Virus record (IMG/VR): IMGVR_UViG_3300042691_015059
Span: 1-50,411 of that record
Strand: one strand, 5' to 3'
Length of the DNA: 50,411 nt
Source: a virus
In this document: one piece after another, positions 1 through 50,411 of the stretch
Layout: every line of letters starts with the position of its first letter
How positions within the stretch are numbered: position 1 is the first letter of the stretch
The notes under the pieces: model-generated
What the model was told of the DNA's origin: nothing
Database searches by the model: none
What the model saw: the letters and a program-made list of their open reading frames with translations, nothing else
Made by a program: the position numbers and the translations under genes

Positions 1-42
1 CCGGGGGAGAAAAGGGGATGCCGGGGCTTCTGGGCCAGAAAC

Positions 43-426
43 TCAGGCAGCGATGATGGACGAGCGACCTGATGCTGCTAATCCATGAACGACTGTCGCC
101 TCCAGAACTGGGCTGTCATCGACTGGGCGAACGAAAGTCTCGTACTTGTAGGGGTTGTAAGTGACTGGGAGCATCGGCTCGTCAGTCGGCTCGGCCCATT
201 CGCCACGAACGAACGCGTGGACATTCTTGCGTTGTTCGGCTAGGACTCGTTTCCGTCCTGATTCGCTGACAGCGAACGTGGCATTGACAAGGGTGAACTC
301 GTCAACGTGGGCGATAACGCGACCACGATGCTCTCCCGAACGCGCGCGCACGCTGAACACCTTCTTGTGGAGGTTCCAGTAGACCTCCACCTTGGCCCCT
401 ACGGGAACCTCTCTGCTATTCGTCAT
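43..426 (-). CDS. Hypothetical phage protein, 127 aa
   Basis: I do not recognise the family. The protein is soluble and basic, with alternating beta-strand-like segments near the N terminus (VGAKVEVYWNLHKKVFSV) and no membrane segment or Cys cluster. I chose the ATG at 426 because an AGGA motif lies five bases upstream; a second in-frame ATG at 438 is possible. It overlaps the end of the upstream gene (416-796) by 11 bases, so the two are probably translationally coupled. Function unknown; coding nature fairly sure. Confidence 0.8.
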   Translation of the reverse strand: MTNSREVPVGAKVEVYWNLHKKVFSVRARSGEHRGRVIAHVDEFTLVNATFAVSESGRKRVLAEQRKNVHAFVRGEWAEPTDEPMLPVTYNPYKYETFVRPVDDSPVLEATVVHGLAASGRSSIIAA

Positions 427-796
427 CTTGTTCCTCATACTTGCTCACCGTGATGGTTCCGGTCCCGTCATGGTGGGATAGAACACCAACAAACTTGTCG
501 TCTTCCACGTTGTATCGAAGAATCCAGTCGGTTCGTTCGGGAGTGATTGACCAGAGGAATTCTTGGGGGTTCTTCGCGTCGAACAGTCCGCCGATGGTTC
601 CGTACCATACGGGGAAGCCTTCGATTCGGAACGTACCGGCAACGAACCAGTCGGTAAGAACAAACTGAAAGTCTTCCATCTGATCGTCCGAGCAGTAGCC
701 GAAGCAAACTGTCGATTCGGTCTCCTCGCCTGTTTCTTCGTCAAGGATGAAGCAAGAGCATTGCGTGCTGATCTCATACATTGTTGTTGTTTCCAT
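416..796 (-). CDS. Hypothetical acidic phage protein, 126 aa
   Basis: The start is well marked by AAAGGAG eight bases before the ATG. The N-terminal part has Cys residues (CSCF, VCFGYC) and the rest is acidic and rich in Trp and Tyr, typical of small early phage proteins. It is followed by, and overlaps, the 43-426 gene. A short GTGCG-ATAA-CGCAC hairpin (818-831) lies just upstream of its ribosome binding site. No function can be assigned. Confidence 0.8.
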   Translation of the reverse strand: METTTMYEISTQCSCFILDEETGEETESTVCFGYCSDDQMEDFQFVLTDWFVAGTFRIEGFPVWYGTIGGLFDAKNPQEFLWSITPERTDWILRYNVEDDKFVGVLSHHDGTGTITVSKYEEQDDE

Positions 797-852
797 GAGT
801 GTCTCCTTTGTCGGTTAGTGCGATAACGCACGAAGGTGAGCGTTGTGTGCGC

Positions 853-1023
853 TCACTCCTCGTCATGCTCATACTCAAACGGGCATCGGCCTGACGGTAC
901 TGGTGTCCATGCCGTCGATACGGTGTCGTCCCATGATCGGCCACAAGTGCCACACGTTGCTGCTCGTCGGTCTGAGACTGCTCGTACAAGTGCCGGACCT
1001 TTTAGTTCGATTACATCAGTCAT
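853..1023 (-). CDS. Small zinc-ribbon-like protein, 56 aa
   Basis: The gene starts at the ATG at 1023 behind AAAGGAGAACACT and stops with TGA at 853-855. The protein begins MTDVIELKG, has a CGTCGRSW knuckle near residues 24-30 and a third Cys near 47, so it may bind a metal. Its leader and first seven codons are almost identical to those of the next gene upstream (1079-1300), while the rest of the proteins differ. A promoter-like sequence lies at 1053-1081. Function unknown. Confidence 0.75.
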   Translation of the reverse strand: MTDVIELKGPALVRAVSDRRAATCGTCGRSWDDTVSTAWTPVPSGRCPFEYEHDEE

Positions 1024-1052
1024 AGTGTTCTCCTTTGTTTCGGTGTGTAATG

Positions 1053-1081
1053 AGTGTGACAGATGGGTGTGACAGTCACTA
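1053..1081 (-). promoter_or_regulatory. Early-type promoter for 853-1023
   Basis: On the minus strand this reads TAGTGA, a 17-bp spacer starting CTGTCACAC, then CACACT. It is a weaker member of the repeated promoter family; the spacer element is shared with the promoters at 1331, 1807, 2143, 2463 and 3464. Confidence 0.5.
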
Positions 1082-1300
1082 GCGATCTTGTTGGAGCATT
1101 GCGAGACATCGCTTACACACGATGGGATGTATTCGGTCGGAAAGTGGGGTCAGGATGATCGGCGGAACGGAGCGGTCAAGGACCATTGCCCGACAGACGG
1201 CAATCTCGTCTCCATCGACCGGAGAGACAGCGTGATACTTCCCCCCTGTTATCGGCGGGAAGAACGAGACTTGACTTTTTAGTTCGATTACATCGTTCAT
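1079..1300 (-). CDS. Small hypothetical protein, 73 aa, shares N terminus with 853-1023
   Basis: I chose the ATG at 1300, behind AAAGGAGAACACT; the longer open frame upstream has no ribosome site and runs through a promoter. The protein starts MNDVIELKS, matching the MTDVIELKG start of the neighbouring gene, and ends with a VCKRC pair of cysteines. There is no recognisable domain. The matching leaders suggest duplication of an expression cassette. Confidence 0.75.
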   Translation of the reverse strand: MNDVIELKSQVSFFPPITGGKYHAVSPVDGDEIAVCRAMVLDRSVPPIILTPLSDRIHPIVCKRCLAMLQQDR

Positions 1301-1330
1301 AGTGTTCTCCTTTGTTTGGTTCATATGAAC

Positions 1331-1359
1331 AGTATGACAGGGGAGTGTGACAGTCACTA
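1331..1359 (-). promoter_or_regulatory. Early-type promoter for 1079-1300
   Basis: Minus strand: TAGTGA, 17 bp (CTGTCACACTCCCCTGT), CATACT. The -10 box matches the family consensus and the spacer carries the left-end CTGTCNCAC element. Confidence 0.65.
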
Positions 1360-1557
1360 TGCCGCACACTTCTGACAGAAGTAGAACGAATGGTGACCGT
1401 CATAGTCGCTGTAGCGGTCGATCACTACGGTGTCCATCGGGAAGTCACTCCCGCACCCTTCACACTCAAAGTGAGTATCCAAGTAATCCTCATGCTCTGG
1501 GTCGATCCAAGTGGAATCGCAATTCCCGCACACACAATTCTGAGTCAGTGTTTCCAT
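1357..1557 (-). CDS. Small zinc-ribbon protein, 66 aa
   Basis: The start at 1557 follows AAAAGGAGACACT. Cysteines occur as CVCGNC (8-13), CEGC (32-35) and CQKC (61-64), a three-knuckle pattern suited to one or two zinc sites. The rest is acidic. Such proteins in phage early regions often bind host proteins or nucleic acid, but nothing here shows which. The much longer open frame upstream of this start overlaps the 1598-1780 gene and is rejected. Confidence 0.8.
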   Translation of the reverse strand: METLTQNCVCGNCDSTWIDPEHEDYLDTHFECEGCGSDFPMDTVVIDRYSDYDGHHSFYFCQKCAA

Positions 1558-1597
1558 AGTGTCTCCTTTTGTTTGAGAAGGTGAAGGGTGCCGAGGG

Positions 1598-1780
1598 TTA
1601 CCAGTAGCGACTGTCTCGGCACGCCTTCTTGTTGGCGACCTTCTTACGGTCTGCGAACGTGGTGGCTCGCAACTTGCGACCTTCCCGTAGGGCAGCGACG
1701 TAATCCTCACGTTCGACCTTGCGGGCGACTGCGAGTAGGACTCCGATTGTTGTTTCTTTCTTGTTCTTCTTCTTGGCCAT
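1598..1780 (-). CDS. Small highly basic protein, 60 aa
   Basis: The ATG at 1780 follows AAAGGGGGCCACA. The protein opens MAKKKNKK and is rich in Lys and Arg with a helical, amphipathic centre (REDYVAALREGRKL), so it probably binds nucleic acid or an acidic partner. No named domain. The promoter at 1807-1835 lies directly upstream. Confidence 0.75.
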   Translation of the reverse strand: MAKKKNKKETTIGVLLAVARKVEREDYVAALREGRKLRATTFADRKKVANKKACRDSRYW

Positions 1781-1806
1781 TGTGGCCCCCTTTCGTTGAT
1801 AGAAGC

Positions 1807-1835
1807 ATTATGACAGATGGGTGTGACAGTGACTC
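1807..1835 (-). promoter_or_regulatory. Early-type promoter for 1598-1780
   Basis: Minus strand: GAGTCA, 17 bp (CTGTCACACCCATCTGT), CATAAT. The -35 box is weak but the spacer element is identical to that at 1059-1075. Confidence 0.55.
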
Positions 1836-2088
1836 ACCCCTTGTAATTCTTTTCGTCCAGTCGCTGATCGAAGAAGACCGTGACGATGACCTTCTTGGCG
1901 GGATCGACGCAGAGACACATCTCTCCGGCGACGACTCGCAACTGACCGGCAAACTTCTTGCTCTCGTACACCTTCTCCGGTTCGCGGAGAGCGCCGAGCA
2001 GAGCAGTCATGGTGAAGCCTCGCTGCTCCACACGCTCCCGTGCGTGCTTGGTGACTCGGTAATCTTCGGGGCGAAAGTTAGTTTCCAT
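1834..2088 (-). CDS. DUF4258-like (RelE/BrnT-type fold) protein, 84 aa
   Basis: The start METNFRPEDY at 2088 has AAGGAGCAACCT upstream. The sequence TKHARERVEQRG followed by an IxxAL-like helix, a VVAGE strand and a final KVIVTVFF strand matches the layout of DUF4258 proteins, small RelE/BrnT-like folds often found as toxins or orphan phage genes. No antitoxin-like partner adjoins it, so a toxin role is not shown. The promoter at 2143-2172 lies upstream. Confidence 0.75.
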   Translation of the reverse strand: METNFRPEDYRVTKHARERVEQRGFTMTALLGALREPEKVYESKKFAGQLRVVAGEMCLCVDPAKKVIVTVFFDQRLDEKNYKG

Positions 2089-2142
2089 AGGTTGCTCCTT
2101 AGTTTCCCCGCTGGGCCGGTTGCCCCTCGGTTGATACAAACA

Positions 2143-2172
2143 AGTATGACATAGGTGTGAGACAGTCGTCAA
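2143..2172 (-). promoter_or_regulatory. Early-type promoter for 1834-2088
   Basis: Minus strand: TTGACG, 18-bp spacer containing CTGTCTCACACC, CATACT. The -35 is preceded by GACT, giving the extended GACTTGACG form. Confidence 0.75.
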
Positions 2173-2206
2173 GTCAAAGGTGAAGAAAGGGCCGAAGCCC
2201 TTCCCG

Positions 2207-2455
2207 TCACTCGCACGCCTTATCGAAGGCGAGACTGTAAGCAATGTCGTATTCGACATTGACTGGTCGGCTATTGAGACGAGCCTCAAACTTGGCCGAC
2301 TCCATCAGGACCGCCCTAGCCTGATCCCATTCGGGAGCAAGGTAGTACCGGTCTCCGCAGGCGAAGGCGATACGGAGCAGAGCGCCACCAGTAACGATGG
2401 CTTGGTCGGACTGGGCCGGAGTGTTTACCGGCTTCACTACAAGTGTTGCTTCCAT
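2207..2455 (-). CDS. Hypothetical protein, 82 aa, paralogue of 6040-6285; leaderless
   Basis: It starts at the ATG at 2455, only seven bases after the -10 box CATACT, with no ribosome binding site, so the mRNA is probably leaderless. The protein shares MEAT, TPAQSDQA, ESAKFEA and EY-IAY-LAFD with the product of 6040-6285, over the full length. Both have the same leaderless promoter arrangement. It looks like a compact, mostly helical soluble protein. Function unknown. Confidence 0.8.
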   Translation of the reverse strand: MEATLVVKPVNTPAQSDQAIVTGGALLRIAFACGDRYYLAPEWDQARAVLMESAKFEARLNSRPVNVEYDIAYSLAFDKACE

Positions 2456-2462
2456 GTAGAAA

Positions 2463-2492
2463 AGTATGACATAGGTGTGAGACAGTCGTCAA
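2463..2492 (-). promoter_or_regulatory. Leaderless early promoter for 2207-2455
   Basis: Minus strand: TTGACG, 18-bp spacer with CTGTCTCACACC, CATACT, then seven bases to the ATG. It is nearly identical over 30 bases to the promoter at 2143-2172, but that one is followed by a normal leader with a ribosome site. Confidence 0.75.
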
Positions 2493-2553
2493 GTTTATCT
2501 TCCACTTTCTTTTAGGCTGGCGACAAAGAAGAAGGCGGGTTAGAGTCGCCGCC

Positions 2554-2778
2554 ATGAAAGACGAATCTCCCTACCGATGCCACTTTTGCGGAATCTTCAT
2601 TGACCCGAACGCATCTGGCGTATTCCGACGAATCACGGGCTGGGCAGAAAACCGAAGAAGCGGGGGAACCAACAGCATCAGTCTCCCGACCCCACCAACC
2701 GGCTACGCCTGTAAACCGTGTATTGAGATCAGGCGAAGCAAACCGCACCTCGCCCCCCAGAACGAAACCCTGTTCTGA
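2554..2778 (+). CDS. Zinc-binding hypothetical protein, 74 aa
   Basis: This is the only plus-strand gene in the left cluster. The protein has CHFCG (9-13) and CKPC (near 53-56), with a conserved-looking middle GWAENRRSGGTNSISL and a C-terminal tail LAPQNETLF. That layout recurs in small phage and actinobacterial zinc proteins of unknown function. The ribosome site is weak. Longer open frames on the other strand across the same DNA have no family-like features and are shadows. Confidence 0.7.
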   Translation: MKDESPYRCHFCGIFIDPNASGVFRRITGWAENRRSGGTNSISLPTPPTGYACKPCIEIRRSKPHLAPQNETLF

Positions 2779-2782
2779 CCCA

Positions 2783-2835
2783 GAAGCCCCGCAAGAAAGT
2801 GTTAGCGCATCCGCTAACAAACAACGGCGGGGCTT
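2783..2835. terminator. Nested hairpin between convergent genes
   Basis: GAAGCCCCGC (from 2783) pairs with GCGGGGCTT (2827-2835), and the loop holds a second hairpin GTTAGCG-CATC-CGCTAAC. It lies between the converging ends of 2554-2778 and 2918-3436, as a bidirectional terminator would. There is no long T run, so termination is inferred. Confidence 0.45.
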
Positions 2836-2917
2836 GCGGCGGACATGAAAAAACCCCCACCAACTTCTGGCAGGGGAATTCTCACAAACTTTGTGGTTTG
2901 TCAAGTGCTAACCGGAA

Positions 2918-3436
2918 TTACGCCAGAAACTTCTTGGCGCAAACCGGACCAACACCCAACTCCACACTTGCGGGGTCTTCCAGCAAGGCGCAGCATCGGA
3001 CGCAGAATCCGAATGCCTTGCCGAATACCTTCGCTTCGTCAAGCGTCATGAGGGTCTCAGCACTCGCATTGGTGAGTGGCTTACGACCGACGTACTGAAA
3101 CTCGCGAGCGTGAGTGTCAAGCAACTCAGCGTAAAGCCGACCCGATGACTTGCTCTTGCGAATGCGGTACACGCTCTGACCGATGTAGTGAAGACCTTCG
3201 GGAATGTCATCGGTTTCGTCAGACTTCTCAATAACCGACTTGACTGCCTTCCTCTCAGCAAGGCTTGACTTCAGAGTGTCAATGTATTCGGAAGCACTCA
3301 CCGTGCTCGGCTCGGTTTCTTCGAACGCGAGCATTGCTTCGGGAGCATTATCCGAATCCAGACTGCGGAGAAGCGAATAAATGAAAGTCAATTGCTTCTC
3401 GCTTGCTGGTTTTGTGGTTTTTGTTTTTGTAATCAT
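2918..3436 (-). CDS. DUF6011-like Cys-rich protein, 172 aa
   Basis: The ATG at 3436 follows GGAGG with five-base spacing. The N-terminal half is helical and hydrophilic (PASEKQLTFIYSLLRSL resembles the start of many phage proteins that bind DNA or a helicase). The C-terminal part, FCVRCCALLEDPASVELGVGPVC, is the DUF6011-type signature, with Cys residues likely to bind zinc. Function is unknown in the family. It is transcribed from its own promoter at 3464-3493. Confidence 0.8.
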   Translation of the reverse strand: MITKTKTTKPASEKQLTFIYSLLRSLDSDNAPEAMLAFEETEPSTVSASEYIDTLKSSLAERKAVKSVIEKSDETDDIPEGLHYIGQSVYRIRKSKSSGRLYAELLDTHAREFQYVGRKPLTNASAETLMTLDEAKVFGKAFGFCVRCCALLEDPASVELGVGPVCAKKFLA

Positions 3437-3463
3437 GGTCACCTCCGTTTGGTTTGTCTAAAC

Positions 3464-3493
3464 AGTATGACATAAGGGTGCGACAGTCGTCAA
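3464..3493 (-). promoter_or_regulatory. Early-type promoter for 2918-3436
   Basis: Minus strand: TTGACG, 18-bp spacer containing CTGTCGCACCC, CATACT, with GACT before the -35 box. It overlaps no coding sequence and lies just after the stop of 3500-3709. Confidence 0.75.
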
Positions 3494-3499
3494 GTCAAA

Positions 3500-3709
3500 C
3501 TACAAACTTTTTTGGGAGCGTCTACCAACGATCTCCCGAATCCACTCGCGAGCACAATCCCGACAAATCGGAAAACCATCCAACGTCGAAACCGGAACCG
3601 AAACGTATCCGCCGCAGCCAGCGCAATAAGCCCGACCCTCGGAGTCCCGCTCAAAGTCAGGGCCGCTTGTAAAGCGGCTTTCATGCCGGGGCTTCTGACG
3701 ATCAGTCAT
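3500..3709 (-). CDS. Small zinc-ribbon protein, 69 aa
   Basis: The ATG at 3709 overlaps the TGA of the upstream gene in the string ATGACTGA, so it is translationally coupled. Cysteines form CAGC (29-32) and CRDC (near 55-58), a classic short zinc ribbon with a basic tail (GRRSQKSL). It is the last gene of a tight four-gene run (4627 to 3500). Function unknown. Confidence 0.8.
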   Translation of the reverse strand: MTDRQKPRHESRFTSGPDFERDSEGRAYCAGCGGYVSVPVSTLDGFPICRDCAREWIREIVGRRSQKSL

Positions 3710-3917
3710 CAGCGTAAACACCCTTCTCAATCCGTCGAAGGCGAGCCTTCATGTTCTTGATCGCCCGATGATCCGAAAGGGTAAGACCAATAGTGATCTT
3801 GGTATTCGTCTCCGGCCAAATTAGGACAATGTGTCTTTTCGACCTGATCTCTTGCCAGCCACGAGAAATGGCTTCCTCTAGCAAGACTCGGACTTCTTTG
3901 TTTCGTCCGTTAGACAT
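3702..3917 (-). CDS. HicA-like small protein, 71 aa
   Basis: The start at 3917 follows AAGGGGGCGTGTC. The sequence GWQEIRSKRHIVLIWPETNTKITIG followed by TLSDHRAIKNMKARLRRI resembles the short dsRBD-like HicA fold seen in actinophage proteins, with a conserved HIVLIWP strand and the SDHR-(A)-KN signature. HicA toxins are usually next to HicB, but no HicB-like gene is visible here. It lies between a sigma-like HTH gene and a zinc-ribbon gene and overlaps both. Confidence 0.7.
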   Translation of the reverse strand: MSNGRNKEVRVLLEEAISRGWQEIRSKRHIVLIWPETNTKITIGLTLSDHRAIKNMKARLRRIEKGVYADD

Positions 3918-4167
3918 GACACGCCCCCTTACGCAACTCCCACAAGAGGGCAACCTTTTGATGAAATGCTTTGACTCGCGCAGGGTCGGGCGGACCATCT
4001 GGCCAGCCCAACACCTGCTGTTCGATCCTCGTGATCTGGGAATAAGACAAACCGAACTTCTTACTTGTCTCCTCTAGTCCACGACAAACTCCATCGGTTA
4101 GCCCGCGTCGCCAGTAGACGACTTCACGGGCATACTCCATGGCGGGGTGATTATGAGTAAGCGACAT
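3910..4167 (-). CDS. Sigma-region-4-like HTH protein, 85 aa
   Basis: The start at 4167 follows GAGGAAAACCCTA. Residues 33-58 (ETSKKFGLSYSQITRIEQQVL) match the helix-turn-helix of sigma70 region 4, which contacts -35 boxes; no region 2 is present. It could therefore be a small transcription regulator or a sigma appropriation factor acting on the TTGACA promoters found throughout this window. That role is inference. It overlaps the 4151-4627 gene by 17 bases. Confidence 0.75.
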   Translation of the reverse strand: MSLTHNHPAMEYAREVVYWRRGLTDGVCRGLEETSKKFGLSYSQITRIEQQVLGWPDGPPDPARVKAFHQKVALLWELRKGACHV

Positions 4168-4627
4168 TAGGGTTTTCCTCTGGCCAGTCGAATGACTGTT
4201 CAGCCCATTCGTAGTCGTCATCGAACTGATCGTCGCTATACCCAGTCCAGTCGTCTCCGTAATGCCACTTGTACGGGTTGTACCGATCTTTCAACTCGTC
4301 GGTTTCTAACTTCAGCATCACGTCCCAGACATCGTGGTAAATGCCTGCTCGGTTTTTGTCGTGCTTGGCAACTTCGCTTTTGAAATTCCCGTAGGAAACG
4401 GACATTGCTGCGTTGTATGCGATGTCTCCGGCTGTTTCTTTGTCAACGTGGACTCGGAACGGGTAGTCAGCCTTTGGCATGACTAGCATCTCGCCAAGAA
4501 ACTCTGGGTCAACGTATTGCTCTAGGGCTTTGATGTCTTCGGAGCGTCTGGCTCGGATAAAGACTTTGTAATCATCGTTTCGGTCTTCCACTACGGAGTA
4601 GAAGCCTGTTGGTGTGAAAATCCACAT
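4151..4627 (-). CDS. Conserved hypothetical phage protein, 158 aa
   Basis: The protein starts MWIFTPTGFYSVVED, a start typical of a widespread actinophage protein family of unknown function. The middle (DYPFRVHVDKETAGDIAYNA) looks like an alpha/beta domain, and the C terminus is very rich in Asp, Trp and Tyr. The start at 4627 has AGAAAGGA upstream. It is the first gene of the 4627-3500 run, driven by the promoter at 4693-4721. Confidence 0.85.
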   Translation of the reverse strand: MWIFTPTGFYSVVEDRNDDYKVFIRARRSEDIKALEQYVDPEFLGEMLVMPKADYPFRVHVDKETAGDIAYNAAMSVSYGNFKSEVAKHDKNRAGIYHDVWDVMLKLETDELKDRYNPYKWHYGDDWTGYSDDQFDDDYEWAEQSFDWPEENPNVAYS

Positions 4628-4692
4628 GGGGCATCACGGTCCTTTCTGGTTATGTGTAAATAGAAATAGGCTGGAACAACTCCAGCAAGATT

Positions 4693-4721
4693 AGAATAGC
4701 AGGTTGGGGCTTCGGTGTCAA
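4693..4721 (-). promoter_or_regulatory. Early promoter with -35 inside a terminator loop
   Basis: Minus strand: TTGACA, 17 bp, TATTCT. The -35 box lies in the 17-base loop of the hairpin at 4706-4742, and the spacer is one arm of that hairpin. Confidence 0.7.
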
Positions 4722-4742
4722 GTGACGATAATCCGAAGCCCC
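4706..4742 (-). terminator. Terminator-like 10-bp hairpin
   Basis: GGGGCTTCGG (4706-4715) pairs perfectly with CCGAAGCCCC (4733-4742). It follows the end of the 5673-4753 operon, so it may terminate it. The loop contains the -35 box of the next promoter. Confidence 0.6.
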
Positions 4743-4752
4743 GCCCTCCCCT

Positions 4753-4971
4753 TTAGTCCACTCGCTTGATAAGAACCACTTCGTGCAACTGCCGTAAGTG
4801 TCCGAGCGTGTCTTCGTAGTCAAGCCTCCAGCCCAACGCCCAACTCAACTGCTCTTTCGCAATGTCTTCTGGGTCTTGATCTGGCTCAACGTCAACGGTT
4901 GTTGTAAGTCGGAAGTAATCCCCGACAAACGTAACGTCGTATGTTGTTGCTGTTTCTGATGTCACTGACAT
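4753..4971 (-). CDS. Hypothetical protein, 72 aa
   Basis: The start MSVTSETATTYDVTFVG at 4971 follows GAGAGGAGGAATC; that ribosome site overlaps the stop of the upstream gene. The protein seems to be a small beta-strand pair followed by an acidic helix (EDIAKEQLSWAL). No family recognised. Last gene of a three-gene operon (5673 to 4753). Confidence 0.75.
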   Translation of the reverse strand: MSVTSETATTYDVTFVGDYFRLTTTVDVEPDQDPEDIAKEQLSWALGWRLDYEDTLGHLRQLHEVVLIKRVD

Positions 4972-4982
4972 GATTCCTCCTC

Positions 4983-5465
4983 TCAGTACCAACAGTCGGT
5001 TCCGTTAGCCTCGGCAGCAACCCAACGGAGCCACCATGCTGCGTACTCGCAGTCGTCCTTGTATTTAGTGTTGACAACGTGGCCATATTCCAAATAATCC
5101 TTGTCCTCAGGATTGTCGTCCCAAGTGACTTCTTTCATTCCTGATTCGATTACTTCAGCGAGGGTTTTACACTCACTAGCACTCTTGTGTGTGCCATCAG
5201 CGTTCGATCCGTAGAACGACAATCCGTCAGTCTCGTCATAGAAGCCGAGAACGTCTTCCAGCAAATGGTTGCCGTACTTGCCGCGATACCAGCAGTCGGT
5301 TCCGAATATTCCGGTGACGTGTCCGTTCTGCGGACGATCTTCAGCGTTTTGCCACGGACACCCTCCGGCTTCTTGCGTTGCCTTACAGTCGATTTGTCCG
5401 GTGACCATTACTGCCGTTTTTTTGTTGACGCACGGGTATTCGTGCGGAATGTTATCTAGTCCCAT
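4983..5465 (-). CDS. Conserved hypothetical Cys/Trp-rich protein, 160 aa
   Basis: The ATG at 5465 follows AAGGAGGAACAC. The protein has several cysteines and the repeated string GTDCWY near residue 70 and at the extreme C terminus. It is acidic and shows no signal peptide or membrane helix. The repeated end motif suggests two related halves or a repeated metal or redox site, but this is not certain. Function unknown. Confidence 0.8.
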   Translation of the reverse strand: MGLDNIPHEYPCVNKKTAVMVTGQIDCKATQEAGGCPWQNAEDRPQNGHVTGIFGTDCWYRGKYGNHLLEDVLGFYDETDGLSFYGSNADGTHKSASECKTLAEVIESGMKEVTWDDNPEDKDYLEYGHVVNTKYKDDCEYAAWWLRWVAAEANGTDCWY

Positions 5466-5475
5466 GTGTTCCTCC

Positions 5476-5673
5476 TTAGTAGTAATAAAGACGTTCGCCG
5501 TCTTTGTTTCTTTCGCCACTTACCGTTGCCTCAACCTCATCGGTGAGGTCGTCACTAAGTGACCAAGCAATGCTTGTTTCCATTGCTTTTGCTTCTGCTT
5601 CGGCTGCGTTGTCTGCTTCCACTTCGATGACGGTGGCAAGCGTTTGGTAGACATCGACAAAGTATTTAGTCAT
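5476..5673 (-). CDS. Hypothetical protein, 65 aa (DpnD/PcfM-like layout)
   Basis: The start at 5673 has CAGGAGAAACAC upstream. The protein has one strand (YFVDVYQTLATVIEVEA) followed by an Ala/Glu-rich helix (DNAAEAEAKAM), the layout of small DpnD/PcfM-like proteins. The similarity is general and does not define a role. It is the first gene of the operon served by the promoter at 5706-5734. Confidence 0.75.
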   Translation of the reverse strand: MTKYFVDVYQTLATVIEVEADNAAEAEAKAMETSIAWSLSDDLTDEVEATVSGERNKDGERLYYY

Positions 5674-5705
5674 GTGTTTCTCCTGTTCGGCTTCTTGATA
5701 TGAAC

Positions 5706-5734
5706 AGTATGACAGATCATTACTGCTATGTCAA
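5706..5734 (-). promoter_or_regulatory. Consensus early promoter for the 5673-4753 operon
   Basis: Minus strand: TTGACA, 17-bp spacer, CATACT, preceded by GACT. One of the cleanest members of the family; it lacks the CTGTCNCAC spacer element. Confidence 0.8.
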
Positions 5735-5747
5735 GTCAATAGTTATA

Positions 5748-5771
5748 GTGGGGGGGATTGCTCCCCCTCAC
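5748..5771 (-). terminator. G-run/C-run hairpin after 5768-5974
   Basis: GTGGGGGGG pairs imperfectly with CCCCCTCAC around ATTGCT, overlapping the stop codon of 5768-5974. No T run follows, so termination is weakly supported. Confidence 0.35.
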
Positions 5772-5974
5772 ATTCTCTTTGCGAAGTAGTGATCCATCGA
5801 ACCGTAGAGCGTGTGAATGCTCATGCCTTCGGGGGCTTCCATTCGATGGAAGCGATCCATTGACGCTTCGATTTCTTCGGTCGGGGTTTCATCTTCATCG
5901 TCAAGGACGAGGACGTAGCACTCGGCTGCGTCAATGATGGTTCCGGTTCCGGGGTGACAGATAAGTACGGCCAT
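5768..5974 (-). CDS. Small acidic hypothetical protein, 68 aa
   Basis: The start at 5974 follows CAAGGAGAACCAAT. The first half is beta-like (MAVLICHPGTGTIIDAAECY), then comes an acidic linker (DDEDETPTEE) and a helical end. No family recognised. Single-gene unit with its own consensus promoter at 6005-6033. Confidence 0.75.
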   Translation of the reverse strand: MAVLICHPGTGTIIDAAECYVLVLDDEDETPTEEIEASMDRFHRMEAPEGMSIHTLYGSMDHYFAKRM

Positions 5975-6004
5975 ATTGGTTCTCCTTGTTCGGTTGATAT
6001 GAAC

Positions 6005-6033
6005 AGTATGACATAGTTGGAAAGACTTGTCAA
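6005..6033 (-). promoter_or_regulatory. Consensus early promoter for 5768-5974
   Basis: Minus strand: TTGACA, 17 bp, CATACT; extended upstream as GACTTGACA. Confidence 0.8.
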
Positions 6034-6039
6034 GTCTTT

Positions 6040-6285
6040 CTATTCGTGGGCGATATCGAAAGCCAGCCCGTAAGCGATCTCGTACTCGGTCGCAACCGTG
6101 CGCCCGTTGTAAGCAGCCTCAAACTTGGCTGACTCCCTAAGAAGAGCCTTAGCCGCTTCGTACTCAGGACGCTCGTAATATTCCTCGTAGACGAAAGCCT
6201 TAGAGAAAAGTCGTCCGGCTTCACGGACTGCTTGGTCTGACTGGGCCGGAGTGGTTACCGACTTGGGTACAGGTGTTGCTTCCAT
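6040..6285 (-). CDS. Hypothetical protein, 81 aa, paralogue of 2207-2455; leaderless
   Basis: The ATG at 6285 is seven bases after the -10 box and has no ribosome site. The protein shares MEAT, TPAQSDQA, LLRESAKFEA, TEYEIAYGLAFD with 2207-2455. Conservation of both the coding region and the leaderless start argues for duplication of a complete expression unit. The two copies have diverged most in the centre. Function unknown. Confidence 0.8.
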   Translation of the reverse strand: MEATPVPKSVTTPAQSDQAVREAGRLFSKAFVYEEYYERPEYEAAKALLRESAKFEAAYNGRTVATEYEIAYGLAFDIAHE

Positions 6286-6292
6286 GTAGATA

Positions 6293-6321
6293 AGTATGCC
6301 ATTAGAATAAACAGATGTCAA
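6293..6321 (-). promoter_or_regulatory. Leaderless early promoter for 6040-6285
   Basis: Minus strand: TTGACA, 17 bp, CATACT, then TATCTAC and the ATG. It diverges from the helicase promoter at 6367-6395. Confidence 0.8.
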
Positions 6322-6366
6322 GTCTTGTTTGTGTGAAATCCGTCACACCAGAATCCGTCAAGGGGC

Positions 6367-6395
6367 TTGTCAAATAAACCGAGAGCATCTAAGAT
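6367..6395 (+). promoter_or_regulatory. Leaderless promoter of the SNF2-type helicase
   Basis: Plus strand: TTGTCA, 17 bp, TAAGAT, then seven bases to the ATG at 6403. The -35 box coincides with an in-frame TTG that could otherwise be taken as the start codon. Confidence 0.6.
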
Positions 6396-6402
6396 AATCC
6401 AA

Positions 6403-8337
6403 ATGCGCCGCCAAACAGAGAACCAACTCCTACTCAGCGACAATCATCTCGTAGCAGACTTCCCATACGACCCAGAGCAAGTGCGAGAGATCAAAACGAT
6501 AAGCGGGGCTTCGTGGGACAAAGTAGCCAGAGTCTGGCGAATCCCAATGACCTCAATCGAAGAAGCCAGAAAGTTCGCTCAAAGGAACAACTTCTGGATC
6601 GACCCAGAAGTCCTGAAGTTCACACTCCCAGAAACCAAAACTCTTGGCGAATCCAGAGTCACACTCAGCGACGACCATCTCCAAATCTCTTTCCCATACG
6701 ACTCCGTAAAAATCGAAGCAATCAAACGCATCTCTGGCTCCAACTTCAGCAAACGCCGCCGCCTCTGGGTTGCGCCACTCACCGTCGCAGCCGAAATCAT
6801 TGAGTTTGCCAGCAGGTTCGACCTCCTCGTTGATCCAGAAGTAATCCAATACCAACATCGAACTTCAGTTGCCGAGTCCGCCCTCATCGACCTGTCTTCC
6901 GCCGTTGATGCCGAGATCGACCTGCCAAACGTGGGCGGGACTCTCAGGCCCTACCAGAAGGCGGGGATTGCTTACGCTCTGGAAGCCAGAAACTGTTTCA
7001 TCGCAGACGAAATGGGAACCGGCAAAACAATCCAATCTCTTGTTGCTTTGGAAACTGCAAATGCTTTCCCAGTCGTCATCGTTTGCCCACCAACATTGAC
7101 GTTGAACTGGAAAGTCGAAGCAGAGAAATGGCTTCCAACCAGAACTGTCGCTGTTGTTTCTAACCGGAAAGACTTCCCAGAACCAGCCGACATCACCGTA
7201 GTCGGGTGGTCAAACATTCATACATGGGTTGAAAAACTCTCTGGCTCAACAAGTTATGTGTTTGATGAGTCCCATTACGCCAAAAACCCAGATGCTCAAC
7301 GAACCAAAGCCGCAGTCAAGATGGCGAAATCGCGCGCCGAGAACGGACTCGTCCTCTGCTTGACAGGCACACCAATCACAAATCGCCCAGCCGAATACGC
7401 ACCACAACTCGAAATCCTTGGAAAACTTTCAGACTTCGGCGGCAAATGGGGATTCTACAAACGCTACTGCGGGGCTTTCCGAGACCGCTGGGGTGTCTGG
7501 CACACCGATGGGGCAGCAAATCTGGAAGAACTGAACGACAAACTCAGGTCTTCGTGTTACATCAGGAGAACCAAAGATCAAGTTCTGGCTGATCTCCCAC
7601 CAATGCTTCATAACCGAGTCCTCATAACACCAGACGAGAAAGTTATGAAGGAATACCGTAAGGCCGAAGCCGACATTGTGAAATACATGGCTGATCGTGC
7701 TGCTGAAATCGCAAAAGAACTGGGAACTTCACCGAAGTCAGCGGCAGTTATCGCCAAACTTAAAGCCGAAGCAAATGAACATCTTGTTCGCATCTCGGCA
7801 CTCCGAAGACTTGCGGCAATGGCAAAAATGAAAGCCGTTGATGAATGGACGGAAACTTTGCTTGACTCTGGGGTCAAGATCGTGTTAGCCGCACATCACC
7901 GTGATGTCGTTGATTCTCTGGCTAATAAATACGGCGGACTGAAGATTCAGGGCGGAATGTTGGTGTCCGAAGTCGAAGACCACAAGTCCCGGTTCATGAA
8001 TAATCCCGACGCACGAGTGATTACTCTTTCAATCCAAGCAGCAAAGACTGGGCACACATTGACAGCCGCACAAGACATTGCGTTCGTGGAACTTCCGTTC
8101 ACTCCAGCCGACCTTGATCAAACAGCCGCTCGTTGTCACCGGATCGGGCAATCTGGTGTTGTAACCAGTCATTACATTCTTGCCGCTGGCACCATTGACG
8201 AGAAATTGTATGAACTCATCGAACGTAAACGTTCTATTGTCGATGCTGCAACCGAAGGCACGATGCTTGATGATTCGTTGATGTCGGTTGGAACTCAACT
8301 TGTTGCTGAGTACGCGCAAATGAGCGTTAGCGACTAA
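6403..8337 (+). CDS. SNF2-family DNA helicase/translocase with HARP-like repeats
   Basis: ATP-driven SNF2 (superfamily 2) enzyme, probably a fork-remodelling or replication helicase. Residues about 5-65 and 80-145 are two copies of a HARP-like module (SFPYD...IKxISG...W..P), which in SMARCAL1 relatives binds DNA. Then come the P-loop DEMGTGKT (about 203-210), the DESH box (about 288-291) and motif VI QTAARCHRIGQ (about 573). I prefer the ATG at 6403 because a promoter-like -10 box ends seven bases before it (leaderless); a TTG at 6367 would add 12 residues. It overlaps the convergent 8334-8510 gene by four bases. Confidence 0.95.
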   Translation: MRRQTENQLLLSDNHLVADFPYDPEQVREIKTISGASWDKVARVWRIPMTSIEEARKFAQRNNFWIDPEVLKFTLPETKTLGESRVTLSDDHLQISFPYDSVKIEAIKRISGSNFSKRRRLWVAPLTVAAEIIEFASRFDLLVDPEVIQYQHRTSVAESALIDLSSAVDAEIDLPNVGGTLRPYQKAGIAYALEARNCFIADEMGTGKTIQSLVALETANAFPVVIVCPPTLTLNWKVEAEKWLPTRTVAVVSNRKDFPEPADITVVGWSNIHTWVEKLSGSTSYVFDESHYAKNPDAQRTKAAVKMAKSRAENGLVLCLTGTPITNRPAEYAPQLEILGKLSDFGGKWGFYKRYCGAFRDRWGVWHTDGAANLEELNDKLRSSCYIRRTKDQVLADLPPMLHNRVLITPDEKVMKEYRKAEADIVKYMADRAAEIAKELGTSPKSAAVIAKLKAEANEHLVRISALRRLAAMAKMKAVDEWTETLLDSGVKIVLAAHHRDVVDSLANKYGGLKIQGGMLVSEVEDHKSRFMNNPDARVITLSIQAAKTGHTLTAAQDIAFVELPFTPADLDQTAARCHRIGQSGVVTSHYILAAGTIDEKLYELIERKRSIVDAATEGTMLDDSLMSVGTQLVAEYAQMSVSD

Positions 8338-8510
8338 CGCCGACGCTTCTTCTTCTTGATCTCTTTCTGCCAGTCCATCCGAGGAACTAACTCTGGATGT
8401 TGCAGTGCGCGATGTGTGTAATACGAGCGAGTGCCCGTGTCCTTACCGCAGACTTCACATACGGTCGGGAACTCTTTCGACTCTGAAGGTGGTGTGGATT
8501 GTTCGTCCAT
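8334..8510 (-). CDS. C2H2-like zinc-finger protein, 58 aa
   Basis: The ATG at 8510 overlaps the stop of the upstream gene (TAATG). CEVCGKDTGTRSYYTHRALQH has the Cys-x2-Cys...His...His spacing of a C2H2-like finger, followed by a strongly basic tail of five Lys and three Arg. It probably binds DNA or RNA. Last gene of the 8814-8334 operon. Confidence 0.75.
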   Translation of the reverse strand: MDEQSTPPSESKEFPTVCEVCGKDTGTRSYYTHRALQHPELVPRMDWQKEIKKKKRRR

Positions 8511-8710
8511 TACCACCGTTCCTTGATGAATTCGTGGGTTTCTTCCGTGACATCGCTCTGGTAGAACGGGTCAAGTGGGGTTCCGTTGATCTGGTGAGCC
8601 AACTCCGACCGGTAAACGCTGAGCATATTGCCCCAGACTTGTCCGTATCTCATGTTTCGGTTCTTCTGGAACTCGTTAGTAACGAGACCGAGGAAGTCGT
8701 CGTAAGTCAT
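8510..8710 (-). CDS. Hypothetical protein, 66 aa
   Basis: The ATG at 8710 overlaps the TGA of the preceding 35-residue gene. The protein is helical and soluble (YDDFLGLVTNEFQKNRNMRYGQ). The string RYGQVWGN...YRSELAHQI resembles small actinophage proteins of unknown role. No function assigned. Confidence 0.8.
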   Translation of the reverse strand: MTYDDFLGLVTNEFQKNRNMRYGQVWGNMLSVYRSELAHQINGTPLDPFYQSDVTEETHEFIKERW

Positions 8711-8814
8711 CGACTTTTTTCTTGTCCGAGTCCGACGATGAACTTGGCTCCGATGAATCCGAAGAGTAAGCCCAAGGGGGTTGCGGCGATGTATGTGATG
8801 ATTGCTCTAACCAT
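8707..8814 (-). CDS. Single-span membrane mini-protein, 35 aa
   Basis: The ATG at 8814 follows AAAGGAGAACATC, and the TGA overlaps the next start. Residues about 4-29 (AIITYIAATPLGLLFGFIGA) form one membrane helix, with a short charged tail. It may be a tiny membrane effector, but nothing shows its target. It opens the operon under the promoter at 8842-8870. Confidence 0.75.
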   Translation of the reverse strand: MVRAIITYIAATPLGLLFGFIGAKFIVGLGQEKSR

Positions 8815-8841
8815 GATGTTCTCCTTTCGGTTGATATAGAT

Positions 8842-8870
8842 AGTAAAGCACACTCAAACTTATATGTCAA
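8842..8870 (-). promoter_or_regulatory. Early promoter for the 8814-8334 operon
   Basis: Minus strand: TTGACA, 17 bp, TTTACT, preceded by ACT. It overlaps the last codons of 8860-9261. Confidence 0.75.
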
Positions 8871-9261
8871 GTAATTCCGATGAATTTATTTCACGCAAGT
8901 TTGTTACGCCATACGAGTGACAGTCAACCGTCCAAACCACACGTTGCACACCAAACTCAATCAAAGCCCGCTCGCAACGACGACATGGACGAGCAAGTCC
9001 AACAGAACCAGTCCGAAGCAGCCGAGCGACGTACATCGTTCCTCCTCGTTTCTGGGAGCACTTCTTCAGGACTGCCATTTCTGCGTGGGTGGAACAGTCT
9101 TCCCACGGGAGGCCCGGAAGCCCCGCTGGGTTGCGAACGATGTTTGGGGATGCGCCTTGAACTCTTCCGCCTTTTACTAGCACTGCGCCCATGGGCCAGC
9201 GTGCGTAGCGGGACTTTGCGGCTTGGTTGCGCGCAAGGCTAAGGAATTTATCGTGTCTCAC
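8860..9261 (-). CDS. Cytidine/deoxycytidylate deaminase-like protein, 133 aa
   Basis: Zinc-dependent deaminase fold: HAEMAVL gives the zinc His and catalytic Glu, and PCRRC gives the two zinc Cys. The N-terminal part (AVLVKGGRVQGASPN) is the usual first beta hairpin. It could deaminate a cytosine nucleotide or a tRNA/DNA cytosine; the substrate cannot be read. GTG start at 9261 with a weak GAAG upstream. A second, different deaminase lies at 15906-16382. Confidence 0.8.
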   Translation of the reverse strand: MRHDKFLSLARNQAAKSRYARWPMGAVLVKGGRVQGASPNIVRNPAGLPGLPWEDCSTHAEMAVLKKCSQKRGGTMYVARLLRTGSVGLARPCRRCERALIEFGVQRVVWTVDCHSYGVTNLREINSSELLDI

Positions 9262-9290
9262 TTGACTTCTTCACTTGTATGTGTTACTTT
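9262..9290 (+). promoter_or_regulatory. Possible plus-strand promoter
   Basis: TTGACT, 17 bp, TACTTT. It diverges from the deaminase gene and lies just before a small open frame. Confidence 0.45.
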
Positions 9291-9292
9291 AG

Positions 9293-9442
9293 ATGAATGC
9301 CGGAGGGCGTACCGTTTACTATTATCTAGCGGAAGCAGGAATGCAAACCTTTCCTCTTCCATTCTTGGGCATTGGGGTAAGTTCGAACCCTGTGACAAAG
9401 TTCACAGCACAAGAAGTTGACAAACCCCACCGATTCAGTTAG
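9293..9442 (+). CDS. Possible small protein, 49 aa
   Basis: The frame runs from ATG at 9293, two bases after a -10-like TACTTT, to TAG at 9440-9442. An inner ATG at 9341 has GGAAG upstream and would give 33 residues. The protein (MNAGGRTVYYYLAEAG...) has no recognised domain. It is kept as uncertain because it fills the gap between the deaminase and the next promoter; the gap may be regulatory only. Confidence 0.35.
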   Translation: MNAGGRTVYYYLAEAGMQTFPLPFLGIGVSSNPVTKFTAQEVDKPHRFS

Positions 9443-9445
9443 AGT
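9417..9445 (+). promoter_or_regulatory. Promoter for 9476-9655
   Basis: TTGACA, 17 bp, TAGAGT on the plus strand, with a 20-30 base leader to a good ribosome site. Confidence 0.65.
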
Positions 9446-9475
9446 ATATTCATACAAACAACAAGGGAGGCCGAC

Positions 9476-9655
9476 ATGGCATCAATTACCGCTCACATCG
9501 ACATTCAGGTTTTCGCAGCAAACATCATGTTCTACATACTTATCCTGCCCGTATCGGTTTATGTCATTTACAAGGCCGTGCAAACACTTGTGAATGACTT
9601 CCGATACAAGGAAGGTCTGTTCGCTAAGGATGATGTGGAGGGGGACTGGCTCTAA
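9476..9655 (+). CDS. Single-span membrane protein, 59 aa
   Basis: The ATG follows AAGGGAGGCCGAC, a strong ribosome site. Residues about 15-36 (NIMFYILILPVSVYVIYKA) form one membrane helix. The tail is charged and acidic (KDDVEGDWL). Function unknown. It is a single-gene unit between two promoters. Confidence 0.8.
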   Translation: MASITAHIDIQVFAANIMFYILILPVSVYVIYKAVQTLVNDFRYKEGLFAKDDVEGDWL

Positions 9656-9681
9656 GCCAGCCTCCATCCAACTTTCTTGGT

Positions 9682-9718
9682 TTGACTAAACCGAAGAGAA
9701 CGTCTATACTTTTAGACG
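9682..9718 (+). promoter_or_regulatory. Strong promoter with a palindrome over the -10 box
   Basis: TTGACT (9682-9687), 17 bp, TATACT (9705-9710). CGTCTA (9701-9706) and TAGACG (9713-9718) form a perfect inverted repeat around TACTTT, a likely operator. It serves the DUF932 gene. Confidence 0.75.
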
Positions 9719-9755
9719 ACGTTAGTTTTATCCGCCAATACAAAGGAGAAATGAA

Positions 9756-10757
9756 ATGGACGGACTTGAGAAGAACGACGCAACAGGAGCGTCATTTGCA
9801 TATCGCGCCGAAGGTGGCGCACCGTGGCACCGACTCGGTAAGGCTATGAACGGCTACCAGAACGCCGATGCCATGCTTGAAGCGGCTTTCGCCAATTACG
9901 AGGTGACTCTGAATCCCGTGTTCGTGCAGTCGCCAGAAGGTGAGTTGGTTCCGATTGAGGGCCAGTTCGCAACCGCTCGCACCAATCCACACACTGGTGA
10001 GTATCAGGCTCTCGGCACCGTGCGAGGCCGCTACACCGTTGTCCAGAACAGCGAAGCACTGGAACGTGCACTCGCAGTTGTTGGGGCTTCCAGCGGAGAT
10101 GCAGTAATCGACACTGCCGGAGTTCTTTTCGACGGTCGTCGGTTCTTCGCATCCATCGACTTGGGAACGCTCGTGATTGATCCGGGTGGTGCCGCCGACA
10201 AGATCGGTCGCTTCCTCCTCGTTCAGACGAGCCATGACGGATCGGTTCCGTTGACGTATGCGAACACCGATGTGCGTGCAGTGTGTAACAACACCGTGAC
10301 TCTCGGCATCCGTACTGCTCAACGTGTTTTCAAGGCGAAGCACACTCCGAATGTGGAGAACCGCATGGAAGAAGCAGTTCAGGTGCTGAATTTGTCCACC
10401 GAGTGGGCGAAGGAATTCCAGAAGATGGCAAACGAGATGCTCAGCATTCCGATGTCCGCAGGCCGGTTCGACCGAGTTATCGACTCAGTTATGCCAGATT
10501 CTGAGGCCGACACCGAGAAGAAGCGTGCCAACCGAGATGATGCAGTTGCTTTCATCAAGGGGATTTACGCCGGTCCGAAGAATGTCGGCAAAGTCGGTGA
10601 GAATGGTTGGGCCGCATGGAACGCAATCGTGGAGTATTACGACCACTTCCGTCCGGCGAAGACCGAAGAAGAACGTGCACTGACTTCGATGGACGACAGC
10701 AGTTGGGTCACCCGTAAGAAGTTGCTTGCTCAAGAGAAGGTTCTGTCCCTCGCATAA
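9756..10757 (+). CDS. DUF932/TIGR03299 phage-plasmid protein, 333 aa
   Basis: The protein matches the DUF932 (TIGR03299 phage/plasmid-like) family: the start AEGGAPWHRLG, the central RYTVVQNSEAL and the DVRAVCNNTVTLGIR segment are hallmarks. These proteins are common on phages and plasmids and are often highly expressed early; the biochemical role is unknown. AAAGGAG lies upstream of the ATG. A palindromic promoter (9682-9718) controls it, and a GC hairpin (10747-10764) sits at its stop codon. Confidence 0.9.
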   Translation: MDGLEKNDATGASFAYRAEGGAPWHRLGKAMNGYQNADAMLEAAFANYEVTLNPVFVQSPEGELVPIEGQFATARTNPHTGEYQALGTVRGRYTVVQNSEALERALAVVGASSGDAVIDTAGVLFDGRRFFASIDLGTLVIDPGGAADKIGRFLLVQTSHDGSVPLTYANTDVRAVCNNTVTLGIRTAQRVFKAKHTPNVENRMEEAVQVLNLSTEWAKEFQKMANEMLSIPMSAGRFDRVIDSVMPDSEADTEKKRANRDDAVAFIKGIYAGPKNVGKVGENGWAAWNAIVEYYDHFRPAKTEEERALTSMDDSSWVTRKKLLAQEKVLSLA

Positions 10758-10764
10758 GCGAGGG
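10747..10764 (+). terminator. Hairpin at the end of the DUF932 gene
   Basis: CCCTCGC (10747-10753), ATAA loop, GCGAGGG (10758-10764), covering the stop codon. No T run, so it may act as an attenuator or an mRNA 3-prime stabiliser. Confidence 0.4.
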
Positions 10765-10776
10765 GCAACCTTCACC

Positions 10777-10806
10777 TTGACTTCCCGATGGGGGAAGTGA
10801 TATACT
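10777..10806 (+). promoter_or_regulatory. Promoter with spacer palindrome
   Basis: TTGACT (10777-10782), 18 bp, TATACT (10801-10806). ACTTCCC (10780-10786) and GGGAAGT (10792-10798) form an inverted repeat that fills the spacer, a candidate operator. It serves the metallophosphoesterase operon. Confidence 0.75.
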
Positions 10807-10830
10807 TATACCACCGAATAGAGGAGTCCT

Positions 10831-11406
10831 ATGACCATTTTCTTTACATCAGACAATCATTTCAATCACGACGGAATCATCCCCCGACAGCCGAGGCCGT
10901 TCAGGGACTTGAACGACATGAACGCCGGGATGATCCGACTGTGGAACGAAACCGTTGGACCCGACGACACCGTGTACGTCCTTGGCGATTTCGCCTACGA
11001 CCGTGACTACGGATGGAGCGTCGAAGACATATTCCACTCGCTCAATGGCCACAAGCATTTGATTCAAGGCAATCACGACGAGCATGAACAACACGCAAAG
11101 GTGCTTGACTTGCCGTGGGAGAGCCAGCAAACCCTGACATCCATCCACGTCGATGGGACTTGGTTCACTCTCTGTCACTATGCGATGGAGACATGGCGAG
11201 GCTCATCGGGTGGAACGATCATGCTCCATGGTCATAGCCACGGATCAATGAACCGAACGATCCCGTATCGTTTCGACGTTGGTGTTGACGTTTGGGATTA
11301 CCGACCCGTTCCTGCTCAGGTTTTCATCGACTTGGCTGCTGGGCAAACATTTGAACCGCAGGATATGCATGGCGCACCCGGCTACTACGGAAAAAGTTAC
11401 GAGTGA
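10831..11406 (+). CDS. Calcineurin-like metallophosphoesterase, 191 aa
   Basis: All metal-site blocks of the calcineurin-like superfamily are present: SDNHFNH (D8, H10), GDF (D53), GNHD (80-83), CHY (H116) and GHSH (134-137). Such enzymes hydrolyse phosphomonoesters or diesters; in phages they may act on nucleotides or RNA ends. The substrate cannot be read. GAGGAG lies upstream of the ATG. Its stop overlaps the next start in TGATG. Confidence 0.9.
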   Translation: MTIFFTSDNHFNHDGIIPRQPRPFRDLNDMNAGMIRLWNETVGPDDTVYVLGDFAYDRDYGWSVEDIFHSLNGHKHLIQGNHDEHEQHAKVLDLPWESQQTLTSIHVDGTWFTLCHYAMETWRGSSGGTIMLHGHSHGSMNRTIPYRFDVGVDVWDYRPVPAQVFIDLAAGQTFEPQDMHGAPGYYGKSYE

Positions 11407-11663
11407 TGCCGTTTTTTGAGGACCGGGACTACCCAGACGAACCGAGGATTGACGCAAGAACACACATTTGTCAAGTGGAAGATTTGGATTATTCTCAAGT
11501 TGATCACGGACGAATTTCTTGCACTGCTTGCTTTCGGGTCTGGAACTTTGTAACCAAGTGGCCGAAAGGCTGGTGGCCAAGCCCATGTCCGAAGTGCGGA
11601 ATACCCGCCGAACGATGTTTCCACTACGGAAAAAGGAAATACACTAAGTCTTATGAGAGTTGA
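11406..11663 (+). CDS. Zinc-binding hypothetical protein, 85 aa
   Basis: The ATG at 11406 overlaps the stop of the phosphoesterase. Cysteines form CTAC and CPKC, plus C near 22 and 70, and the aromatic W-rich middle (WPKGWWPSPCPKC) suggests a zinc-stabilised fold. Three-gene operon with the enzymes on either side; overlaps the next gene by 11 bases. Function unknown. Confidence 0.75.
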   Translation: MPFFEDRDYPDEPRIDARTHICQVEDLDYSQVDHGRISCTACFRVWNFVTKWPKGWWPSPCPKCGIPAERCFHYGKRKYTKSYES

Positions 11664-11994
11664 AGTTTGGATCAGCAACGATATGTTCCGATTCAAGGGC
11701 ACCGATGTCACCGACTATGCCCGAAGCCTTCGTTTCATTTACGAGGACAAAGTTTCGGAAACACCGAAGGCCGCTGCTGAAAGACTTTGGAAAGTGACCA
11801 ACGGAGTCAAGTCGCTCCTTGATCCAGATGAACTGCAACTCCGAAACGACTGGGACAGCCAGATTGGTGGCTTCACTTTCGGCATGGGGGATGCAATCTT
11901 CGCTGAAGGTCAAGTCATCGAATGCGCTCGTGGCGAATTTGTCAAGGGCGAAACCAAAGATGGTCGTCCGTACATCGGAATTCAACCCAAGTAA
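11653..11994 (+). CDS. Hypothetical protein, 113 aa
   Basis: The protein starts MRVEVWISNDMFRFKG and ends in a strand-rich region (GETKDGRPYIGIQPK). It looks soluble with mixed alpha/beta content. No family recognised. It is the last gene of the operon and is followed by the strong hairpin at 11998-12029. Confidence 0.75.
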   Translation: MRVEVWISNDMFRFKGTDVTDYARSLRFIYEDKVSETPKAAAERLWKVTNGVKSLLDPDELQLRNDWDSQIGGFTFGMGDAIFAEGQVIECARGEFVKGETKDGRPYIGIQPK

Positions 11995-11997
11995 GCA

Positions 11998-12029
11998 AGA
12001 AGCCCCGACCACAGCGGATCGGGGCTTCT
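11998..12029. terminator. Bidirectional terminator hairpin
   Basis: AGAAGCCCCGA (11998-12008) pairs perfectly with TCGGGGCTTCT (12019-12029). It separates the plus-strand operon from the convergent endolysin gene. Confidence 0.7.
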
Positions 12030-12053
12030 CGTCATTCTGGGAGGAATGAATTC

Positions 12054-13127
12054 TTAGGCAAGAAGTGCGTCCCAAGTACGAGGACCACAGATGCCATCAG
12101 CAGCCAGACCACGGCTTGACTGGAATGCCCGAAGTGCACGATCCGTAGCCGGACCGAAGACTCCATCTCCAACGAGGCGGAATCCTTTTGCGTTCAGACT
12201 AAGTTGCATGATCTTCACCGCACCACCTGTGCTTCCTTGACGAAGCACCTGACTGCGAGCATCGTTGAGTGCAGCAAAGAACTCATTTGCTGGGTTGACT
12301 TCCTGAACTGCGGGCAGGTTGCTGAGGAACACGAACAAGTCGTGAGTTGCTTGTTCGGTTGCTGGTCCCCAGATGCCATCGGCTCCGATTCTCAGATTCT
12401 GTTGCCAGACTGCAACTGCGGCTTGGGTTTTAGGACCGTAAGAACCGTCTTGGGTTACACCAACGATTCCTTGAATCTGGCGAACTTTGTCTCCAGTTGA
12501 ACCCGGACCCCAGACTGCTTGCGGCGGGATTGGTGTTGGTTCTGTTGGGGTTGGCGGGGCTACCGGGGCGACCCCTGCGTGTCGTTCAATTGCTTGAAGG
12601 AGGAGTGAGTCGAATATCCAACGATCAGGGCGACGACTCCATGCGTCTGAACGATCTGCTGGCTGAACATCACCGTGATGTGCAAGTCCGGGTCGATCTT
12701 TGACTTCTTCACCGATGAAGTTTGAAGCCGAAGCGATGTCGATGTTGTTCCGTCGCCAGAACGCAACGATTTCACGAGCCATGTTGTCGATCTCGGTGTG
12801 AGTTTCTGGGATGTCTGGGTTGAGGTCAGCGGAACGTGCGGCAATGGCGATCATCCAGCACCGACTGTTGTAGCCCGAAGCAGCAACTCCGAAGGCCACA
12901 TGGTCATCTGGCATGAGATGCACTGCGGCATTGGGTTCTGAATCGACTATGACGTGGTAACTGCCCGCATCCTGCCTGCGCGAAATGAAGGCCGCTGTGT
13001 TCTCTGCTGAGGTGTATCCGCCAGAACCTTCAGTTGTGTGGATAACCACACCACCAGAGATGCCGTTTTGGCGTGACGGCCAGAACTGTCGGCTTGCGGG
13101 GGGATTGTCAAGAAGGTAATAGCCCAT
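12054..13127 (-). CDS. Endolysin: N-acetylmuramoyl-L-alanine amidase with two peptidoglycan-binding domains
   Basis: The N-terminal amidase_2 domain (residues about 15-180) has VVIH (H30) and SYHVIVD (H58) plus an AHHGDVQ loop near 150, consistent with zinc-dependent cleavage of the peptide stem from muramic acid. Two PG_binding_1 repeats follow at about 206-265 and 298-357 (each with GSTG...IQ/MQ...DGxFGPxT), joined to the amidase by a Pro-rich linker. The ATG at 13127 follows AAAAGGAGTCCTA. No signal peptide; release probably needs a holin. It lies far from the structural genes. Confidence 0.93.
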   Translation of the reverse strand: MGYYLLDNPPASRQFWPSRQNGISGGVVIHTTEGSGGYTSAENTAAFISRRQDAGSYHVIVDSEPNAAVHLMPDDHVAFGVAASGYNSRCWMIAIAARSADLNPDIPETHTEIDNMAREIVAFWRRNNIDIASASNFIGEEVKDRPGLAHHGDVQPADRSDAWSRRPDRWIFDSLLLQAIERHAGVAPVAPPTPTEPTPIPPQAVWGPGSTGDKVRQIQGIVGVTQDGSYGPKTQAAVAVWQQNLRIGADGIWGPATEQATHDLFVFLSNLPAVQEVNPANEFFAALNDARSQVLRQGSTGGAVKIMQLSLNAKGFRLVGDGVFGPATDRALRAFQSSRGLAADGICGPRTWDALLA

Positions 13128-13170
13128 TAGGACTCCTTTTGTTTTAACCGATGTTGGTTTGTTTGTATCA

Positions 13171-13377
13171 CTACTGGGGGAGGTTGACTGTGCACGAGAT
13201 CGTGTTTCCGTCAACCCCGATCACTTCAAGGGTCATGGACTCCAGCAGGATGTCTGTTAATTCTGCCACTACGTCCCGCTCGTCGTCAGTTATCTCTCCG
13301 TCTTCCGACATGAGGTCAAGTAGAACGAGGCCGATGTGGTCCCTGATTTGAAGAAGTGCATCAGAATTTGTTGACAT
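13171..13377 (-). CDS. Hypothetical acidic protein, 68 aa
   Basis: The start at 13377 has an AGGA motif eight bases upstream. The sequence SEDGEITDDERDVVAEL resembles an EF-hand or TerB-like acidic helix-loop, followed by a short beta segment. It lies just before the endolysin in the same direction, but it is not a holin since it has no membrane span. Function unknown. Confidence 0.75.
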   Translation of the reverse strand: MSTNSDALLQIRDHIGLVLLDLMSEDGEITDDERDVVAELTDILLESMTLEVIGVDGNTISCTVNLPQ

Positions 13378-13379
13378 GG

Positions 13380-13408
13380 TTGCATCCTATCCGATATGGG
13401 TCTATGAT
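13380..13408 (+). promoter_or_regulatory. Promoter of the SSB gene
   Basis: TTGCAT, 17 bp, TATGAT on the plus strand, about 68 bases before the SSB start. Divergent from 13171-13377. Confidence 0.65.
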
Positions 13409-13414
13409 CTTTGC

Positions 13415-13457
13415 ACCCCAGTCAAGGGGTTACTACAAGTATGTGGGTAAAACCCAC
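13415..13457 (+). promoter_or_regulatory. Two small hairpins in the SSB leader
   Basis: ACCCC (13415-13419) pairs with GGGGT (13426-13430), and GTGGGT (13443-13448) pairs with ACCCAC (13452-13457). They lie between the promoter and the ribosome site and could be a translational operator. Confidence 0.4.
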
Positions 13458-13475
13458 CCAAGAGAGAGAAGTATT

Positions 13476-13961
13476 ATGAATAACGCTCAGGTAACCATCG
13501 TTGGCAACGTCGTTGCCGACCCAGAGTTGAAGTTCCTGACTAACGGTAGCGCAAAACTGGGATTCTCAGTTGCGTGTGACCGATCATGGAAGAAGGGCGA
13601 CGACTGGGAAACCCAGACTTCGTTCTTCAACGTCATTGCATGGCGTGATGTGGCAGAAAATGCAGCCGATGTCATTGCAAAAGGACTTCGTGTTGTTGTT
13701 AGTGGGCGACTTGAACAGCGTTCGTGGGAAACCCCAGAGGGTGAAAAGCGATACGCAATCGAAGTTGTTGCAGACGATGTAGCAGTTTCTGTCAAGCACG
13801 TCGAAGGAATCACTCGTCGTCAGCGCAGCGAAGGCAAGGGTCAAACCCGACGCAAGGGCGACGGTCGTGAATCCATTCCGGGCTATGTGGACTTGGATAA
13901 GGAAATGGCCAAGTCAATGGCTAAGCCGGAACGAGTCGTTCCCGAAGAAGAGGCTTGGTGA
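13476..13961 (+). CDS. ssb: Single-stranded DNA-binding protein
   Basis: OB-fold SSB: NNAQVTIVGNVVADPELKF, the WRDVAENAADVI helix and GLRVVVSGRLEQRSWETPEG are classic. It coats single-stranded DNA in replication and recombination. The C-terminal tail is acidic but ends EEEAW instead of the usual DIPF tip, so binding of host partner proteins may differ. The ATG at 13476 has AGAGAGAAG upstream; a longer frame start at 13356 runs through the promoter and is rejected. Confidence 0.95.
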   Translation: MNNAQVTIVGNVVADPELKFLTNGSAKLGFSVACDRSWKKGDDWETQTSFFNVIAWRDVAENAADVIAKGLRVVVSGRLEQRSWETPEGEKRYAIEVVADDVAVSVKHVEGITRRQRSEGKGQTRRKGDGRESIPGYVDLDKEMAKSMAKPERVVPEEEAW

Positions 13962-13970
13962 CATCGGGAC

Positions 13971-14004
13971 TTCGGGGACGGGGCGGAAACAAACCGTCCC
14001 CGAA
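13971..14004 (+). terminator. GC-rich hairpin after ssb
   Basis: TTCGGGGACGG (13971-13981) pairs with CCGTCCCCGAA (13994-14004). No T run follows; the next ribosome site is 12 bases downstream, so it may regulate read-through. Confidence 0.5.
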
Positions 14005-14022
14005 CAACCAAAGGAGTGAAAG

Positions 14023-14406
14023 ATGACAGCACAAGAATTAATTGACTCCTTGCCGGAAGGTTTGAGGGGAACTCTTCAGATTCATATGTTTGACCGAGAG
14101 ATGGTTCCGACCGTTGGGTTCCCAGAACTCCGTCAGGTCGCAGTTCATGTTTATCTTGGTGGGACGATCACTCGTGCCGTGCTTGCAGAGGCCGAAGCGA
14201 AACTTCCTGCATGGCTTGAACGACAAGAACTTGCTCAGGCCCGACAGGGTGGAATCATCGAAGCGATCTTTGAGAAGTATCCGCTTGATGACCCAGAGAA
14301 CGTTCCAGATTGGCCGTGGCTTCCATGGGGGCCGCTGATCCGAGAGGACTGGTCTGATGAACTCACAGATTCGCTTGACGCAGCCGAAGCGTATCTCCAA
14401 GATTGA
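14023..14406 (+). CDS. Hypothetical protein, 127 aa
   Basis: AAAGGAG lies upstream of the ATG. The protein begins TAQELIDSLPEGLRG and contains a Trp/Pro-rich stretch (DWPWLPWGP) and an acidic C terminus. No family recognised. It heads a run of overlapping genes that continues to 14939. Confidence 0.75.
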   Translation: MTAQELIDSLPEGLRGTLQIHMFDREMVPTVGFPELRQVAVHVYLGGTITRAVLAEAEAKLPAWLERQELAQARQGGIIEAIFEKYPLDDPENVPDWPWLPWGPLIREDWSDELTDSLDAAEAYLQD

Positions 14407-14527
14407 AGTCGTAGATGAGTGGAGGCCGATTGATGTGGTTTTCATCATCCTCGTAACTGCTATTAGTTTTATGTTTGGGTATTGCTTCTTCAATCTGATA
14501 GCGAGACTCAGTGGGCGAACGTCATAA
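14357..14527 (+). CDS. Single-span membrane protein, 56 aa
   Basis: The ATG at 14357 lies inside the end of the upstream gene behind AGAGGACTGGTCTG. Residues about 25-50 (DVVFIILVTAISFMFGYCFF) form one membrane helix, with a basic N terminus (N-in). A small membrane protein near ssb could be a holin candidate, but a single helix and its position far from the endolysin make this a guess. Confidence 0.7.
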   Translation: MNSQIRLTQPKRISKIEVVDEWRPIDVVFIILVTAISFMFGYCFFNLIARLSGRTS

Positions 14528-14939
14528 GGCTCCGAGGAGTGAAGTTGTTTCCGTGCGTCGAATCGGTTCGTATGGAACGACATTCTGGGAGCATCAACTT
14601 GATTGTGGTCATGTGGAGCGGAGGAAGCGTCAGTCTCCGAAGTCCCGTATCGGCTGTAAAACCTGCAAGCAGAACGAGAGTCTTCTGGTCAACATCCTCA
14701 AGAACGAGGAGGAGCCGGGTGACTCAATTGCGGTGGAGTTGGAGGTGATTCGGTTGACTGCTGGGATTGCCGCAGCACTTGGTGTTCCGCAGGAGGCCGT
14801 AACCGTAAGCGTCAGTGCCGATTCGGGTAAGCCGAGGGTTGCTGGGGCGATGGTTTGGTTGCATCTTCAGGCCGCAAAAAATGTTGCGTTGCGACTTGAC
14901 AAAACTCAAGACTTTGATAGTGTTACCGAAATCTTCTAA
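14511..14939 (+). CDS. Hypothetical phage protein with Cys/His knuckle, 142 aa
   Basis: GTG start at 14511, overlapping the previous gene by 17 bases. The N-terminal part has LDCGHVERRKR and IGCKTC, likely one zinc site; such a CGH...GCxxC module is common in small actinophage proteins. The C-terminal half (LEVIRLTAGIAAALGVP...) is helix-rich. Function unknown. Confidence 0.75.
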   Translation: MGERHKAPRSEVVSVRRIGSYGTTFWEHQLDCGHVERRKRQSPKSRIGCKTCKQNESLLVNILKNEEEPGDSIAVELEVIRLTAGIAAALGVPQEAVTVSVSADSGKPRVAGAMVWLHLQAAKNVALRLDKTQDFDSVTEIF

Positions 14940-14970
14940 TAACTAACTACCAACACATACAAGGAAACAA

Positions 14971-15909
14971 ATGAACAGCACCGAACGTCTTACCCGCAAT
15001 GACCAAATCGTCACCGATCACAATGACGGACTCCGAAACACGGAAATTGCACAAAAGTATGGAGTCTCAGTAGCGACAATTATGAGTGTCGTCCGAGAAG
15101 CACGAGACAAGGGACAAGTAACCCGTCCCATCCGAAGTCGATCAAAGCAACACGCCGAACAAACCGCTCAGCGAACAGCACGGATCATTGAGATGTACCA
15201 GTCAAAGATGTCGATGGCCGAAGTTGGGGAAAAGTTTGGAATTTCCCGTGAACGAGTCCGGCAAGTCCTCAAAGAAAACGGAGTCGAATCCCGAAGCATC
15301 GGGTCGTACCACACCAGCAAATACAACGACTGGGCCGTCACAAACGGAGATGCAATCAACGCCAAGTTCGATGAACTCCGGTCCATCAACAAGGTTGTCG
15401 AAGCAATGCCAGAATTCTCAGAGAGTTGGATTCGCAAATTCCTCTCACCACGAAAGAATGAAACAATCCACTCAGCAAAGTTCCATCGCTTCTGGACAAA
15501 CGAACGAATCGTTGAAGTCCTCCGCATGGCAGCAAGTCATGACCATCGACTCACCGTCAAGATGTATAACGACTGGCGAGAAAGCGGTGTGACTTACGAA
15601 GGACGCACACCACCCACTTACACATTGATCATTTGGCGATTCGGTTCATGGCGCAAGGGAATTGAGACTGCGGGGCTTCTGAGCACCCGCACAACGAAGC
15701 GTATTTACCGACGCTCATGGTCTTCCGAAGATGTCCTCAATTCCGTTCGCTCATACGTCAAACAGTCACTTGACAACGAATCAAGGCCGACGTTCGCTGG
15801 TTACGAGGCTTGGGCAAAAGCATCCCGTGGAGAACATCCGAGTGGCTCATACCTCCGTTGGTCAACCGGAAAAGGCTGGGCTGGGTTGCTCCGTGAGGCG
15901 ACTTCGTGA
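14971..15909 (+). CDS. HTH protein with homing-endonuclease-associated repeats, 312 aa
   Basis: Two helix-turn-helix units open the protein: residues about 20-45 (NTEIAQKYGVSVATIMSVV) and about 80-105 (MAEVGEKFGISRERVRQVL, sigma-region-4-like). Two repeats of the homing-endonuclease-associated type follow (WTNERIVEVLRMAA...FGSWRKGIETAGL, and WSSEDVLNSVRSYV...). These repeats usually bind DNA and often accompany a nuclease, but no HNH or GIY catalytic motif is visible, so it is probably a DNA-binding regulator or a nuclease relic. Related in domain type to 18912-19346. Confidence 0.85.
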   Translation: MNSTERLTRNDQIVTDHNDGLRNTEIAQKYGVSVATIMSVVREARDKGQVTRPIRSRSKQHAEQTAQRTARIIEMYQSKMSMAEVGEKFGISRERVRQVLKENGVESRSIGSYHTSKYNDWAVTNGDAINAKFDELRSINKVVEAMPEFSESWIRKFLSPRKNETIHSAKFHRFWTNERIVEVLRMAASHDHRLTVKMYNDWRESGVTYEGRTPPTYTLIIWRFGSWRKGIETAGLLSTRTTKRIYRRSWSSEDVLNSVRSYVKQSLDNESRPTFAGYEAWAKASRGEHPSGSYLRWSTGKGWAGLLREATS

Positions 15910-16382
15910 TTCCCACTGCTGGGAATGTTCTTTACCCACATGAAGCCAAATGGCTGAAAGCCTGCGATGTCCTTGCACCGATCTTTTCGACCTGTGCAAA
16001 ACGTCAATACTTCGCCGTAGTGCTTGCACCAAATAAGCGAGTTGCTGGTGTTGGATACAACGGGTCTCCACCCGGAATGGCCCACTGTGTCGATGGTGCC
16101 TGTCCTCGGCTGCACGAGGGTGCTGCAAACGGGTCGAACTACGACTCATGCATCTCTCAGCACGCTGAGGCGGGCGCACTCCTCTGGTCGGATCAGTCGC
16201 TCCGTCAGGGTGGAACGCTCATCGTCAACGGACCCCCATGCATGGGATGCGCCAAGTTGATTGCTTCATCAGGGGTGTCTCGGCTGGCGTGCTATTCGGA
16301 TTCCTCGTATCAGGACTGGAACTCTGTGTCAGACTTCTTGGTCTCTGGGGGAATTACTGTTGTTGAAAGGGCAAGGCCGTGA
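15906..16382 (+). CDS. dCMP deaminase, 158 aa
   Basis: ComE/dCMP-deaminase type: VGYNGSPPGMAHC, then HAEAGALL (zinc His, catalytic Glu) and PPCMGC (zinc Cys). The enzyme converts dCMP to dUMP, feeding thymidylate synthesis; the ThyX gene at 24647 would use the product. GTG start at 15906 overlaps the TGA of the preceding gene, so it is coupled. Length normal for the family. Confidence 0.93.
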   Translation: MIPTAGNVLYPHEAKWLKACDVLAPIFSTCAKRQYFAVVLAPNKRVAGVGYNGSPPGMAHCVDGACPRLHEGAANGSNYDSCISQHAEAGALLWSDQSLRQGGTLIVNGPPCMGCAKLIASSGVSRLACYSDSSYQDWNSVSDFLVSGGITVVERARP

Positions 16383-16600
16383 CTGAAGAAGAACTTGATG
16401 AGATGATCCGTGTCGTAAGACAGGATGCTGGTTTAATCAAAGTCTTCGTGAAGGACGAAGGGGTTCACACTGATCTCCGTCCAATCCTGATCGAACAAAT
16501 GAAAGAGCACAAGCGGGTGATTGCTGAACTCGCAGAGTCCCGTAAAGAGGCGAAAGACCTCAACGAACGACTTACCCGTGTTGCCAACAGGGACTGGTGA
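16379..16600 (+). CDS. Helical hypothetical protein, 73 aa
   Basis: GTG start overlapping the stop of the dCMP deaminase. The protein is highly charged and helical throughout (EQMKEHKRVIAELAESRKEA), probably a short coiled coil. No family recognised. Confidence 0.75.
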   Translation: MTEEELDEMIRVVRQDAGLIKVFVKDEGVHTDLRPILIEQMKEHKRVIAELAESRKEAKDLNERLTRVANRDW

Positions 16601-16604
16601 TTAG

Positions 16605-16883
16605 ATGAATGCCGAGTCGGTATGGACGTGGGTTCTGTTTGGGTTTGAACTCATGGGGATCACTGGGATGTGGTTCATTGGCCGCAAACTTTGGTGGGGA
16701 TGGGCAATCGTGCTCACTCACTCCATCCCTTGGTTTATTTATTCGGTGATTTACGACAAGCCGGGGTTCATTGCGATGTCGTTCATGTGGTGGTCAATGA
16801 ACTTCTTCAACATGGTGAAGTGGCGTAAAGAAGAACGATCAACTGCCGCAGACCCAAGTGACTTCGGTAGTCAAAGTCGCTAA
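16605..16883 (+). CDS. Membrane protein with two or three spans, 92 aa
   Basis: Hydrophobic, Trp-rich segments at about 6-26, 30-50 and 56-72 (WTWVLFGFELMGITGMWFIG; WAIVLTHSIPWFIYSVIY) make it a multi-span inner-membrane protein. In phages such proteins can be holins or nucleoside transporters; Trp richness would also fit a nicotinamide-mononucleotide-transporter-like fold, but that is speculative. Overlaps a convergent gene by 45 bases. Confidence 0.75.
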   Translation: MNAESVWTWVLFGFELMGITGMWFIGRKLWWGWAIVLTHSIPWFIYSVIYDKPGFIAMSFMWWSMNFFNMVKWRKEERSTAADPSDFGSQSR

Positions 16884-17357
16884 TTCAGACAAACTGATCT
16901 GGGTGTTTGGGAGTGGAAACTGGGATTCGACTGTTGGTTCCGATCCATCAACGCAGGGCATTCCGCCCGGTATGCGATTCCCGTTTTCGTCGTAACCCCA
17001 GAACAATCTGAGGAGTGGGCTGCATCCCCAGAAGTCCCGTGGTCCTGCTTTGGACAACTGGTTCTGTGTCATGCCGGTGTAGTCGGGGAAGGGGTGCACC
17101 TGATCACATCCGTCGATCAGGTCGATGATGTCTCCGGTCGCTTCGTCAATTGCTGTGGTTTGCTGACTGATGATGGTGCTAGTCGTGCTGCTGGTACTTG
17201 TCGAACTCGTACTGCTGCTGGTCGAACTGGTTGTTTCGCTGACTGATGTGATCGTGTTGGTGTCGATTGGTTCTTGCGCTTGAACGCCAACAGTCGCCAC
17301 CCATGTGAGAGTGACGACTGTGAGTGCGCCAAGCCCGAAGGCTATTGCGTTCTTCAT
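16839..17357 (-). CDS. Secreted Ser/Thr-rich protein, 172 aa
   Basis: A Sec signal peptide (MKNAIAFGLGALTVVTLTWV, cut after VQA) is followed by a low-complexity Ser/Thr stretch of about 35 residues and a folded C-terminal part with five cysteines. Such a layout suggests a surface-anchored or periplasmic protein, perhaps modifying the infected cell surface. The ATG overlaps the stop of the upstream gene. No family recognised. Confidence 0.75.
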   Translation of the reverse strand: MKNAIAFGLGALTVVTLTWVATVGVQAQEPIDTNTITSVSETTSSTSSSTSSTSTSSTTSTIISQQTTAIDEATGDIIDLIDGCDQVHPFPDYTGMTQNQLSKAGPRDFWGCSPLLRLFWGYDENGNRIPGGMPCVDGSEPTVESQFPLPNTQISLSELATLTTEVTWVCGS

Positions 17358-17656
17358 TGTTTATCTGCTACGAACTTCCGTCCGGCGACGACACCATTGG
17401 CGATGATCTTGCTGAACTGGTTCATCTTGGCTCCGACTTCCTTCATCGAATCGTCTTCGTTGGGAGCGAATCCCATGACGAACTTTTCGGAGTAGACGAC
17501 AATGATGACTTTCTCATCGAATGTCGGGATGACGATAGGGCCGTCTCCGTCGATGGTCGATGCCGGTGCTGTCATGACGACGATCTCTGTTCCGTCATGG
17601 GCGTATGCCTGTGCCATGACGTTGGGGTCTTCGTTCTTTTCGAACTCTACTTTCAT
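17354..17656 (-). CDS. Hypothetical protein, 100 aa
   Basis: GGAAGTGAGGAAATC precedes the ATG at 17656. The protein has several beta strands (TEIVVMTAPAS, KVIIVVYSEKFVMGF) and a helical end. No family recognised. It lies between a lipoprotein gene and the secreted protein gene in one operon. Confidence 0.8.
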   Translation of the reverse strand: MKVEFEKNEDPNVMAQAYAHDGTEIVVMTAPASTIDGDGPIVIPTFDEKVIIVVYSEKFVMGFAPNEDDSMKEVGAKMNQFSKIIANGVVAGRKFVADKQ

Positions 17657-17663
17657 GATTTCC

Positions 17664-17867
17664 TCACTTCCATGGTGGGCGACTGGTGTCGGGAACCTTG
17701 ACGAATAGTGGGCGCTGTGGTCCGCAGACCTTGTTACCCATCGTCTCGCAGTCCCAACAGGGCTGATCCTCTTCGCATCTCTCAGCGGTCTTGTCGTTTC
17801 CGATGTTGGAGCATCCGGTGAGGACGAGGGCTGTGGTGAGTGCGATGGCTGTGATGATCTTCTTCAT
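17664..17867 (-). CDS. Small lipoprotein, 67 aa
   Basis: The signal sequence ends in the lipobox LTGC (Cys19), so the mature protein is probably anchored to the outer face of the membrane. The mature part is short with the motif WDCETMGNKVCG, shared with the lipoprotein at 20021-20266. Phage lipoproteins often block superinfection; that role is inferred here. Promoter at 17907-17935. Confidence 0.85.
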   Translation of the reverse strand: MKKIITAIALTTALVLTGCSNIGNDKTAERCEEDQPCWDCETMGNKVCGPQRPLFVKVPDTSRPPWK

Positions 17868-17906
17868 AGTTGCTCCTTATGGTTGCGCCTCTGTGGCGAT
17901 GAAGTA

Positions 17907-17935
17907 ACTATACCGTATCTGGAAATTCGTGTCAA
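17907..17935 (-). promoter_or_regulatory. Consensus early promoter for the 17867-16839 operon
   Basis: Minus strand: TTGACA, 17 bp, TATAGT, preceded by GACT. Confidence 0.8.
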
Positions 17936-18120
17936 GTCATTTCGAAGATTTCTTCAGACCCGTCCATGATCTCTGCTTCAACCGCTCTGGACAGAACCGC
18001 ACGTCGTCCATCGCGAAGACATCCGTCGCAACGATCTCCGATGTACCCATTCGAACAGTTGTTGTCACGATGAGGACATGGTTCGACTGGGGCAATGATG
18101 ATCTGGTTTGTGGTGGTCAC
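17932..18120 (-). CDS. Cys-rich small protein, 62 aa
   Basis: GTG start at 18120 behind AGGAGGAAGAC. Cysteines and His in CPHRDNNCSNGYIGDRCDGC resemble a compact zinc knuckle. The C-terminal half is helical and acidic. Three 8-bp tandem repeats lie 36-60 bases upstream. Function unknown. Confidence 0.75.
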   Translation of the reverse strand: MTTTNQIIIAPVEPCPHRDNNCSNGYIGDRCDGCLRDGRRAVLSRAVEAEIMDGSEEIFEMT

Positions 18121-18155
18121 GTCTTCCTCCTGTTACTGCTGTCTGGTTGGATGCT

Positions 18156-18179
18156 GCATTACCGCATTACTGCATTGCG
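18156..18179. repeat. Three tandem 8-bp repeats (GCATTACC/GCATTACT/GCATTGCG)
   Basis: The copies are exactly head to tail, between the end of the HTH gene (18194-18670) and the start of 17932-18120. Their position fits an operator. Confidence 0.55.
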
Positions 18180-18193
18180 GGACTGTCGGCGGA

Positions 18194-18670
18194 TCAGGCT
18201 TTCTTCGCTGCCTGTCGCTCGGCCTTGATGTCACGAATCTCGTACTTACCCCGACCCGACTTCACGAACGTGCCAATGTTCTCGTTGATGAACTTGATGG
18301 CTGTCGCATACGAAACACCACCCGCATCTGCAACTTCCTGCGGAGTGACGACCTCACCGATGTGATCACCAGCCCACTCGGTCATAGCCTTGCGCTTGTC
18401 CTTGCTGCCCTGCTTGCGAGCAATGGCTTCCTCCACTGCGCTCTCACCGCAAAGCATCCTGATGACAGTCCCGGCAATGGAGTAATGGCTAAGCACTTGA
18501 GGGTCAGCGACATCTCCGTTGATGCGAATGACGCACATCGCTCGGTACTTCTCCGTGACGATGAACTTCTCGTCCTTCGGGATGAGCGAGTCGCCCCCGT
18601 ACTTGTTGAGCAGGGTCCGATACTCGTCTTGGAACTCTTGGTCGATCTTGTCTGTGTTGATGGTTTTCAT
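18194..18670 (-). CDS. Winged-HTH-like phage protein, 158 aa
   Basis: The start at 18670 follows AGAAGGGAAGTCATT and overlaps the upstream stop. The N-terminal part is alpha/beta; residues about 105-145 (GEVVTPQEVADAGGVSYATAIKFINEN) look like a helix-turn-helix with a wing ending in a basic tail. It is probably a DNA-binding regulator. The tandem repeats just downstream could be its site, but this is untested. Confidence 0.75.
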   Translation of the reverse strand: MKTINTDKIDQEFQDEYRTLLNKYGGDSLIPKDEKFIVTEKYRAMCVIRINGDVADPQVLSHYSIAGTVIRMLCGESAVEEAIARKQGSKDKRKAMTEWAGDHIGEVVTPQEVADAGGVSYATAIKFINENIGTFVKSGRGKYEIRDIKAERQAAKKA

Positions 18671-18840
18671 AATGACTTCCCTTCTGTGATGGCGAACTTG
18701 TCGGCAAGGCGTTCGTACTCTATGAACGCTGCGTAGAACTGATCTCGGATGTCGGGATTCTTTTGTTTCATCGCCATGCTCTTAGCCTTTTCGGCAAGAC
18801 GGCGATAGGCCCGTTCTTCTGCTGATGTGATGGTTTCCAT
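18667..18840 (-). CDS. Small helical protein, 57 aa
   Basis: The ATG at 18840 follows AAAGGAGAAGACA; the stop overlaps the next start in ATGA. The protein is one or two charged helices (AEERAYRRLAEKAKSMAMKQ). No family recognised. It opens the operon that includes the HTH protein. Confidence 0.7.
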   Translation of the reverse strand: METITSAEERAYRRLAEKAKSMAMKQKNPDIRDQFYAAFIEYERLADKFAITEGKSL

Positions 18841-18911
18841 TGTCTTCTCCTTTGGTTCTATCTATGTAACGCACGAAACAGGTGAAAGTGTGCACGAAGG
18901 GTAAAAGTATT

Positions 18912-19346
18912 TCAGTCCGTCCTCGTCAGGTGTCGGATACCTCTGAGGAGGGCGATGTTCCATGACCCCATGCGCTCACAGGTCACGGATAGGCATGGGC
19001 GATTCCTCTGCTTAGCCCACGACTGGTAACCCTCGGAACTGATGACGGTCATCGTTGATGCCGCCCACTTGACATAGAGGGCGACGGACTTGACGATCTC
19101 ACGGTCAGACCACTTGAACGTCTTCGGTGTGCGCCCGTGCTGAAGTCCCGCCAGTAGCACGGCACGGTTCCACGATCCCAGTCTCGTCTCAACGGTTGAG
19201 GCTGATGGGAGCGACCGGCCTGCTTCGGCTGCGTCTCTGACTGCTGTCTTGTAGGCGATGCGGGTGATGTCTCCCCGCTCGTCGGCTGCGAGTCTGATGG
19301 CTGCGAGGATGTCGTCCTCTGTCCAGACCTGACGGTACTCACTCAT
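18912..19346 (-). CDS. Homing-endonuclease-associated repeat protein, 144 aa
   Basis: Two repeats of the homing-endonuclease-associated type: residues about 6-65 (WTEDDILAAIRLAAD ... LGSWNRAVLLAGL) and about 75-138 (WSDREIVKSVALYV ... MGSWNIALLRG). No nuclease motif is present. The second repeat resembles that of 14971-15909 (the SxGYxxWAK string). Probably DNA-binding. The start overlaps the 31-residue upstream gene. Confidence 0.8.
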   Translation of the reverse strand: MSEYRQVWTEDDILAAIRLAADERGDITRIAYKTAVRDAAEAGRSLPSASTVETRLGSWNRAVLLAGLQHGRTPKTFKWSDREIVKSVALYVKWAASTMTVISSEGYQSWAKQRNRPCLSVTCERMGSWNIALLRGIRHLTRTD

Positions 19347-19434
19347 GTGTCAAGTCCTGATCGTGGAGGAATGCCCACCTCTTGCCTACTGTCACGACGA
19401 ACTGCCACCTTCCAACGGTTACATAGAAATACAT
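19339..19434 (-). CDS. Mini-protein, 31 aa
   Basis: GAGGAGACCACT precedes the ATG at 19434, and the stop overlaps the next gene in ATGAGTGA. The sequence is strand-rich (MYFYVTVGRWQFVVTVGKRW), like a single beta hairpin. The promoter at 19464-19492 drives it. The ribosome site, coupling and promoter support a real gene. Confidence 0.65.
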   Translation of the reverse strand: MYFYVTVGRWQFVVTVGKRWAFLHDQDLTHE

Positions 19435-19463
19435 AGTGGTCTCCTCTTTCGGTTGATGACATG

Positions 19464-19492
19464 AGTGTATCTGATGCGTTGCTCTCTGTCAA
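19464..19492 (-). promoter_or_regulatory. Consensus early promoter for 19434-18912
   Basis: Minus strand: TTGACA, 17 bp, TACACT, preceded by GACT. It overlaps the last codons of 19489-19881. Confidence 0.75.
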
Positions 19493-19881
19493 GTCTTTGT
19501 CGAGATTTGTTTGGAGGTGGCTGCTCGCCGGTCCTGCCAAGATTCGATCAGACCAAACATCTTCGTGACCGCCCATTGCGAGACCGTGTGGAGATCGACC
19601 TTCCTGTCGAAGAACGTGCCTGCGTCACCCGGCCACCACTCCGCATCGTGTTCCGCTTGACCGTTCTCGTCAGGTCCGTAGAAGGTGACGAGGACGAGGT
19701 AGGAGACGACGGACGTTGATCCCTCCACGACTTCGAACAAGTACCCCATCAGGTAGTCCCGGTCAAGAGTGAGGGCGACGCTGTTGATGTAGGTATCCCC
19801 ATCGACATCCCAATAGTCAGGGTACGGCTGGGCTGGGGCGGCGAGGAACGTGTCGATGATGTCTGTGCGTGTCGCTGTCAT
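19489..19881 (-). CDS. Hypothetical acidic protein, 130 aa
   Basis: GAAAGGAGCAGCG precedes the ATG at 19881. The middle (YLMGYLFEVVEGSTSVVSYLVLVTFYGP) is beta-strand-rich and the surface is acidic. No family recognised. Third gene of the 20266-19489 operon. Confidence 0.75.
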   Translation of the reverse strand: MTATRTDIIDTFLAAPAQPYPDYWDVDGDTYINSVALTLDRDYLMGYLFEVVEGSTSVVSYLVLVTFYGPDENGQAEHDAEWWPGDAGTFFDRKVDLHTVSQWAVTKMFGLIESWQDRRAATSKQISTKT

Positions 19882-20021
19882 CGCTGCTCCTTTCGTGGGA
19901 GGTATTTGTAGGCCGCTGCTCTCGCCTGCTTTCGCTGCTTGCGTGTGCTGACCTGTTGGGCCAGTCCGTAGAGGGAGAGGGCTGTCAGGGTGAGGATGGA
20001 GAGGACGTAGAGGGTAGCCAT
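19878..20021 (-). CDS. Single-span membrane protein, 47 aa
   Basis: The ATG at 20021 overlaps the lipoprotein stop (TGATG), and its own stop overlaps the next start. One N-terminal membrane helix (MATLYVLSILTLTALSLYGL) is followed by a very basic cytoplasmic tail (STRKQRKQARAAA). Possible membrane-anchored effector. Confidence 0.7.
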   Translation of the reverse strand: MATLYVLSILTLTALSLYGLAQQVSTRKQRKQARAAAYKYLPRKEQR

Positions 20022-20266
20022 CACTTACCCACCTTGGGGGTGAGGTGGCCGTAGCACTTCGCCACATAGAGAGGACATTCGTCAGGGTTGAGGAGGACGA
20101 CACCCTCAGGGAGATCGTCCCCACATACTCGGTTGCCCATTGTGCGACAGTCCCAACGAGGGTCATCTTCTTCGATCCTGTCCGCCTGTTTGGGGGACTC
20201 GCCTGCTCCGCATCCTGTGAGGATGAGGGCGAGGGTAATGCCTGCTGCTGCGAGTGACTTCTTCAT
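20021..20266 (-). CDS. Lipoprotein, 81 aa, paralogue of 17664-17867
   Basis: The signal peptide ends in the lipobox LTGC (Cys19). The mature part has EEDDPRWDCRTMGNRVCG, matching EEDQPCWDCETMGNKVCG in the other lipoprotein, plus a longer Cys-containing C terminus. CAGGAGCCACCAAC precedes the ATG at 20266. It is probably membrane-anchored on the outside; a superinfection-exclusion role is possible but unproven. Confidence 0.85.
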   Translation of the reverse strand: MKKSLAAAGITLALILTGCGAGESPKQADRIEEDDPRWDCRTMGNRVCGDDLPEGVVLLNPDECPLYVAKCYGHLTPKVGK

Positions 20267-20314
20267 GTTGGTGGCTCCTGTGTTGGTAGATGGTCGGTGT
20301 TCCCGACAAGGGAC

Positions 20315-20343
20315 AAGGTACAACACTCTCCCCGCTGTGTCAA
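20315..20343 (-). promoter_or_regulatory. Consensus early promoter for the 20266-19489 operon
   Basis: Minus strand: TTGACA, 17 bp, TACCTT, preceded by GACT. Confidence 0.75.
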
Positions 20344-20372
20344 GTCTTTCGTGATGTTTATTTGGTGAGGGA

Positions 20373-20645
20373 TCACCAGTCACGGAATGCCCGACCCCAA
20401 CGGGGTGATGTGCTGCGGAGGTACGTCGCTAGTTCGGGGTACTTCTCCTCAAGCATTCCGGGGAGGAGGACGTGAACGGCAACGTCAATGCTGCGAACGA
20501 ATCGACAAGGCGAACCCCATGGGAATCGACTGACGGGTGACTGTTCGGTGAGGCGAGCGAACTCTAGGGTCACTCGTACATCCACGTCCCACGGGTCTAG
20601 TCCAATGGTGTCGGCTATGCGTTTGATGTGTGTCATTGTTTCCAT
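20373..20645 (-). CDS. Hypothetical protein, 90 aa; leaderless
   Basis: The ATG at 20645 is six bases after the -10 box CATACT with no ribosome site, so it should be translated from a leaderless mRNA. The start METMTHIKRIADTIGLDP and the middle look like a small alpha/beta protein (DVDVRVTLEFARL). An inner ATG three codons in is also possible. No family recognised. Confidence 0.75.
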   Translation of the reverse strand: METMTHIKRIADTIGLDPWDVDVRVTLEFARLTEQSPVSRFPWGSPCRFVRSIDVAVHVLLPGMLEEKYPELATYLRSTSPRWGRAFRDW

Positions 20646-20651
20646 GTGGTT

Positions 20652-20680
20652 AGTATGACACGCCTTTGGTGTGGTGTCAA
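20652..20680 (-). promoter_or_regulatory. Leaderless early promoter for 20373-20645
   Basis: Minus strand: TTGACA, 17 bp, CATACT, six bases, ATG. Preceded by GACT. Confidence 0.8.
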
Positions 20681-20708
20681 GTCATTCAGATAAATAGATG
20701 GGAGAGGG

Positions 20709-20918
20709 TTACCTCTCTTGGGGGTAAATGGTCTCTACGACGTAGCCCTTGCTCCGGTCGATGACGACGCTGACGTGTGGCCACTCTTGGAGGATCATGG
20801 TGAGCATCCCGCCATAGTCGGACTTCACTTTGTAGCCCATGTCTAAGTAGAACTTGCGGCACTCTTGGGTTTCACGGTTGACCTTGCGAATGTGTTCGAT
20901 GCTGATGTGTTCGTCCAT
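20709..20918 (-). CDS. Hypothetical protein, 69 aa
   Basis: AAAGGGGACACAC precedes the ATG at 20918. The protein reads as helix (EHIRKVNRETQECRKFYLD) then strands (YKVKSDYGGMLTMIL, HVSVVIDRSKGYVVETI). No family recognised. Single-gene unit. Confidence 0.75.
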   Translation of the reverse strand: MDEHISIEHIRKVNRETQECRKFYLDMGYKVKSDYGGMLTMILQEWPHVSVVIDRSKGYVVETIYPQER

Positions 20919-20953
20919 GTGTGTCCCCTTTGTGTGGTTCTTTCGATAGGCAC

Positions 20954-20982
20954 AAGGTACACCATAGCCGTACACTTGTCAA
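20954..20982 (-). promoter_or_regulatory. Consensus early promoter for 20709-20918
   Basis: Minus strand: TTGACA, 17 bp, TACCTT, preceded by GACT. Confidence 0.75.
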
Positions 20983-20997
20983 GTCTTTCAGGTAAAT

Positions 20998-21031
20998 AAA
21001 AAACCCCCCAGCCTTTCGCAAGACTGAGGGG
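20998..21031 (-). terminator. Rho-independent terminator
   Basis: A C-rich/G-rich stem (21004-21015 with 21020-21031, two mismatches, TCGC loop) followed on the minus strand by a run of six T. It ends the 21038-21103 transcript. Confidence 0.85.
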
Positions 21032-21037
21032 CAGGTG

Positions 21038-21103
21038 CTACTTGATCCCCTTCAGAGTAAAGTAGAAGAAGAGGGGAAGAAGAGCGATGATGATGAACGA
21101 CAT
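21038..21103 (-). CDS. Membrane micro-protein, 21 aa
   Basis: AAAGAAAGGAAGCACCT precedes the ATG at 21103. The whole peptide is one hydrophobic helix (FIIIALLPLFFYF) with a GIK tail. A promoter 50 bases upstream and a terminator just after the stop make it a complete transcription unit of about 120 bases. It could be a toxic or holin-like peptide; unproven. Confidence 0.55.
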   Translation of the reverse strand: MSFIIIALLPLFFYFTLKGIK

Positions 21104-21153
21104 AGGTGCTTCCTTTCTTTGGTGTTGCTGAGGTGTTCCCCTCAACAAGAGAC

Positions 21154-21182
21154 AAGATACCAGACTCCCTCACACTTGTCAA
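21154..21182 (-). promoter_or_regulatory. Consensus early promoter for the micro-protein
   Basis: Minus strand: TTGACA, 17 bp, TATCTT, preceded by GACT. Last promoter before the non-coding region. Confidence 0.75.
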
Positions 21183-21242
21183 GTCTAAACAAAAGAAATG
21201 TGAGAAATCTTTTCACCCCCCCTCCTCACTAACAACACACAC

Positions 21243-21251
21243 ATATCCACA
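21243..21251 (+). promoter_or_regulatory. DnaA-box-like site (ATATCCACA)
   Basis: Eight of nine bases match TTATCCACA. Confidence 0.4.
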
Positions 21252-21262
21252 ACTATGAACAA

Positions 21263-21277
21263 ACCTGTGGATAACCA
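21263..21277 (-). promoter_or_regulatory. DnaA box TTATCCACA within a 15-bp direct repeat
   Basis: AACCTGTGGATAACC; the minus strand contains a perfect E. coli-type DnaA box (21266-21274). The second copy, with one change, is at 21358-21372. Confidence 0.6.
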
Positions 21278-21357
21278 AAATCTCAGGTCCAACTCCCCAC
21301 CTCAAAAAAACCGACCTCTCCACTAGGCAACCCACCCACAAGAATCCGCAACCAAAA

Positions 21358-21372
21358 ACCTGTGGACAACCC
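21358..21372 (-). promoter_or_regulatory. DnaA box TTGTCCACA within a 15-bp direct repeat
   Basis: AACCTGTGGACAACC; the minus strand contains TTGTCCACA (21361-21369), the form preferred by actinobacterial DnaA. Confidence 0.6.
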
Positions 21373-21565
21373 CCCCCAACCTGCGAACAACCCACCACCC
21401 CACCCCACCCCACCCAGACAGGCAAGGGCAAGGCAAGAGGAGAGGGGACAGGCAAACGACAGAGGCGAGGGCGACAGCAAACGAGAGCGGCGGGGCTTCC
21501 GAACTTTTTGGCCGGGGTAGGGTGCGCGGGGTAACTGTGTACGGATGTATTGGGCGCTCATCATC

Positions 21566-21577
21566 GTTTGTATGAAC
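21566..21577 (+). repeat. 12-bp direct repeat GTTTGTATGAAC, copy 1
   Basis: Identical to 22245-22256. The two copies flank the GT-rich gene 21615-22226. Confidence 0.7.
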
Positions 21578-21614
21578 GGAGTCGGTGTTGGGTTTGGTGT
21601 TCTAGTGTGTTGGT

Positions 21615-22226
21615 ATGGATTGGTCGTGTGTTGAGTTTGCTTCTGAGTCGGTGTGTGATTGGAAGGGGCGTTTGGTTTCTTCTGAGGGGATTGGGACGGA
21701 TGTGTTTCCGTCTGTGTTTGCTTTTGATGGTGATGGTGTTTGTTTGGGTTGGGCTTGTTTGGTTGAGCCGGGTGGTGCTGATGATGTGTTGAGGCGTTTG
21801 GGTTTGGCGGGGGCGTTGTTTCGTTCTGGGTGGCACGCTGAGTGGCTTGTGTTTTGTGCTGAGGGTTTTGTGTTTGATGGTGATGATGGGCCGTCTGGTG
21901 GGGATTTGGTGGGGTTGTTTGCTGCTGGTGATTTGCGGGTGTCTGAGTGTTTGTCTTTTGTGGGTGGTGGGGTTAATGGGTTTTGGGGTTCGTTGACGGT
22001 TCCGTATGTGCAGGAGTTGGGGCGGCGGGTTCGTTGGTTGGATGGGGTTCGTCATGACGTGGATGGTGGTGTGGCGGGTTCGTTTTTTGATGTTTTGGGT
22101 TTGGTTTTTGATTCTGTTGCGGTGGTTCCGTTTCCTCGGGGTGTTTCTCGGCGTGTTTGTTTGGAGGAGATTGGTGTGCAGGTTTCGGAGTTGGGTTTTG
22201 TGGTGTTGTTGGCTGAGGATTTTTAA
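21615..22226 (+). CDS. Hypothetical protein in GT-rich DNA, 203 aa
   Basis: The coding strand is extremely rich in G and T, unlike any neighbour; codons such as TTT, GTT, GGT and TTG dominate. The protein is plausible (FAFDGDGVCLGWACLVEPGG; VPYVQELGRRVRWLDG) and could be a soluble alpha/beta protein, but no family is recognised. A -10-like TAGTGT ends six bases before the ATG, so the message may be leaderless. Minus-strand frames in the same DNA encode low-complexity Thr/Pro strings and are shadows. Flanked by 12-bp direct repeats. Confidence 0.7.
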   Translation: MDWSCVEFASESVCDWKGRLVSSEGIGTDVFPSVFAFDGDGVCLGWACLVEPGGADDVLRRLGLAGALFRSGWHAEWLVFCAEGFVFDGDDGPSGGDLVGLFAAGDLRVSECLSFVGGGVNGFWGSLTVPYVQELGRRVRWLDGVRHDVDGGVAGSFFDVLGLVFDSVAVVPFPRGVSRRVCLEEIGVQVSELGFVVLLAEDF

Positions 22227-22232
22227 CGGTAG

Positions 22233-22257
22233 GGTTCATGGGCGGTTTGTATGAACC
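22233..22257 (+). terminator. Inverted repeat after the GT-rich gene, holding direct-repeat copy 2
   Basis: GGTTCAT (22233-22239) pairs with ATGAACC (22251-22257). The second arm is part of the GTTTGTATGAAC repeat at 22245-22256. No T run, so it may be an operator or a weak terminator. Confidence 0.4.
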
Positions 22258-22303
22258 AAGTTTGTTTCTTTGGTGTGGGTGTGTCGTGTTTTAGAATTGC
22301 GGC

Positions 22304-22483
22304 ATGGGTAAAGGTAAAAGTTCTAGTGGTGCTCATGCTCAGGCTCGCACGCGGCAGAATCCGTTGACGGGTGAGGTTGAGAAGATTGGTGGCACGAAAG
22401 CCGGTAAGGGTCGCGTCCGTGAATCTTTCGGCTCACCTTTGCGTACACACGACTTGAAGGGTCCGGTCGGCAAAAAGAAGTAG
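22304..22483 (+). CDS. Small basic protein, 59 aa; probably leaderless
   Basis: TAGAAT (22292-22297) ends six bases before the ATG and there is no ribosome site. The protein is very rich in Gly, Lys and Arg (MGKGKSSSGAHAQARTRQNP...GPVGKKK), with no hydrophobic core, so it is likely disordered and nucleic-acid-binding. No family recognised. Confidence 0.75.
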   Translation: MGKGKSSSGAHAQARTRQNPLTGEVEKIGGTKAGKGRVRESFGSPLRTHDLKGPVGKKK

Positions 22484-22505
22484 CCTGCCGATAAAAGCGT
22501 CGCGT

Positions 22506-22547
22506 GCCCGCTTGGGTCTTGACAGACCCTTCGCGGGCCTGTAAATA
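22506..22547 (+). promoter_or_regulatory. Promoter whose -35 box sits in a nested palindrome
   Basis: TTGACA (22519-22524), 17 bp, TAAATA (22542-22547), then seven bases to the ATG at 22555. GGGTC/GACCC (22514-22518, 22525-22529) and GCCCGC/GCGGGC (22506-22511, 22533-22538) form two nested stems with the -35 box as loop. It may be an operator, a terminator for 22304-22483, or both. Confidence 0.75.
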
Positions 22548-22554
22548 TTCGGGC

Positions 22555-22917
22555 ATGACTTTACCTGAATTTGCTATGACTGAATCTGATGCAGGGTTTT
22601 TGCAGAAGATTGATGATGCTATTGAGGAGGCTGCACGGGTTCTTGATCTTTGCGATGCTCCGAAGGGTGATGACCTTGAGAGTGAAGAGCGGCGTGAGGA
22701 AATGTTTGAGGATCGTTTCCATTGCGGTGTTTGCACAGTCCGTGTTGTGATGGAAACTGTTTGGCCTTCTATTGAGGAATACATTGGTGACTTGAAGGCG
22801 AAACAGATCGCTGCCGAGTTCGTTTTCGAAACCCGGATTGTGATGGACAGTCTTCAAGACAACCGTCAAAAGTACGGTTACAGGAGCCATGCGCCCACGG
22901 ATAAAACCAATGACTGA
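22555..22917 (+). CDS. Helical hypothetical protein, 120 aa; leaderless
   Basis: I chose the ATG at 22555 because a near-perfect promoter ends seven bases before it; the longer frame from 22504 runs through that promoter. The protein is acidic and helical (IDDAIEEAARVLDLCDAP, FHCGVCTVRVVMETVWPSIEEYI) with a CGVC pair. No family recognised. First gene of the plus-strand series to 25336. Confidence 0.8.
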   Translation: MTLPEFAMTESDAGFLQKIDDAIEEAARVLDLCDAPKGDDLESEERREEMFEDRFHCGVCTVRVVMETVWPSIEEYIGDLKAKQIAAEFVFETRIVMDSLQDNRQKYGYRSHAPTDKTND

Positions 22918-23350
22918 CGTAGTGCAACTGATTCGGTTGTGGGCTGACGATCCCGATGCTGGCGTACCCCCAACGATTCCAACGGAATACGCTCTTCTTG
23001 CTGTCGATGAGATAGAACGACTGCGCTTACAAATCGGAACGAACAATCCGATTTATGGGGATTCAGAGGGGATTGCGCGTAATTCTTTGCGTAATCCGAA
23101 CGATCATGCCGATGAACTTGTTGGGATGTTGCGGGATAGAGCCTGCCCAGCCGGACTCCCCTACACCGGGGATGATCCCAAAGAAGATCACGGACACACC
23201 GACTGCTGGCTTCATAACAAATCAGCCGATGAAATTGAACGACTACATACGCTCATTACCGCATGGGTTGATGCAGATGATGACCCAGCAGATGTTGACG
23301 GGCCGTACCACGCAGCATGGCTCGCTCTTCGCAGGGCAGTCGGACGATGA
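22889..23350 (+). CDS. Hypothetical protein, 153 aa
   Basis: The start at 22889 has AGGAG very close (two bases); the ATG at 22910, overlapping the upstream stop in ATGACTGA, is equally possible. The protein has two ADEIERL-like helical repeats (AVDEIERLRLQIG and SADEIERLHTLI) separated by a Cys/His-containing stretch (ACPAGLPYTG...HGHTDCWLH), an arrangement common in small actinophage proteins. Function unknown. Confidence 0.75.
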   Translation: MRPRIKPMTDVVQLIRLWADDPDAGVPPTIPTEYALLAVDEIERLRLQIGTNNPIYGDSEGIARNSLRNPNDHADELVGMLRDRACPAGLPYTGDDPKEDHGHTDCWLHNKSADEIERLHTLITAWVDADDDPADVDGPYHAAWLALRRAVGR

Positions 23351-23371
23351 CTCTTGATCAAGGGGGGATTC

Positions 23372-23617
23372 ATGCGAAGGCTGGGACGGCTTCTTGACAA
23401 GTTCACGTTTTGGGCGTGGCAGAAAGTAGAGGAAGACCCTATCTTCCTCGTTGTGATCGCTTTGATGTTTATTTTTGCTTCAGCGATTCCTTTCTTTCTT
23501 GCTGCCCTCCTAATCGGACTGTTTGGCTATTGGTTAGTGGTCGCTGCGATCCCTGTAGTGTTGCTCTGGGTGGTTATTGACGATCTGTGGGATTCGATAA
23601 AGAGGGGGAAAGAGTAG
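23372..23617 (+). CDS. Two-span membrane protein, 81 aa
   Basis: AAGGGGGGATTC precedes the ATG at 23372. Residues about 25-48 (IFLVVIALMFIFASAIPFFL) and 50-72 (ALLIGLFGYWLVVAAIPVVL) form two membrane helices, with a basic N-terminal helix and a charged tail. Two spans and small size would fit a holin, but the endolysin is 10 kb away and other genes are equally good candidates. Confidence 0.75.
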   Translation: MRRLGRLLDKFTFWAWQKVEEDPIFLVVIALMFIFASAIPFFLAALLIGLFGYWLVVAAIPVVLLWVVIDDLWDSIKRGKE

Positions 23618-23619
23618 CG

Positions 23620-23874
23620 GTGTCTGAAATGAAACGAAGGTCACGATTCGTCGTTCATATAAGCGGAACTGCTGAATTCAATGTTGAGCATTTATGGCCT
23701 GAAGGTCAAATGCCTTCGGAATTATCCGCTCATGCAATTGCTGAAAGGCTTGCTGAGATGGGAACCAAAGTTTCGATATTGGAAGACATGGGCGGACTGA
23801 GAATCCTTAATGTGGATGTTGAGTACCCAATTCGGGAACCGAATCGAAACTGCACGGTTATCTGGAAAAACTGA
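23620..23874 (+). CDS. Hypothetical protein, 84 aa
   Basis: GTG start at 23620 behind AAAGAG; an ATG three codons later is possible. The protein is alpha/beta (FVVHISGTAEFNVEHL, helix AHAIAERLAEMG, strands KVSILEDM, GLRILNVDVEY), a compact ferredoxin-like layout. No family recognised. Overlaps the next start in TGATG. Confidence 0.75.
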   Translation: MSEMKRRSRFVVHISGTAEFNVEHLWPEGQMPSELSAHAIAERLAEMGTKVSILEDMGGLRILNVDVEYPIREPNRNCTVIWKN

Positions 23875-24167
23875 TGGTGACGGACTTGACTCCAGACGAG
23901 CAGGTAAAAAGAGTTTGGTCCGCTCTTGCTGAGGCTGGCTACCCCCGAGCCAAAGTTGATTGGGATGAAGACCGTCAAGAACCTTCTGTTCAATTAGGTT
24001 TTGATTTTGATGCGGGTCAAGTCCCAGAGGAAGTTTGTTGGAAGGCCATGGTTATTTCCCGCATAGGTTCTGTTCCTTGTTTTTCCTGTTGGGCTATAGG
24101 GGATTTGCTTGACTTGCCTCTATGCACCCATGAAATAAGTCTTTCTGATAGAAAGTTCTTTCTATGA
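23874..24167 (+). CDS. Hypothetical protein, 97 aa
   Basis: Coupled start overlapping the upstream stop. Contains VPCFSCWA and a late Cys, possibly one metal or redox site, after a helical N terminus (DEQVKRVWSALAEAGYP). No family recognised. Overlaps the next gene by four bases. Confidence 0.75.
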   Translation: MVTDLTPDEQVKRVWSALAEAGYPRAKVDWDEDRQEPSVQLGFDFDAGQVPEEVCWKAMVISRIGSVPCFSCWAIGDLLDLPLCTHEISLSDRKFFL

Positions 24168-24364
24168 AGAAGATGAAAGACGATTTGGCAGATGCCCTTC
24201 TTGTGGTCAAGCAGCGACCCTACGCTGAGCCGCGCGAAGAAGAGTATGAGGATGCCGAATACATTTTAGATTGTCTTCTTAAAAACTCTAGCGGCCTTAA
24301 GGTTTGGATGATGTCGCACGGTCTTCTTGATTGGAATGACGATTATGTGCGAGTGGACACATGA
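24164..24364 (+). CDS. Acidic helical protein, 66 aa
   Basis: The ATG overlaps the preceding stop in ATGA. Highly charged and helical (EPREEEYEDAEYILDCLLKN). No family recognised. Part of the overlapping gene run to ThyX. Confidence 0.75.
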   Translation: MKKMKDDLADALLVVKQRPYAEPREEEYEDAEYILDCLLKNSSGLKVWMMSHGLLDWNDDYVRVDT

Positions 24365-24642
24365 ATATCCCGCACAAATATTTTGTTGTAGCCGATATTG
24401 AAGTTGGCGACGAATATGTTGGCTCCTTCATGAAATCCCGTCATTTTTCAATAAAAGGGGCCTTCCGATCCCTCGGGAAAAAACGACAACAAAACTACGC
24501 AAGCCCAACTTTGACAATCACTCATTCGATAATGGATCACTATTTATGGAATGAGCGTATGAGTTGTGTAAACCCTAATTTCTATTGTGCCGGTTGTGAT
24601 AGACAGGGGCCGTGTGCCGATCAACCAAGAACGAGGAACTGA
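24361..24642 (+). CDS. Hypothetical protein with C-terminal Cys knuckle, 93 aa
   Basis: The ATG overlaps the preceding stop in ATGA. The N-terminal part is strand-rich (HKYFVVADIEVGDEYVGSF), and the end has NFYCAGCDRQGPC, three cysteines that may bind zinc. No family recognised. Directly precedes ThyX. Confidence 0.75.
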   Translation: MNIPHKYFVVADIEVGDEYVGSFMKSRHFSIKGAFRSLGKKRQQNYASPTLTITHSIMDHYLWNERMSCVNPNFYCAGCDRQGPCADQPRTRN

Positions 24643-24646
24643 TTTA

Positions 24647-25336
24647 GTGTTTGATGAAAAATTTTCTGCTGTCCATGATCATGGATTTGTTCATCTTGAT
24701 GACTGCATGGCGGATGATTTGAGTGTTGTCAATTCTGCTCGTGTGAGTTTTGGCAAAGCCTCAGATGAACTCAATGACGCTGACATCGGGTTGATTCGCT
24801 TTTTGATGCGTGAGCGGCACGGGACACCTTTTGAACACAACACATTTAGGTTCCATGTTCGATGCCCAATTTTCGTTGCTCGTGAATGGTTCAGGCACCG
24901 CATCGGTTCATTCAATGAGTTCAGTGGCAGGTATGCGGAAATGCCTGATATGGCATATCAGCCAGCCGCTGAAGATTTACGCACACAGGTTGGTAAGCCG
25001 GGTTCGTATACCTTCGAACCGATCTCGGAAACGATTGGTAGCGAAGTCTCAATGATTATTGATTCTGCGTATAGGGCATCGTGGGATGCATACGAAAAAC
25101 TTCTTAGTTTGGGACTTGCTAAAGAGTTGTCTCGTTCGGTGCTTCCGCTTGGTTCTTACACGGAATTTTACTGGACGGTAAATGCGCGATCACTCATGAA
25201 TTTTCTGAGTCTTAGGACGGCAGATACTGCACTTCGTGAAATCAGGGATTACGCTGTTGAAGTTGAAAGGCATTTCTCTAAGCAGATGCCACACACTTAT
25301 AAGGCGTGGATTGATTTCGAAAAGGTCTGCCCTTAA
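24647..25336 (+). CDS. thyX: Flavin-dependent thymidylate synthase ThyX, 229 aa
   Basis: Converts dUMP to dTMP with methylene-tetrahydrofolate, NADPH and FAD. The diagnostic ThyX motif is seen as RHRIGSFNEFSGRY (residues 83-96), and the C-terminal SLRTAD and EIRDYA helices are present. The GTG at 24647 has GAGGA nine bases upstream and avoids overlap with the previous gene; an earlier GTG at 24587 would give 249 residues. It complements the dCMP deaminase and the ribonucleotide reductase in this window. Confidence 0.95.
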   Translation: MFDEKFSAVHDHGFVHLDDCMADDLSVVNSARVSFGKASDELNDADIGLIRFLMRERHGTPFEHNTFRFHVRCPIFVAREWFRHRIGSFNEFSGRYAEMPDMAYQPAAEDLRTQVGKPGSYTFEPISETIGSEVSMIIDSAYRASWDAYEKLLSLGLAKELSRSVLPLGSYTEFYWTVNARSLMNFLSLRTADTALREIRDYAVEVERHFSKQMPHTYKAWIDFEKVCP

Positions 25337-25911
25337 GAGTTGTATTCAACTCGTGTGACGTTCTGGATAATTTCTACCGGAACGTCAATCCAACGCAGCA
25401 GTGCGGCAAGCAGATACGGATTTGCCGTGAATAGTGTTACGAATGAACCGGAGAATTCACCGGAACTGTCGTAGATGACGCTCGCAGATGAACCTTGCCA
25501 AGTTTCATGCCGTCTCAAATGTGACGAAAGTTCTTCAACTGCTTTTTGACTGTTTCGTGATGCAGTTGGTGGCGATTCAAGCATTTCGATGTCCCAATTG
25601 TTTTGAGCATCTTCTTCCTTGAATGTTTTTGAGATCATGTCGGTGATCTCTTCAAGGTTTTCAGTTGTCAGTCGTTCTGACCACGGTGAAAAGATTTGAT
25701 CTTCTTCAAATTGCTGACCATTTGCTGTCGCCCATTCTTTCAGTTCTGGACAGACGTGGTGGGGGCCGTCAGGTGAAAGCGGGTAGTCAAATTTTTGAGC
25801 GTGTACGAAGTAAATTTCATTGCCGTTTTTTACGGCGATGTGTGGTTCAAACCACATTGGTCGTACTGTGATGGCGTAGAGCCATCCTTCTGTTACGTCT
25901 GAGTAGCGCAT
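25333..25911 (-). CDS. Hypothetical protein, 192 aa
   Basis: The ATG at 25911 (MRYSDVTEGW) leaves a 17-base gap after the upstream gene; TTG codons at 25977-25980 would lengthen the protein to about 215 and match its possible N-terminal strand, so the start is unsure. The body has a substrate-like alpha/beta pattern (LYAITVRPMWFEPHIAVKNG; ENLEEITDMISKTFKEED) and no known family. Its end overlaps ThyX by four bases on the other strand. Confidence 0.7.
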   Translation of the reverse strand: MRYSDVTEGWLYAITVRPMWFEPHIAVKNGNEIYFVHAQKFDYPLSPDGPHHVCPELKEWATANGQQFEEDQIFSPWSERLTTENLEEITDMISKTFKEEDAQNNWDIEMLESPPTASRNSQKAVEELSSHLRRHETWQGSSASVIYDSSGEFSGSFVTLFTANPYLLAALLRWIDVPVEIIQNVTRVEYNS

Positions 25912-25927
25912 TGATTCTGAGCCTACA

Positions 25928-26167
25928 TCAAAACTGACTATACCCTTTAAGGCCCATTTCGGCTTGCGGCCTTTCAACAATGATGTTTAATTGTTTCTGT
26001 GTTGCATCTTTAGTTTCAAGAGTTTCTCTGACGAGTTCCAACCAAGGCCAAGGAAGGGTGAATTGACGACCCCCATCTTTTGTCCAGATTTCAATTCCTT
26101 CTGGAAGGATGAAGCATTTGACGGTTTCGTCTCCACCGGATGTGTAGGGCATCACTCGGTCGTTCAT
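25928..26167 (-). CDS. Hypothetical protein, 79 aa; possibly leaderless
   Basis: A -10-like TAACAT (26174-26179) ends six bases before the ATG at 26167 and no ribosome site is visible. Beta-rich protein (TVKCFILPEGIEIWTKDGG) with a helical centre. No family recognised. It begins right after the terminator at 26184-26221. Confidence 0.7.
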   Translation of the reverse strand: MNDRVMPYTSGGDETVKCFILPEGIEIWTKDGGRQFTLPWPWLELVRETLETKDATQKQLNIIVERPQAEMGLKGYSQF

Positions 26168-26183
26168 GGCTCAATGTTAGACA

Positions 26184-26221
26184 AAAAAGAACCCCCACCG
26201 AAAGAGGCAGGGGTTCTTTTT
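26184..26221. terminator. Bidirectional rho-independent terminator
   Basis: AAAAAGAACCCC (26184-26195) pairs with GGGGTTCTTTTT (26210-26221); T runs follow on both strands. It ends the Rpf-like gene. Confidence 0.85.
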
Positions 26222-26250
26222 ATAACTTTGTGATTAGCAGATTTTTGTGG

Positions 26251-26823
26251 CTAGAGCCAGCCAAATTTTCTACTACACCCCGGCCAAGCCTTCCAGCCCG
26301 ATCCGGCAAGGACGCGCTCAGCAATCACGATCTGCTGTTCCCGACTTGCTTCCCAAGGATGTGGTGCGAACTCACCACCACCGTAGGACAGCCACGTTGA
26401 GTAACTGCGCTGGTGCATGAACTGAAGTCCACCACCGAAACCATTTCCCGTATTACAACCCCAATTACCACCGCATTCACATTGCGCGAGTTGGTCCCAT
26501 CGTGAACCATCACCGGGGTCATAGTTTGGCGTGGATGGTGCGCTTCGAACTGCTTTCGCTTGTTCTTTGCGAGCAACATCAGCAAAGAACGCATCAAGTT
26601 CAGCCTGTTGCTGTGCAGCGAGCGCCGCTTCCACTTCACCCATAATCGTATATGCCGAATTTGGGTTCATTTGCACAAAAGCGGCATCGTCGTTTGTTGC
26701 CGACGCTACCGCTTCATTAGTTGCTGATCCATTTTTTTCTGCTGATCCAACGCCAACTCCAATAACACCGACTAGGACGGTTATAAAGATGACAGTGAAT
26801 ACGACAAAGCGATTGCTTCGCAT
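26251..26823 (-). CDS. Rpf-like lytic transglycosylase, 190 aa
   Basis: Residues about 107-190 are an Rpf (resuscitation-promoting factor) domain: WDQLAQCECGGNWGCNTGNG, GGLQF and GWKAWPGCS. Rpf domains cleave actinobacterial peptidoglycan glycan strands; the catalytic Glu is E116 in CEC. The usual second residue is replaced by Cys117, and C123 is added, so extra disulfides are possible. An N-terminal membrane or signal segment (FVVFTVIFITVLVGVIGVGV) suggests export or anchoring. GGGAAGGAATGTCCC precedes the ATG at 26823. Confidence 0.9.
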   Translation of the reverse strand: MRSNRFVVFTVIFITVLVGVIGVGVGSAEKNGSATNEAVASATNDDAAFVQMNPNSAYTIMGEVEAALAAQQQAELDAFFADVARKEQAKAVRSAPSTPNYDPGDGSRWDQLAQCECGGNWGCNTGNGFGGGLQFMHQRSYSTWLSYGGGEFAPHPWEASREQQIVIAERVLAGSGWKAWPGCSRKFGWL

Positions 26824-26937
26824 GGGACATTCCTTCCCTCGGGGATAAGGACACTCTTCCGTAGAAAAGTCGAAACGCATTACGTTTCTTGTTAGCCACT
26901 TTTCGTGGGTGGTTAGCGGCTGAACCACATCGGGTAG

Positions 26938-27108
26938 TTAGTAGGTTGTCCGAATATTATATCCGATTGTCGTTGTGTAGCCAGAAAAATCGCTGTGACT
27001 TGCGTCAAGGGCCGTAAAACCCCAATTTCCCAAGGGAAATCCGCTTCGTTTATCCAAACTGAACTGTTCTTTGTGAGTTAATTCCGTACAAGTCACATCC
27101 AAATGCAT
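26938..27108 (-). CDS. Possible small protein overlapping the methyltransferase end, 56 aa
   Basis: The frame starts at an ATG at 27108 with an AGGA almost touching it and overlaps the last 59 bases of the methyltransferase gene. The end is Tyr/Thr-rich (SGYTTTIGYNIRTTY). There is no family match. It is retained as doubtful because the DNA between 26938 and 27050 is otherwise empty. Confidence 0.3.
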   Translation of the reverse strand: MHLDVTCTELTHKEQFSLDKRSGFPLGNWGFTALDASHSDFSGYTTTIGYNIRTTY

Positions 27109-27823
27109 TCCTGCCGATACTTGCTGCGACAGTGAGTGTTGTATTGCTTCCAGAAAATGGATCAAGAACCCAGTCACCAACTTCACTTGAAACTTCAATG
27201 CAACGACGAGGAAGTTCTTCAGGGAAGGGGGCGATGTGATCTTTCTTTCTTTCCGGCGAGAAATGCCAAACATTGCCTTTCTCTGTAAGTCGATCTGGGA
27301 AAAACCTGTGGCTCCGGTTTTTTGCAAACATAAAAATAAATTCGGATGAAACACCGGGTCTGCGGGAATGCTTCAAATCTTCTGGCCTCATTATTCCCTT
27401 GTCCCAAGTTATGCATGATCGGTACAGCCATCCGGTCTCAACAAAAACTTCCACAACCCGGTGAGGGATGTTTAGCCATTGCATTTTTGACCTACCGGAT
27501 TTTCCCTGTCGGTATTTTGGTTTCCCATCTTTATTCCCACCAGAGTTGTAATCGCCGCCAGCGCCACCGGAACCTGATGCGGTATCTCCAATGTTCAACC
27601 AAAGTAGTCCATCGTCTGCAAGAACCCGATTCCACTCAATCGAACACTTCTCCATTGATAGCAAGTAATCATCAACTGATCCGATGCCAATTTCTGACGA
27701 ACTGTCACCGTAAGAACGGAGACCGAAATATGGCGGAGATGTCACAATGGTTTGAAACTTGCCATCAGGCTGGGGGATGAATCTGGCATCACTTTGTGTC
27801 GTCTCAATGTTTACGGAAATCAT
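27050..27823 (-). CDS. DNA methyltransferase, N4-cytosine/N6-adenine type, 257 aa
   Basis: Motif IV is TSPPYF (S29-F33) and motif I is DPFSGSNTT (221-229); the IV-before-I order is the beta-class layout of site-specific DNA methyltransferases. SPPY fits either N4-cytosine or N6-adenine methylation. No restriction enzyme gene adjoins it, so it probably protects phage DNA or marks it for regulation. GAAGGTAGCG precedes the ATG. The C terminus seems short. Confidence 0.9.
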   Translation of the reverse strand: MISVNIETTQSDARFIPQPDGKFQTIVTSPPYFGLRSYGDSSSEIGIGSVDDYLLSMEKCSIEWNRVLADDGLLWLNIGDTASGSGGAGGDYNSGGNKDGKPKYRQGKSGRSKMQWLNIPHRVVEVFVETGWLYRSCITWDKGIMRPEDLKHSRRPGVSSEFIFMFAKNRSHRFFPDRLTEKGNVWHFSPERKKDHIAPFPEELPRRCIEVSSEVGDWVLDPFSGSNTTLTVAASIGRNAFGCDLYGINSQRTVQFG

Positions 27824-27926
27824 CGCTACCTTCAGGTGGGTTCGATCAAGAAGTTTCGTGATCCTACTCGGAAAGACTCTTGGGTTTCACGTCCCATGTG
27901 GCTCGTCTTTGGTGTATGGTCCGAGG

Positions 27927-28247
27927 GTGTTCAACAACGAAATCGAAGGCAATTATCCAGAGTACGTTTTGCCCGGTGTCCGCATTGTGAAAGCGGGCAG
28001 AGATCAATGTCCAGTATGTGGACATCCGACCGGGGACTGCACTGGGGATACGGCACCTCCCCGGCAAATCATTGGGGAAAGTTTCGTGAGGGACGGCCAA
28101 GTACCGGGCGCTGATGTCCTCGTTCTGGAGGACTTGTACGACGTGGTAAACATAACGCCTCGCACTCAGACCAAGGTTTTGGTTGCACGGAAAGGCTCGT
28201 ACATCACGAAAGAAAAAGCCATTCAGTATGGACTTATTTCACCCTAA
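27927..28247 (+). CDS. Conserved hypothetical phage protein, 106 aa; possibly leaderless
   Basis: GTG start at 27927; TATGGT (27915-27920) ends six bases before it. The longer frame from 27759 overlaps the divergent methyltransferase start and is rejected. The protein has CPVCGHPTGDC, then VLVLEDLYDVVN and a final VLVARKGSYITKEKAIQYG, an alpha/beta layout with a zinc-type knuckle; similar proteins occur in many actinophages without a known role. Confidence 0.75.
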   Translation: MFNNEIEGNYPEYVLPGVRIVKAGRDQCPVCGHPTGDCTGDTAPPRQIIGESFVRDGQVPGADVLVLEDLYDVVNITPRTQTKVLVARKGSYITKEKAIQYGLISP

Positions 28248-28304
28248 TTTCTGCTTATAGCAGTATGGTCGAACGCCTAAGTTAGTGAACACCCAATATT
28301 CAAG

Positions 28305-30254
28305 ATGAGAAAGCCGAAAGGTTCAACAGTGGCATCCATTGATTCAGAATTCGTCTCCCGTTACGCAGACAAAACTCCTCCGTGGGGTTTCGGTGGGCTT
28401 GGCGAAATCGTTTATTTGCGTACTTACAGTCGCCCGCTTGAAGAACTCGGGCGCAATGAAACGTGGTCCGAAACAATTCAACGTTGCATCAATGGTGCAA
28501 TTGAGATCGGTGCTGATTACACGCAGGAAGAAGCAGAGGCGCTGTTCGACCACATGTTTAATCTTCGTTGTTCACTGAGTGGGCGTTCACTGTGGCAACT
28601 TGGAACACCGCTGATTAAGAAGTTCAATGGAACTTCTTTGAATAACTGCTACTTCACTTCGGTGGAGTCAATTGAAGATTTCGAACTTCTTTTTGATTAC
28701 CTGATGCTCGGTGGTGGTGTTGGATTTTCTGTTGAACGTTCAAAGATTCATGAACTTCCAAAAATCAAGGCCGGAGTGAAAATCACTCATGAGCGAACGA
28801 ATGACGCTGACATCATCGTTCCAGACTCTCGCACTGGATGGCGCAGGCTTTTGCATTCGGTTTTGAAGTCATACTTCGACACCGGTAAGTCTTTCTCATA
28901 CAGCACGCTGCTGATTCGTGAATTTGGCGCTCCACTTAAAACCTTTGGTGGTACGGCTTCTGGACCGGGTGCCCTCATTGATGGAATCGAAGACATTTGC
29001 AAAGTCATGGAAAACAGGGTCGGAAAGAAACTTCGATCCATTGACGTTCTTGACATTTGCAACATCATTGGTCGAATCGTCGTTAGTGGCTCTTCTCGTC
29101 GTTCCGCTCAGATCGCAATTGGAGACCCCGACGACATCCTTTTCTTGCGTGCAAAGAATTGGTCAACGGGCACTGTCCCCGGCTGGCGTGCCAACTCAAA
29201 CAACTCCATTTATGCCGACGCTTACGATGAAATCATGCCTGAACTTTGGAAGGGCTATGACGGATCAGGCGAACCTTATGGATTGCTGAACCGCAAGTTG
29301 GCTCGCACTTATGGACGTATTGGTGAGCGTAAAGCAGACTCATCAATTGAAGGTTTCAATCCTTGCGCGGAAATCGCATTGGCTGATGGGGAGTCGTGCA
29401 ACCTTGCAACGATCTTCCTTCCAAACATTGAGTCTTATGAGCAGTTCACCGAAATCTCTGCACTTCTTTACAAGACCCAGAAAGCAATTACGAGCCTTGA
29501 CTATCCTTACGAAAAGACGACAACCATCACTCGCAAGAATCGTCGTCTCGGTCAATCGGTGACTGGCATTCTTCAATGCACCGAGGAGCAGTTGTCGTGG
29601 CTTTCACCGGGTTACGAATTTCTCCGTGATCTTGATGTCGAGTATTCGGCAGCAAACGGAATCCCAGAGTCGGTTCGTCTTACCACTGTTCAGCCTTCTG
29701 GAACGCTTTCACTTCTTCCCGGCCAAACGCCGGGAATCCATCCGGCATATGCCCCGTACTACATCCGTCGTGTTCGTTTCTCAAGCGCCGACCCACTGGT
29801 CGATGCTTGCCGGAAGCGTGGATACAGCGTTGTGCCGGAAGTTGGAATTGACGGTCGTGAAGATCACAGTAAGTGGGTTGTTGAGTTTCCTGCAATGTCT
29901 CCAGAGAGTGCTGTTCTTGCTAAGGACATGACTGCTATTGATCAGTTGGAGTGGGTTAAGAGGATGCAGGCGGAGTGGGCTGATAATGCGGTTTCTGTGA
30001 CCGTCTACTACCGCAAGGAAGAACTCTCCGAGATCAAGGAATGGCTGTCTAAGAATTACGACAAATCCATCAAGAGTGTCTCATTCCTTTTGCACTCTGA
30101 TCACAACTTCCCCCTTCCTCCATACGAGGAAATCACCGAGGCTGAATACCACAAGATGGTGTCTAAGATCGACTTCTCTGTTGCAATCAGCCCCAACACC
30201 AGTGGTGACTTGATGGACGATTCATGTGCTACTGGAGCCTGCCCCGTCCGGTAG
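28305..30254 (+). CDS. Class II (adenosylcobalamin-dependent) ribonucleotide reductase, 649 aa
   Basis: Reduces ribonucleoside triphosphates to deoxyribonucleotides using a B12 radical. Conserved positions fit the monomeric RTPR type: Cys115 in LNNCYF, NPCAEI (Cys354, the thiyl radical site) with Cys365 in ESCNL exactly 11 residues later, and the C-terminal CATGAC pair (641, 646) that reloads the active site. Length 649, a little shorter than the 739 of Lactobacillus RTPR. It needs no small subunit and works with or without oxygen. Confidence 0.95.
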   Translation: MRKPKGSTVASIDSEFVSRYADKTPPWGFGGLGEIVYLRTYSRPLEELGRNETWSETIQRCINGAIEIGADYTQEEAEALFDHMFNLRCSLSGRSLWQLGTPLIKKFNGTSLNNCYFTSVESIEDFELLFDYLMLGGGVGFSVERSKIHELPKIKAGVKITHERTNDADIIVPDSRTGWRRLLHSVLKSYFDTGKSFSYSTLLIREFGAPLKTFGGTASGPGALIDGIEDICKVMENRVGKKLRSIDVLDICNIIGRIVVSGSSRRSAQIAIGDPDDILFLRAKNWSTGTVPGWRANSNNSIYADAYDEIMPELWKGYDGSGEPYGLLNRKLARTYGRIGERKADSSIEGFNPCAEIALADGESCNLATIFLPNIESYEQFTEISALLYKTQKAITSLDYPYEKTTTITRKNRRLGQSVTGILQCTEEQLSWLSPGYEFLRDLDVEYSAANGIPESVRLTTVQPSGTLSLLPGQTPGIHPAYAPYYIRRVRFSSADPLVDACRKRGYSVVPEVGIDGREDHSKWVVEFPAMSPESAVLAKDMTAIDQLEWVKRMQAEWADNAVSVTVYYRKEELSEIKEWLSKNYDKSIKSVSFLLHSDHNFPLPPYEEITEAEYHKMVSKIDFSVAISPNTSGDLMDDSCATGACPVR

Positions 30255-30267
30255 GTAAACTCAGACC

Positions 30268-31077
30268 ATGAAGAAGACTTTGCAATATATGGACCTTACG
30301 GTTCCATATAACCCGACACTAGCAATCGACTGGAATGAAGATGGGGTAGTGATCCTCAAGGGCTTCATGCCGGAAGAACTCATGGTCGCCTATGAGGATT
30401 GCTGGGTAAGAAGCAACGCAACGGGCACGCGTGGAAACTTTGAAATGATTTCGAGCATGGGTTGGGATTACTGCACCCCATACCGAGATCACGAAGAAGT
30501 TCTTCAACTTTTGTCCTATGGTCCACTGCACCAAGAAATGCAAAATTTGATTGGTGAGCCGGTTGGGGTTCATTTGAATCTCACTGGATGGGTTTCCACT
30601 ACCAGAAACTGGCATCAGGACTCCTACCTCAATCCTCCACACGTTGGCGATTACTACATTGCCGCTTGGATTGCTCTTGATTCGATTCATGAGGATTCTG
30701 GACCATTCCAGTATGTTCGTGGCTCTCATAAGTGGCCTCAAGTCACTAGAGACAAGATTCTCAACGCTCTTGATCCTGAGGAGAGGGATCACCGCTGGCC
30801 TCGTTTCAGCGAGCGGATTCTCACTCCAATGTTTGAGAAAGAGATTGAACTTCGGAATGCTGAGGTGGTTACCTACCTCCCAGAGCGTGGTGATGTGCTC
30901 TTCTGGCATGGCAGGTTGCTGCACCGAGGTTCAACCCCAAATGTTGAGGGGATGATCCGCAAGTCACTCATTGCACACTATTCAGGCATCAACCATAGGG
31001 AAGATATGCCACCTGCAATCCAATATGGTCAGGGCTGGTATTTCCCTGTTGATGACCCGAATAGGGGGCCAATGTGA
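30268..31077 (+). CDS. PhyH-type Fe(II)/2-oxoglutarate dioxygenase, 269 aa
   Basis: The 2-His-1-Asp iron site is WHQD (H116, D118) and LLHRGS (H219), with an Arg ten residues later (RKSL) to bind 2-oxoglutarate; this is the phytanoyl-CoA dioxygenase family. It hydroxylates a small molecule, a protein or a modified base; the substrate cannot be read. A -10-like TAAACT ends six bases before the ATG, so it may also be made from its own leaderless transcript. It is fused by overlap to the methyltransferase gene next. Confidence 0.88.
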   Translation: MKKTLQYMDLTVPYNPTLAIDWNEDGVVILKGFMPEELMVAYEDCWVRSNATGTRGNFEMISSMGWDYCTPYRDHEEVLQLLSYGPLHQEMQNLIGEPVGVHLNLTGWVSTTRNWHQDSYLNPPHVGDYYIAAWIALDSIHEDSGPFQYVRGSHKWPQVTRDKILNALDPEERDHRWPRFSERILTPMFEKEIELRNAEVVTYLPERGDVLFWHGRLLHRGSTPNVEGMIRKSLIAHYSGINHREDMPPAIQYGQGWYFPVDDPNRGPM

Positions 31078-31655
31078 AAATGGAACTTCTTAACGCTGGA
31101 TGTGGAACGCATTACGCACGAGGCTGGGTGAATACTGACGTTTGGGAAAACGACACAACGAAGCCAGATATTCGTGTTGAACCGGGTAAGCCATATCCAT
31201 TTGAAGACAATCATTTTGATGCCGTTTTCATGGGCCATGTCATTGAACATATTGACTGGCCTTCCGTCAAGGGTTTTATTTATGAGATGTCTAGGGTGGC
31301 AAAACCCGGAGCGCCAATGCTCATAGTTGGTCCAGATGTCTATAGAACGATTCAAAGATGGTCTGAGGGTAAAGAGCCATGGTGGATGGTTGAATCCGTT
31401 CTGGAGCATCAGGAGGTCGCTCCAGAGCATCTCAAGGATCATGAGTGGTGGGATGGGGCAACTCATCATTGGAATTGCCACGAGAAAAGGGTTCTGGATT
31501 TAGTGCTAAGTATGGGATTTCCTCGTGTAGAGGTCGTCTCAGAACAGATTCCCACGGGAGACAAGTGGACTGATCCAGAAGTAAAAGGTCTTGTTTGGCC
31601 AGTAGTGCAAAAAGCACCATGGCAATTCGGGATCAGGATTATCAACAAGGATTGA
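31074..31655 (+). CDS. Class I SAM-dependent methyltransferase, 193 aa
   Basis: Motif I is LNAGCGTHY (residues 6-14), followed by NTDVW and the MGHVIEHI motif-IV-like stretch, the methyltransferase type 11 pattern. Such enzymes methylate small molecules, sugars or proteins, not usually DNA. The start overlaps the dioxygenase stop (ATGTGA), so both are one operon and may modify the same substrate. GTG at 31074 or ATG at 31080. Confidence 0.85.
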   Translation: MKMELLNAGCGTHYARGWVNTDVWENDTTKPDIRVEPGKPYPFEDNHFDAVFMGHVIEHIDWPSVKGFIYEMSRVAKPGAPMLIVGPDVYRTIQRWSEGKEPWWMVESVLEHQEVAPEHLKDHEWWDGATHHWNCHEKRVLDLVLSMGFPRVEVVSEQIPTGDKWTDPEVKGLVWPVVQKAPWQFGIRIINKD

Positions 31656-31658
31656 TTG

Positions 31659-32048
31659 ATGTCTTCTTTGGGAGATTTGGCTGATACTGGCGCACCTCAA
31701 GTTTTGAGGAAGGCTAGAGAGATTCTGGGTCAGCGTGGTTGGTCGCAAGGAATAACCAGAGACTATGTGACCGGTGAAGTTGATTTAATCGGAGCGATTG
31801 CTCTTGCTGCTGGAGCCAAAGTTTCTGATGTTGATGATCGTCCAGACCTTTTGCAAACATCAGTCCCAGAGGCAAACAGGCCAGCGGCTTATGTGGCATG
31901 GGAAACATTGGAGTGGGTTGTAGAAACTGATCCGCTTGAATGGCAGGATTCCCAGAACAGAACGATCTTCGATATTTTTAAAGTGCTAACGAAGGCGGCA
32001 GAACGATTGGAGATTTCTCATCGTTCGTCTTCGGATCAAAAGGATTGA
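31659..32048 (+). CDS. DUF6197-like protein, 129 aa
   Basis: Begins four bases after the methyltransferase stop. VLRKAREILGQRGWSQG, the LIGAIALAAG segment and the final NRTIFDIFKVLTKAAERL match the DUF6197 layout (GWxQG ... ALxxA ... T..DV...A). DUF6197 proteins are common in actinobacteria and phages; function unknown. The end overlaps a convergent gene by 71 bases. Confidence 0.8.
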   Translation: MSSLGDLADTGAPQVLRKAREILGQRGWSQGITRDYVTGEVDLIGAIALAAGAKVSDVDDRPDLLQTSVPEANRPAAYVAWETLEWVVETDPLEWQDSQNRTIFDIFKVLTKAAERLEISHRSSSDQKD

Positions 32049-32184
32049 CCCCTTCTTCACCACAACAAAAACACTCATTGACACCTGCCCACCAAACGTC
32101 CTCACAGGAAAGACAGGTTCTGAGTGAATCGCTGAACATAAAAAGTTCAGCCATAAAAACTTGAGGAATCGGAATCTTTCTCAT
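31978..32184 (-). CDS. Small zinc-binding protein, 68 aa
   Basis: CLSCEDVWWAGVNECFCCGEEG carries two CxxC knuckles, a typical short zinc ribbon. The start at 32184 has a GGGG-rich site just upstream. Its C-terminal 23 codons overlap the DUF6197-like gene on the other strand, an unusually long convergent overlap. Function unknown. Confidence 0.75.
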   Translation of the reverse strand: MRKIPIPQVFMAELFMFSDSLRTCLSCEDVWWAGVNECFCCGEEGVNPFDPKTNDEKSPIVLPPSLAL

Positions 32185-32200
32185 TGTTTCCCCCTAACGC

Positions 32201-32232
32201 AAAAACCCCCCAGCCGAAGCCGGGGGGTTTTT
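32201..32232. terminator. Strong bidirectional terminator of the structural block
   Basis: AAAAACCCCCC (32201-32211) pairs perfectly with GGGGGGTTTTT (32222-32232). It ends the minus-strand capsid transcript and faces the plus-strand genes. Confidence 0.9.
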
Positions 32233-32262
32233 ACTACCTACGAAGAGGAGCCGTCAGAATGA

Positions 32263-33597
32263 TCAGGAAGGCTCAGCGTCGAAGGTGACTGCTACGAACG
32301 ACTCCGGTCGCTTGACGGCCAGCGCAAGACGCTCTTCGGCAAGAACGACGATTGCGTTCCGAACGAAGAAGTCCGAGTGCTGTTCCGAAATGCGGATCGA
32401 AGCCTGCTCACGGTCGTACAACTGAGCGCCGGTGCCGAATGCGCCGATAAGAGCGGTGCCTTCAGAAATGGCGGGGGTGTCTACGACCGGCATACGCCAG
32501 ATGCGGGGTTCGCCACCGAGAGCAACCGAGACAGCAACGAGGTACTGACCGTTGGTGTCCTTGGTGAGTTCGATGTCTTCCCAGTCGTTCGGGTGCAGAA
32601 CAACGCCAGTTGGCTCGTAGTAAGCAAGGAAGGCGAGGGTTGCTGCACGACGAATGGCATCAGCCTTGGTGTCTGGGACCGGGCTGGTCGAACCTGCGGA
32701 CCAGTCGTAGGTCTGAACGCCAGAGGTGTTCAGGATGCCGGTGAGGTTTTCACCAGTTCCATCACCGTTGAGGATTTGAGCATCCTCTTGGAGACGGAGA
32801 CCGTAAAGAAGTTCGTTGTCGATGATCGAACGCAACTGCGGTTCGTCGGCAAGAACGTTGCGGTGTGCTGCTTCCCAGTGGGCAAGCGTGCGAACCGGAG
32901 CCTGATGGCCTTCGAAGACCATGCTTGACTGCGGCTTGGCGGCGAAGTTGCCACCTGAACGCTCTGCAACCGACGAAGCGGCATTGGTGGCGGTGGTGCC
33001 GGGGGTGGTGAAGCCGATCATGCGGAAGTATTCGATGACAGCCGAGGTCGTGGTGCGGACCGGGAAAAGGTCACGAACACGACGGGTACGCATCGGAGGA
33101 ACCACAATCGGGTCACGCTCAATGTTGCCGAATGAACCGGGGGTGCCGGAGGGGAGTGCCGAGTAGACATCCTTGAAAGCGCCAGCGGTTACGTCAGCGT
33201 GCTGAAGTACGAACGGTGAAGGCATATTTGCGCCGTTACGACCACCGTCAAGAGCCTTGAATTCGGCAGAAGCGAGGAATGCTTCACCGAGGGTCTTGAC
33301 TGAGTAGCCACGGACATCGCCCTGCTTGGCAAGCCAAGCGGAGGCCGATCCACCAACTGAATCTTCAGCAGGCTCGTTGCCCCACTGCTCTACAGACTTC
33401 ATGGCATCAAGGCTCTCAATGAGGCTCTTGATTTCCTTGATGTCCTTCATGTTGCTGTCGAACGCTGACTTCTGTTCGGTGGATACGACGACGGTGCCGT
33501 CTTCTACCCGGAAACTATCAGCGATGGCCTTGTTGTCGGCCATCTTGGCTCGTAGTGCGGCTTGTAGTTCTTCAAGCCGACCTTCATTTGAAGACAT
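32263..33597 (-). CDS. HK97-type major capsid protein, 444 aa
   Basis: Main shell protein of the head. The N-terminal 100 residues are a helical delta domain (RLEELQAALRAKMADNKAIAD) that is normally removed by the prohead protease. The fold follows with the typical E-loop region, DEPQLRSIIDNELLYGLRLQEDAQILNGDGTGENLTGIL, and the final FVRNAIVVLAEERLALAVKRPESFVAVTF strand. CAGGAGAGACAA precedes the ATG. Last gene of the right-hand operon. Confidence 0.95.
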   Translation of the reverse strand: MSSNEGRLEELQAALRAKMADNKAIADSFRVEDGTVVVSTEQKSAFDSNMKDIKEIKSLIESLDAMKSVEQWGNEPAEDSVGGSASAWLAKQGDVRGYSVKTLGEAFLASAEFKALDGGRNGANMPSPFVLQHADVTAGAFKDVYSALPSGTPGSFGNIERDPIVVPPMRTRRVRDLFPVRTTTSAVIEYFRMIGFTTPGTTATNAASSVAERSGGNFAAKPQSSMVFEGHQAPVRTLAHWEAAHRNVLADEPQLRSIIDNELLYGLRLQEDAQILNGDGTGENLTGILNTSGVQTYDWSAGSTSPVPDTKADAIRRAATLAFLAYYEPTGVVLHPNDWEDIELTKDTNGQYLVAVSVALGGEPRIWRMPVVDTPAISEGTALIGAFGTGAQLYDREQASIRISEQHSDFFVRNAIVVLAEERLALAVKRPESFVAVTFDAEPS

Positions 33598-33781
33598 TTG
33601 TCTCTCCTGTTTTTTGAAGAAAGGATAAAACCTGATTTGACGATTTGACCCGTCGGCTCAGGTAAGCACCCAGCCGCACTTAGCGTCAATTGATAAATGT
33701 AACACATTCAGACGCTTTCTAGTGAAAGGCAGTCTTTTGTTTCATTGATCCATTAACTCTTGCAATTCGTCGGCTTACTTG

Positions 33782-35194
33782 CTATTGCTTCTTTTTCCAA
33801 GGATGACCCTTTGGAAGAAGATCGTTGTCAGTCACATAGCGACTGTTATTGGGTTTCCCCGACTTAAGAATCTTCAGAAAGGCGTTAACTCGCCCCATTG
33901 CCCACTGATTCCGGGTCATCCCCGGTCTATGAGATACGGAGAAGGCTCCAGCCCCACGACGGTAAACGGACTTAAGTGTTCCAAGCGAGGTTCGTTTCCA
34001 CGACTCACCATCCGCAACACTTTCGTTATGCTCTTTAACCTTGGATTTAAGAGATGTGAGGGTGCTTTCGTCAATAATGATTGAGCGGCCCGACGAGGAG
34101 GATGAGGCGCTGCCGCGTTGATTGCGGCTTGATCCAACGATCTGATCTTCCTTTGGGGCGGGGGTCGCCGCTAGTCGATCCGAGCGACCTCTGCGCTTTT
34201 TCGCGGATTTCTCAGAATCTGCAAAATCTTCAGTGTCTGTTGATTTCTTTGATCGGGCGATCTCGCGACGAACCAAGCGGCGAACGTTTTCTTGCTGTTG
34301 TCGTCCCACTTGACCCCGATAGGCACCTTGACCAGTTTCCCGCTGATAGGTGACATGGGTCGTGCATGGCATCCAAACGGTTTCCCCGTTTCGGGCGGTG
34401 TAGCGGCGAATCCCAATGCAGCCAATCTGACGGCTACGGATTCTTGCAGATGCCGGATCGGTGTAGGTGTCTGGGTCTGTGACACGGGGAACGAACTGAA
34501 CGATGGCCTTGCCGCTGACGAGTCCACCGGAAGGAAGGGTTTCGATTCCTAAAACCCCACGTTCAATGAGTTTTTGCCATTCCTTGCCATTGTTCCTGAC
34601 CCTGTTCAAATAACGCTTGCGTTTTTTGTGTTTAGCGGAACGATGGATTGAAGATGAAACCAAAGATTTTTCCGTCTCTGGCTTATCTTTCACTACTAAA
34701 AGATTTTCTGGGATGACCCAAAATTTGCAAATTGCTTCAGGGTCGATGTCCCCACGAACAAGTTCGCATCCACGAGGACCGACATAGAAGGCACAGTTTG
34801 CACAAACCATGCCTTCCTCCTTGAAGGGATTCTTTTCTGCTTCTACATAATGGGCACCGTTCGGGCCAATCCCCTGATCAAAAACCCCATGCTCCTCAAC
34901 GATTGCCTCAAGGTCTTCGTAGAGGTCTTCTTGCCTGTCGTTAAGGGGGTAAATGTCTTGATTGGCGGCGGACTTTTCCATTACAACCGACTTCACTTTC
35001 GCCTTTTTGGGCTTAGCACTTTGCTTAACGGGATCGGGAAGATCATTGGGAATAGCGATTTCTCCGCCAGCCTCAATTATCTCATTGTATTCAGCAAGGA
35101 TTTGCTCATCTTCTTCATTCTGAGGTTTAATCTCACCCGTGCCTAAAGCGATCATCCTTGAAATCAATTCATCTGAAGATTTGAATTTATTCAT
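33782..35194 (-). CDS. Structural-block protein with HiPIP-like Cys motif, 470 aa
   Basis: Residues about 130-160 read CANC, eight residues, C, then ELVRGDI and a fourth Cys (EAICKFW), the four-Cys spacing type seen in high-potential iron-sulphur (HiPIP-like) clusters. The centre is basic with Arg-rich helices, then a Ser-rich linker. The C-terminal part (SLGTLKSVYRRGAGAFS ... TRNQWAMGRVNAFL ... DNDLLPKGHPW) is a module I believe recurs in phage head-associated proteins. Not identified further. It may be packaged in the head. Confidence 0.75.
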   Translation of the reverse strand: MNKFKSSDELISRMIALGTGEIKPQNEEDEQILAEYNEIIEAGGEIAIPNDLPDPVKQSAKPKKAKVKSVVMEKSAANQDIYPLNDRQEDLYEDLEAIVEEHGVFDQGIGPNGAHYVEAEKNPFKEEGMVCANCAFYVGPRGCELVRGDIDPEAICKFWVIPENLLVVKDKPETEKSLVSSSIHRSAKHKKRKRYLNRVRNNGKEWQKLIERGVLGIETLPSGGLVSGKAIVQFVPRVTDPDTYTDPASARIRSRQIGCIGIRRYTARNGETVWMPCTTHVTYQRETGQGAYRGQVGRQQQENVRRLVRREIARSKKSTDTEDFADSEKSAKKRRGRSDRLAATPAPKEDQIVGSSRNQRGSASSSSSGRSIIIDESTLTSLKSKVKEHNESVADGESWKRTSLGTLKSVYRRGAGAFSVSHRPGMTRNQWAMGRVNAFLKILKSGKPNNSRYVTDNDLLPKGHPWKKKQ

Positions 35195-36357
35195 GGCTCT
35201 AAATCCTTAGGTGAAGAATCAGAATAACTAGAAAAGCCTTTAAGTTTAGCCGGTGGCTTCTCAGTGTCCTTTGAAGGCTTAGCGCCAAAGCCAAAAAGTT
35301 TGAACTTCTTGGCCTTCTCATTAGCCGCCTCAGACTTCTTAGGCTTCGGCGGAATACCCTTCTTCAAGAACCTTTGATAAGCAAACTTGTCAAGCACCTC
35401 AAGTTTCTCACCCTTCTTCTTTTGGGCAATCAAACGAGGAGGCTTGTTTAGATTGTTTGCATCGTAAAGGTAAAACTCGTCAAATAGGTCGTCTTTAAGT
35501 GCTTGAGGAACGACCCGAGAAACCTGACCATGAATGTATTCCACCTGATGACTTGGAACTTTCCGACCCGTCTTTTTGAAACGCTCCTCGTTGAGTTTTT
35601 TTGCCAGTTCAAGGTCAGTGGTCATGTAGTTGGCGACAACCCTATGGCCGTTTTTACGCAGACCACGGACTCGGCTTTTTAGTCCTTCGTAGTTTCCGTC
35701 TCCGGTTGTATCGAAAATGATGTCTGCTTCATCGTCAAGTAAAGCGTCAGTAACGACCGAGTTGATGTGCTTGGATTCATCATGAACGATACTTGCCGCA
35801 TCTTTGGCACCATTTTCACGCCAAAGTTGATACTCGGGGATGAATTCCTTCATCTCGTCAGCATCAAGTTTTACAGCAGACTTTGAACCCTCTAGCGATG
35901 GTAGGCCCGCTTCAAGGGCACTGGATTTCCGACTGGCTGGACCACCACCAAGGAAAAACACTGTCGGATTATCACTTTTCCCTTTAGATCGGGAACGATA
36001 AATGTCAACAATCCGAGCATGAAGTTTTTGACGTTGGGGTGTCCAGTCGCCTCTCTCGTCAGTAAGAGTTGCTGATGTCGGCTTTTTTTTAAACGACAAA
36101 ATCGGTCCGATTAGCCGCTGTTTCGGCATTTTTAGTTTTTCGGCTGGCTCCGGTTTTTTTATTTTCGGTTTGTTTATTTTTGCCGCACCAACAGAACCCG
36201 GAACTTTTGGTTTTGGGGTAACAGGTCGCTCTAATGGCGTTCCGTCAAACTCAAGACCATCACCATCACCATCACCGCCCTTTATTGGGGCGGAAACTGA
36301 ACTTGCTGCTCTTTTCAGAGGCTTGCCGAAACCGGGCAAACGATTTCGCTTGCCCAT
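35191..36357 (-). CDS. Zeta-toxin-like kinase in the head operon, 388 aa
   Basis: A P-loop FFLGGGPASRKSS (about 134-146), the VKLDADEMKEFIPEY strand-helix, and FDTTGDG with a following NYEGL helix make this a zeta-toxin family domain, which in bacteria phosphorylates UDP-N-acetylglucosamine and stops wall synthesis. Here it has a long basic N terminus with GGDGDGDGLEFDGTP and a Lys-rich C-terminal tail. It lies between structural genes, so delivery with the DNA or a head-assembly role is possible. ATG at 36357 chosen; a longer start at 36426 lacks a better site. Confidence 0.85.
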   Translation of the reverse strand: MGKRNRLPGFGKPLKRAASSVSAPIKGGDGDGDGLEFDGTPLERPVTPKPKVPGSVGAAKINKPKIKKPEPAEKLKMPKQRLIGPILSFKKKPTSATLTDERGDWTPQRQKLHARIVDIYRSRSKGKSDNPTVFFLGGGPASRKSSALEAGLPSLEGSKSAVKLDADEMKEFIPEYQLWRENGAKDAASIVHDESKHINSVVTDALLDDEADIIFDTTGDGNYEGLKSRVRGLRKNGHRVVANYMTTDLELAKKLNEERFKKTGRKVPSHQVEYIHGQVSRVVPQALKDDLFDEFYLYDANNLNKPPRLIAQKKKGEKLEVLDKFAYQRFLKKGIPPKPKKSEAANEKAKKFKLFGFGAKPSKDTEKPPAKLKGFSSYSDSSPKDLEP

Positions 36358-36358
36358 T

Positions 36359-36724
36359 TCACTTCTTCTTTTCTGCTGGCTTTTCTTCCGGCTTTTCTTC
36401 CGGCTTAGCCTTTTTGATTTCGTCAATCATCTTCTGGACGCGCTTAATATTTTCGCCCGTATACGGAAGTACCTCAATGTTTTTTCCGTATCCACCAGAG
36501 GAAATAGCGTCAGTGCGAATTAGTTCATTCGCCATTTCTTCGTAGTCCTTGCCCTTCATCCCTGCCATGTCGGCGGTGAGTCCAGATGCAACATCAAAGT
36601 AAATGGTTCCAGCACGTCCACTGGCATTAGTGCTTTCTCGCGTCACGACAACGGTCATCATCGGAACTTCACGACGTTCTTTTTTATCCCATTGGGTGTA
36701 GACGATTGCTGTTGGCTTGATCAT
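36359..36724 (-). CDS. Hypothetical protein with Lys/Glu/Pro tail, 121 aa
   Basis: AAGGAGAATTAAA precedes the ATG at 36724. The body is alpha/beta (TAIVYTQWDKKERREVPMMT) and the last 25 residues are KPEEKPEEK-type repeats, a tail often seen on proteins that bind the inside of capsids. No family recognised. Confidence 0.75.
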   Translation of the reverse strand: MIKPTAIVYTQWDKKERREVPMMTVVVTRESTNASGRAGTIYFDVASGLTADMAGMKGKDYEEMANELIRTDAISSGGYGKNIEVLPYTGENIKRVQKMIDEIKKAKPEEKPEEKPAEKKK

Positions 36725-36725
36725 T

Positions 36726-37172
36726 TTAATTCTCCTTGACCCCAAGGAAATCGTCGTCAGTGCCTTTCAGTTCCGATTCTGGGTAAAGTTTTGCCCAATA
36801 CTTCGGAGTGACCCTATTGATGGTCAATTCACCCCAAACTTTAGAATTCAGAACAATTTTGTCGCCCGTAAATCTGACTCGCCCGGTAAGCACTAGACGA
36901 TGAGGGTTATCGTCAGCGAATTCTAAGATTTTTTCCTCTTCGGGAGTTTCATAGAAATCCAGATCGCGAAATACTGCGGGTAGCCCAGCGGCTACCTGTT
37001 TATTCGTTTCTGGTGTTTTGTCCATAATGAAAGGACCGACAATAAAGGAGTTATTATCGTAATCATCGGAGAGGACTTCTGGATATTTTTTTGCGGCAAT
37101 ATCCAACGTAAGAAATTCTTCTGATGTTACTTTTACCCAATCAAGTTTTTTTAAAGAGTCATACTTTTTCAT
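36726..37172 (-). CDS. Hypothetical protein, 148 aa
   Basis: I chose the ATG at 37172 (MKKYDSLKKLDWVKVTSEE), which lies after a GAGAA stretch and five bases after the giant gene's stop. The C-terminal part is strand-rich with a possible beta-barrel pattern (RLVLTGRVRFTGDKIVLNSKVWG). No family recognised. It may be a small partner of the giant protein. Confidence 0.75.
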   Translation of the reverse strand: MKKYDSLKKLDWVKVTSEEFLTLDIAAKKYPEVLSDDYDNNSFIVGPFIMDKTPETNKQVAAGLPAVFRDLDFYETPEEEKILEFADDNPHRLVLTGRVRFTGDKIVLNSKVWGELTINRVTPKYWAKLYPESELKGTDDDFLGVKEN

Positions 37173-37176
37173 TTTC

Positions 37177-40100
37177 TCATTCCCACCAGAAACCCATGTC
37201 TTTCCAAACCTCAACTAACTGTTTGAACTGTTCGTCTTTTTTGCTTTGCTCCGCAATAAGGAGTTCAACAGGAATACCATCGATTTCCGTAACCCCTTCG
37301 TTTTTCAGGGCTTCAACGATGTATTCCTTTTTGCCATCGTCTACGACCATAATTCCACTACTCACTCTAGTTCCACCCAAGAACTGAATTTGAGCACTAC
37401 CATTTGCGGTCATCCCATAATCGAAAATGCCTGCTCTCTGGTCTAAGTTTCCGTAATGGTCTGACGTGTGAACCTGCGTATCCAATCTGTTTCCATTCAT
37501 TTGGATGGGAGTATAAAAATAGAATCCTCCCGCACCTTTAGGCTTTTGAGTTCCAGTTATATCTGAATTGATATTAACCGATGGGTAAAAAAACATGTAA
37601 TCACTTGAACCAACTTCGGTGTCTTCTAGTGAGGACATTCCACCTTTAATGATTCCATGATCGTGACGGCCCTTTGTTGTTGTTAGTCCGCCCGTAAGGA
37701 AAATTGAAACGATCCTGTCAGTCGTGGCGTTTGGATTGTTCCAATCACTACTCCCGGTAATTCTGTGTTCAAAACCATCGTATTGCGTTGCCTGCATAAT
37801 TTTGCGCGTAGCCTGCTCGCTCAACACAATGCGAGGATCGCCGCCAATCGAAGTAGTCAACTGAATGTCGTCTGGCGACAAGCCTTTCGATTCAATCAAT
37901 TCTGTCAATTGCTCTTCGGACAGAGAACCGGAATCGGTGGTCCCACCCAAAAGTTGTGCTGCCTGACGCAAGCCAACTTCCCTAACCTGCTCGGCTGTTG
38001 GGATTCCATGTTGGGTTATTCCAGCAGACTCCATAACGCTGGTCACTTTTTGAGTGTCGCTCAAGAATTCCTCAGGATCGCCGGGAACAATAATCCGAAC
38101 AGTCCTGTTGTCACCGTTTCTTTTGTGAGAATTTGATCCAGTAACAGTTTTTGTGTAAAGAAGAATACTTCCGTCAGGGTTTTGTTTGATGTAAGTCGAA
38201 ACTTTTGTGTTGACCGTAAGACTTCCGTGATTGTTCAATTTGTTGTTTGGTTTTGTGACATCAAGGGTGATCGGAACTTTCTGTTGAAGACTGTCAGGGA
38301 AGTTACCCATGTCTTCAAGGTCGAAAACATCAACGGGAGTAACGTGGCCAGATTTCCACTCTGTCCATCCGCCATCAGGATCATTAATTTCGGCTTCAAT
38401 TTTTGCTTCAGCGTCTGAACGAACTTTGAATACCAATGATGTTGCGTCTCCATCTGGAATATCCAGTTTTTGACCATCGGCATCTCGCACAAGTTTGCCG
38501 TCTTTTCCTTTAGGGCTTCCACCCTTAAGTTTTATTTTTTGTGCCGAAACCTTAAATCCTTCAATAAGACCGGCATCGTAAAAGGTTTTTACGCCGGTGT
38601 TTCGATGCTCACGAAGTTCGCCAACCTTTTTGGCGGAGTTCGAAAGAGTTGGCGTGTTCTTTTCTTCAAGTTGGAAACCTTGAATTTCTTTACTCGCAAG
38701 TAAATCTGCGATTTGGTCATCGTCATAACCCAATGACTTAAACAAATCAGTTGTCATCTTGTCCCAATCAAGGGACTCTTTTCGATCTTCAAGGAACTTG
38801 GCGTGCTTCGTGAGTCGCTCGCGCTCCACATCCGTTAAACCTTGAACGTCAGCAATCTTTGTAAATTCTTTTTCGTAGTCGGCTTTTTTGTAGCGAGTCG
38901 TTGCGTTTTTTAGTGCTGCGGCAAAAATGGCCCTATCTTCTTCGCTCATACCCTCCAAATATTTGTGGAGAGGAATGTTGTCACCCTTTGTGACCTTGGA
39001 GAATCCATAAGACACTTCGTCCTTACCATCAGCAAATGGGTAGAACCCGTTGCCATGATCAATTGGATGAAGATGAATTTTTCCTGTTTCCTTGTCGCGA
39101 ACCGCAATTACATTTGCAGCGGTTCGGTCGAAATAGTTCATTGAGCGGTCAAGAACCATCAAGCGAGCAAGGGACTCCGGGTCGATGTCCCCACTGGAAA
39201 CGGAAGGTGGCGAACTTAAAATCTCAAACTTTTCAGGATCAAACATATTGCCAACGTGCTCAATCACGATGGCTCGTTGATCACCCATCTTCTTGCCTTC
39301 AAGTTCGGCTTTATGGCCGGGAAGGGGTTTCTGGGTGATTCCACTGCCGAAGCGCATACCGGTAACTGGCTGGCCAAGAATCTGAGCAAGGACGCTTCCA
39401 GCGGCTTCTTGAGTGTGTTCCTGATCATTACGATCAGCCAACTTCACAATAAATTTCTTACCGGTCAAGCCATCAACGAACCCAACTGTTTCATTGAAGC
39501 CATTGGCTTTATCGAAAAGCGGGGAGAATCGCTTACCTTCTCCTGTGTTCAGTTTGATTGCATCAAAAAGGAACTCATCAGGAATTTCGGAAAGTTTTGA
39601 TCCAGAACCAATTCTTTCTGCTGCATCTTCAACGGTGAAGATTGCGTTATATCCAATTGGAATCTTGTAAGCAATTGCTGATCCGTCTTGCTGCATAGAG
39701 CCAAGATAAGTTGAATCAAGTGCAGTCGGCTTTGGCATTCCTTTCGGAACTTTCGGGAAACTGGTAGCGGCTTTAACGTCAAGCCCCTTGTTGAAAACCT
39801 GTCCGATTTCTCCACTAACTTTCTCGGGGAGTGAATCTTTCGTAGAAATCAAAATCTGAGCATTCTTGCTTACGGCATTAACGTCACCTTGAGCAACGAG
39901 AAGTTTGTGATTTATTAAAAGATTCGTTAAATGTTCGACACGAGCATCATTCAGTTCGCCCTCAAGTACGAGGGCAGTCACTGGATCAGCACCATTAGGA
40001 AGACTTACAAACGCTTTTTGTGCTTTAGCAAGCCGTTCTGAACTTGCTGCAATTCGTGCGTCCATGATGTCATTGTCGATACCTTCACCAACTTTTCCCG

Positions 40101-43100
40101 TCGAAATTCCATCATCGAGATTATCTAACGTTGATTTAAGTTCTTTCAACGTTGTATTTTTGCCATACCTGTTGACAACGGCGGATCGAGCAAGAATTTT
40201 TGCTGCCGTGAGATCATCGACAGCACCGGTTGCTATGATGAGTGCTTTGCGTTGCTCTTCTGGTGATAGATCGGCAAAGTTTTCTGGAAGTTCTTCGATT
40301 GCATTTGGTAAATCTGTTGTGTATTTACCTTTGCTGTCTTGACGATCAATGATGCTTTTAAGACTGTTCCCAAGTTTTGAGTCTTCCGCATCAACAAGTT
40401 TTTTATGATCATATCCTTCGATTTCTTGACCGAAGAATGTTTGAATTGCAGAAGCATTTTTGTTGTCGGAAATAACAATCTTGTCAACTTCGGCTACATC
40501 AACATCTTTCTTTTTGAGGCCATCAAGGGCTTCAGTGCGTTTGAGTTCGTAGTATTCCTTCATACCAGCAATGTTGGCAAGATATTCAACGTCACCCGCT
40601 GTAACTGGCTGACCTTCTTGTTGCTTCTGCTCAAGGTAACTTACGTTGAAACCGTACTGCTCATCCATGAAGTAGATGAGTCCATCAAAGTGTTTATTGA
40701 CATCTTCTTCGGTCTGGAACCAAGAAATGTCACCTTCTGGTGGTGATGGCGACTCGGCAAGGTTGGTAAAACCTTGATTCTTCGTCGTTTCATACCACTC
40801 TTTGTCGTCAAGCCAATCTTGATACGATTCTTTCGTATTCGGCATTACGGGTGGTGTTTGATCAAGGTATTCATCCCATGCATTCACAGCATCCGGGGTG
40901 TCGGCAACGTCAGCAATGTCCGTATCGTCCGCCTTGACCGATTCTTTTTCCGATTCAGTGATCTTTTTGTCTAGTCCTTCACTGAGGCGTTTTTTGTATT
41001 CAAGTTCAGTGATGGCATCAAAAATCTCATCCATCTTTTTTTCAAATTCTTCGGCTTCTCCGTCTTCGGCAAGTTTTTGAGCATCAAGTTTGTCTTTTTC
41101 AATTCCTTCTTCAAGTTTTGAAATTTCTTGATTTAGAATCGACTTGCTGTCTTTTGCAGCAAGAACATCGTCTTTTACGGAACCTTGATACTTTTCCTTT
41201 GCTGCATCAATGCGATCTTGAATGTCTTCTTCGCCGTCTTTTGCAAACATAGAACTAGCAGTATTTTTTGCATAGTTCTCATGCCAATCAACTTCCGACT
41301 TAACAAGTTGCTTAGCATCTTCTGTTGCCAGTTCTTTTTTAGGGGGGCTGGAAGCAGAACCATTTGGTTTAATTTTGGGTTCTTCTGTCGCTGATTTTGG
41401 TGGGGCGGCAGGAACGTAAGTTGAAGGTGGGGCGGCAGGAACGTAAGTTGACTCTGGAGTGAGGTCTGGAGTTTCGCCGTCATCTGGAACCAGATCAACG
41501 GTTGGATCAAGGTCAATAGTCTCTTTTTCCTTGATATCTTTTTTGCCTACAACAAGACCTTCGATGTCTGTGCCTTCAATAATTGCTTTACGACGCTTTG
41601 GCTGAATGTAATTAAATCGTTCAAACGGATCAAGGTCATCGCCTGCTTTGTCGGCAACCCACATTGCAGCAAAGTTTTTACGTTCAGTTCGAAGAAGACC
41701 CAAAAGTTTTTGATTCTTGGGCGTTTTATCATTTTCATCAGCAATCAACTTGTCGATAGCAGTAAGCATTTCTTCGCTGCTGTCAAACTTTTTATCTCCA
41801 AGACGAGCATCCCAGAACTGAAGAACTTCTTCACGCTGCTGACTAAACTCACTAATAAATTTCTCATTAGTGCCCGGACCGTTGTATTTATCCAGCATTT
41901 CCGGTGACAAGTCATCTGGAAGAAAAAGACCAGTCTTTGACTTGGTGAGTTCAAGTTTGCCGTCAAGTTTTTCTAAGTCAGCAATTTCTTTTGCTGCCTC
42001 GTCTGGAATTTTGTCAACGGCATTTTCAACATCAAGGACAATCTCATCCTTGTCGGCTTTCGGGTCTGGAAGGTCAATGATCGAACCATTAGGACCAAAA
42101 GCAAATACGGCCTCTTCGTCACCAGCGAGGAAACGTTCTTTATCGACAAGACGGAACTTTCCATTCTCCGTCTTTACGACATAGATTTCTTTACCCCTAT
42201 CAAGTGCAGTGTTGTAACCCCACTGCTTTGCAGACTCCTCGTTTTTGAAAACATTCCCATACTGCTTACCGGGAAGTTTCTTAGGCTTCTTGCCCTTGTT
42301 CTTTTCGTTCTTTTGCGCGGCAACATCAATTGCTGCCTCGGCGGCTGCTGCTGGACCAGAAGGCTTCTTCGGCTTCTTCGGTTTACCAGTGGCAGGAATC
42401 TTTGTGGTCTCCGGTGTGGGGAGATTTCCTTCAGTTAGACCGTTTTCATCATCACCGGGTTTGATGATCTTCCCCGGCTTGTTCTTGATCTTCCGACCAT
42501 CCCACTTCCAATATTCAGGAATGGACGGGTACTGAGCCGGACCACCAAATGACTGAACCGGTTCCTTCGAATCAACAAACTCGCGATAACGCTTCCACTC
42601 GTCGTCAGTAATTCCCTCTGGACGTTCAGTCCGGCGTTTCTTTTTTTCTTCTGCAAACGCTTCCGCCATGGTGGTGATCCCAGCAGGCTTCTTAGCCGGA
42701 ACCTTTGAAGGCATTTCGAAATCAGGGAGGTCTTCATCAGCAACGGGCTTAATGGCCTCTGGGGTGTCTGCATCCGGCTTTTTGCCTCCACCCGTGGGAG
42801 CCTTTGGCTTCTTCGGAGTTTCAGGCTTTTCGGGAACGTTCTGACGCTCAGGTTTATCCGCATCCACCCATTCATCAAATGGAAGAAGATCGTTAGGAAG
42901 ACCCTTCCCGCCATCCTTCATGTTGTCTCGGAACGATTCCTTCAGGTAATCGTCATAAGCCTTGCGGTCTTCATCAGAAGCATCGCCGGGAACTGTGGCT
43001 CGTAACTTCTTAACCTCTTTGCGTCCAGCGAGGATGCCAAGCGAGTCCTTGGGGGCTTTGTCTGGGGTCTTGTCCTTCTGCTTCTTCTTTTTAAGGGCGA

Positions 43101-43620
43101 GTGCTTCTTTCAGGGCTTCTTCAATCTCGTCCTCAGTTGCAACGACATCAGCAGCCTCAGTAAGTTTTCGACCCAGAAGACTACGCTTCTTGCCGTTCTT
43201 TTTATCCTTGAGTGCTTCTTCAAGTTCCTCAACGGTGGCAAGTTCATCAGCAGTGCCAACAAGTTTCTTGCCAAGACCACCCAAAATGGTGCGCTTTTCT
43301 TTTTTGCGCTTCGCTTTCGGTGCTTTCGGCTTTGGTGGCTTGCCTCCATCGCCAATGGCTACACGCTCAACAGCAGCACCCAACTTTGCTAGGTTCGCCC
43401 GAAGCGGCCCGAGATTACAAGTGGTCCCCATGGAGTTCGTCCACTTGCCAGCACGACGAGTTCCCGGTGGGCAGCGGAATTTACGAACACGCTTGCCTAA
43501 CTTCTCCACGTCTACTTGCTCAACAAGGACGCGGCCAGCCTTGATGTCCATGGTCATCTGACTGACCATTTTGGCGGACTCGTATCGGAGTGCCTTGTAT
43601 TCGACTTCAGACTTGTTCAT
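37177..43620 (-). CDS. Giant multi-domain head-associated protein with kinase-like domain, 2147 aa
   Basis: The N terminus (about 47-75) has FRCPPGTRRAGKWTN and TCNLGPL, a Cys motif shared with 43665-44846. Residues about 90-480 are Lys/Pro/Ala-rich with an internal repeat (LVGTADELATVEELEEAL and LTEAADVVATEDEIEEAL). Long helical regions follow. Around 1350-1530 is a PI3/4-kinase/HipA-like fold: FIVKLA (Lys near 1390), VIEHVGN hinge, FDRTAANV catalytic loop (about 1497) and PIDHGNGF metal site (about 1523). The last 200 residues hold a separate module (GGLTTTKGRHDHGIIKGGMSS). Probably an ejected, head-packaged protein; function inferred. Confidence 0.85.
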   Translation of the reverse strand: MNKSEVEYKALRYESAKMVSQMTMDIKAGRVLVEQVDVEKLGKRVRKFRCPPGTRRAGKWTNSMGTTCNLGPLRANLAKLGAAVERVAIGDGGKPPKPKAPKAKRKKEKRTILGGLGKKLVGTADELATVEELEEALKDKKNGKKRSLLGRKLTEAADVVATEDEIEEALKEALALKKKKQKDKTPDKAPKDSLGILAGRKEVKKLRATVPGDASDEDRKAYDDYLKESFRDNMKDGGKGLPNDLLPFDEWVDADKPERQNVPEKPETPKKPKAPTGGGKKPDADTPEAIKPVADEDLPDFEMPSKVPAKKPAGITTMAEAFAEEKKKRRTERPEGITDDEWKRYREFVDSKEPVQSFGGPAQYPSIPEYWKWDGRKIKNKPGKIIKPGDDENGLTEGNLPTPETTKIPATGKPKKPKKPSGPAAAAEAAIDVAAQKNEKNKGKKPKKLPGKQYGNVFKNEESAKQWGYNTALDRGKEIYVVKTENGKFRLVDKERFLAGDEEAVFAFGPNGSIIDLPDPKADKDEIVLDVENAVDKIPDEAAKEIADLEKLDGKLELTKSKTGLFLPDDLSPEMLDKYNGPGTNEKFISEFSQQREEVLQFWDARLGDKKFDSSEEMLTAIDKLIADENDKTPKNQKLLGLLRTERKNFAAMWVADKAGDDLDPFERFNYIQPKRRKAIIEGTDIEGLVVGKKDIKEKETIDLDPTVDLVPDDGETPDLTPESTYVPAAPPSTYVPAAPPKSATEEPKIKPNGSASSPPKKELATEDAKQLVKSEVDWHENYAKNTASSMFAKDGEEDIQDRIDAAKEKYQGSVKDDVLAAKDSKSILNQEISKLEEGIEKDKLDAQKLAEDGEAEEFEKKMDEIFDAITELEYKKRLSEGLDKKITESEKESVKADDTDIADVADTPDAVNAWDEYLDQTPPVMPNTKESYQDWLDDKEWYETTKNQGFTNLAESPSPPEGDISWFQTEEDVNKHFDGLIYFMDEQYGFNVSYLEQKQQEGQPVTAGDVEYLANIAGMKEYYELKRTEALDGLKKKDVDVAEVDKIVISDNKNASAIQTFFGQEIEGYDHKKLVDAEDSKLGNSLKSIIDRQDSKGKYTTDLPNAIEELPENFADLSPEEQRKALIIATGAVDDLTAAKILARSAVVNRYGKNTTLKELKSTLDNLDDGISTGKVGEGIDNDIMDARIAASSERLAKAQKAFVSLPNGADPVTALVLEGELNDARVEHLTNLLINHKLLVAQGDVNAVSKNAQILISTKDSLPEKVSGEIGQVFNKGLDVKAATSFPKVPKGMPKPTALDSTYLGSMQQDGSAIAYKIPIGYNAIFTVEDAAERIGSGSKLSEIPDEFLFDAIKLNTGEGKRFSPLFDKANGFNETVGFVDGLTGKKFIVKLADRNDQEHTQEAAGSVLAQILGQPVTGMRFGSGITQKPLPGHKAELEGKKMGDQRAIVIEHVGNMFDPEKFEILSSPPSVSSGDIDPESLARLMVLDRSMNYFDRTAANVIAVRDKETGKIHLHPIDHGNGFYPFADGKDEVSYGFSKVTKGDNIPLHKYLEGMSEEDRAIFAAALKNATTRYKKADYEKEFTKIADVQGLTDVERERLTKHAKFLEDRKESLDWDKMTTDLFKSLGYDDDQIADLLASKEIQGFQLEEKNTPTLSNSAKKVGELREHRNTGVKTFYDAGLIEGFKVSAQKIKLKGGSPKGKDGKLVRDADGQKLDIPDGDATSLVFKVRSDAEAKIEAEINDPDGGWTEWKSGHVTPVDVFDLEDMGNFPDSLQQKVPITLDVTKPNNKLNNHGSLTVNTKVSTYIKQNPDGSILLYTKTVTGSNSHKRNGDNRTVRIIVPGDPEEFLSDTQKVTSVMESAGITQHGIPTAEQVREVGLRQAAQLLGGTTDSGSLSEEQLTELIESKGLSPDDIQLTTSIGGDPRIVLSEQATRKIMQATQYDGFEHRITGSSDWNNPNATTDRIVSIFLTGGLTTTKGRHDHGIIKGGMSSLEDTEVGSSDYMFFYPSVNINSDITGTQKPKGAGGFYFYTPIQMNGNRLDTQVHTSDHYGNLDQRAGIFDYGMTANGSAQIQFLGGTRVSSGIMVVDDGKKEYIVEALKNEGVTEIDGIPVELLIAEQSKKDEQFKQLVEVWKDMGFWWE

Positions 43621-43664
43621 TTAAACCACCGGGGAATGCGTTCTGGTAAGAGAGTATCAAAAAC

Positions 43665-44846
43665 TCACTGGGCGACTGGCTTCACTTGCCCATTTACTTG
43701 TTCAACGAAAGACCAAGGTTTGAAGTTCTTGGGACGAGCAGGTGCTTCCTGAGCCATAAACATTTCGAAAATCCAACGACGAACAGTTCTTGTTGATCCA
43801 TCTTCTCGTTGAATCTGAATCAATTCGGTAGCGTCACCCTTAATGTTCGGGAAACTGTGCTGGATTGTGATTGAGTCGCTGGTCTCAGAAGCAAGTTGCT
43901 CAAGAGCGCCAGTCCAGAGAGCCTCTTTATCGTCTCTCAGTTTTTTCCAGCGAAGGGACATTTTTCGAATGCCTTCGTCCTTGACTCCACGCTTGCGGTC
44001 GATCCTAATGCTGCTAATTCCGTCTGGCATGGCAATAACCACAGAAGCAACACCCGTTCTGAGCAGGTCAACGTCATCGTAACCAATTTTGTTGAAGTCA
44101 TTTACACTCACGACGAAAGCACCGTTAAGGATGTCGTCATTTCCTCGGAGTTTCAGGAGGTTATTTTTACTTGTAACGGAATCAAGAATCGTTCCATCCC
44201 TGCGAATCAAACGAACCTTGTCTGAAGATGCCATTGGGGCAATGCTGTTCGCAATACCTGCATCAACCTGATTTTTGTTCGGTTTGCTTACGCGAGCGAT
44301 GTTTGGTGCACGCTGAATATCAATTCCCTGACCCGCGCCACCACCACGAATCAACTTGCCCTTTTTGGGATCGTCTGCCTGCACAATGCTTGCAGCGGAA
44401 CCCGTCGCCGCCTCAGCAGAATCAACGGCATCGGGTGTATCAAAAATGCGAAGACCGCAAGTGTTCATCAAGCGGTTTGTGAACTTCCCACCATTTTCAA
44501 AACCAGCAGGACAACGGTAAAGGTCACGAGAGCCACCAATTCGGTTCGGAAGTCCACCTCGCCTTCCGCCTCCACCGCCACCCGGAGTTAAGGTTTCTGC
44601 AATGGTGGAACGAATTGGACTTCGAATGTCACCCATATCGCCGGGAAGAGCAATGCTTACAGCAGATTGAATAACTCTGCCGGAACGAGAGCGCGAGCCA
44701 ACAAGCCCAACTTTCTCTCTCATTGATGAAAGCCAAGCATCCTTTTGAAAATCAGAGTATGGATTCAGGTCGGAAATTTCTGGATCGAAAAAAGCGGCAA
44801 TTGCTGCCTCAATTTCAGATTCTGAATTCGAATATTCGTTACCCAT
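43665..44846 (-). CDS. Head-associated protein with Cys motif, 393 aa
   Basis: The ATG at 44846 is ten bases after GGAGG; the ATG three codons earlier is too close to it. Residues about 110-135 hold YRCPAGFENGGKFTN and TCGLRIF, matching the motif at the N terminus of the giant protein. A Gly-rich linker precedes it. The C-terminal half (TDLLRTG-like strands; DSITIQHSFPNIKGDATELI) is folded and beta-rich. No known function; likely a capsid-interior partner of the giant. Confidence 0.75.
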   Translation of the reverse strand: MGNEYSNSESEIEAAIAAFFDPEISDLNPYSDFQKDAWLSSMREKVGLVGSRSRSGRVIQSAVSIALPGDMGDIRSPIRSTIAETLTPGGGGGGRRGGLPNRIGGSRDLYRCPAGFENGGKFTNRLMNTCGLRIFDTPDAVDSAEAATGSAASIVQADDPKKGKLIRGGGAGQGIDIQRAPNIARVSKPNKNQVDAGIANSIAPMASSDKVRLIRRDGTILDSVTSKNNLLKLRGNDDILNGAFVVSVNDFNKIGYDDVDLLRTGVASVVIAMPDGISSIRIDRKRGVKDEGIRKMSLRWKKLRDDKEALWTGALEQLASETSDSITIQHSFPNIKGDATELIQIQREDGSTRTVRRWIFEMFMAQEAPARPKNFKPWSFVEQVNGQVKPVAQ

Positions 44847-44885
44847 CCCTTGCATCCCTCCGATGACTTTGGGTGCTGGAACGGG

Positions 44886-46256
44886 TCAGTCCTCGTTCAG
44901 CAGACCTTTGATTTCCTCTTCAGCGGCGAGAAGTTCGAACTCCATCATCGCTGCGGTGATCTCGTCAATATGGGCAGACTTTTCGCCTTCCATATCCTCA
45001 TCATCCCAATTTTCTGGGATGAGATTTTCGAGTTCAAGGTCTTCTGCACGCTTGACAATGTGAGCCTTTGCGGCTTCCTTGTCCTTGGCACGTCCATAAG
45101 CCTGAATGGCATTACGGAGATCGGCTTCGTCAGCGATTGGGTAAGACCCGTCAGGAAGTGCTTCTCCGGCTTCCGCCATAGACATACGGCGCTCTTCGGA
45201 GTAGGCACGCTTTTCTTCAACGTCATCTACGTCAGCGGTTTCAACGTCGTCTTCGTCTGACTTGCTGTCAATGTCATCGCCGTCTTCCCAGACGTACTGG
45301 TCGTAGCCGAGGACTTCACCGTCAGGTGAAACGAAAACGTCGTATGACTTGCCGTCAAGACCGTCGATTTCAATTGCATACACTTCACTGCCTTCAAAGG
45401 TGCTTACGGAGGTGCTTGCAGCCTTGCCTTCAATTACTCCGAGTGCTGCGGCTGTAGCGGTCTCAATGTCAACGATTTCTTCCTTGCCGAGAACCTCTTC
45501 GGAATCGACACGGAACCAACCGTCAATTTCACCGTCACCGGTTACATAAGCCTCTACGAACTGACCATCCTTGCGCTCAACGTGGAGGACGAAGATGTCG
45601 TTCTTTTCGCTGTAGCCAGAGTTGATGACCTTGCCGTTGAGTGCGTCTTCGGTGAGACCTTCAATTTCAAGGAGGTCTGGTCGGCCATCTTTGACCTGAC
45701 AACCGCCAACGCAGTCATCGCAGGGGCTTGATCCGGCTGCGCTCTTTACCTCACGGCTGAAAGCACAAACGAAAGTATCGTCATCCATGTCATCAGACTT
45801 CATGCCCATGGATTCCATTCGTGCACGACGGCGCTTCTTGCGAGCCATCGCGCGTTCTGCCATGCGCTCCATTTCGGACATATCTCCACCCATTGAGCCT
45901 TCTGGGCCTTCAATGTCGTCAATCATGTCTTCATTTTCGCCAGCACCGCGAACGCCGCCTTTGATTTGAACTGCCATAGCGCCGCATTTTCCGCAGACCT
46001 TGGCTCCGGCCTTGTAGCCGCATTCGCCGCCAGTAAGACCTTTAGCGCACTTCTTGACCATACCTTCGGGGTCAATTTGTACGACTGCCTTTTCGTCCAT
46101 GTTGTCCACTTCTGGCTCCTTTATCTGCATGGCATCTGTCATGCAAGCATTTGAACTCTTGCACGCCATGCAGGGTGTGGCGCGCTTTTCGCCTGACAAT
46201 CCGCAATTATACTTGTTTACGGATGGCAAGGGGGGTACTGGCTTCTGTTGCTTCAT
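44886..46256 (-). CDS. Cys-rich acidic protein with DUF6582-like C-terminal module, 456 aa
   Basis: The N-terminal third has several Cys clusters (CGLSGEKRATPCMAC, GECGYKAGAKVCGKCG, CAFSREVKSAAGSSPCDDC), separated by Met-rich basic helices. Residues about 250-320 look like a PepSY-type domain (AAALGVIEGKAASTSVSTFEG). The C-terminal part LPDGSYPIADEADLRNAIQA and AKAHIVKRAEDL fits DUF6582, which occurs in phage prohead-protease-associated proteins. Probably scaffold-like or head-associated; metal binding is likely. Confidence 0.8.
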   Translation of the reverse strand: MKQQKPVPPLPSVNKYNCGLSGEKRATPCMACKSSNACMTDAMQIKEPEVDNMDEKAVVQIDPEGMVKKCAKGLTGGECGYKAGAKVCGKCGAMAVQIKGGVRGAGENEDMIDDIEGPEGSMGGDMSEMERMAERAMARKKRRRARMESMGMKSDDMDDDTFVCAFSREVKSAAGSSPCDDCVGGCQVKDGRPDLLEIEGLTEDALNGKVINSGYSEKNDIFVLHVERKDGQFVEAYVTGDGEIDGWFRVDSEEVLGKEEIVDIETATAAALGVIEGKAASTSVSTFEGSEVYAIEIDGLDGKSYDVFVSPDGEVLGYDQYVWEDGDDIDSKSDEDDVETADVDDVEEKRAYSEERRMSMAEAGEALPDGSYPIADEADLRNAIQAYGRAKDKEAAKAHIVKRAEDLELENLIPENWDDEDMEGEKSAHIDEITAAMMEFELLAAEEEIKGLLNED

Positions 46257-46346
46257 TTTTCTTCTTTGCAAACTCTAGTTCAGTGGTGATGCACTTTACT
46301 GAAAGGTGCGGGTTGCGGCAAGGATGCTTTGACCCTTACAGAACAT

Positions 46347-49300
46347 TTATGGTTCATATGGCCAGACTGTATCTGTAAACGCTCTGAAATCATCGGGATC
46401 AAGGTTGCCTTGAAGGTCCAAATACATTTCTTCTTCAAGGTATTCAAGTTTTGACTGCCTTGGGGTTTTTGGGATGTCTCTGCCGAGTGATCCCATGGCC
46501 CGCCGCCCGTAGGTTCGCTCCGTCAATTTCTGTTCATCGTAGATTCCCTCTTGAATGTCTTCCCAGAGAGCAACCGTGTCTTCGAAATCAGCACCTTCCG
46601 TCCAAAAAGGATGTTTCAGGATGTCTTCAACGCCCCTTGGGTCTTTGTATGGATTGCGTTCATCAGCATCATCGGGGAGTGCACGACTGCCCAGTTCACG
46701 GGGGCTGCGGTAGCCTCTTTCGCCGCTTGGGCGATCTTTCGGTCGTTTGCTACCACTCGGTCGTTTGCTGCCGCGTCCCATCATTGGGGGTTTGCGGTCG
46801 CCAAGACCTTTCGGCGGTTTGGGGAGTTTACTGATTGGGGTTTCGTCAGGTTCACCGGGGGCGATACTGAATTTTCCGTCATTGTCGCCATCTCTCGGAA
46901 TAAATCGACCGGCACTTCGACCACGACCAATGGCATTACCGATGCTCCGACCAATTCCTTTTGTCTGAATGTTGTCAAAATTCACAACTACAGACTCAAT
47001 GGCGCTCTTTGCTTCATCGACAAGATCGGAGAAATCTTTGACATGAACACCGTTTTCGGTAACTTCAACGTCAAGTCCGTAGTATTCCACAACAGGGTCA
47101 AGGGTTTCCCGAATGGCGAAAAGATTTTCAATCGGCGCTTGGATAAATCCATCCGATTTCATTTCAATGGCCTCCTCTGGGGAAAGTCCATTAATTGTTT
47201 CCTGAAGAAGCGCAATTGCTTGCCGAATCTTGCCAAGGTTGCGAGCATTAATCGAACGACCAACCTTGAAGTCAAGAATCCCTTCGACCGACTTAATCAG
47301 TGAATCAAAGTCGTCCTCGTCGTCTGACTTCTCGCCACAATCACAGTCGGACTTCATGCTCCAACCGGCTTCCGGCTCATACATTTTCCACTCGCCGTCA
47401 TCGTCCATACCTTCATGGACCCAGTTCTTTTCTTCGCGAAGGTAGTCAACAAACTCCTTCTCTTCGCCCATAAATTCAGACAGAACTCTCATGGCGTAAA
47501 CGAGATCGTCCTCAGTTACTTCCCCGTCACCATTGAAGTCAAGCATCTGTGACATTGCCATTTCATTAGGCATTTCTTCGTCACGTTCAGGCATGACCCA
47601 TCCGCCATGACCCTTCTCTAAATCGTGAGCATCTTTCTTGCCACGATTGAGACGGTTGAGTCGTGCGTTGAATTCTGAATCAGACAGGAGTGATCCTCCG
47701 GTCACACCACGCAATTTGCGACGACAGTTCTTCATGCCGGGATGATGACAACCCTCATTCGGCCAAAGGCCAGTCGTCTCATGATGCAGCCAAGCGCAAA
47801 TGTTGCTCAACGGATACAACTCTGGATGATTGGCAAGGATTACACGGCAACGGCGGAAACCACCGGGCTTACGCATAATCGGTCGCCAGTAACGCAAGAG
47901 TCGCTCAAGATTTCCACGACGAGGACCGTAACCACGGAGGACATCACCAGTGATTCGCTCCTGTGGGATTGCGTCTGGGGGGATTGGTGCTTTGAGACTC
48001 AAGCCGTCTTCGGCTGTCTTCATGCTGTCCCAGCATCCACCTTTTCCTCCACATCCGCAGCCGCAACCCGGACCCTTCATTGAGGAAGAATCCTCACCCA
48101 TGCCCATGAATTCTTTGTCTCCAGCGTAGGCTTCGCCTTCGCCACCATCCATGGGTACATAAACGGTTTCAACCCGAACCATTTCGGGCTTACCGATCAT
48201 GACCTGACCACGCTCAGCGTGCCATGACGCTCGCATGGTTGCCAGCCCTTCGTCCTCGTCTTTTACGTCGAATACGACAGTGTTTCCTGTCATGGTTCGA
48301 ATTCGAACAGGTGCACCGAGTTCATTCGCAAGTGCTCCGGCAAGAACTGCACGACGACTCATTTCATTGTCATCGCCCATCTCTTCACTCATTGCAATGC
48401 GACCAAGTTCTTCGATTGGGTCGTCTTCTGAGGAGTCGTATTCCTCTTCTTCGTCTTTGTCGTAACCGTAGCCTTCGTAGCCGTCAGTTTTCTTCTTCAT
48501 TTCCTTCTTGGCAATCGCTTCTCGGACTACATCCTTCATGTGTCCTTCGCCGCGACTCCCAACTGCCAGCCACTTGATCTGAGCGATTACGCCGGGAAGA
48601 CGGAAGTCGCCCTCGTGGCGAGCGACCCATGCTTCGCGTAGTTCCAGTGCCTTGATTTGGTCTTCCGTCTCGGCGGTTCCGCCGTTTCGGTGAATTTTTG
48701 AAAGAATCTCCCATTGGTCATTCCCCCGAATGTTTCCACCTTTTGCCCAAATTTCAGGATGTTCTTCTTTGAGTTTTTGTGCCCACTCAAGATCAAACGT
48801 ATCCCATTTGGATTTACGGAAACTTGTAATTCGGCTGGATTCACCATTAGCAGATTTAATTGAGATCGTTGCGGTGAGTTGATTTGCCCCATGGAGAACT
48901 GGAGAAACTTCGTATAGTTCAACTTCTTTGAGAAGGTTTGCTTGACGTTCTGGAGAGTAAATCGAATCAAGAGTCTTGTAGCCGATGCTCCATTCCTGAT
49001 CCTCGCCAAAGAACATTACGGAGTTGAAAGCCTCGCGACCGCGTTCTGACTTGAGGTTGAATTGAACCTTGGCATAAACACCGCCAACGCCAGCCTCTCT
49101 CATTTTGGCTGGGAGTCTTGCGTCCTTGGGGCCAACTTCGTAGATTTCGAGAACTTTGCCGATTGGCTGGTTCCAGTCATGACCCCAAACAACACGAGGC
49201 TTGCGTCGGTTCAGAGAGTTGTTGAAAGCGCCGGAAACAACTACATCTCCAACGGAGTCTTTGTTGCCAACAGCAGCAACGAAACATTCAACGATTCCCT

Positions 49301-49379
49301 TCGCTTCGTCAACATTTAGTTGACCGGAAAGGGCTTTGAACTGAAGGTCTGTATCCACTTGTTTCTCCACTGGTGGCAT
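46347..49379 (-). CDS. Prohead protease fused to a long extra region, 1010 aa
   Basis: Residues 1-180 are an HK97-family prohead serine protease: VVSGAFNNSLNRRKPRVVWGHDWNQPIGK carries the active-site His, and SIGYKTLDS is the Ser region. It trims the capsid proteins. The remaining 800 residues are unusual: acidic helices, a GCGCGCGGKGGC cluster near 450, an EF-hand-like DFNGDGEVTEDDL near 620, and a DGDNDGKF loop near 830 in front of a Pro/Arg-rich part. The extra region may be scaffold or a packaged passenger. The ATG at 49379 is chosen; the start is not strongly marked. Confidence 0.85.
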   Translation of the reverse strand: MPPVEKQVDTDLQFKALSGQLNVDEAKGIVECFVAAVGNKDSVGDVVVSGAFNNSLNRRKPRVVWGHDWNQPIGKVLEIYEVGPKDARLPAKMREAGVGGVYAKVQFNLKSERGREAFNSVMFFGEDQEWSIGYKTLDSIYSPERQANLLKEVELYEVSPVLHGANQLTATISIKSANGESSRITSFRKSKWDTFDLEWAQKLKEEHPEIWAKGGNIRGNDQWEILSKIHRNGGTAETEDQIKALELREAWVARHEGDFRLPGVIAQIKWLAVGSRGEGHMKDVVREAIAKKEMKKKTDGYEGYGYDKDEEEEYDSSEDDPIEELGRIAMSEEMGDDNEMSRRAVLAGALANELGAPVRIRTMTGNTVVFDVKDEDEGLATMRASWHAERGQVMIGKPEMVRVETVYVPMDGGEGEAYAGDKEFMGMGEDSSSMKGPGCGCGCGGKGGCWDSMKTAEDGLSLKAPIPPDAIPQERITGDVLRGYGPRRGNLERLLRYWRPIMRKPGGFRRCRVILANHPELYPLSNICAWLHHETTGLWPNEGCHHPGMKNCRRKLRGVTGGSLLSDSEFNARLNRLNRGKKDAHDLEKGHGGWVMPERDEEMPNEMAMSQMLDFNGDGEVTEDDLVYAMRVLSEFMGEEKEFVDYLREEKNWVHEGMDDDGEWKMYEPEAGWSMKSDCDCGEKSDDEDDFDSLIKSVEGILDFKVGRSINARNLGKIRQAIALLQETINGLSPEEAIEMKSDGFIQAPIENLFAIRETLDPVVEYYGLDVEVTENGVHVKDFSDLVDEAKSAIESVVVNFDNIQTKGIGRSIGNAIGRGRSAGRFIPRDGDNDGKFSIAPGEPDETPISKLPKPPKGLGDRKPPMMGRGSKRPSGSKRPKDRPSGERGYRSPRELGSRALPDDADERNPYKDPRGVEDILKHPFWTEGADFEDTVALWEDIQEGIYDEQKLTERTYGRRAMGSLGRDIPKTPRQSKLEYLEEEMYLDLQGNLDPDDFRAFTDTVWPYEP

Positions 49380-49440
49380 TGATGTATACACGGTACAACA
49401 CCACAAATACGGATATTAAAATGAATATCCGTAAATATGG

Positions 49441-50406
49441 TCAGTCAAGAGATAAACGCAATTTACAACGACAGGCAATCGACAGGTGAGGAGGAGCGAG
49501 GGGATCACCGGGGAATCTCAATACAGCCCCATCAACCTTGAACCCATCAGTCAGACCTACGGTCTTTCCCTCCAGAAGTCGATGCTCGCGTCGAACTTTC
49601 TCGTCCCTTTGGGTCCGCCACATCTTCTTTGCAGCACCAGACTGAACACCTGAAAGGTAAAGTCCGCCATTGAAGGCAGATTGAGCCTCATTTTCAGCAA
49701 TCCGGCGCTTTCGTTTAGTCAAAAGAGCAACAAAGATTGCAGCAAGAGCGGCTGTAAGAAGTTTGTGACTTTCTTCTGGCCCATCGGTGGACCCAAGTGC
49801 CTGAGCAGCAAGAATTGCAGCAGCGATTTCTTCCATCGTTGTCTTGTTGATCTTCTGCATACGCTGAGTCTGGGCTTCGATGATGTCCTGATACTCCTCT
49901 TCAGTCGTATCGGTCGGCATTTCGGCCTTTTCACCAACTATCCCAGCAGCATCAGCAACAATGCCAGCAATTACTGGACGAATATCCTCAGAAAGTTGCT
50001 TGTTCCATGTCTGAATGTCGAAAAGGTTGTCTGGCTCAAGGCGACCTTCAGCAAGGGCTTTTCTTGCTTTAGCCCCCCTCGCTTTTTCCATAACGACCCG
50101 CTGCTGACGTTCCATGAATCGCTCAAGAGTTCGATCCATGATTTCCTGCCACCTGCCGGTTGCAGTGTCAGCCTTAACTTCCCATTCCTCGTCAATTTCG
50201 TTCCAACCCTTGACGAGAATATCTGTGCTGTGTGCAGAGGCTTCCTGCATCTCTGCGCCAGTTTCTTCAACAGTCGGCTGAGGAACTTCTTCTTCAGTGG
50301 CCGGAGCCTCTTCAACCTGAGCGCCACTTGCTTCACCGGCTGTCTGCATCTGTTGCTGCATCTCAGCCTGCTGCTTTGCCTGCTCTTCGGGCGAAACGTA
50401 TGGCAT
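49441..50406 (-). CDS. MuF-like head morphogenesis protein (probably continues beyond window), 321 aa visible
   Basis: The C-terminal third (KKMWRTQRDEKVRREHRLL, FKVDG, LRFPGDPLAPPHLSIACRC) is the Mu gpF-like signature, with Cys/Arg at the end. The middle has helices and a short hydrophobic segment (LLTAALAAIFVALLT). The N terminus is Gln/Glu/Ala-rich. The first Met is only five bases from the window edge and no ribosome site can be seen, so the real protein may be longer, for example a portal-MuF fusion. Confidence 0.8.
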   Translation of the reverse strand: MPYVSPEEQAKQQAEMQQQMQTAGEASGAQVEEAPATEEEVPQPTVEETGAEMQEASAHSTDILVKGWNEIDEEWEVKADTATGRWQEIMDRTLERFMERQQRVVMEKARGAKARKALAEGRLEPDNLFDIQTWNKQLSEDIRPVIAGIVADAAGIVGEKAEMPTDTTEEEYQDIIEAQTQRMQKINKTTMEEIAAAILAAQALGSTDGPEESHKLLTAALAAIFVALLTKRKRRIAENEAQSAFNGGLYLSGVQSGAAKKMWRTQRDEKVRREHRLLEGKTVGLTDGFKVDGAVLRFPGDPLAPPHLSIACRCKLRLSLD

Positions 50407-50411
50407 ATCTC

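Follow-up and report, generated by a model that had tools for sequence, protein, structure and literature searches.

The question raised by this locus is whether a very large protein encoded among viral head genes contains a kinase domain and, if so, what such an enzyme might do there. In the current analysis we examined a virus record of 50,411 bases with a GC content of 50%, referred to here as the window, i.e., the whole stretch of DNA that was analysed. No tRNA genes were found in these 50,411 bases, and functions in replication and nucleotide metabolism occur among the plus-strand genes further left in the window. The window's ORF list contains an uninterrupted minus-strand reading frame at 37177..43620 that starts with ATG and encodes 2147 aa; homologues of 1806-3504 aa occupy the same place in related contigs. 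Read leftward, the gene order is MuF, S78 prohead protease, a 461-aa protein, a 396-aa protein, the giant protein, a 162-aa ORF, a Zeta-toxin-like protein, a 470-aa protein and the major capsid protein, all on the minus strand. The MuF-type head morphogenesis protein (49441..50406) matches PF04233 (5.1e-8) and PHROG head/portal families, the 1019-aa S78 prohead protease upstream of the giant gene (46347..49406) matches PF04586 (4.7e-13), and the 461-aa head-module protein (44886..46271), which is kept in relatives, has a weak PHROG match to a head maturation protease. The 396-aa neighbor (43665..44855) shares a Cys motif with the giant protein. On the other side, the 162-aa ORF (36726..37214) overlaps the end of the giant gene and had no confident family match in Pfam or PHROGs. 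It is followed by the 411-aa Zeta-toxin-like kinase protein (35191..36426; PF06414, 2.1e-24; phrog_16619 minor head protein, 4.9e-43), the 470-aa protein (33782..35194) and the major capsid protein of the HK97 type (32263..33597; PF05065, 1.1e-44). The location between a prohead protease and a Zeta-like kinase, proposed in a sequence-only reading of this DNA, is thus confirmed by the PF04586 and PF06414 matches upstream and downstream.

Within the giant protein, residues 1 to ~900 are rich in charged residues and, locally, in Pro. The Cys motif region FRCPPGTRRAGKWTN... (residues 46-70; 43411..43485, minus strand) lies near the N-terminus. The kinase domain spans residues 1301-1645 (38686..39720, minus strand) and is followed by a C-terminal region, residues 1660-2147 (37180..38643, minus strand), that is conserved among relatives; only in the giant subfamily does this region trail the kinase. 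We found no credible Pfam match for residues 1660-2147, and a profile of this region had no credible match among PDB sequences, which also provides a negative control for the kinase-profile search described below.

Four motifs had been named in order by the sequence-only reading, and all were located in the confirmed 2147-residue ORF, between residues 1390 and 1526: FIVKLA (1390-1395), VIEHVGN (1452-1458), FDRTAANV (1497-1504) and PIDHGNGF (1519-1526). An alignment of 24 different sequences, consisting of the relatives' intact kinases and the window protein, has only G1374, K1393, D1498, N1503 and D1521 as invariant columns (window numbering), with E1405, R1499 and G1523 among the columns conserved in at least 90%. 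Together with their positions in a structural model, this conservation backs the assignment of these motifs to the Lys, hinge, DRxxxN and DHG elements of a kinase. G1374 (39499..39501; here and below, minus strand) is the loop-region Gly between the first N-lobe strands. K1393 (39442..39444) lies on the third N-lobe strand (model strand 89-94) and corresponds to the ATP-binding Lys, and E1405 (39406..39408) to the helix-C Glu (model helix 101-114). The hinge, E1454-H1455 (39256..39261), falls at the end of model strand 150-154. The catalytic loop, D1498-R1499-xxx-N1503, is encoded at 39112..39129, and the DxG metal-binding motif, D1521-H1522-G1523, at 39052..39060. These key residues are kept in homologues that are only 18-51% identical over the kinase domain.

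The PI3/4K-HipA type of fold that had been suggested from the motifs was upheld by structure prediction and fold searching, the check proposed with it, when these were run on residues 1301-1645. The AlphaFold2 model of the kinase domain, made with the 24-sequence alignment, has a pLDDT of 89.9 and a pTM of 0.90; it superseded a run with 8 sequences, in which the pLDDT of the catalytic loop was 64. The model has a two-lobed topology, with N-lobe strands carrying the Lys, a helix C carrying the Glu, a hinge and a helical C-lobe. It places D1498-N1503 between a helix and a strand and D1521 after the next strand, with pLDDT values of 85-93 for the blocks that contain the catalytic loop and DHG. 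The best Foldseek match was CtkA (E 2.8e-7, probability 1.00), followed by HipT, VPS34, CotH and PI4KIIIbeta. Despite this probability the TM-scores to CtkA are modest (0.38-0.50), which indicates that the domain is a divergent member of the group. When a profile of the 24 sequences was searched against all PDB sequences, CtkA again came first (7.6e-5), and the rest of the 60 PDB matches listed were solely PI3K alpha/beta, mTOR/TOR2, VPS34 and DNA-PK; an 18-sequence profile additionally lists PI4K2, PI4KA, ATM/Tel1 and actin-fragmin kinase. One relative, L094, passes the curated cut-off of the Pfam PI3_PI4_kinase family (PF00454; 31.2 vs. 27.1 bits, 2.7e-7). Other relatives fall just below it (best 3.6e-5), and weaker Pfam matches in relatives are to HipA_2, HipA_C, Fam20C and CotH. 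Among viral predicted structures (BFVD), the best matches included three uncultured Caudovirales proteins, with E values down to 5.9e-14, and a protein of Gordonia phage Sixama. Taken together, residues 1301-1645 almost certainly adopt a PI3/4K-HipA-CtkA-type kinase fold, as judged from profiles and model. From the fold matches and the confidently predicted topology it follows that K, D/N and DHG would share one pocket, and the domain is very probably catalytically active.

The kinase of the window protein was revealed only through its relatives. In the IMG/VR relatives the domain lies inside the giant proteins of 1806-3504 aa, and the Lys, DRxxxN and DHGN are kept in all of them. DNA encoding PIDHGNAF was found in 11 contigs, every one already among these relatives, and further viral scans with subgroup alignments yielded no additional close members. 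The surrounding genes are kept in the relatives examined (protease, 461, 396, giant protein, 470 and/or Zeta-like, capsid), and their capsid proteins are 74-80% identical. The Zeta-like domain is fused with the homologue of the 470-aa protein in several relatives and was not found in others. For a wider set the capsid protein was used as bait, and 80 of 378 matching loci were fetched. By the kinase profile, many other large head-module proteins among these 80 loci contain intact kinases (loci L041, L044, L046, L048, L053-L055, L060, L062, L073, L091, L094, L100, L101, and L110). The same profile, for which only intact kinases had been used, additionally picked up, with values down to 6e-9, a degenerate kinase at the C-terminus of ~650-760 aa homologues of the 396-aa gene, which has for the most part lost the Lys, the catalytic Asp, the Asn and the DxG motif. 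Many capsid relatives carry this degenerate copy in the neighboring gene, and many show only that copy in the stretch covered. The window's own 396-aa protein is too short to reach the pseudokinase part. The sole match in a GTDB genome, L019, was rejected, being antisense to a ribonucleotide-reductase-like gene.

The whole giant protein had no match in cultured-phage records by tblastn. When the kinase domains of two relatives were searched in the same way, a match in Streptomyces phage RemusLoopin was attributed to chance, as it is antisense to the annotated gene; apart from this phage, neither the whole protein nor the two domains had a match. Vibrio phages gave matches at E 3e-4 to 1e-2. 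A weak tblastn match (E 2) led to gp82 of Microbacterium phage Pumpernickel, a 2235-aa protein encoded shortly after the portal gene. Its C-terminus holds NGDRHNWNWM...YPIDHGN and matches both the kinase profile (31.6 bits) and PF00454 (7.2e-5). Like the window protein, gp82 is a giant head-module protein with a PI3/4K-like kinase, but it is distant in sequence, has the kinase at its extreme C-terminus and is annotated as hypothetical. A giant head-module protein of similar architecture is therefore present in a culturable phage, and the question of a virion kinase becomes directly testable. No kinase was found in the stretch examined of five cultured capsid relatives (ChisanaKitsune, Cantare, GMA6, Gilgamesh and DalanDe). 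In two of the annotated cultured capsid relatives an RNA ligase is encoded between portal and capsid, and one of them adds a VIP2-like ADP-ribosyltransferase, indicating that this region hosts enzymes in related phages.

What might a kinase do in such a protein? The best-supported account, to which we would give about an even chance, is that it is a virion-carried, injected effector acting on host proteins, analogous to T4 Alt and other polyvalent proteins (PMC5512222). The location of the giant gene in the head module suggests late expression. Since it is encoded within this late module, the protein would most likely enter the procapsid and form a minor or internal component of the head, and its presence in the virion is probable. 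It would then be released into the host along with the DNA, where the kinase may phosphorylate host proteins early in infection; that the protein is injected and acts on the host seems to us slightly short of an even bet. The long charged N-terminal half could serve packaging and release. The occurrence of the domain in different large head-module proteins, often beside a degenerate copy, is what might be expected of an exchangeable effector module.

Other explanations have to be weighed against this one, above all a role in head assembly and late protection from superinfection. Chance resemblance of the motifs, within a structural protein of low complexity, would agree with the behavior of the window protein alone, which as a single query gave no kinase match in Pfam, PHROGs or PDB sequences. 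However, homologues of such low identity keep the key residues, with five invariant columns, which argues that the motifs are more than chance; given also the profile matches and the confident fold, we regard this explanation as refuted. A fold kept for another purpose, as a lipid, sugar or nucleotide kinase, an AMPylase, a glutamylase or an inactive binding domain, deserves more consideration. The kinase fold superfamily includes lipid kinases as well as unusual activities such as AMPylation and glutamylation, and the gene next door in relatives encodes a paralogue that is degenerate and lacks the catalytic residues. Against this, the catalytic residues are all invariant in the giant-protein kinases and the protein kinases CtkA, HipT and CotH are among the best structural matches, making a different activity improbable.

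A late kinase might instead shield the infected cell from other phages or modify the host envelope, as was proposed for the HipA-like kinase whose gene lies between those for portal and capsid in 'Gratiaviridae' (PMC8008677). The embedding of the present domain in a head-module protein of 1800-3500 aa does not favor such a role, nor does the result that no glycosyltransferase was identified by Pfam among the window's head-module neighbors, and we consider it quite improbable. It is also conceivable that the kinase acts during assembly in the producing cell, phosphorylating the scaffold, protease, capsid or itself and thereby timing procapsid maturation, in which case injection would be unneeded. 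In the relatives examined the gene does have the S78 protease on one side and the major capsid gene on the other, and the pseudokinase in an adjacent gene of many relatives is reminiscent of allosteric kinase-pseudokinase pairs. Nevertheless, an intact copy is not universal among capsid relatives, many of which have the degenerate copy alone in the stretch covered while the five cultured ones show none in the part examined, so that the kinase seems dispensable for this capsid type. An assembly role is thus unlikely, although it merits attention.

Kinases are carried in the particles of animal viruses. A kinase that is an integral part of a head protein would be their bacterial-virus counterpart and could act before phage transcription. 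Extending the account of an injected effector, we tentatively propose that this phage lineage packages giant head proteins with an active PI4K/CtkA-like protein kinase, in many cases alongside a pseudokinase in an adjacent head-module protein, and that these proteins may be injected as an exchangeable effector cartridge, reprogramming the host through phosphorylation ahead of any phage gene expression. As a whole this proposal is possible rather than probable. The pairing of kinase and pseudokinase in head modules provides a concrete hypothesis for regulation.

The sequence-only reading had called a virion-carried kinase of this kind little described, which holds in part. In a limited search of the open-access literature we came across no account of giant head proteins that contain a complete PI3/4K-CtkA-like kinase and have a pseudokinase neighbor, but related kinases have been published (PMC5512222; PMC8008677), namely polyvalent-protein kinases that lack the C-lobe and, encoded between the portal and the capsid gene, a kinase similar to HipA. 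Few phage protein kinases have been described, e.g., the early expressed T7 kinase and the 933W kinase of a prophage (PMC8008677). Four proteins are among the best viral structural matches (BFVD), A0A6J5NE85, A0A6J5MJB0 and A0A6J5SGR0 from uncultured Caudovirales and A0A5Q2F0H9 from Sixama, which are known here by their database names alone; one BFVD match is already named as a phosphatidylinositol 3-/4-kinase domain protein. CtkA of Helicobacter pylori (PDB 3akj/3akk/3akl) is the top match by both structure and profile-to-sequence search, and its DRHxxN and following Asp motif align with those of the phage domain at ~14% identity in the structural alignment. Unlike the phage domain, which sits in a 2147-aa head-module protein, CtkA is a small, free-standing bacterial protein. 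The type II toxin-antitoxin kinases HipA and HipT belong to the same kinase group, as reflected by the HipT fold match and the sub-threshold HipA_2/HipA_C matches in relatives. For the giant protein and its head-module neighbors, Pfam searches found neither a HipB-like antitoxin nor a HipA N-terminal domain, so that a toxin-antitoxin pair is not indicated. In the uncultured gut phages termed 'Gratiaviridae', a HipA-like kinase gene likewise lies between the portal and capsid genes (Benler et al., 2021; PMC8008677), but its neighbors encode an ATPase and a glycosyltransferase, and no giant head protein or pseudokinase partner was described. Polyvalent proteins include large multidomain phage proteins with a kinase domain that are thought to be delivered together with the DNA (Iyer et al., 2017; PMC5512222). 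At 2147 aa, encoded in the head module and combining a kinase with a conserved C-terminal region, the giant protein is a polyvalent protein in the broad sense. In contrast to the kinases of that class, which are without the whole C-terminal kinase subdomain (PMC5512222), the domain described here retains the C-lobe helices in the model and thus has a full C-lobe, together with the PI3/4K-like DRxxxN and DHG motifs.

The giant 2147-aa protein (window 37177-43620, minus strand) and its 396-aa neighbour (43665-44855, minus strand) have in common a Cys motif, RCPxGxxxGGRFTDxxxxTCG, which lies at 43411-43485 in the former and at 44451-44519 in the latter. The motif is kept throughout the lineage, being present in more than 30 loci, and may serve in head targeting or in metal binding. 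In many related phages the homologue of the neighbour protein (L029:3888-6119, L072:6440-8485 and L058:2024-4090, among others) has at its C-terminal end a degenerate kinase-like domain with the motifs DTRGRTAAS and DQRGRPMTS, from which the Lys, Asp, Asn and DxG are mostly gone. The window's own neighbour protein is without this domain. One related contig, L100, has two intact kinase domains in consecutive head-module genes (2817-5867 and 6147-8699) as well as a degenerate one.

After the kinase, and in the giant-protein subfamily only, stands a conserved C-terminal region (window 37180-38643) with a repeated GxSSxxDxxxGGxDxxF-like pattern. In two relatives, L014 and L015, the giant ORF (3200-3400 aa) encodes pentapeptide-type repeats (ANLEGADL...) in one long tract, together with the motif DPDAxDADGDxxVQDGTPWERP.

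The Zeta-toxin-like domain has its own gene in the window (35191-36426) and is fused with the 470-aa protein homologue in one polypeptide in several relatives (L008:13055-15424; also L021-L023); it was not found in L025 and L029.

A phytanoyl-CoA dioxygenase-like (PhyH) protein (window 30268-31077) is encoded beside a methyltransferase and beside a B12-dependent ribonucleotide reductase, which may point to DNA or metabolite modification. The product of 10831-11406 bears a weak, sub-threshold resemblance to the CBASS inhibitor Acb3 (E 0.005).

In the cultured Gordonia phage ChisanaKitsune (gp22, L121:1633-2721), whose capsid protein is related to that of the window, the genes between portal and capsid include one for a VIP2-like ADP-ribosyltransferase and one for an RNA ligase.
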